Origin: a virus
Reading direction: 5' to 3' (one strand)
Length of the DNA stretch: 31,388 nucleotides
Virus record (IMG/VR): IMGVR_UViG_3300020165_000092
Location: 1-31,388 of that record
Position numbers and translations under genes: made by a program. Shown piece after piece: positions 1-31,388 of the stretch (its first letter is position 1; the number at the start of each line of letters is the position of its first letter). Under the pieces are notes generated by a model. That model was not told where the DNA came from. It did no database searches and saw only the letters and a list, made by a program, of their open reading frames with translations.

Positions 1-2
1 AT

Positions 3-1709
3 GGTATGTGTTACCTTAAAAACAGACGATCTGGTTTTTCTTTTATGTCATCAGCTGAAACAGTTAACCAAGCTACAATATCAAGTGATGCTAGGTTTGG
101 TATATTATCTAAAACAGGTGCTGATGCTAAGAAAATGTTTACTGACAAAGTTGTACCTATATCGATTAATTATCCTTTCTTTTTTAGTCCTATTCAAGAC
201 GGTATGGATAGGCCAAAATCCGAGCTTGCATATAGAGTTCCAGCTTCTAAGTTCACTAGAAAGAAGATTACAACAAACGAAAAGCTAGAGGATTTAGAAG
301 GATTAGATACAACTATAGACTGGAAAAATACAGGTGACAATAGCTATGACGGTGAAAAATTAAAGCTTTTAGTGCATGATGAAAGTGGTAAGTGGGAAAG
401 ACCCGATAATATATTAAATAACTGGAGAGTTACAAAAACATGTTTACGATTAGGTAGTAGAATTATAGGTAAATGTATGATGGGCTCAACATCAAACTCT
501 TTAGACAAAGGTGGGGAAAACTTTAAAAAATTATACAACGCATCAGACGTTACTAAGCGAAACAGAAATGGACAGACAGCGTCTGGGTTATATTCTCTTT
601 TTATCCCAATGGAGTGGAACTACGAAGGATTTATTGATGAGCACGGAAGCCCAGTCTTTAATACTCCAGACTATGATGTCTTTGACCCCCATGGAGAGTT
701 AATAGACATAGGAGTAATAGACAGTTGGCAAAACGAAGCTGACGGTTTAAAAGGAGATCAAGACGCGTTAAACGAATTTTACAGACAGTTTCCAAGAACT
801 ACTGAGCATGCGTTTAGAGACGAGACTAAAAACAGTATATTTAACTTAGTCAAACTATATGAACAAATAGATTACAACGAAGAAATGTCTAGAACACTAG
901 GTATTACTAAAGGTAATTTTCAATGGGTTAACGGTGTTAAGGATTCAACAGTAATATTTTATCCAGATCCTAAAGGTAGGTTTAAAATAAGCTGGACACC
1001 ACCTCAGCAACTACAAAATAAAGTTGTAATTAAAAATGGTGTTAAATGGCCTGGTAACGAGCATATGGGTGCTTTTGGCTGTGATAGTTATGATATATCA
1101 GGAACTGTAGATGGTGTAGGTTCTAAAGGTGCATTGCACGGGCTTACAAAGTTTAGCATGGAAGACGCACCAGCTAATACATTTTTCTTAGAGTATCTAG
1201 CTAGACCACAAACCGCAGAGATATTCTTTGAGGACGTTCTAATGGCATTAGTATTTTACGGGATGCCTTTACTTGCAGAAAACAATAAACCTCGCCTATT
1301 GTACTATTTACGAAGACGTGGTTATAGAGGCTTTAGCATGAACAGGCCTGATAAAATATGGAACAAATTATCTGTAGCAGAAAAAGAAGTTGGTGGTATA
1401 CCAAACTCAAGTGAAGATATAAAGCAGGCTCACGCAGCTGCAATTGAAATGTATATACAAGACCACGTAGGGATAAATCGCGAGGGTCAATTTGGTAACT
1501 GTTATTTTAATGAATTACTAAACGACTGGGCTAAATTTGATATAAACAAAAGAACAAAGCACGATGCATCTATTAGTTCTGGCTTAGCTATAATGGCTAA
1601 CAATAGACATTTGTATAGACCAAATGCTCCTATACAAAAACCAAAGTTAAACTTAAGTATTGCTAAATACACAAACAAAGGCAGTACATCTAAATTAATT
1701 AAAAAATAA
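3..1709 (+). CDS. Terminase large subunit (TerL), 5' end cut off by window edge
   Basis: This is the packaging motor: an ATPase that drives DNA into the prohead joined to an RNase H-fold nuclease that cuts the concatemer. The reading frame is open from base 3, so the gene begins before the window; the first Met in frame (base 6) is probably internal. Counting from that Met, a deviant P-loop (NRRSGFSFM, 6-14) is followed by a Walker B (LLVHDES, D125/E126) and a motif III (MMGSTSN, about 158-164). The nuclease part has D360 in GCDSYD, E409 in IFFEDVL and D520 in KHDASISSG, so all three acidic metal ligands appear intact. It ends 2 bases before the portal gene, the usual TerL-portal pairing. The ATPase and nuclease motifs are seen directly; the role is established for the family. 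The portion lying upstream of the P-loop is missing. Confidence 0.9.
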   Translation, partial: GMCYLKNRRSGFSFMSSAETVNQATISSDARFGILSKTGADAKKMFTDKVVPISINYPFFFSPIQDGMDRPKSELAYRVPASKFTRKKITTNEKLEDLEGLDTTIDWKNTGDNSYDGEKLKLLVHDESGKWERPDNILNNWRVTKTCLRLGSRIIGKCMMGSTSNSLDKGGENFKKLYNASDVTKRNRNGQTASGLYSLFIPMEWNYEGFIDEHGSPVFNTPDYDVFDPHGELIDIGVIDSWQNEADGLKGDQDALNEFYRQFPRTTEHAFRDETKNSIFNLVKLYEQIDYNEEMSRTLGITKGNFQWVNGVKDSTVIFYPDPKGRFKISWTPPQQLQNKVVIKNGVKWPGNEHMGAFGCDSYDISGTVDGVGSKGALHGLTKFSMEDAPANTFFLEYLARPQTAEIFFEDVLMALVFYGMPLLAENNKPRLLYYLRRRGYRGFSMNRPDKIWNKLSVAEKEVGGIPNSSEDIKQAHAAAIEMYIQDHVGINREGQFGNCYFNELLNDWAKFDINKRTKHDASISSGLAIMANNRHLYRPNAPIQKPKLNLSIAKYTNKGSTSKLIKK

Positions 1710-1711
1710 AT

Positions 1712-4132
1712 ATGGCAGAGTCTGTTATAAAAAATTATTTTCCTAGTCAAGTTGTAAGCGATGCTGAAAAGTTGAGTTACGACTATGGCTTAAAAGTTGC
1801 AAAAGCAATAGAAACAGAGTGGTTTTACAACAGTAGTAGTCACACTAGATATTCAGCTAATCAAAACAATTTTCATAATTTAAGATTATACGCAAGAGGA
1901 GAACAATCTGTACAAAAATATAAAGATGAGTTATCTATAAATGGTGACTTGTCTTATCTTAATTTAGACTGGACGCCTGTACCTATTATACCTAAGTTTG
2001 TAGATATAGTTGTTAATGGATTAGCCGAGCGTATGTATGATATAAAAGCATACTCTCAAGACCCTTACGGCGTTAGTCAAAGAACAGAGTATATGGAAGC
2101 TTTGTTAGAAGATATAAACATGAAATCTTATAATGATTTTGTTAAAGAAGAAATAGGTATTGACATTTCTAACTCAGATCAAGAAACTTTACCAGTTAAC
2201 GAAGAAGAACTTGCTTTACACATGCAGCTTACATATAAACAGTCTATTGAAATAGCTGAAGAGCAGGCTTTAAACGTTTTGTTTGATGGTAACAACTATG
2301 AGTTAATTAAAAAACAATTTTACTACGACTTAACTGTTTTAGGTATAGGCGCTGTAAAAACAAACTTTAACACTTCAGAAGGTGTTACTATTAATTATGT
2401 TGACCCAGCTGATTTAGTTTATTCGTATACAGAGTCCCCGTATTTTGATGACATATATTATGTAGGTGAGGTTAAAAATATACCAGTAAATGAATTAGCA
2501 AAACAATTTCCACACCTAACACCTGAAGACTTAGAAGATATTGTAAATAACAAAAGCTATCACCAAACAAACCGTGCTAACTCTTCAAATTATCTTAACG
2601 AGGTTGACAATAATAAAGTTCAAGTTTTATATTTTAATTATAAAACATATATGAATGAAGTTTACAAAGTAAAAGAAACAGGTAGTGGTGCTGAAAAAGC
2701 AATAGAAAAAGATGATACATTTAACCCACCAACAGAATCAACTGATTATTCTAGACTACAAAGAAGTATAGAAACTTTATACGAAGGTGCTTTAATACTT
2801 GGTACAAATAAGTTGCTTAAGTGGGAAATGTCTAAAAACATGATGAGACCTAAAAGTGATTTTACTAAGGTTAAAATGAATTACGCTATTGTTGCTCCGC
2901 GTATGTATAAAGGTAAAATTGAAAGTTTAGTAAGACGTGTTACTGGTTTTGCTGATATGATACAGCTTACACATTTAAAGTTACAACAAGTGTTGTCACG
3001 TATGGTGCCAGACGGTGTTTATTTAGATGCTGATGGTTTAGCTGAAATAGATTTAGGCAATGGTACAAATTACAGTCCACAAGAAGCTTTAAACATGTTT
3101 TTCCAAACAGGTTCTGTTATAGGTAGATCATTTACTTCTGAAGGTGAAATGAATCCTGGTAAAGTGCCTATTCAAGAAATACAATCAGGTTCTGGTGGTC
3201 AGAAGCTACAGTCACTTATAGGTAACTATAACTATTACTTACAAATGATAAGAGATACTACCGGACTTAATGAAGCTAGAGATGGTAGTACACCAGATAA
3301 AAACGCTTTGGTTGGTGTGCAAAAGTTAGCCGCAGCAAACAGTAACACAGCAACAAGACACATACTACAGTCTGGCTTGTTTTTAACTTCTCAGGTAGCG
3401 GAGTGTTTATCACTTAGAGTGTCTGATATTATAGAATACTCACCAACCGCCGACGCTTTTATTCAGCAAATTGGAGCTCATAATGTTGCTACGCTTAATG
3501 AAATGCAAAATTTACACTTATATGATTTTGGTATATTTATAGAGCTTGCTCCAGATGAAGAAGAAAAAGCATTATTAGAAAATAATATACAAGTTGCTTT
3601 AGCACAACAAACTATTGACCTTGAAGATGCTATTGATATTAGAGAAATAAAAAGCTTAAAACTAGCAAATCAACTGCTTAAACTAAGAAGATCGAAAAAA
3701 ATTGAAAGAGATCAAGAGCTAAGCGAAAGAAATATACAAGCACAAGCAGAGGCAAATGCACAAGCACAACAAGTTGCAGCGCAAGCAGAGGTGCAAAAAA
3801 ACATGGCACTTACAGAGCAAAAAACTTCTTTAGCTCAAATAGAAATGCAACTAGAGCTTCAAAAAATGCAAGCTGAAGGCGCACTTAAAAAAGAGTTAAT
3901 GGAGCAAGAGTTTCAATACAACATGCAGCTTAGACAGATGGATAATGAAACTGTAAATAAAAAAGAAAAAGAAAAAGAAGATCGTAAAGACGAAAGAACA
4001 AGAATTCAAGCAACTCAACAAAGTGAGCTGATTGATCAAAGAAATAGTGCAAAAGCACCTAAAAACTTTGAGTCCGCAAGTAATGATAATATAGGAGGCG
4101 GATTTGATTTAGGTGCATTTGATCCTAGATAA
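1712..4132 (+). CDS. Portal protein
   Basis: This is the dodecameric portal at the capsid vertex, the channel for DNA entry and exit. At 806 residues it is longer than T7 gp8 (about 536). It lies directly after terminase and before the scaffold and capsid genes. The middle has the wing/stem organisation typical of portals, with a conserved-looking patch around residues 516-552 (TTGLNEARDGSTPDKNALVG, then an Ala/Asn-rich helix) that I associate with marine podovirus portals. From about 660 to 770 the chain is almost pure helix rich in Gln, Ala, Glu and Lys, a likely C-terminal coiled-coil barrel pointing into the capsid. The last 30 residues are Gly/Asn-rich and probably flexible. Start: ATG after a TAAAT leader, 2 bases after the terminase stop. 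The call rests on gene order plus the pattern; no search was run. Confidence 0.85.
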   Translation: MAESVIKNYFPSQVVSDAEKLSYDYGLKVAKAIETEWFYNSSSHTRYSANQNNFHNLRLYARGEQSVQKYKDELSINGDLSYLNLDWTPVPIIPKFVDIVVNGLAERMYDIKAYSQDPYGVSQRTEYMEALLEDINMKSYNDFVKEEIGIDISNSDQETLPVNEEELALHMQLTYKQSIEIAEEQALNVLFDGNNYELIKKQFYYDLTVLGIGAVKTNFNTSEGVTINYVDPADLVYSYTESPYFDDIYYVGEVKNIPVNELAKQFPHLTPEDLEDIVNNKSYHQTNRANSSNYLNEVDNNKVQVLYFNYKTYMNEVYKVKETGSGAEKAIEKDDTFNPPTESTDYSRLQRSIETLYEGALILGTNKLLKWEMSKNMMRPKSDFTKVKMNYAIVAPRMYKGKIESLVRRVTGFADMIQLTHLKLQQVLSRMVPDGVYLDADGLAEIDLGNGTNYSPQEALNMFFQTGSVIGRSFTSEGEMNPGKVPIQEIQSGSGGQKLQSLIGNYNYYLQMIRDTTGLNEARDGSTPDKNALVGVQKLAAANSNTATRHILQSGLFLTSQVAECLSLRVSDIIEYSPTADAFIQQIGAHNVATLNEMQNLHLYDFGIFIELAPDEEEKALLENNIQVALAQQTIDLEDAIDIREIKSLKLANQLLKLRRSKKIERDQELSERNIQAQAEANAQAQQVAAQAEVQKNMALTEQKTSLAQIEMQLELQKMQAEGALKKELMEQEFQYNMQLRQMDNETVNKKEKEKEDRKDERTRIQATQQSELIDQRNSAKAPKNFESASNDNIGGGFDLGAFDPR

Positions 4133-4160
4133 CAATTATTAACTATTATTATATTATATT
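4133..4160 (+). promoter_or_regulatory. A/T-only leader of the scaffold gene, no Shine-Dalgarno
   Basis: The gap between portal and scaffold is nearly all A and T and ends in TATATTATATT directly before the ATG. There is no AGGAGG-like element. The last 11 leader bases and the first 11 coding bases (ATGGCAAAAAA) are identical to those of the gene at 6918. An unstructured leader replacing an SD is typical of Bacteroidota translation; a promoter function is possible but not visible. Confidence 0.4.
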
Positions 4161-5321
4161 ATGGCAAAAAAGAAAAAGGTAACTGAAGAAGTTACAAAAG
4201 TAGACTTATCTAAAAAAGCTACACCTGAAGATAACGTTACAAAAGTAAACCTAGATAAACCAATAGAAAATGAAACCAAAGATGAAACTAAAGAAGATAA
4301 CCCTGTCGACGAGGGAGTGGCTAGAGTCGATGAAAATGCCGATGCCGCAGAAAAACAAGAAGAAGTACAACAGGAAGCTGAAACACAAGAAACTCCAGTA
4401 CTAGAAGAAATTACTGAAGAAGAAGTTAAAGAGCAAGCAGAAGAATTAACTGAACAAGTTGAAGAAGCTGTAGCTGAAGCTCAAGAGACTGGCAAAGCAA
4501 TACCTGAAAATATACAAAAGCTAATGGATTTTATGGAAGATACTGGCGGTACATTAGAAGATTATGTAACGCTTAACCAAGACTTTTCCAGTTATGATGA
4601 CATGACAGTCCTTAGAGAGTATTATAAAAAAACAAAATCTCATTTAACGCCTGAAGAAGTAGAGTTTTTAATTGACGACAGGTTTTCGTATGACGAAGAA
4701 GTTGATGAAGAAAGAGATGTTAAAAAGAAAAAAATAGCGTTAAAAGAGCAAGTTGCCGACGCTAAAGCCCATCTGGACAGGCAAAAGTCCAAATACTATG
4801 AAGAAATTAAAGCTGGGTCAAAGTTGACTCAAGAACAACAAAAAGCTGTAAATTTTTTTAATAGATATAACAAAGAATCAAAAGAAAACGAAGCGGTTCT
4901 TGAAAAACAAACAAATACTTTTAAAATGAAAACTAACAATGTTTTTAATAAAGACTTCAAAGGTTTTGATTATAACGTTGGTGATAAAAAGTATAGGTTT
5001 AATGTTAAAGATGCTAACAAAGTAAAAGAAAACCAAAGTGATGTTAATAATTTTGTCAAGAAGTTCTTGAATGAAAATAACGAAATGTCAGATGCAAAAG
5101 GTTATCATAAATCTTTGTTCACTGCTAACAACCCTGATGCTATTGCAAAACATTTTTACGAGCAAGGCAAGGCAGACGCTTTAAAAACAAGTGTTGCTAA
5201 AGCCAAAAACGTAGACATGAACCCTAGACAACAACATGGCGTTGTTGAAGCTGGTGGTATGAAAGTAAAAGTGTTAGGTAGTAATTCTAATGATTTTAAG
5301 TTTAAAATTAAAAACAAATAA
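4161..5321 (+). CDS. Capsid scaffolding protein (probable)
   Basis: Probable internal scaffold that guides capsid assembly and then leaves the prohead. It sits between portal and major capsid protein, the position of T7 gp9. Residues 1-115 are very rich in Glu/Lys and contain an imperfect tandem repeat (VTKVDLSKK, then VTKVNLDKP), so the N-terminus is probably disordered. From about 120 the pattern FMEDTGGTLEDYVTL, then YYKKTKSHLTPEEVEFL, then a charged helix (about 170-215, YDEEVDEERDVKKKK) matches what I recall of scaffold-type proteins in marine podoviruses. The C-terminus (about 280-386) is basic and ends in FKFKIKNK, suitable for capsid contact. No protease motif is visible. The assignment is by position, charge pattern and family resemblance, not by a search. 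Confidence 0.72.
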   Translation: MAKKKKVTEEVTKVDLSKKATPEDNVTKVNLDKPIENETKDETKEDNPVDEGVARVDENADAAEKQEEVQQEAETQETPVLEEITEEEVKEQAEELTEQVEEAVAEAQETGKAIPENIQKLMDFMEDTGGTLEDYVTLNQDFSSYDDMTVLREYYKKTKSHLTPEEVEFLIDDRFSYDEEVDEERDVKKKKIALKEQVADAKAHLDRQKSKYYEEIKAGSKLTQEQQKAVNFFNRYNKESKENEAVLEKQTNTFKMKTNNVFNKDFKGFDYNVGDKKYRFNVKDANKVKENQSDVNNFVKKFLNENNEMSDAKGYHKSLFTANNPDAIAKHFYEQGKADALKTSVAKAKNVDMNPRQQHGVVEAGGMKVKVLGSNSNDFKFKIKNK

Positions 5322-5345
5322 AAACTAATTTAAAAAAACAAAAAT
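5322..5345 (+). promoter_or_regulatory. A-rich leader of the capsid gene, no Shine-Dalgarno
   Basis: The 24-base gap reads AAACTAATTTAAAAAAACAA followed by AAAT, then the ATG. The A-rich, unstructured leader is what a highly translated Bacteroidota gene is expected to carry. The nearest SD-like sequence (AAGGAGGAG, 5356-5364) lies inside the coding region and cannot serve this start. Confidence 0.45.
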
Positions 5346-6845
5346 ATGGCAATTCAAGGAGGAGATAATTTAAACAAAGTGCCAGCTCCACAAAAGCAAG
5401 CACTTAATACAAATTATTTAGATTTCAACACAGATATGGGTTGGGCTCAACAATACCTGCCGGACTTGATGGAAAAAGAAGCTGAGGTTTTCGGACCTAG
5501 AACAATTTCTGGTTTCCTAGCACAAGTTGGTGCAGAAGAAGCGATGTCTGCTGACCAAGTTATTTGGTCTGAGCAAGGTCGTTTACACCTTTCATATACA
5601 GCATCGATGATTGATCACGATCAAGGTATTGGAGGTACTTTAGGATGTGAAATAGAAATTTTAAAAGATATTGACGGTAATGATCCAGGTAGTAATCATG
5701 GTATACGTGTAAACGATACTGTTATTGTAGCTGGTGGAACTGGTCAAACTTTTAAAGGTATCGTAACTGAGGTTAGTACAACAAACATTGAAGTTGTATC
5801 TTACACGGCTGATGATTCAGTTATTGCTAATGGTACTGATAACTGTAGAGTATTTGTTTACGGTTCTGAATTTGAAAAAGGTAGATCTTACTTAACTGCT
5901 GCTGGTTATACTGATGCTGGTGCTTATGGTACAGCTACTGATTCAAGAGGTGCTAACGAACCTAAGTTTAAAACTTACTCTAACAAACCAATTATCTTAA
6001 AAGATTACTACGAAGTTTCAGGATCTGATACTTCTAAGATTGGTTGGGTAGAAGTTACAACTGAAGGTGGTCAAGGAGGTTACTTATGGTACTTAAAAGC
6101 TGAATCTGAAACAAGATTAAGATTTACTGATTACTTAGAAATGTCAATGTTAGAAGGTGTTAGAGCTGAAGGTACTAACGACGCTGACTTATTTATAGGT
6201 GGTACTAATGGTGATGCTGCTGGTACTCAAGGTTTATTTGATGCTGTTGAAGATAGAGGTAATGTTACTACTGGTGTTACTGGTGTTAATGCTTCTACTG
6301 ATTTAGCTGAATTTGATGCTATCTTAGCTGAATTTGATAACCAAGGTGCTATTGAAGAAAACATGATGTTTGTAAACAGATCTACTAGCTTAGCTATGGA
6401 CGATATGTTAGCTTCAATGAATTCTTACGGTGCTGGTGGTACATCTTACGGTGTATTTAACAACTCTGAAGACATGGCGTTAAACTTAGGTTTTTCTGGT
6501 TTTAGAAGAGGTTCTTACGACTTTTACAAGTCTGACTTTAGATACTTAAACGATAAAGCTACTAGAGGTGGTATTAATGCTGTTGCAGGAGCTTCTGCGA
6601 TTAGAGGTATTATTATTCCAGCTGGTACTTCTTCAGTTTATGACCAAAGTTTAGGTAAAAACCTTACTAGACCTTTCTTACATGTAAGATATAGAGCTTC
6701 ACAAACTGATGACAGAAAGTTAAAAACTTGGGTTACTGGTTCTGTTGGCGCTGCTACATCTGCTTTAGATGCAATGCAACTACACATGCTATCAGAAAGA
6801 TGTTTAATTACACAAGGTGCTAACAATTTCATGTTAATGAAATAA
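5346..6845 (+). CDS. Major capsid protein (HK97-fold, inferred)
   Basis: This is the main shell protein, 499 residues. Evidence: its place after portal and scaffold, a length normal for the family, and strong codon bias (Gly GGT, Ala GCT, Leu TTA; few Ile ATA codons; many TAC and AAC) compared with neighbours, as expected for the most abundant virion protein. The N-terminal part (NYLDFNTDMGWAQQYLPDL, 23-41) leads into a helix. Residues about 85-178 form a Gly/Val/Thr-rich beta segment (RVNDTVIVAG, FKGIVTEVSTTNIEVVSYT, CRVFVYG) that looks like an insertion in the E-loop/peripheral region. The C-terminus (about 455-499, DDRKLKTWV through GANNFMLM) resembles the end of capsid proteins of Bacteroidota phages, including crAss-like ones, from memory. 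A strong terminator follows 13 bases after the stop. Confidence 0.85.
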   Translation: MAIQGGDNLNKVPAPQKQALNTNYLDFNTDMGWAQQYLPDLMEKEAEVFGPRTISGFLAQVGAEEAMSADQVIWSEQGRLHLSYTASMIDHDQGIGGTLGCEIEILKDIDGNDPGSNHGIRVNDTVIVAGGTGQTFKGIVTEVSTTNIEVVSYTADDSVIANGTDNCRVFVYGSEFEKGRSYLTAAGYTDAGAYGTATDSRGANEPKFKTYSNKPIILKDYYEVSGSDTSKIGWVEVTTEGGQGGYLWYLKAESETRLRFTDYLEMSMLEGVRAEGTNDADLFIGGTNGDAAGTQGLFDAVEDRGNVTTGVTGVNASTDLAEFDAILAEFDNQGAIEENMMFVNRSTSLAMDDMLASMNSYGAGGTSYGVFNNSEDMALNLGFSGFRRGSYDFYKSDFRYLNDKATRGGINAVAGASAIRGIIIPAGTSSVYDQSLGKNLTRPFLHVRYRASQTDDRKLKTWVTGSVGAATSALDAMQLHMLSERCLITQGANNFMLMK

Positions 6846-6858
6846 GCACTGTTTATTT

Positions 6859-6887
6859 AAGGGATCGAGGCTTCGGCCTCGACCCTT
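6859..6887 (+). terminator. Intrinsic terminator after the capsid gene, UUCG loop
   Basis: The left arm AAGGGATCGAGGC and right arm GCCTCGACCCTT pair around a TTCG loop closed by C-G, with one bulged A (6864). TTATTTTATT follows at once. The GC-rich stem stands out in very AT-rich DNA. It lies 13 bases after the capsid stop codon, the same relative position as the T7 terminator Tphi between genes 10 and 11. It should end most transcripts after the capsid gene and let a fraction continue into the tail genes. Confidence 0.85.
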
Positions 6888-6917
6888 TATTTTATTAATT
6901 TTATTATATATTATATT
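6888..6917 (+). promoter_or_regulatory. A/T-only leader of the gene at 6918, no Shine-Dalgarno
   Basis: The 30 bases between the terminator stem and the next ATG contain only A and T and overlap the terminator's T-rich tail. The end (TATATTATATT, ATG) repeats the leader at 4150-4160. I see no Bacteroidota-type TTTG/TAnnTTTG promoter, so expression of the tail genes probably depends on terminator read-through, unless a phage-specific promoter is hidden here. Confidence 0.35.
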
Positions 6918-7736
6918 ATGGCAAAAAAACAAAAAACACAAGAGGTAGAGGTACCTGTTGTTGAAACACCAATTGTTAAAACAACAAAACCTAAAAAAGT
7001 TGAACCTGCAAAACCAAAGTGGGAAATAAAAGATAGAATTTATTATTTAAAAGGTAGTAAAAAACCTTTGTCTTATATGTTAAGAAGTTCTAATATTTAT
7101 TATTTTGACGAAGAAAAAGGTTATGAAAGAGAATTAAAATATTGTCAAAATCAAAAAACACCATTTGTTGATGAAATGAAAGGTGATCAAAGATTAGAGC
7201 ATGTTATTTTTAGAAATGGAACTTTGTTTGTTGAAAGATCAAAAACAACTTTACAAAAGTTTTTATCATTATACCACCCTCATAGAGATAATATTTTTTA
7301 CGAATTTAAAGCAGAACAATCTGCAGTTCAAGAAGTAGAAACTTTAGAATTACAAGCAGATGCAATACTAGCAGCTAGAGACATGAGTATTGAAATGGCA
7401 GAAGCTGTTATGAGAGTAGAGCTAGGTTCTAAAGTATCTAAGATGAGTTCTAGTGAGCTTAAAAGAGATTTACTTATATTTGCTCAACAAAACCCTTCTT
7501 TGTTGTTAGAGTTAGTTAATGACGACAATGTTCAGCTAAGAAATTTTGGTATTAAAGCTGTTGAGTTTAAAATTATTAAATTATCTAAAGATCAAAGAAA
7601 CTTTTTATGGGGATCAAATGATAGAGTTATAATGACAGTTCCATTTGACGAGCACCCATACACTGCTTTAGCGCACTGGTTTAAAACAGACGAAGGTATG
7701 GAAATATACCAACAAATTGAAAAACGATTAAAATAA
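6918..7736 (+). CDS. Hypothetical virion-module protein, 272 aa
   Basis: I cannot name a function. Residues 1-35 are a Lys/Val/Pro/Thr-rich, probably disordered tail. Residues about 36-115 look like a small mixed alpha/beta domain rich in Tyr and Arg (RIYYLKG, SKKPLSYMLRSS, YYFDEEKGYERELKYC, VIFRNGTLFVERSKTTLQKF, LYHPH). Residues 130-215 are mostly helical (ADAILAARDMSIEMAEAVM). The C-terminus is mixed alpha/beta with WGSNDRVIMTVPFDEHPYTA. There are no signal peptide, membrane segments or enzyme motif. It lies between the capsid terminator and the connector genes, so a capsid-associated or head-completion role is likely. I have the impression that similar proteins occur in marine phage structural modules, but cannot confirm this without a search. 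The first eight codons resemble those of the scaffold gene. Confidence 0.75.
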   Translation: MAKKQKTQEVEVPVVETPIVKTTKPKKVEPAKPKWEIKDRIYYLKGSKKPLSYMLRSSNIYYFDEEKGYERELKYCQNQKTPFVDEMKGDQRLEHVIFRNGTLFVERSKTTLQKFLSLYHPHRDNIFYEFKAEQSAVQEVETLELQADAILAARDMSIEMAEAVMRVELGSKVSKMSSSELKRDLLIFAQQNPSLLLELVNDDNVQLRNFGIKAVEFKIIKLSKDQRNFLWGSNDRVIMTVPFDEHPYTALAHWFKTDEGMEIYQQIEKRLK

Positions 7737-7742
7737 TCAAAC

Positions 7743-7781
7743 TGTAGGAGCGGTCGCTCTTCGGGGCGATCGCAAACTACA
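7743..7781 (+). promoter_or_regulatory. Strong UUCG-capped hairpin without U-tract
   Basis: A ten-pair stem (arms 7750-7759, GCGGTCGCTC, and 7764-7773, GGGCGATCGC, with two G-T pairs) closes a TTCG loop. An outer five-pair stem (TGTAG 7743-7747 with CTACA 7777-7781) is separated by a small internal loop. The sequence after it is AATAAAAAAAT, leading into the next ATG, so there is no U-tract and it is not a standard intrinsic terminator on the + strand. It could be an RNA processing or stability element, an attenuator, or a structure isolating the leader of the gene at 7792. The structure is seen; the function is unknown. Confidence 0.6.
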
Positions 7782-7791
7782 ATAAAAAAAT

Positions 7792-8493
7792 ATGGTAAAT
7801 ATAAACACGGTATACGAAACAGTACTAGCTCTTGCTAATAAAGAGCAAAGAGGATATATAACTCCTCAAGAATTTAATTTATTTGCCAACCAAGCACAAA
7901 TGAGTATTTTTGAACAATACTTTTATGATTTAAATCAATTTTTAAGAGTGCCAGGCAATAACACTGCTTATGCTGATATGGTAAATTTATTAGAAGAAAA
8001 AATAAGTTTATTTGAAAAAACAAATACTACTGTTGGCGCTGGTAGCTCTTTGCCAAATGATGTTTATAAATTACAGCATGTACAATGGTTAAATCCTAGT
8101 AAAAATAGATATTATACAGCCGAGTATGTAGATACAAAAACATGGCTTCAAATGCAAGGAGTTCCTCTTGTTAAACCTACCGATACAAAACTAATATATA
8201 TTAGAAGTAAATTTAAAATATCTGTTATTGGTGATACTACAAAAAACGTAAATGTAACTTGTAATTACATTTCAAAACCAAAAAATCCTAACTGGACATA
8301 CGTTGTTGTTAATAAAAAAGCTTTATATAATGCTAACGCAAGTGATCACAACCACTTTGAGTTACATGAATCTGAGCAGACTGAGCTTGTTACAAGGATT
8401 TTAGCTTTAGCAGGTATAACTTTAAAAGATACTAATTTATATCAAATAGCATCTAACCAAACAAATAGCCAAACTCAACAACAAAAACAATAA
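7792..8493 (+). CDS. Head-tail connector-like structural protein, 233 aa
   Basis: Probable small connector or adaptor protein under the portal. The N-terminal pattern (TVYETVLALANKEQRGYITP, EFNLFANQAQMSIFEQYF, about 6-43) is one I associate with a structural protein common in Bacteroidota and marine phages, including ring proteins of crAss-like phages. It is mostly helical to about residue 70. A beta-rich middle follows (NDVYKLQHVQWLNPSKNRYY; ISVIGDTTKNVNVTCNYISK), then a C-terminal helix (ESEQTELVTRILALAGITLK) and a Gln/Asn/Thr tail. The gene starts after an A-rich leader and the hairpin at 7743-7781. It is followed after one extra triplet by the next gene in the same frame. Position and pattern support the call; the exact ring it forms is inference. 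Confidence 0.65.
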   Translation: MVNINTVYETVLALANKEQRGYITPQEFNLFANQAQMSIFEQYFYDLNQFLRVPGNNTAYADMVNLLEEKISLFEKTNTTVGAGSSLPNDVYKLQHVQWLNPSKNRYYTAEYVDTKTWLQMQGVPLVKPTDTKLIYIRSKFKISVIGDTTKNVNVTCNYISKPKNPNWTYVVVNKKALYNANASDHNHFELHESEQTELVTRILALAGITLKDTNLYQIASNQTNSQTQQQKQ

Positions 8494-8496
8494 CAA

Positions 8497-10029
8497 ATGC
8501 CAGATTATTCAAATAGAATTCAAAAAGATTATTACGAAGGAAACAACTACGGAGATTATCAATTTACTTCTTTAGATGATATTGTAAATACATTTTTAGT
8601 TGTTTATGTTGGAGAGCAAAAAATTATTAATAAAGCAAATAGAACAGATGTTGCTTTCCACGCTCAAAGAGCTATGCAAGAGTTGTCGTTTGATACTTTT
8701 AAATCTGTTAAATCTCAAGAAATAGTTTTACCACCATCACTTCAGATGGTATTACCTCATGATTATATAAACTACACAAATATTTCTTGGTCAGACAGTT
8801 CTGGCATACAGCACACGTTATACCCCACAAGTAAAACTTCAAACCCTTTTAAAATAAAACAAGATGTAGATGGTAACTATGACTTTTCAAGTTCTAACAA
8901 CACTATTTCTGATTTTAAAAACAATGATTTCTCAACAGCTTTATCAAAAGTAAACGACTGGACCGCAACTCTTTCAAGAAAGAATGTGGTTGGTAACGGT
9001 CCAACAATTCAACCAAACCTTGTAACAACACAAGATGTGTTTAACGCTGTAAATGGCAAACTAACAGCAACAATACATAAAGAAGGTGATACTTCTACTA
9101 CTCCAAACTTTGGTAGACATTATAGTTGCTGGCAAGCAGTAGACGTTACTGGTATTAACGAAGTAAATTTATCAGGTTTAGGTGTTGCGCCAGCAGATAT
9201 AGCGGGTGCTGCAGGCGCTACAATAAGATTAGGTATTAGTTCAACACCAGGTGATGGTAAAACAAATCCAAATCAAGGTAGTCTTAGTGGTCAAACTTCT
9301 GGTGCAGCACTGAAAGGTCCTAATTTTATACCATATACTGCTACTGCTGATAATTTAGCTTATTTAGAGTGGGTTGGTGGTACAACATCAGACAGTGCAA
9401 CTAAAAACTTAGAAAGTGTAAATGTAAGTAACTACGACCAAATTTTTGTTTTAATAACAATGTTTGTACCGGGTGATCTTAGTAACATGGTTAACGCTAC
9501 TAATGTAACTTTAACTTTAGACGATGTTGATTTAACTTTTGATGGTGTTTACAATACTTTACAAGAAGACGGTGAGTCTACTACTTGGACTAACTTTAAA
9601 TCAACTAACACATCAGAAAACAATAATCATGAATATGACACAGACAATTATGATTTAATAATTGGTAAAAGATACGGGTTAGATCCTCAGCATAGCCAAG
9701 TAAATGGTTCTTTTTATATAGATAATTTAAAAGGTTTAATAAACTTTAGCTCTAACATTTCAGGAAAAACTGTAATCTTAAAATATATAAGCGATAGTTT
9801 AGGTACAGACAGTGAGATGCAAGTACATAAGTTTGCTCAAGAAGCAATTTATAAACATATAATGTATGCTATTTTATCTACTAAAGCAAACGTACCTGAG
9901 TATGTTGTTAGAAGATATAAACAAGAAAAGTTTGCAGCAACTAGGCAAGCTAAATTAAGGTTATCAAACATTAAGCTAGAAGAAATAACACAGATACTTA
10001 GAGGTAAGTCTAAGTGGATAAAACACTAA
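8497..10029 (+). CDS. Tail connector/ring protein (T7 gp11-like position) with inserted beta domain
   Basis: This probably forms the ring between portal and nozzle. The N-terminal part (1-135: AFHAQRAMQELSFDTFKSV, then LPPSLQMVLPHDYINYTNIS and LYPTSKTSNPFKIK) and the C-terminal part (about 375-510: VHKFAQEAIYKHIMYAILST, VPEYVVRRYKQEKFAATRQA, LEEITQILRGKSKWIKH) look like one domain family that I recall as contiguous in marine podoviruses. Between them, at about 138-350, lies a Gly/Thr/Asn/Val-rich stretch that reads as a beta-sandwich (YSCWQAVDVTGINEVNLSG, YDQIFVLITMFVPG, VTLTLDDVDLTFDG). This is the pattern of a carbohydrate-binding or decoration module inserted into a core protein. The start is ATG one triplet after the preceding TAA. 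The core role is fairly likely; the insertion's role is inferred. Confidence 0.7.
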   Translation: MPDYSNRIQKDYYEGNNYGDYQFTSLDDIVNTFLVVYVGEQKIINKANRTDVAFHAQRAMQELSFDTFKSVKSQEIVLPPSLQMVLPHDYINYTNISWSDSSGIQHTLYPTSKTSNPFKIKQDVDGNYDFSSSNNTISDFKNNDFSTALSKVNDWTATLSRKNVVGNGPTIQPNLVTTQDVFNAVNGKLTATIHKEGDTSTTPNFGRHYSCWQAVDVTGINEVNLSGLGVAPADIAGAAGATIRLGISSTPGDGKTNPNQGSLSGQTSGAALKGPNFIPYTATADNLAYLEWVGGTTSDSATKNLESVNVSNYDQIFVLITMFVPGDLSNMVNATNVTLTLDDVDLTFDGVYNTLQEDGESTTWTNFKSTNTSENNNHEYDTDNYDLIIGKRYGLDPQHSQVNGSFYIDNLKGLINFSSNISGKTVILKYISDSLGTDSEMQVHKFAQEAIYKHIMYAILSTKANVPEYVVRRYKQEKFAATRQAKLRLSNIKLEEITQILRGKSKWIKH

Positions 10030-10032
10030 TAT

Positions 10033-13000
10033 ATGCCAGAAATTAAAAACACTTTCACTCAAGGTAAAATGAACCAAGACCTTGATGAAAGAATTGTTCC
10101 TAATGGACAGTACATAGATGCAATGAATATTAAGGTAACGTCGTCAGACGATGCTAGCGTTGGTGTTGTTCAGAATATATTAGGAAACAAAAGAGTAGAA
10201 AATTATGTGCCAGCCGGCTATGTGTGTATAGCAACTATTGCAGATGAAAAAACTAATAACATATATTGGTTTGTTACTAACGAATTTACACACTGTATAT
10301 TACAATACAATTTAGAAGAAAACTTAACTAAATTTGTTTTAGTAGATAAAAATAATGACACTTTAAAATTTACTCAAAATATTATTACAGGTATAAATAT
10401 TATTGATGACTTATTGTTTTGGACAGATAATTACAGTGAACCTAAAAAAATAAATATAAATAATTGTATACAAGGTACAGATCAAAGCTTTAATGATTTA
10501 GACAGTACACCTCACACTAAGCTAGTTGTTAATGGGGTTGTTCTAGTTGATAATATTAAAGAAAAGCATATTACTGTTGTTAAAAAAAGCCCTAAACACC
10601 CACCTACAATAACAATAAACAAACCTACCGATCCGAACACACCAAAGTTGTTCGAACAAATTTTTCCTAGATTTTCTTTTAGATATAAGTATGAAGACGG
10701 GGAGTATTCCTCTTTTGGTCCTTTTACTCAAGTAGTATTTAATCCTGTATATGTTGCTGACAAGTATGGTAGAGAAGACGCTTATTCTACTAAAGACTCT
10801 CATAATTTAGCAATGGTAAATCAAATAAAATCTATTGAAATATCTAACTTTATTTCTTCTAACACACCAAAAGACGTTAAGCAAGTTGAAATACTTTACA
10901 AGGAAGATGGGTCTACTGTAGTTTTTTCTATAAAAACAATTGATTATGATGATATTGAATGGTCTAACAATACTTACACGCTAGAGTCAGAAACTGTTTT
11001 TGCAGCAGTACCTTCAAATCAATTTTTAAGACCTTGGGATAATGTTCCTAAAAAAGCTTTAGCACAAGAAATAACTGGTAATAGAATTGTTTATGCAAAT
11101 TATACACAAGGGTATGATTTATTTGGGTTTGGTAATGTTAAAGTAGATAATAAAATTAATGCTAGCTTTGACTTAAGACAAAACAACTTAACTTTTGATG
11201 ATGGTGGTTTGCCATCTTTAAAAACACAAAGAAATTATCAAGTAGGTTTTGTTTGGGGTGATAAGTACGGTAGAGAAACACCTGTATTTACTTCTGAAGA
11301 AGGTGGTGTTAACATACCTTGGTACGATGTTAACTTAGGGTATTTAGCTAGTCAAAGTTTATTTTTAAAAACAAGCCTTGCTACTTTTATACCTACTTGG
11401 GCTGACTATTATAAAGTTTATGTAAAAGAAACATCTGGAGATTATTATAATCTACTTATGGAAAAAGCATATCCACAATCGCATATGAATGTTTTTGATT
11501 TTGAAGAAGACCGCGTTTGGCTTGCCTTTCCATCTGCAGATAGAAATAAAGTTTCAGAAGATGATTATTTAATTATTAAAAAACAACTTACTGGTGATCA
11601 TAGTCAAATACTTTTAGAAAATAAATTTAAAATATTAGATATACAAAACGAAGCTCCTGATGCTATAAAGTTTGAATACACATCGCTTGGTAAAGCAACA
11701 CAACAAAGTGATGGTGGTGGAGGTGGTTATTTAAGTTCTAGTTTGTTTCCAAGCACTGAGTTTAGGATTGACCAAACAGTAGATATGGTTTACGTTGAAA
11801 AAAATGAGTGGTTAAACACTTTAGGTGGTGCATCTTTATCTCCAGACAATGATAATGATAATCTACATGTTAAAGATTTATATATTTATTGGGCAAGCGA
11901 TGGTACTGAGTCAGAAAGATATAAAGTGGTTGGTATTAATGTTTTAAGTACTACTTATAGGCTTAAACTACAAAAACCTATTAAAATACACGATGCACAA
12001 TTAGCTGATATTGGCGGTGTAGAAAATGACCAAACAACTGTTTTAAAAGCTGATTTACAGTTTTTTATTGATAGAAAAGATGAAAAAGATACTGATGAGT
12101 TTTCTGGTAAGTTTTTTGTTCAAATAGTTTATAAGCCACCAACAATGCCAGAACAAGACTTGGGTGTTAATTCTCCAAGAAAAATTACCAACCAAATTCA
12201 ATCAAACTGGTTGTATGACGTTATTGCTACAGACAGTTTGGATGCTAACGGTATTATAAATGTTGGTACTGACAGCGCTCCTCCAGATGAAACAACTTTG
12301 GAAGTAAATGCATTAAGTCCAACAAATACGGAAGAGTTGTGGGGTACTTTAGCTGCTGCTATGAGCACAAGCGAAAGAGGGTTTTTTATTGATAATATGT
12401 ATATGGTTGCTGGGCAGCCTAGCGATACATTTAGCGCAAAGCTTTCTGGAAAAACCTGGATTGGTATGTATGAGGGCCTTGCTAGTCCAACACCTAGGTG
12501 GGAAATTATTGATTCGTCTGGTACTTATGGCTGGACTGATTCAAATATTGCTAGTCCTTTACCAGGCAACCATTTTCCACCACTTGACCTATTATCATAT
12601 AATCCAAGACCTTCAAGTTTTTATGGTGGCAATAGAGTTTTAGATGTTACTCACGCAATGAATGGTTTAGAAGGGTTTTTAACAACTGAAGGTCAACACA
12701 CAGGAAATACAATTGATAATTTAGGGTCTATTGACGGTTACAGAAGGTGGAGAGGCGAGTCAAACTTTTTGTTTCCTTTAGCTGGAAAAGCCGACGATAC
12801 TTACCAGCCTTTTGATGTTAGTATACAAGCGCCAAGCCATGGTGATCAACCAAACACGGAAGGCAGGTATTTTATACATTTATCTTTTTTAGCGCCAGGT
12901 GTAGATTTACACGATGGTGTTTGGACGTTATTAAATAGCGCAGCAGAGCTAAAAGGCGTTAATAGTGTTGGTAACCATATGCAAGCAATATGGGGCGGCG

Positions 13001-16000
13001 GTATTTTTACTAACGGTGTAGATATTCTTGAGATGGAAGGTAATTATAGTACTGACGGGTTGTTAACTCCTTTACTAGGAACACCTGGCCCTGGCGTTGG
13101 CTATGGCTACGATTTAGGACCAGCAAACATATATAGAGTTAAACACGAAAACCAGTGGAACCCTGCGTATGGTGGCACAACTGATGAAAATAAAAAAATA
13201 CAAGAATTTATTGATAATATTGTAAAAGGCGCAGAGTTTCATTTTTCATCTGATACAAACAAAACAAGATTTAAAATAATAGGTGATAAAAAAGTAAAAA
13301 GAATATATAACCACACACCTTGGATAGCACAATACAAGTGGAAAGGTGTAAATTCAACAAATCCAACTATTGATAACGGTGATTTTGAATTATGCGATAA
13401 TAGTGTTGACGAGGCTGCTAGTAAGTGGCTTACAAATACTTCAGACGATGATTTGTTTGAAAAAACGGGAAACACGGATTCACTTCAAAATAAAATTACT
13501 GATTTTGGAAAAGCTAATAATAGAAGAGTTGTTTATATATTTGAAGTAGATACAAACCCTTTAGATGTTGCTGATGTAAATACTCTTTTAACAGATGCTG
13601 ATGGCTTTGATTCTAACAACTCATTAGATATTGTTTTTACTTCAAGTAGCCCTAACGTTTTACTAAAAGATTTAATTAAAGGCGCTGCAATATGGGAGAC
13701 AGAAGCTAAGCCAGGTGAAAATTTAGATCTTTATTATGAGGCTAGCCAAGCAATACCATTATACTTAACAAACGAAACAAACGAGCTTTTTGCACCTATA
13801 GGTTCAAAAGTAGAAATACTACTTGACGAAGCTAGAAATGGTAAAGTTCAAATTAATTCAGATGTATTTATAGAATCTTGGGATAACGCTGAGGTAACAG
13901 TAACGGGTGGCGGTGATGGTAGTGATTTTGGCTTTAATGTTAAAAATGCAGCTTTAGAAGACATAGACTATACCAGTGCACAAATAAGATTTTTTAGACC
14001 AAACGGTAGTTACACTACAACTCGACTAACTGGTATTCCACAACCGCAAACCACAGATTTTGTAGCTATATTTAATTTAGACCCAACTTTAGATGCTGCT
14101 ATGGAACAAGGTTTAAGTTACTCTAATTGTTATTCTTTTGGTAATGGTATAGAGTCAAATAGAGTAAGAGATGATTTTAATGCGCCTAGTATTTCTAAAG
14201 GTGTTAAAGCTTCGTTAGTTTTAGATCAAGAATACAAAGAAGAAAATAGAAAAAATGGTTTAATATACTCTGGTATTTATAATTCTACTTCAGGTGTAAA
14301 CAATTTGAATCAGTTTATAATGGCTGAAAAAATTACTAAAGATTTAAACCCAACATATGGTAGTATACAAAAATTATTTCAAAGAAGAATAAGTTTAGTT
14401 GCTTTTTGTGAAGACAGAACTATAAGTATAACTTCTAATAAAGATGCTTTATTTAACGCTGACGGCAACTCACAGTTAGTATCTACAAACGCTGTTTTAG
14501 GTGATGCAACGCCTTTTGTTGGTGATTATGGTATATCTAAAAATCCAGAATCTTTTGCAAAAGAAAGTTATAGAGCGTATTTTGCTGACAAACAAAGAGG
14601 TGCAGTTCTTAGATTATCAATGGACGGTATAACACCTATTTCAGACGCTGGTATGGATGATTATTTTAGAGATAATTTAAAAATAGCAGGTGAAGCCATA
14701 GGTAGCTACGACACTCATAGTAGAAATTACAACTTAACATTAAAATACGCTAGACAAGGTAGTAATATTATAGCTAACAGCTTTATTAGCCTTGGCACAG
14801 GTTCTACAAGCAGTTCTTTTTCTAACACAATAGAAAATTATAATATAAATGCATTTACACAATATCAACCTGCAACTTTAACTTTGTCAAATTGGTTTAT
14901 AAATGGAAATATAGACGTAGGAACTACAATAACAAATTATAACGAAATACCTGCTGGAAGTTTAATTCCAGAAACTTTTACTACTACTACAACTGTTACA
15001 ACAGCAAGAAGTTTTATTTTAAATAACTTTACAAATGGAGTTGTATACAATCAAGGATTTGAAACTTCATCTAATTGGGGCGCTTTTTCTAATTCAAGCG
15101 ATCCAGTAGGAACTTGGAGCTCTTCAGGTGGTTTTCCTAGAGATCCTTTTAGTGATAAATCTGGAAACACAAATGTGGAAAGACAATACCAATTAAAAGT
15201 TACTTACGATGCTAGGTTTGGGTCTAGCACAGCAATACCATTTCCAGAAGGTCCACCTTTTAGTAATTCACAAACTGGTAATAGTGTAAATGAAGACGGT
15301 GATATATGGTGGTACAATGGAACTCATGACGATAGTTTCGGGTTTTTTGACGATGAGTGGCCAGCAACTCAAACAACAGAGCCTGGTGATGGAGACATTG
15401 GAGATGGTGAAACTAACACAGAAGGTGTAGTTTTAAGTAAAACTAGTGAAGAATTACTTTTTCCAGGGGAACACAAGCCTTATGACAACAACGGGACACA
15501 GGGCCCTAATAACACTACAGTACAGAGTAACGTGTTAAGCTTTCAAGATGAAAATGGAGCTACGCCGTTTGCTTCTGCAACAGACACCGCGGTGTTTAAC
15601 GGTGAAGAGGTACAAGTAAAAGTTGGATTTAAAAATCCAGTAGAAGAAGGTGGTATGCAAAATGGCATTAACCCAAGAAGAATACAAATTACATTGTATA
15701 ATGAATGGAACTCTTTTGATAGAACTGCAATTGATCAGTCTAAAATATTTAACGAAGCAACTTCTACATACGATGCTAGTGATCCTGATACTACTGAATT
15801 TAGAACTTATTCCCACACACCTGCTACAGGTACTTATGAAAACGAAGGTATTAGTGGTTGGGACACAGATTTAACATCAACTCATCGATACGCTATTAAT
15901 CCTAGCGTTGAGTTTGATAATATTAATGATACAACTGATGCTTTGCATACCCATGAAGTTTATTTTAAGTTTAGTGATGGTACTACTGATGATAAAATAT

Positions 16001-18366
16001 TAATAGATAATTTACAAGTTGGTATTAAAGTATTAGATGATAACAACGTTAACCCACACGGTATAATTACTTTTATTCAAGTAGTTAAAAGATTTGCTCT
16101 TCAACAACCAGAAGTATTCACAACGTCTAGCACATCTGATAACAACGCAATGCCAGCCACCGCAATATCAGCTTTTGCAATAGTAAATCACGATGTGTCA
16201 AACCATTCGTTATTGGGACCTGGTAACTTATTTAAGCCTCCTTTTCTTTCAAGAGCTACAGACGTAACTTCTGGTTACGGTCCTAACTTTGCGGCTTTAA
16301 CCACAACAACGCTTACTCAATTCAAACCAGACGGAACAACGCTAACAGGTAACACTGCAACATATCAATTTCCATCAAGTGGTAATGTAAGTAACGGTAC
16401 TGTTGTTTATGACGACGGTTCTAGTGGTGTTGGTATGTTTCCAAATACATCTACTTTTGGAGGAGGCGCAAACTCTTCTGGAGGTATAAATCAAAGTGGT
16501 GGTATAGCGCCGGTAGAAAATACAGATGATGTTTTTGTTTTCTTAAACAGTAGAACTGACGACACTATTATGAATCAAGTTGCAAACGTCAACCTTAATA
16601 CAGATGATTGGTATTTTATTGATATACGTTACAACGGTACTCCTTCAGTGCCAAATGATAAAATAACTATTGATTCTACACAAAGCGCTGATGGAGTTGA
16701 GTTTGAAGAAGTAAGCACAGATATTTATGGTACAAGTGAAGATGTTTTAAGGGCTGTATTTCAAATAGATTCTTCTCAAGACACAAACAATAGGCTTAGA
16801 ATTTTAATACCTAAAGATGTTAGTATAGAAATTGAAGGTATTCACGCACAACAAATAAACGCAACTTACACTGGAGGTACTATAGACGATTGGTCTTTTA
16901 ACCCTGATCCAAACCCGCCACAACATTCTTTTGATGTTGCAACTATATATGGTAGTTCTAATGGTATAGAGTTTGATGCAAGCAGTGGTTCTCAAAGATT
17001 TATTTTTCAGCAGCTAAACACAATACCAGTACAAAATACTGGTGGTTATAAATTTAGCTTTACACTTAGTAACTACGCTTCAGGATATTTACATTTTTAT
17101 GTTATTGGAAAAGATGCTTCTGGCGCTGATCAAGGTATAGTATTTAAAAAGTCTGACGCTGAAATTTATCAAGACGGTGATTACTATGTTGATTTTAATT
17201 TTGATGGTGGTGCTTATGATTTGTTTTTTGATGATGGCTCAGGTCCTGTTTCACTTGGTACAAGTAATCAATATTTAAATGAATACACTGAAAAAGTAAC
17301 ATTTTTAAGTAATAGTAATGATGGTTTTACAGGTTGTGTAACAAATATTAGACTTGTAGATCAAACAATTGTTTTTAGTGGAGGTTCAGTAGATAACTTT
17401 ACAATTGAAGGTTTTGACCCTACGTTAGACGACTTTATAACTTTTGAAGACCTAGGTAGTGGTGAAGGTCAAGTTTTATTTAACAACGCACCTATAACAG
17501 GGCCGCTTGATGACGTTAGAATACAACAGGGAATAAGCGTTAATATACTTGAAGATGACACGTATAAGCTTAAGTTTGAACATGATATTGCAGCAGGTGG
17601 TTCTATAGGAGTTTATTATTATAGTTCAAATGGTAACAAAGGTTTTAAAGTTAACAGCATAAGTGGAACTGGGACTTACAACATAGTACATACCATGAAT
17701 GAAGACTGGACTGTTGGTCATGAAATTGATACTTTGGTTTTCTTTGTAGATACTGATGGTACTACTGGTAGCATAGATAATATAGTTTTTAACCAAGAAT
17801 TTTTAATACAAGACGATTTTCCATCAACAATCAGTTATAGTGAAAAAGTTAGAGGCTGGGTTAGTAAAAAATCTTTTATACCAGAACAAGGTAATAGCAT
17901 AGCTGGTGAGTATTTTACTGTTAAAAACGGTGGCTTGTTTTTGCATAACGTAGAAATAATAGATATTACTAGTGGTCATGATACTAATAGAAATACTTTT
18001 TATGGTAACCATGTTGATTCTACTATTACCGCTGTTTTAAACGAAAACCCTTCTTCTGTAAAAATATTTAATACTTTAAACTACGAAGGTAGCCAGTCTA
18101 ATGTAATTGCAGGTGACGCAGCTGTGCCAGTTGGTGGAAACACTTATAATACGTTAGACACATATAATTTAATTGAAGACAAAGGCTGGAGTGTAGAATA
18201 TTTAAAAACAGACAAACAAGAAGGTACTTTAAACGAATTTATTGAAAAAGAAGGTAAATGGTTTAATTATATCAAAGGACTATCTACAGACATAACAGAT
18301 ATAAAAACCTCTGATTTAAGCTTTCAAGGACTAGGAATTGTTAAAAAAATTGATCTTAACGTATAA
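10033..18366 (+). CDS. Giant tail nozzle/tube-like protein (T7 gp12 position) with multiple beta-sandwich domains, 2777 aa
   Basis: Probable nozzle/tail-tube protein that also carries the adhesin load. T7 gp12 is about 794 residues, so this is 3.5 times longer. The N-terminus (NTFTQGKMNQDLDERIVPNG, 6-25; VVQNILGNKR) and the YWTD-like blades at 60-150 (NNIYWFV, DDLLFWTDNYSEPKKI) suggest a beta-propeller. A second propeller-like block lies at about 1427-1590 (LVAFCEDRTISITSNKDALF, YRAYFADKQRGAVLRLSMDG). About 1000 residues follow that look like tandem jelly rolls: one near 1659 (YNQGFETSSNWG), one at about 2165-2276, one at about 2281-2455 (ending GGSVDNFTIEG) and one at about 2460-2590 (ending GSIDNIVF), resembling carbohydrate-binding modules. 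A separate C-terminal block (2597-2777, SYSEKVRGWVSKKSFIPEQG, TDKQEGTLNEFIEKEGKWFN) closes the protein. A Gly-rich linker lies near 558. There is no signal peptide or membrane segment. The tail role is likely; glycan binding is inferred. Confidence 0.7.
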   Translation: MPEIKNTFTQGKMNQDLDERIVPNGQYIDAMNIKVTSSDDASVGVVQNILGNKRVENYVPAGYVCIATIADEKTNNIYWFVTNEFTHCILQYNLEENLTKFVLVDKNNDTLKFTQNIITGINIIDDLLFWTDNYSEPKKININNCIQGTDQSFNDLDSTPHTKLVVNGVVLVDNIKEKHITVVKKSPKHPPTITINKPTDPNTPKLFEQIFPRFSFRYKYEDGEYSSFGPFTQVVFNPVYVADKYGREDAYSTKDSHNLAMVNQIKSIEISNFISSNTPKDVKQVEILYKEDGSTVVFSIKTIDYDDIEWSNNTYTLESETVFAAVPSNQFLRPWDNVPKKALAQEITGNRIVYANYTQGYDLFGFGNVKVDNKINASFDLRQNNLTFDDGGLPSLKTQRNYQVGFVWGDKYGRETPVFTSEEGGVNIPWYDVNLGYLASQSLFLKTSLATFIPTWADYYKVYVKETSGDYYNLLMEKAYPQSHMNVFDFEEDRVWLAFPSADRNKVSEDDYLIIKKQLTGDHSQILLENKFKILDIQNEAPDAIKFEYTSLGKATQQSDGGGGGYLSSSLFPSTEFRIDQTVDMVYVEKNEWLNTLGGASLSPDNDNDNLHVKDLYIYWASDGTESERYKVVGINVLSTTYRLKLQKPIKIHDAQLADIGGVENDQTTVLKADLQFFIDRKDEKDTDEFSGKFFVQIVYKPPTMPEQDLGVNSPRKITNQIQSNWLYDVIATDSLDANGIINVGTDSAPPDETTLEVNALSPTNTEELWGTLAAAMSTSERGFFIDNMYMVAGQPSDTFSAKLSGKTWIGMYEGLASPTPRWEIIDSSGTYGWTDSNIASPLPGNHFPPLDLLSYNPRPSSFYGGNRVLDVTHAMNGLEGFLTTEGQHTGNTIDNLGSIDGYRRWRGESNFLFPLAGKADDTYQPFDVSIQAPSHGDQPNTEGRYFIHLSFLAPGVDLHDGVWTLLNSAAELKGVNSVGNHMQAIWGGGIFTNGVDILEMEGNYSTDGLLTPLLGTPGPGVGYGYDLGPANIYRVKHENQWNPAYGGTTDENKKIQEFIDNIVKGAEFHFSSDTNKTRFKIIGDKKVKRIYNHTPWIAQYKWKGVNSTNPTIDNGDFELCDNSVDEAASKWLTNTSDDDLFEKTGNTDSLQNKITDFGKANNRRVVYIFEVDTNPLDVADVNTLLTDADGFDSNNSLDIVFTSSSPNVLLKDLIKGAAIWETEAKPGENLDLYYEASQAIPLYLTNETNELFAPIGSKVEILLDEARNGKVQINSDVFIESWDNAEVTVTGGGDGSDFGFNVKNAALEDIDYTSAQIRFFRPNGSYTTTRLTGIPQPQTTDFVAIFNLDPTLDAAMEQGLSYSNCYSFGNGIESNRVRDDFNAPSISKGVKASLVLDQEYKEENRKNGLIYSGIYNSTSGVNNLNQFIMAEKITKDLNPTYGSIQKLFQRRISLVAFCEDRTISITSNKDALFNADGNSQLVSTNAVLGDATPFVGDYGISKNPESFAKESYRAYFADKQRGAVLRLSMDGITPISDAGMDDYFRDNLKIAGEAIGSYDTHSRNYNLTLKYARQGSNIIANSFISLGTGSTSSSFSNTIENYNINAFTQYQPATLTLSNWFINGNIDVGTTITNYNEIPAGSLIPETFTTTTTVTTARSFILNNFTNGVVYNQGFETSSNWGAFSNSSDPVGTWSSSGGFPRDPFSDKSGNTNVERQYQLKVTYDARFGSSTAIPFPEGPPFSNSQTGNSVNEDGDIWWYNGTHDDSFGFFDDEWPATQTTEPGDGDIGDGETNTEGVVLSKTSEELLFPGEHKPYDNNGTQGPNNTTVQSNVLSFQDENGATPFASATDTAVFNGEEVQVKVGFKNPVEEGGMQNGINPRRIQITLYNEWNSFDRTAIDQSKIFNEATSTYDASDPDTTEFRTYSHTPATGTYENEGISGWDTDLTSTHRYAINPSVEFDNINDTTDALHTHEVYFKFSDGTTDDKILIDNLQVGIKVLDDNNVNPHGIITFIQVVKRFALQQPEVFTTSSTSDNNAMPATAISAFAIVNHDVSNHSLLGPGNLFKPPFLSRATDVTSGYGPNFAALTTTTLTQFKPDGTTLTGNTATYQFPSSGNVSNGTVVYDDGSSGVGMFPNTSTFGGGANSSGGINQSGGIAPVENTDDVFVFLNSRTDDTIMNQVANVNLNTDDWYFIDIRYNGTPSVPNDKITIDSTQSADGVEFEEVSTDIYGTSEDVLRAVFQIDSSQDTNNRLRILIPKDVSIEIEGIHAQQINATYTGGTIDDWSFNPDPNPPQHSFDVATIYGSSNGIEFDASSGSQRFIFQQLNTIPVQNTGGYKFSFTLSNYASGYLHFYVIGKDASGADQGIVFKKSDAEIYQDGDYYVDFNFDGGAYDLFFDDGSGPVSLGTSNQYLNEYTEKVTFLSNSNDGFTGCVTNIRLVDQTIVFSGGSVDNFTIEGFDPTLDDFITFEDLGSGEGQVLFNNAPITGPLDDVRIQQGISVNILEDDTYKLKFEHDIAAGGSIGVYYYSSNGNKGFKVNSISGTGTYNIVHTMNEDWTVGHEIDTLVFFVDTDGTTGSIDNIVFNQEFLIQDDFPSTISYSEKVRGWVSKKSFIPEQGNSIAGEYFTVKNGGLFLHNVEIIDITSGHDTNRNTFYGNHVDSTITAVLNENPSSVKIFNTLNYEGSQSNVIAGDAAVPVGGNTYNTLDTYNLIEDKGWSVEYLKTDKQEGTLNEFIEKEGKWFNYIKGLSTDITDIKTSDLSFQGLGIVKKIDLNV

Positions 18367-18367
18367 T

Positions 18368-19639
18368 ATGAATACAAAAACAATTAACTCTGTACAAATA
18401 AATCAAAGCAATATGTCTGCCGCTGCACAAACAAGGTTGTTAAAAGTAGTTGGCGAAGCGGGCGCTAGCTTTATTGCTAATGTTGTTAAAATAAATGGAA
18501 CTGGAAAAGAAAGCTATTATAATTTTAAAACAAATGCTTTTACAGATGCTTTTGTTGCTGCAAATGCTTTAAAAACAACTATGGGTTCTAGTATTTTTTC
18601 AACACCTATAAACTTTCCGGCAGACGCTAGTGGTGATGTGTATAGCATAATTGTAATACCTTCAAAAAATACAGTACTAAAAAATAACAATGGAGTTATA
18701 AACAAAAAAATAACTCAAGTTGGACAAACAACACTTGTTTTAGAGGTTGATGAAGGTAGCGAAATTAATTCTGCTTTTCAATCAAAATACACTGCTCACC
18801 CGCCAGATACAGCCGTTTCTAGTGTAGGATCTACTGTGCAAGTTAGGTCTACAAATGTTCCTATTGCTTGGACTTTAACAAACGCGGCTAGTGACACTCA
18901 TGGCTTTGGCCTTATGCTTCCTAATAGACCAGCTTCTAACCAATTTATAATACCAGATTCATATTGGTTCACCCAACAACTTCAAATTGTAAATGGAGCT
19001 ATAACTAGCTCTACAACACTAGTCTTAGACAGCGTTGTTAATTTAATTGTTGGTATGACACTATCACAGACATCTGCTGGTAGTATATCTGGCGCACCTG
19101 TAATAACAGCTATAAGCGGTAATACTATCACACTTTCTGTTGCTCAATCTCTTGGCGATGGCGTTACTCTTGGTTTTAGAGCTTATGGTCCAACTTTAAT
19201 AAGCAAAGTGTTTGGCTTAAATATAGTTTTTAATAACTTTATTGCAATAGGAACTCAATTAACAAAAACAGTTAGAACAGATACAACTTTCCCAGCGTCT
19301 GATGGTGCTGTAACTCTTAACTTAAACGGTACATATGGCGTTGCTGGGGCTAGCTTAGTTAGAATAACTGGCTTTAACATAAATGAAAATGCAAACAATA
19401 ACTTAGTGACAGGTGTTACTGCAAGCGCTACAGCTGGTGGTGTTAGTGTTACTTTTGCAGGGGCTGCAGACGATGTTGTTTCAGCTGTTGTACCTGTTGG
19501 AACTAAGATTTACGTAAACGGTTCTCATCAAGAAATAAAAATAACTGGTACTGTAGTTGTAAACAAGTACCCAGAAACAAACGCTAAACTAAAGCTTGAT
19601 TTAACTAAATTTATAACACACGGAGCAGCAACAGCATAA
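18368..19639 (+). CDS. Beta-rich virion structural protein, 423 aa (tail or capsid accessory)
   Basis: Unidentified structural protein. It is rich in Thr, Val, Asn and Ala and almost all beta in character. Residues about 205-275 hold a compact repeat-like module (VVNLIVGMTLSQTSAG, then ITAISGNTITLS), a 'VGM...ISGNTITLS' pattern that I recall from fibre and decoration proteins of marine phages. The C-terminal half (290-423) has further Gly/Ala/Val-rich strands (VTLNLNGTYGVAGASLVRIT, VSVTFAGAADDVVSAVVPVG). An earlier in-frame ATG at 18338 would overlap the upstream gene by 29 bases and add MLKKLILTYN. I chose 18368 because it lies 1 base after that gene's stop and has the same TAATATG context as other genes here. 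Its position after the nozzle gene suggests a tail fibre, tip or decoration role. Confidence 0.75.
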   Translation: MNTKTINSVQINQSNMSAAAQTRLLKVVGEAGASFIANVVKINGTGKESYYNFKTNAFTDAFVAANALKTTMGSSIFSTPINFPADASGDVYSIIVIPSKNTVLKNNNGVINKKITQVGQTTLVLEVDEGSEINSAFQSKYTAHPPDTAVSSVGSTVQVRSTNVPIAWTLTNAASDTHGFGLMLPNRPASNQFIIPDSYWFTQQLQIVNGAITSSTTLVLDSVVNLIVGMTLSQTSAGSISGAPVITAISGNTITLSVAQSLGDGVTLGFRAYGPTLISKVFGLNIVFNNFIAIGTQLTKTVRTDTTFPASDGAVTLNLNGTYGVAGASLVRITGFNINENANNNLVTGVTASATAGGVSVTFAGAADDVVSAVVPVGTKIYVNGSHQEIKITGTVVVNKYPETNAKLKLDLTKFITHGAATA

Positions 19640-19642
19640 AAC

Positions 19643-19969
19643 ATGGATAAAATAACATTAGGAAATAACATACAAAGCAATTCTTTACAAATTGGAGACG
19701 ATGCATATTACGTAACTTTAACTGATAGTTATGGTAATAGTGATCCTAAGCCTCTTGGTAAAATAAAAACTATTAAACGTGACTATATAGAGGTAGATCC
19801 TGGCGATGGTGACTTGCAAGAAGGTGATTTTATAATGTTTTCTAAAAATAAAGAAGTGAATAATAATAGTTTGCTTGGTTATTATGCCGAGGTAAAACTA
19901 ACAAATAATTCAACTGATAAAATAGAGTTATTTGCCTTAGGTTCTGAAGTAACAGAAAGTAGTAAATAA
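19643..19969 (+). CDS. Small conserved virion-module protein, 108 aa
   Basis: No function is recognised. The chain is a small beta-rich protein: LQIGDDAYYVTLTDSYGN (15-32), LGKIKTIKRDYIEVDPGDGD (38-57), EGDFIMFSKNKEVNNNSLLG (60-79) and YYAEVKLTNNSTDKIELFAL. This suggests a small barrel of five or six strands. The C-terminal SEVTESSK tail is probably flexible. Similar short proteins, with the VNNNSLLGYYAEV and NNSTDKIELFA patterns, are in my memory widespread next to tail genes of marine phages, but I cannot verify that here. It follows the 423-residue gene in the same frame, separated by one triplet after the stop, so the two are likely co-translated. A possible role is capsid decoration or a tail plug. 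Confidence 0.75.
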   Translation: MDKITLGNNIQSNSLQIGDDAYYVTLTDSYGNSDPKPLGKIKTIKRDYIEVDPGDGDLQEGDFIMFSKNKEVNNNSLLGYYAEVKLTNNSTDKIELFALGSEVTESSK

Positions 19970-19996
19970 CACATAAAAAATGTAACTATAATAGAT

Positions 19997-20767
19997 ATGA
20001 ATAATAAATTAAAAAAAAGCCCTTTAAAAGATGGTGGGCTGCTTCTTTCAAACCCAGCGGTTCAATCTGCTTTAATTGGTGTTGGTGGCAGTTTACTTGG
20101 TAGTCTTTTTGGTAGAAAAAAAAGAAGAAGACAAGAAAGAAAAGAAAGAGAAGCTGAAGCCGCTTACAACGAAAGAATGAAGGCGTATGAAGATATGGAG
20201 TACACTCCTATTGACCCTAGCATTGTAGATCAAGAAAATTTATTTGAAGACATGGAGATAGATATGACTGGATTTGAAATGCAAAGAAAAGCTTTTTTAC
20301 AATCACAGGCAAACATACTGCAAACGCTGCAATCTACAGGTGGAACATCTGGAGCGGCTGGTTTAGCCCAAGCGCTAAGCATACAAGCTGACAAACAAAC
20401 AGAGCAGATGGGTGTTACTGTTTCACAAATGCTAAATAGAAGTAGAGAGTTGAGAATAGAAGAAGACAGTAGAATAAATCAAGCAATGACACAGATAGAA
20501 TTAGCAAATGCTGAAGGAGCTAGACAATTTGAGTTAGAACAACTAACAACATTATTAGGTGTAGACGCGCAAAGATTAGCTGGTGCTAGAGGCCAGATAG
20601 CTGCAAGAAGAGCGCAGACAGGTAGTATACTAGGCGCTCTTGGTCAAATAGGTGGTGGTTATTTATCTGGTGGAGGTAAAATACCTAATTTTTCTAGTTT
20701 TTTTAAAAATAATAACTCAAAAGTAAATAGTGAATATCCTAGTCCTATAATGGATCCGGATGCATAA
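19997..20767 (+). CDS. Probable internal virion (ejection) protein, 256 aa, T7 gp14-like position
   Basis: Probable internal core protein released into the host envelope at infection. An N-terminal hydrophobic, Gly-rich segment (about 20-39: PAVQSALIGVGGSLLGSLFG) is followed by a basic stretch (KKRRR, 41-45) and a long helix (46-66). Residues 108-136 (LQSTGGTSGAAGLAQALSIQ) form an Ala/Gly/Gln loop-helix typical of gp14-type proteins. Residues 150-205 are a charged helix, and the C-terminus is again Gly-rich and hydrophobic (TGSILGALGQIGGGYLSGGG, about 208-227). This hydrophobic-coil-hydrophobic layout fits proteins that cross or line a membrane channel. It is the first of three genes before the lipoprotein, matching the T7 order gp14, gp15, gp16. 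There is no signal peptide. The role rests on layout and gene order. Confidence 0.62.
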   Translation: MNNKLKKSPLKDGGLLLSNPAVQSALIGVGGSLLGSLFGRKKRRRQERKEREAEAAYNERMKAYEDMEYTPIDPSIVDQENLFEDMEIDMTGFEMQRKAFLQSQANILQTLQSTGGTSGAAGLAQALSIQADKQTEQMGVTVSQMLNRSRELRIEEDSRINQAMTQIELANAEGARQFELEQLTTLLGVDAQRLAGARGQIAARRAQTGSILGALGQIGGGYLSGGGKIPNFSSFFKNNNSKVNSEYPSPIMDPDA

Positions 20768-20778
20768 AAATTATAAAT

Positions 20779-22200
20779 ATGGCAAATAACGCAGTAATAG
20801 AAGCAGCTAAAATAGCTAACCAGCCTCAAGAAGATGGTCTTTTAAAAGGCTTTATACAAAGTATTGGTTCGCTAGCGACTGGTATGTTACAAAGACAGGA
20901 TAAAGCTAAAAAGAAAGCTGCTGTTTTAGATAAAGCTTATACTGGTAAAACAGATATAAAAAGTGTTTCAGATATTGTTTTTAAAACAAAACAAAAAGTA
21001 AAAGATGGAGAACTAACTGTAGAGCAAGGCGTTCAAGCTTTGCAAGGTTTTTCTTATGACGTAAACAAATATCTTCCTGAAATAGATAAGTTGATGAAAG
21101 ATTTTAGTGCTAGTGGTTTTTCAAATGCTAGCGATAGTAAACATGCTTTATTGCAAAATTATGTAACTAGCTATACTCTTGGAGAATTAAACCAACCAAT
21201 TAAAGTAAACGGTAAAGTTATAGACGCTTTTATACAAACAGACGCTGTTGGTAACTTAACTATGATGGGTGCTAATGGTGAGCAAGTTCCTTTTTCAGAG
21301 GTTGCTGCTGAGCTAAGAGGCATGGTTCAAAAAACAGACGGTGATAAAGGCGCTGGTTATATGAATAATTTTCTTGGATCTAAATTTAAATATGGTACTG
21401 AATCTAAATATGAAGAGTCAAAAGATTTATTATTGTCAAACTTAGATAAATCAATGAGAGACGAAAACTCTAAAATGTCTATGCTTTTTGATAATAAATA
21501 TTTTGCTAAAGGTGTTGAGCACACTTTTGCTGACCATTACATGGAAACAGCTATGAGTCAAGCAGAGAGAGATGAAATAAATAATGAAATTAAGAAAATA
21601 AAAGATCCTAGAGCTAAAGAAAAAGCTAAGAGCATGGCTGTAATAAATATCATGAAAGAAGATGAAAATACAGAAGAAGACATTAAAAGTTTTTTTGATA
21701 ATTTGATAGAAATGAAAAGGCCTGTAAAAAACACTTCAACACCTAGTTTTAAAACTATTGAGTACACAAGCTTACAGAATGATTCACCTGAGATTTTCAA
21801 TATTAAAATTGACGTTTCAAAATACACTAAAGACGAAGCAAAACAACTTAATGTGGCTGAGGTTATTATTAATTCTGCGCACAGTATTGGAGAAAGTGAT
21901 GTGGCAAGTGCAAAAGCTTTACAAAAATACAACCTTGAAAATAATACAGGTTTAGGTATAGAATTAGTGTTAGGTGGTAAAACACCAGATGGAGATCAAA
22001 AAGTTTATTATAGAAAAAGCATGCAAGGCGGAGAAGGCGCTGAGGTACGTGTAAGTAACGAGTTTGTTTATGATGATAATGAATTGATTGATAAACTTAT
22101 TCTTCCAGACGTGTTTAACAACACAAAAGGAGCTCCAAAATTTAAAGGAAATGTTTATAACGATATTTTTAACCACCTCCAAAATATACCTTGGAATTAA
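20779..22200 (+). CDS. Probable internal virion protein, 473 aa, T7 gp15-like position
   Basis: No family is recognised. The N-terminus has a short amphipathic, Gly-containing segment (LLKGFIQSIGSLATGML, 21-37) followed by basic DKAKKKAAVLDKAY, like the preceding protein. Residues 55-120 are helical (SDIVFKTKQKVKDGELTVEQ). The middle (about 205-300) is strongly charged and helical (SQAERDEINNEIKKIKDPRA). The C-terminal third (about 320-473) looks like a mixed alpha/beta domain (IKIDVSKYTKDEAKQLNVAE, LGIELVLGGKTPDGDQKVYY) ending in NIPWN. There is no signal peptide or enzyme motif. It lies between a gp14-like gene and the giant gene, so an internal core or ejection role is the best guess. The stop is doubled (TAATAA), in frame with the next gene. 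Confidence 0.6.
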   Translation: MANNAVIEAAKIANQPQEDGLLKGFIQSIGSLATGMLQRQDKAKKKAAVLDKAYTGKTDIKSVSDIVFKTKQKVKDGELTVEQGVQALQGFSYDVNKYLPEIDKLMKDFSASGFSNASDSKHALLQNYVTSYTLGELNQPIKVNGKVIDAFIQTDAVGNLTMMGANGEQVPFSEVAAELRGMVQKTDGDKGAGYMNNFLGSKFKYGTESKYEESKDLLLSNLDKSMRDENSKMSMLFDNKYFAKGVEHTFADHYMETAMSQAERDEINNEIKKIKDPRAKEKAKSMAVINIMKEDENTEEDIKSFFDNLIEMKRPVKNTSTPSFKTIEYTSLQNDSPEIFNIKIDVSKYTKDEAKQLNVAEVIINSAHSIGESDVASAKALQKYNLENNTGLGIELVLGGKTPDGDQKVYYRKSMQGGEGAEVRVSNEFVYDDNELIDKLILPDVFNNTKGAPKFKGNVYNDIFNHLQNIPWN

Positions 22201-22209
22201 TAACACAGT

Positions 22210-25200
22210 ATGACTGAAACTTATTATCTTAATGGCAAAGCATACACTTTTGAAACGCAAGAGGAGTTAGACGCGTGGCTATTAGAAAATCCTGGTGCAA
22301 GCACCGTGGATAATAGTGTTGCAGAGCAAGATGCTACTTTTGTTAACCCAGCTGTAATTCCAGATCAAATTGGTAATCTTGTTTCTGACGAGCCTCTTAA
22401 TATTGAAATGAGCGAGCAGGAGCAATTAGAATTTGATACAAAAAGAGATGAGCAACGTCAAAAACAAATAGAAGGTCAAAAAAATTATTTTAGAGAAAAA
22501 GCAATAAAAGAAAAAACAGGTTTGTCACCTTCTCAATACCCTCAAATACAAGTAGGTAGTGAAGATCAAACTTACATGGGGCAAACAACAAGTGTTCCAA
22601 TAATGGAAACTGTTGATCTTGATAAAATGGAAGAAATAGCAGCTAACGTAACCGCTGAGTATAGAGATGAGCTTGGCCTTTTTATGTCTGATGAGTTTGA
22701 AACTTTAAAAAATATGGCTGAAGACCCTATGACTTATGATGTTGAACTAAACACTATTCATGATCGTGTTTTTAGCGCTTTGCAAGAAAAATATCCAGGA
22801 CTAAATAAAAGAGAGTTTATGGATATATCTGGTGGTATGAAAAACAATACTATATTTCAAACTACCTTAAATAATATTACCGCAAAAAGCTTAGAGTTAG
22901 ACGCTGCAGAAAATTTAGTTGGAGCTGTAACTTTAGATGATGGTATTTTAACTGGTATTAACAAAAAAATAGAATTAAATTTTAGCACAAAAGAACTTGC
23001 TAAAAGAGATATTATTGCCAATATAAGAAACGCAAATAGAGAGCTAAACGAGTTAATATTTTCTGAAAATCCTGATGAATCTAGGATTAAAGAATTAAAA
23101 TCTAAAGTAAGAAAATATCAAGATGATATAAAAAAGTTAGCAACTACAGAGCGATACATGCCAGTCGGGTTTGGTGGTTTTGGTGGTACTACTCCAGGAA
23201 CTACTGGTCCATTATTTAAAGTTGACATTGTTGATGAAAAGCTTGCTAGTTCTTATATGGATAACGAAACCACAAAGTATCGCCAAAGAAAAATAGACGA
23301 AGCAAAAAAGAACATGAAAGGCAACGTGGGTACACAAGTTGCTAATGAGCATGCTAAAAACCCTAGGCTAACAGATTTTCAAGCGCATGATTTATTGTAC
23401 AAATCAAAAGCTTATAATTTGCAACAACTTTGGGTTTCTGGAAATAAAGAAACAATTAATGTAAAGTTAAATAGTGCTGGTAGCTCACCAGAACTATATC
23501 AAAAATTACTTGAAGGTGGTTATGTAAGTAAAGAACAAAGAAAAAACCCTGGAAGCAAGCTTAGTATAGATGTGCCTATAAAAGCTTTGTTTGACATGGG
23601 TTATGATGGTAGAGATTTTGAAGGCGCTGATAATTTTTTTAGATTTACTGATGTAAGTGATGAAGATAAAAATAAACTATTAAATTACGAATCAGCAGTA
23701 TATAGAAATTTAGGTGAGCTTGAATCTCTTTATGAAATAACTTATATAAACAATGATCCTGAGACTTTTGATAGAGGTGGTGGTTTTGGAGAGTTTGCAA
23801 GATCAACTATTTCGGCTGTAGCAACACACTTTACAGATATTGCCCCACAAGAAGCTGATAAAATTGCTTCTATGGGACCTGGTTCTACAGACGCAATAAT
23901 GCTTCAAGAGTTTGAAAAGCTTGGTAATACTTACAACGAAACTTATAAAGATGCTATAGCTGAAGGTGTTGTTGATGAGTTAGGTTTTACAGCGGAACAA
24001 ATAAAAGCTATAGATAAAACTTTTGGAGAAGAGGTTGGTGAAGGTTTTGGCCATTTTGTACCTATGCTTATGGAGCTTGGTGTTATATCAGCTGCTACTG
24101 GTTTTACTATGACAGCAACGGGTTTTGCTAGAACATTAGCTACAATGAGAAATGCTGGTGGTTGGAAAAAAGCTCAATACCACGCTATAATGACAATGGT
24201 TGAAGAAGGTAAAATGTTTACAGCTGGGTTTGATCCAGGTGCGGGTGCTGGTTTTTATGCTGGTGGTCAATTAACAGCAGGTGTTAGCCCGTTTAAAAAA
24301 CGATTTAAATGGCTAGATCCTTTATTTCAAAAAGTAATAAAAGGTGGTCCTGTAGGTGTTGGTTCTGTTCAAATAGCAACTGTCTTGGAAGCTGGAATAC
24401 AGGACTTATTAGGTAATTCAGATTTTCAAGCAACAATAGATACTTATTATGGTGATTTAACTTTTAAAGATCTTGTTGTTGAAAGTCTAGTTTTTAGTAT
24501 AGCTGGCGCAACGCACGTTAAGAGAACTGACTTTATGTCTACTAGACGTAAATACGAAGCTATAACTGAAATTGACAATAAGATGAACGACTTGATGAAA
24601 AGCGAGTCTGGAGAAAAAGGGCAAAAAGGATTTGAAAGAGGTATGGCTACTGTTTTCCGTTTAGATGCAGAAGGAAATCTTGTTCGTATTAGACCTGAAG
24701 GTTATGAAATGATGAGCACTAAAGACCAAGCTAAATGGGAAGCTTTAAACGAAGCTAAAAGAAGTTTAGAGGCTATGACAAAATACGAAACAACTGCCAT
24801 AGAGCTTGACCCTAACAACAAAGACTTTGAGTCTAATGTTGATAAAATGTATACTCAACCGATAAATGAAACGTTAAAATCTGTTAATAAAGAGTTTGAA
24901 GGTTTTAGAGTTGAGTTTACTGAAAACGCTAAAGACCCTAGATTTCCTGAAGGGGCAGACGGCGCTGCTTTTTTACCTGGCAAAGGTAAAGATCCTGGTG
25001 TTGCTTTGTTTTTAAAAAGTAAGTTTACTCCAGAAAAACTAACGCACGAGGTTTTAGGTCACGCCGGTCTTGAATCTTATTTTAATCGTAATCCACAGGC
25101 AGAAGTTAAATTTCAAAAAAATATATCTAAACTATTTGAAAAGTTTGATTTTCAAGCTTACGATGGAACACCACTTGGTGAGTTTATAAGTAAAAATTAT

Positions 25201-28200
25201 AGTAAAGAAATTGGAGCTGGAAATAACATAAAACCAAGGGAGTTTTTTGCTTACATGTTTGAACTACTAACTGATCCTAAAATATATTATCAAAAAGTAG
25301 CTCCATCATTTTTTAAAGAAGCAAAGCAAGAAATGCTATCTGTAATTGAAGAGTCAACAGGTATGAAACCTAAAATTAGAAATGTAAAACAATTTGTAGA
25401 GTTTATTGGTAGACTATCTATGGACGCTAGAAGAGGTTTAAACATACAAACTAAAGTAGCTAGACTTGCTGATTTAGAAGATTTAGATTTTCTTGGTATA
25501 GAATTTGTTGTAAACAAAGAAAAGAATACAGAAAAAGCTTTAAACGAAGGTTATAGCTCTAAAAACATAAACAGACAAAAAGAAGTGTTTTTAGATAATA
25601 AAAAAGAATCAGAAACAATAGACGCTGAAGGTAAAAAACAAGAAACACCTCTTTACACTATTGATAAACATGTTTTTGATCCAAATACTGGAAATATCAA
25701 GTATGAAAGTTTAGAAAAGTTTATGCGTACTAACGATTATGCTCAAGTTTTTGAAAAAATATTAGGTCCTCAATCAATATTTAATTCTCTTTTAAGAAAA
25801 AGTACAGATACTAAAGGTAGAAAAATAGCTCAAGGTGTACCCGAAAGATTCTTGCCAGATTTTGTAGAAAAAGTAAAAGAAAAATTATTTCCAAGACTTA
25901 CTAAAAACTTTAATCCAAAAAAAGGTGGTGGTAGCTTATATGGTTATATTACTGAAATAGCAATACCTTTTGAAGCTGCTAGAGTAAGAGAAGAGTATGT
26001 TAAAGGTAAAACAGATATGCTTTCTTTAGATAAAAAAAGTGAAGGTGGTAAAACAGCTATGATAGAGCCAGAAGCGCCTAAAAGTGATTTACTTGAAAGA
26101 CTTGAAACAGAAATAATAATACCAACTAAAACACAAAAAGAAATAGAAAAAGGTCCAGAGCAATATGTGGACATGATTAAAAACAGTTTTAAAACTGAAA
26201 AAGAAAAAGAAAAATACAATAAAGATATAGATAAAGCTGTTGTAGAAGCAGATATAAATATAGATTTAGAAAAACTTACTTACAAAGATATTAAAAGCGA
26301 AGTTGGTGGTGTAGTTAAAATTACTAAAAAAGATAAACAAGGCAATTTAATAATAGATCAAAAGACAGGTGCACCTAAACTGTTTACTCCAACAAAAGAG
26401 GCTGATGCTATGCCAGCTGGAAGATTACCTAAAGTTTTAGAAATTGTATCAGAAAAATATGGTATACCTTTAAAAAGGATGTTAGCTAACCAAACATTAA
26501 ATGATAAGATGCGTAAAGCAGCTAGAACTCGTATATCACAAACAGTTAATAGTTGGAAAAAAGCTTTACCTGAAGGAGAAACAATTAGCGGTACAGCTAC
26601 AGGTGTTGGTAATACTTCTTGGAAGTTTTTGTATAATTTTGAAGGCGCAAGAGGAAGTTTTGCTGAAGGTAAAACAGCTGCTGGTAAAGAAGTTGTAAGT
26701 AAAAGAAAAGATATAACTACTCAAGAAATACTAGACGCTGTTGGTATTGACGCTAGTGGAAACTTTTTAGGTGGAACAAAATATGACTCAGCTATAAAAG
26801 AGTATATAAAGCTAGAAACGCAGTGGACAGCTGTTCAGTCAATGAGAAAAACCGGTGAGGGTAGATTTACAGAAGCTGCTTTAGCAGAAACTGGATCTGG
26901 TAGGTCTGAAGCTTTGGCTAGTAAAATGATAAAAGAGTTTAGCGAAACATTTGGATTAAGTGCTTCTAAAACTCAAGATATATTTATTAACTATGCTATA
27001 GGTAGTAAATACTTAGTAGATAAAAAGTACCAAACATTTTTAGACAGATTTAGTAAGCACGAATTTTTTACAGGGTTTGGTGGATCAGTATGGACATCTC
27101 TTGAGCAAAAAGGTTTAAAAGGTAAAGCTATACAGACTAAATTTATGGTTGAGTTTAATAACTATTGGGATAGTTACACTGGGCCTTTACCAGAAGGTGT
27201 TACAGCTAAAGATATTAAAGCTTTAAAGCCAAAAGCTTTTTACAGTGAAAGCAAGGGTAACGTATTTGTAGATCCTAAAAGATTAAGTAAGCATGTAGAT
27301 ATTTCAGTTAGGTTTGCTGAAATGCTACCTAAAGGTTTTGAGAAAAATTTAACGTTTTTTGATCAAGTAATTGGCCTGCATCAAAGAGTTACTATGGAGA
27401 AAGAAGGTCGACTTGCTAAATTCAAAGAAACAGTAGATAAAGATGGAAACGTTATAAATGAATTTAATGGCTTTATAATGGAAAATGATGGCACACCTGT
27501 TATCAATCAGCCGTATACAAAAGGCAGAGAAAGAGCGTTGCCAAACTTAGGTAAAAACGTTAGTGAAGTTTGGAAAGGCATAGAAATTAAATTTAAATCT
27601 GCATCAACTCAAGAGTCAGCGCAAAGAAAAATGGCTAAAGCTGGTAACAATATTGCTGAGCAATTAAAAATAGCTAGTGAAAACTTTTCTATACTAGACA
27701 ATAAAACAAAAGAAGATATATATTTTGCTATCCAATCTACAAAACAAGAGTTTATAGATGCTGGAAAAAATAAACAAGAAAAACTAGATAGAATAGAATG
27801 GATGTACAACGTTGCTAGAAGTAACACTAATTTACGCCTTGGTCTTAGACAAATGGTACCGGTTAAATATGTTTACTTTGCAAATAAAAAAATTGCCGGT
27901 GAAGCAATAAAACTAGAGCATTTAAAAGCTATGGTTACACAATCTATACAGTCGGCTAATCTAATAGCTTCAGGTACTTTTAAAACAAACGGTAAAAAAC
28001 AAATGGCAGACTTTATGGGTATAACTTCTGTTAAAAAAATTTTAGATATAGTTGACAAGGTTGGTGGTACTACTAATACGTCTGGACTGTTTAGAATGGC
28101 ACTGCTACACCCTAAAACTTTATCACAATTTAAATCTGTTGAAAGTGGTTTTAAAAGAACTTTGCTTGAAGACGTTATGATGAAATACAAAAAAGAAGTA

Positions 28201-30894
28201 GGTGCTAAAAAGTTTAACGAACAAATTAAAAACCACAAGTCTATAGAAAAACTTCTTAATAAACAACTTAAGCGTGGTGGTTTTAGTTCTAAAGACATGA
28301 CTAGAGGGGAAAAAGAAAAAGCAATAAAAATTCGTGACAAAGCTATTGAGTTAGGTAGAGACAAAAAGAAAGAGGCTAGAGGTATGTCTACATTTGATTT
28401 TGACGAAACAGTTGGTGTTAGTGAAAATTATGTTTTTGCTACTAAAGGAAAAGAAAAGAAAAAAATAGCTTCTGCTGAGTGGCCTTTTGTTGGTGATCAA
28501 CTTTTAAAAGAAGGTTGGAAAATGGATTTCACAGACTTTAATAGGGTTACAAATGGTAAACCAGGGCCGTTAATGCAAAAGCTAAAAAATCAAATCAAAA
28601 AGTTTGGTAATAAAAATGTATTCATATTAACTGCAAGAGCTAAAGAAAGTCAAAAAGCAATACATGACTGGCTAAAAAGTGAAGGTGTTGAAATACCTAT
28701 TGAAAACATTACAGGCCTAGGCAATAGTACTGGTGAGGCTAAAGCGATGTGGATGCTTGAAAAATTTAGTGAAGGTTATAACGATATGTATTTTGTAGAC
28801 GACGCAATGCCAAATGTAAAAGCTGTTAAAAACGTGCTAGATCAATTAGATATAAAATCTAAAGTGCAGCAAGCTTTAGCTAGTAAAGATTTAGGTAAAG
28901 AAGCAAATGACATAATGCAACACTCTTTAGGTATTGAATCTAAAAAAGTATTTTCAAAAGCAGAAGCAAAAGTTAGAGGTAAAGATATTAAGCGAAGAAG
29001 AATATTTATGCGAGACAGCGCTGCTGATTTAGAATTACTAATAGAGCCTTTATACGGTAAAGGTAAAAAAGGTAATGAGAACAAAAAGTGGTTTAAAAAA
29101 GAGTTTATAATGCCATTTGAAACAGGTATAAGAGATTATAATACAGCTAGACAATCTGCTAAAAATGACTACATGTTTCTTCGTAAACAAAATAAAGACG
29201 TTGTTAAGCAAATCTCAAAAGAAGTTGAAGGTACTAGCTTTACAAACGATATGGCCATGCGAGTTTACTTATGGAGCAAAGCTGGTTACAAAATTCCAGA
29301 CTTAGCAAAAGCAACAGAAACAAAACTTGTTGAGCATGTTATGAGTAATCCAAAGCTGAAAAATTATGCCGAGCAATTTGCTAAAATTACAAAACAAGAA
29401 AAAGGTTTAAAAGAACCAGGTGAAAATTGGTGGGCAGAAACAATGGCTGGTGAAGTTACAAACATAGATAGGGGTGTTAGTAGAAAACAATATTTACAAC
29501 AGTTTATAGACGTTAAAAACGAAATATTTTCTGAAGTGAACTTAAACAAAATGGAATCTAAGTTAGGTACTAGATGGAGAGAAAACATAGAAGATATGTT
29601 TGATCGTATGGAAACTGGTAGAACTAGGTCTTTAAAATTAGATAGAGGTAGTAGTGCTATGATGAACTATTTAAACGGTGGTATTGGTACTATTATGAAT
29701 TTTAACACTAGATCAGCAGCGCTGCAAACTATATCTACTCTTAACTTTTTAAACATGAGAGAAAACAACCCTATATCTGCAGCAAGAGCAATGGCTAATA
29801 TACCTCAGTTTTCTAAAGACTTTATGACTATTATGAACTCAGATATGCTAAAACAAAGAAGAGACGGTTTAGCTATAAACGTTACAGAGGCTGAAATTGC
29901 TTCTGCAGCAGCTTCTTCACCAAACATGATACAGGGTGTAATATCTAAGGTTCTTAAGGTAGGTTACACACCTACAAAACTTGCAGATAGCTTTGCAATA
30001 TCATTTGGGGGTGCTACGTTTTATAGAAACAGAATTAAAATGTATGAAAAGCAAGGTATGGAAACCAAAGCAGCTGAAAAACAAGCGTTTTTAGATTTTC
30101 AAGTTTTAGCAGAAAGAACTCAACAGTCATCTAGAGCAGATTTATTATCTAGACAACAAACATCTTTAATAGGTAGAATAATATTACCATTTGCTAATAC
30201 TCCTATGCAGATGAATAGAGCAGGTATGAAAGATATACTTGATTTAGCTAAAGGCAGAACAAAAGGTTTAAGAAATCAATCAGAGGCTATAGGTAGAATA
30301 AGTTATTATATGGGCGCTCAAGTTGCTATGTTCGCTGGTTTACAATCAGCACTGTTTGCTATGTTATTTAATGATGAAGATGTTACTGAAGAAAAAATAG
30401 CTAGTACTAAAACTTACACACTACAATCAACAACTGATTCTATGTTAAGAGGTTTTGGTGTTCAAGGAGCTCTTATCTCATCTTTTAAAAATGCAACTCT
30501 TGAGTTTTTTAAACAAAACGCTAAACCTGCTTTTAAGTCTGATTACAGTGAAGTTGCTGAAGACTTGTTAAATTTATCACCACCAATTGGATCTAAGTTT
30601 GGTATGCTAGATGCAGCTGGTGATAGGTTGAAATTTAATAAAGATGTTCCTTTTAAATTTGAACTAGGTAATCCAAAGCTAGAGTCTTCACTAATGACTA
30701 TACAGGCAATTTCTAATGCACCTGTTTATTCGCCATATCAAAATATTACTAACTTGCAAAATGCATTAAGCGATCAACACGAGACTTGGCAAAGAATACT
30801 TATGGGTGCTGGTTGGACACCTTTTAACGTTGGTATAGAGCAAGAAAAGAAAAAGAAAAAGAAAAAGAAATACAGCATAGATTTGTACGAATGA
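22210..30894 (+). CDS. Giant multidomain virion protein (T7 gp16 position) with zincin-like and HAD phosphatase domains, 2894 aa
   Basis: Probable ejected internal protein acting as a polyvalent effector; T7 gp16 is 1318 residues. The N-terminus (YYLNGKAYTFETQEELDAWL, 5-24) is a short motif I recall at the start of other marine phage giants. Hydrophobic Gly/Ala segments lie at about 616-640 and 714-735. At 920-1030 there is a zincin-like site: H946-E947-V-L-G-H951 and E1011 in REFFAYMFE (HExxxH plus a distant Glu). At about 1228-1280 NFNPKKGGGSLYGYI plus SLDKKSEGGK faintly resembles sigma-70 region 2. At about 2055-2215 there is a complete HAD phosphatase set: D2063-F-D2065-E-T-V, T2141 in FILTAR, K2178, and D2197-D2198 in YFVDDAMPN. 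The C-terminal 500 residues (RSAALQTISTLNFLN, GRIILPFANTPMQMNR) include a membrane-like helix at 2698-2720, resemble large polyvalent-protein-associated domains, and end in eight lysines. I see no lysozyme or transglycosylase motif. Confidence 0.75.
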   Translation: MTETYYLNGKAYTFETQEELDAWLLENPGASTVDNSVAEQDATFVNPAVIPDQIGNLVSDEPLNIEMSEQEQLEFDTKRDEQRQKQIEGQKNYFREKAIKEKTGLSPSQYPQIQVGSEDQTYMGQTTSVPIMETVDLDKMEEIAANVTAEYRDELGLFMSDEFETLKNMAEDPMTYDVELNTIHDRVFSALQEKYPGLNKREFMDISGGMKNNTIFQTTLNNITAKSLELDAAENLVGAVTLDDGILTGINKKIELNFSTKELAKRDIIANIRNANRELNELIFSENPDESRIKELKSKVRKYQDDIKKLATTERYMPVGFGGFGGTTPGTTGPLFKVDIVDEKLASSYMDNETTKYRQRKIDEAKKNMKGNVGTQVANEHAKNPRLTDFQAHDLLYKSKAYNLQQLWVSGNKETINVKLNSAGSSPELYQKLLEGGYVSKEQRKNPGSKLSIDVPIKALFDMGYDGRDFEGADNFFRFTDVSDEDKNKLLNYESAVYRNLGELESLYEITYINNDPETFDRGGGFGEFARSTISAVATHFTDIAPQEADKIASMGPGSTDAIMLQEFEKLGNTYNETYKDAIAEGVVDELGFTAEQIKAIDKTFGEEVGEGFGHFVPMLMELGVISAATGFTMTATGFARTLATMRNAGGWKKAQYHAIMTMVEEGKMFTAGFDPGAGAGFYAGGQLTAGVSPFKKRFKWLDPLFQKVIKGGPVGVGSVQIATVLEAGIQDLLGNSDFQATIDTYYGDLTFKDLVVESLVFSIAGATHVKRTDFMSTRRKYEAITEIDNKMNDLMKSESGEKGQKGFERGMATVFRLDAEGNLVRIRPEGYEMMSTKDQAKWEALNEAKRSLEAMTKYETTAIELDPNNKDFESNVDKMYTQPINETLKSVNKEFEGFRVEFTENAKDPRFPEGADGAAFLPGKGKDPGVALFLKSKFTPEKLTHEVLGHAGLESYFNRNPQAEVKFQKNISKLFEKFDFQAYDGTPLGEFISKNYSKEIGAGNNIKPREFFAYMFELLTDPKIYYQKVAPSFFKEAKQEMLSVIEESTGMKPKIRNVKQFVEFIGRLSMDARRGLNIQTKVARLADLEDLDFLGIEFVVNKEKNTEKALNEGYSSKNINRQKEVFLDNKKESETIDAEGKKQETPLYTIDKHVFDPNTGNIKYESLEKFMRTNDYAQVFEKILGPQSIFNSLLRKSTDTKGRKIAQGVPERFLPDFVEKVKEKLFPRLTKNFNPKKGGGSLYGYITEIAIPFEAARVREEYVKGKTDMLSLDKKSEGGKTAMIEPEAPKSDLLERLETEIIIPTKTQKEIEKGPEQYVDMIKNSFKTEKEKEKYNKDIDKAVVEADINIDLEKLTYKDIKSEVGGVVKITKKDKQGNLIIDQKTGAPKLFTPTKEADAMPAGRLPKVLEIVSEKYGIPLKRMLANQTLNDKMRKAARTRISQTVNSWKKALPEGETISGTATGVGNTSWKFLYNFEGARGSFAEGKTAAGKEVVSKRKDITTQEILDAVGIDASGNFLGGTKYDSAIKEYIKLETQWTAVQSMRKTGEGRFTEAALAETGSGRSEALASKMIKEFSETFGLSASKTQDIFINYAIGSKYLVDKKYQTFLDRFSKHEFFTGFGGSVWTSLEQKGLKGKAIQTKFMVEFNNYWDSYTGPLPEGVTAKDIKALKPKAFYSESKGNVFVDPKRLSKHVDISVRFAEMLPKGFEKNLTFFDQVIGLHQRVTMEKEGRLAKFKETVDKDGNVINEFNGFIMENDGTPVINQPYTKGRERALPNLGKNVSEVWKGIEIKFKSASTQESAQRKMAKAGNNIAEQLKIASENFSILDNKTKEDIYFAIQSTKQEFIDAGKNKQEKLDRIEWMYNVARSNTNLRLGLRQMVPVKYVYFANKKIAGEAIKLEHLKAMVTQSIQSANLIASGTFKTNGKKQMADFMGITSVKKILDIVDKVGGTTNTSGLFRMALLHPKTLSQFKSVESGFKRTLLEDVMMKYKKEVGAKKFNEQIKNHKSIEKLLNKQLKRGGFSSKDMTRGEKEKAIKIRDKAIELGRDKKKEARGMSTFDFDETVGVSENYVFATKGKEKKKIASAEWPFVGDQLLKEGWKMDFTDFNRVTNGKPGPLMQKLKNQIKKFGNKNVFILTARAKESQKAIHDWLKSEGVEIPIENITGLGNSTGEAKAMWMLEKFSEGYNDMYFVDDAMPNVKAVKNVLDQLDIKSKVQQALASKDLGKEANDIMQHSLGIESKKVFSKAEAKVRGKDIKRRRIFMRDSAADLELLIEPLYGKGKKGNENKKWFKKEFIMPFETGIRDYNTARQSAKNDYMFLRKQNKDVVKQISKEVEGTSFTNDMAMRVYLWSKAGYKIPDLAKATETKLVEHVMSNPKLKNYAEQFAKITKQEKGLKEPGENWWAETMAGEVTNIDRGVSRKQYLQQFIDVKNEIFSEVNLNKMESKLGTRWRENIEDMFDRMETGRTRSLKLDRGSSAMMNYLNGGIGTIMNFNTRSAALQTISTLNFLNMRENNPISAARAMANIPQFSKDFMTIMNSDMLKQRRDGLAINVTEAEIASAAASSPNMIQGVISKVLKVGYTPTKLADSFAISFGGATFYRNRIKMYEKQGMETKAAEKQAFLDFQVLAERTQQSSRADLLSRQQTSLIGRIILPFANTPMQMNRAGMKDILDLAKGRTKGLRNQSEAIGRISYYMGAQVAMFAGLQSALFAMLFNDEDVTEEKIASTKTYTLQSTTDSMLRGFGVQGALISSFKNATLEFFKQNAKPAFKSDYSEVAEDLLNLSPPIGSKFGMLDAAGDRLKFNKDVPFKFELGNPKLESSLMTIQAISNAPVYSPYQNITNLQNALSDQHETWQRILMGAGWTPFNVGIEQEKKKKKKKKYSIDLYE
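30849..30870 (+). repeat. GAAAAA hexamer repeat encoding a polylysine tail
   Basis: Three GAAAAA units plus a partial fourth encode most of the eight consecutive lysines (alternating AAG/AAA) near the C-terminus of the giant protein, followed by YSIDLYE. The tract could vary in length in multiples of two residues by slippage without breaking the frame. A classical A_AAA_AAG slippery heptamer is absent, as each A-run is only five long. Confidence 0.8.
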
Positions 30895-31388
30895 AAAAAC
30901 TTTTAATACTTCTTTTACTGCTTTCATGTTCAAAAGAAGTTGATGATCTTGGCTTTAGAGTTTATACAATACCAGCTGGTGAGCATAGCTCAGGTAGTTT
31001 TATAAACCATCCAGTAAATTCTAAAATAGAATTTAAGTTTATGTTAGACGAATCAGCTATATACGAAAGTGAAATACCAGAAAACCAACATGACGTAAAC
31101 AAAATATATGGTATGAGTGATTTTGGTGTTAGGCATCAAAAGTATTCTATACGTCTTGGTTGGAGATATTTAAACAACGAGCTAGAGCTTTGTTGGTTGA
31201 GACATGAAGAAGGTAGACATAGCGCCGCAACAATAAGAACTATAGATACAGATGTAATTTATAACGCTAGTATTGATATAAAAACATTTTATTATGTAAT
31301 AGTAATAGATAATGATACTACACTTGTTCGTAGAAGACCTGAAGGTAATTGGGGTTTGATACGTAGGTATTATTTATACCCGTATTTT
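30891..31388 (+). CDS. Phage-encoded lipoprotein, 3' end cut off by window edge
   Basis: The frame stays open from ATG to the window end (166 codons). MKKLLILLLLLSC is a lipoprotein signal peptide: two lysines, a Leu core and an LLSC lipobox with Cys13 to be lipidated. The residues after Cys, SKEVDD, are acidic, as in the export signals that send Bacteroidota lipoproteins to the cell surface. The rest is beta-rich (IEFKFMLDESAIYESEIPEN, YSIRLGWRYLNNELELCWL, YNASIDIKTFYYVIVIDNDT), ends the window at RYYLYPYF, and reads as a globular sandwich. I have the impression this family has many Bacteroidota members and ends soon after a YPYF motif, so little may be missing. It overlaps the giant gene by ATGA, so translation is probably coupled. 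Superinfection exclusion or lysis are possible roles; neither is shown by the sequence. Confidence 0.8.
   Translation, partial: MKKLLILLLLLSCSKEVDDLGFRVYTIPAGEHSSGSFINHPVNSKIEFKFMLDESAIYESEIPENQHDVNKIYGMSDFGVRHQKYSIRLGWRYLNNELELCWLRHEEGRHSAATIRTIDTDVIYNASIDIKTFYYVIVIDNDTTLVRRRPEGNWGLIRRYYLYPYF

Follow-up and report, generated by a model that had tools for sequence, protein, structure and literature searches.

The window, that is, the whole 31,388-base virus sequence analysed here, contains terminase, portal and virion genes. The genes and larger features considered are as follows.

8497..10029, + strand: ring-type tail protein of 510 aa, directly upstream of the muzzle gene, with its own insert of ~215 aa (about 8926-9564); phrog_13977; the elemoA (286 aa) and phi38:1 (283 aa) counterparts have no insert.
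10033..18366, + strand: crAss-type muzzle (nozzle) protein of 2777 aa, ATG start; PF25729, phrog_14478, and hhalign alignment with PhiCrAss001 gp44.
14230..14748, + strand: conserved propeller block, residues 1400-1572, immediately before the insert; 74-92% identity to 7 relatives, aligning with gp44 1045-1168.
14764..17826, + strand: lineage-specific insertion, residues ~1578-2598, in a propeller-blade hairpin; not present in elemoA, phi38:1 or the majority of short relatives; beta-sandwiches predicted by AlphaFold2.
17827..18363, + strand: muzzle C-terminal part, residues 2599-2777, with crAss_MUZ_C at 2652-2748; Pfam, BLASTP and gp44 alignment.
18368..19639, + strand: accessory ORF after the muzzle, 423 aa, ATG at 18368, typical of the clade.
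19643..19969, + strand: 108-aa protein, a separate copy of a muzzle-ORF domain; phrog_18548 spans both, and phmmer matches lie inside muzzle ORFs.

ORF 10033-18366 encodes the tail-tip muzzle of a marine crAss-like podovirus. A reading made from the letters alone (the sequence-only reading) had taken this 2777-residue protein to be of nozzle type, which was borne out by crAss_MUZ_C (PF25729; 38.2 bits against a Pfam cut-off of 27), by phrog_14478 (E 6.8e-122) and by a profile match to gp44. Apart from crAss_MUZ_C, no Pfam family, enzyme families included, matched the ORF at E up to 1. For the profile comparison, the hhalign query was built from 19 muzzle sequences; these represent 16 phages, of which three have a split muzzle. 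Higher-confidence stretches were collinear and lay on both sides of the insert (gp44 1-73, 112-158, 282-321, 1045-1168, and 1199-1283); the full-length gp44 span is partly forced, as the run was probably in global mode. In local mode the match (Prob 95.6) was limited to gp44 1199-1280, and controls with reversed, shuffled and three other proteins stayed below 1%. The match needs the combined alignment, as six short relatives alone gave Prob 0.0 and eight long ones alone Prob 0.4. Window residues 541-1330 (crass fold and IG region) aligned with gp44 at low confidence. The counterpart of the IG2/crass domain (residues ~545-1340; 11665-14052) is longer than that of elemoA (~200 residues between aligned blocks) and moderately conserved. 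In elemoA, phi38:1 and Gundel_1, as in the window (8497-10029, then 10033-18366), the muzzle gene follows that of a ring protein, and most named relatives infect marine or brackish flavobacteria.

According to the accessible part of PMC10172136, gp44 of PhiCrAss001 forms a hexamer that acts as a gate at the end of the tail; it is made up of a domain joining it to the ring, a propeller of seven blades, a pair of Ig-like domains and the crass domain. Its gene also directly follows a ring protein gene, and its N-terminus, C-terminal domain and the propeller blocks flanking the insert align with the window protein; gp44 differs in being 1371 aa long and without the insert. The length variation described in that part of the source stems from insertions around IG2 and the crass domain, and not from the propeller loop. 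By analogy with the gp44 hexamer, six copies per virion are expected. Of the 6- or 12-fold display suggested from the letters, the former is thus the expected one, whereas twelve is unlikely for a hexameric muzzle. The ring proteins of PhiCrAss001 are dodecameric (PMC10172136, same part), and the ring-type protein of the window also has an insert.

To define the insertion, BLASTP alignments with elemoA, elemoF and phi38:1 were examined. Alignment ended at ~1571-1578 and restarted at ~2587-2599, with 11, 11 and no intervening residues, respectively. In elemoA, window residues 1365-1578 and 2599-2773 are aligned around a gap of 11 residues (1225 to 1237); in phi38:1 the counterpart blocks abut (1075 to 1067). 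The corresponding breakpoint in gp44 lies near residue 1198, between ...VYFTYK and DHCLCYSEL.... The elemoA alignment agrees with the sequence-only reading that the ends and a block at ~1427-1590 are muzzle and propeller, and its added region of ~1600-2590 is almost exactly the insertion. Judged from these alignments, the ~1000 added residues are a single clean insertion in a late propeller-blade hairpin. Our own strand count would place it between strands two and three of the sixth blade. Such hairpins share a face with the inter-blade loops bearing the IG1 insertion, so the extra domains would lie on the cell side.

Identity of the window protein to seven relatives (alignment A1) was 74-92% in residues 1400-1572 and 49-79% in 2599-2777, compared with 20-36% in 1590-2150 and 23-49% in 2151-2596; the insert has changed far more rapidly than the sequence on either side of it. 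Within it, the outer domain, termed D4 below, is the best conserved part, and the most variable part is the following.

15040..15882, + strand: residues ~1670-1950, of which a part has no predicted fold (pLDDT below 50 at 1672-1795); within 1701-2000 the identity to 7 relatives is 13-35%.

A tblastn search of the insert against 50,697 phage records (INPHARED) gave no matches at E 0.01.

Presence of the insert across relatives was followed in loci from two viral-contig scans, the second covering the best 80 of 532 relatives, together with named phages. In this set 92 loci had at least one flank and 79 had both; the length count left out the 13 loci without one flank, including the window's own copy. 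The distance between flanks was 915-1442 aa in 38 of the 79 loci, 100-900 in 8 and below 100 in 33, so that gain or loss among relatives, raised as a check at the outset, is evident in this set. Loci L070 and L071 had no obvious CBM-like sequence. In a quick tree of the flanks (one locus, L086, was dropped for its short flank) the long-insert rows clustered, with short rows nested within them. Short loci L022 and L023 fell among long rows on a branch marked 97*, L040 beside L008 and L039 on a branch marked 100*, and L068 among long rows with less support. Of the inner branches, 26 of 75 were open, and isolated phages sat on long branches with unsure placement; the starred branches require at least four changes of the long-insert label. 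Gain in one clade followed by losses in nested lineages would be the simplest reading of this tree. The naturally short loops in L022 and L040 show that a muzzle can do without the insert.

For structure prediction, residues 1560-2640 were modelled with AlphaFold2 from 39 sequences, giving a mean pLDDT of 68 and a pTM of 0.41, with separate, confident beta-sandwiches in the last half. Residues ~1672-1795 had pLDDT below 50 and no assigned fold. A model of the related locus L054 had a mean pLDDT of 64. The following bodies are predicted in the window.

15871..16374, + strand: beta domain D1, residues ~1947-2114; AlphaFold2 strands, moderate pLDDT.
16387..16884, + strand: beta-sandwich body D2, residues ~2119-2284; AlphaFold2, weak profile likeness to D3 and D4.
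16885..17382, + strand: jelly-roll body D3, residues ~2285-2450, starting GGTIDDWSF; AlphaFold2, D3-D4 Prob 97, 4d0q Z 12.3.
17383..17820, + strand: jelly-roll body D4, residues ~2451-2596, starting GGSVDNFTIEG and ending GSIDNIVF; pLDDT mostly 70-95, CBM16 Z 12.7.

A continuous propeller or tube, named beforehand as the outcome that would count against added domains, was not seen in this model; it is ruled out by the separate beta-sandwiches and by the BLASTP break at ~1578-2598. The strands GGTIDDWSF, GGSVDNFTIEG and GSIDNIVF had all been read as similar domain ends. The last is an end strand, but the first two start bodies, and the matching end strands, from our own reading of the sequence and the model, are IEGIHAQQIN, VTNIRLVDQ and IDNIVFNQE. 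By profile comparison, 2285-2452 and 2450-2596 were clearly homologous (Prob 97, E 9e-11) and formed the only clear pair; 2119-2284 was weakly like D3 and D4 (Prob 34 and 28), and no likeness was found for earlier segments.

The top VIA structural match of the predicted model was CBM16 (2zey; Z 12.7, rmsd 2.7, 125 of 144 residues aligned), followed by CBM4, a hyaluronan-binding module (4d0q, Z 12.3), CBM61, and domains of phage K2-2 and Kp7 tailspikes or fibres. For CBM16, 4 and 61 (2zey, 4bj0 and 2xom), Z was 11.9-12.7, with rmsd 2.7-3.6 over 125-145 residues; the CBM rows for the L054 model had Z 10.7-10.9. Foldseek matches included CBM4, the surface glycan-binding protein B (SGBP-B) of Bacteroides and several toxins that contain domains of this kind. 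Stig cyclases share the CBM-like fold, so non-binding roles of it exist. None of the 40 members of alignment A5 belonged to a Pfam CBM family at E 0.1, and window residues 2150-2600 had no matches; stray Pfam matches among the 40 were HpiC1-like in two (best E 0.0012) and GalBD_like in one (E 0.0018). Searches of PDB sequences with the full protein (phmmer) and with profiles A5 and A1 gave no credible matches, and missed the gp44 structure likewise. The insert is thus predicted to fold as CBM4/16-like jelly rolls, by likeness of fold and without sequence membership in a CBM family.

The order in which these domains are assembled was then considered. Three short stretches at the front of the insert, termed caps, are candidate first strands.

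14752..14802, + strand: cap 1, residues 1574-1590 (SNIIANSFISLGTG), taken as the first strand of D4, the last domain; VIA row spans in the window and L054 models.
14824..14868, + strand: cap 2, residues ~1598-1612, proposed first strand of D3; a single VIA row (4d0q, model 37-890), pLDDT 80-88 at model 41-60, and cap-motif repeats in relatives.
14890..14952, + strand: cap 3, residues ~1620-1640 (NWFINGNIDVG), a candidate for the first strand of an inner domain; with +42 it is the best non-self match that the cap-1 matrix has within the window protein.

Cap 1 reads N-I-I-x-N-x-F-x-x-x-G, which we take to be the usual start of a CBM4-type domain. In 46 of 50 VIA rows coverage ran from model 15-20 to 1028-1038 (window 1574-1579 to 2587-2597), the matched domain being merely ~125-150 residues. 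With L054, whose insert is 583 aa, 43 of 50 rows covered model 14-20 to 587-599, and three matched the body without the cap. Strand pairing was read from these alignment ranges only, and pLDDT around cap 1 was 59-61 in the window model and mostly below 50 in that of L054. In 20 of 39 rows, the best other match of the cap-1 matrix across the insert was no more than 60 residues away from cap 1, against 1.8 rows expected and at most 6 in 200 shuffles, these rows being related and not independent; in the remaining 19 it lay elsewhere. Counted by hand, caps equalled bodies in number: one each in L092, two in a separate ORF of L068, and three in L039 and L008. In L008 a double stop and new ATG split the array mid-way, so that its three caps belong to the first chain and its three bodies to the second.

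D3 and D4 have no first strand where a contiguous CBM has one. First strands thus appear to stand at the front of the insert, with headless bodies after them in reverse order, an arrangement supported by prediction together with motif statistics. The successive beta-sandwiches of the sequence-only reading are indeed separate in the model, but they are predicted to be nested and not simply tandem. A simple tandem array as the whole story was ruled out, with D3 and D4 headless and the fold matches beginning at cap 1.

Surrounding genes were examined for related domains. The insert of the window's ring-type protein has a CBM-like look (DFS...DW...LTLDDVDL). In L072 the ring-type protein matches the D4 profile, and in L043 and L050 the ring-type ORF upstream of the muzzle contains a domain related to the accessory ORF. 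The 108-aa protein resembles a muzzle-ORF piece in elemoA, phi38:1, Gundel_1 and others; in the window's clade the 423-aa accessory ORF separates the muzzle from this piece. In L068, which has 11 residues at the insert site, D3/D4-like domains are joined to the 108-aa domain within one downstream ORF. All nine longer long-insert records carry the array once, in a muzzle-sized frame. In phi19:3 (L016:12010-17577) the muzzle is divided between two genes, again at the insert site, and its first chain has a cadherin/Ig-like domain at its C-terminal end (Big_9, E 2e-20).

Several further observations were made. In L008:15698-18223 the C-terminal part holds two GCMDPLAxNFDPLATxDDGxC-type repeats beyond the muzzle C-terminus, a motif known from Bacteroidota surface proteins. 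The muzzle of MW202828 (L014:12001-18021) is split at the insert site, with a 183-aa ORF annotated as 'putative glycosidase' between the halves, and that of Panino (L013:11989-15902) consists of two ORFs broken elsewhere, near window residue 1451-1493, with a ~110-base gap. Window positions 22210-30894 encode a 2894-aa protein where crAss phages carry cargo proteins; nothing in PHROG matched it better than E 0.05, and nothing in Pfam at 0.01.

The reading that we favour, at a probability of roughly two in three, is that the hairpin-loop insert on the tail-tip muzzle forms nested CBM-like arms that bind surface glycans of the Bacteroidota host. Placement of putative adhesins in the tube protein, as first proposed from the letters, is well supported in architecture, and the insert domains would bind glycans; the insert probably helps the phage to grip its host. 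One late propeller-blade hairpin has been opened by ~1000 residues, and each new jelly roll would have entered the loop after strand 1 of the preceding one. Six arms would project from the propeller face bearing the Ig-like domains, presumably on the cell side, and could bind surface glycans or capsule. Glycan capture would hold the muzzle at the surface, to be followed by contact of the crass domain and a putatively triggered opening of the gate. Variation of the inner domains may tune host range, while outer domains and propeller stay constant.

An alternative considered was a purely structural role, in which the insert serves as a cage or spacer, stabilising the muzzle or giving other tail proteins a docking site, and binds no receptor. 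The conservation of outer D4 within the insert would fit this, as would the clade's accessory ORF, which adjoins the muzzle and whose product might dock there. That ORF is nevertheless kept in the insert-less L022, L023, L040 and L068, and identities of 20-36% beside flanks of 74-92% are unexpected for a structural spacer; we regard such a role as unlikely. Lower still do we place binding of environmental polysaccharide (algal mucilage, particles) and not of the host, by which virions would stay near hosts. Flavobacteria live on algal polysaccharide, most named relatives infect marine or brackish members of that group, and the CBM-like fold would serve; however, the muzzle must touch the cell, and its place fits host contact better. 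That the core at about 1670-1950 is an enzyme, for example a depolymerase, with jelly rolls as substrate-binding helpers, is highly improbable: the fold matches do include GH101 enzymes as well as tailspikes that carry CBM-like domains, and the 'putative glycosidase' ORF lies between muzzle halves in MW202828, but that ORF has no Pfam match at 0.01, the window ORF has no Pfam enzyme family at E up to 1, L054 has no segments matching I1 and I2, and the inserts of L092 and L039 are shorter and without such a core.

For host-binding nested arms, the closest analogue, as a comparison of how they may work, is the 'evolved Dit' of siphophages. Dit is a hub protein unrelated to the muzzle, and the evolved-Dit insert is much smaller. 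As reported in the accessible part of PMC10688798, carbohydrate-binding insertions in this structural tail-tip protein, patchy among relatives as here, aid adsorption and restored infection of polysaccharide-coated hosts; nested jelly rolls are unmentioned for Dit in that part. CBM16, 4 and 61 share the fold with the window insert and show no detectable sequence relation to it, and in the window the first strand lies hundreds of residues from its body. The BACON fold differs from that of the insert. The BACON-repeat proteins of crAssphage are likewise carbohydrate-binding-type domains near the tail that evolve fast, but form a separate tail-region protein and not the muzzle (PMC10136315, accessible part). 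Tail tubular proteins that bind a receptor provide a precedent (PMC7241545, accessible part). In the accessible parts of the literature on nested CBMs, CBMs on a nozzle or muzzle, and marine crAss-like muzzles, no such arrangement was found.

A fuller picture, which we hold to be evenly balanced, is of a Russian-doll array in which carbohydrate-binding-like jelly rolls occupy a single propeller hairpin of a hexameric muzzle, one domain after another having been inserted behind strand 1 of its predecessor. It would include a natural central cut in L008, where three first strands would complete three bodies in trans, and accessory domains that move among the ring protein, the muzzle and nearby ORFs; the gate at the tail tip would itself be the host-range module.

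If the favoured reading is true, host recognition would fall to the very protein that controls the release of DNA and proteins, and recognition would be coupled to the opening of the gate. Nesting would be a simple way to lengthen a binding arm, one domain at each step, with the carrier protein undisturbed, and a natural series of arrays, from one domain upward, exists. It would also explain why a long region without assigned function in a large group of marine phages aligns so poorly.
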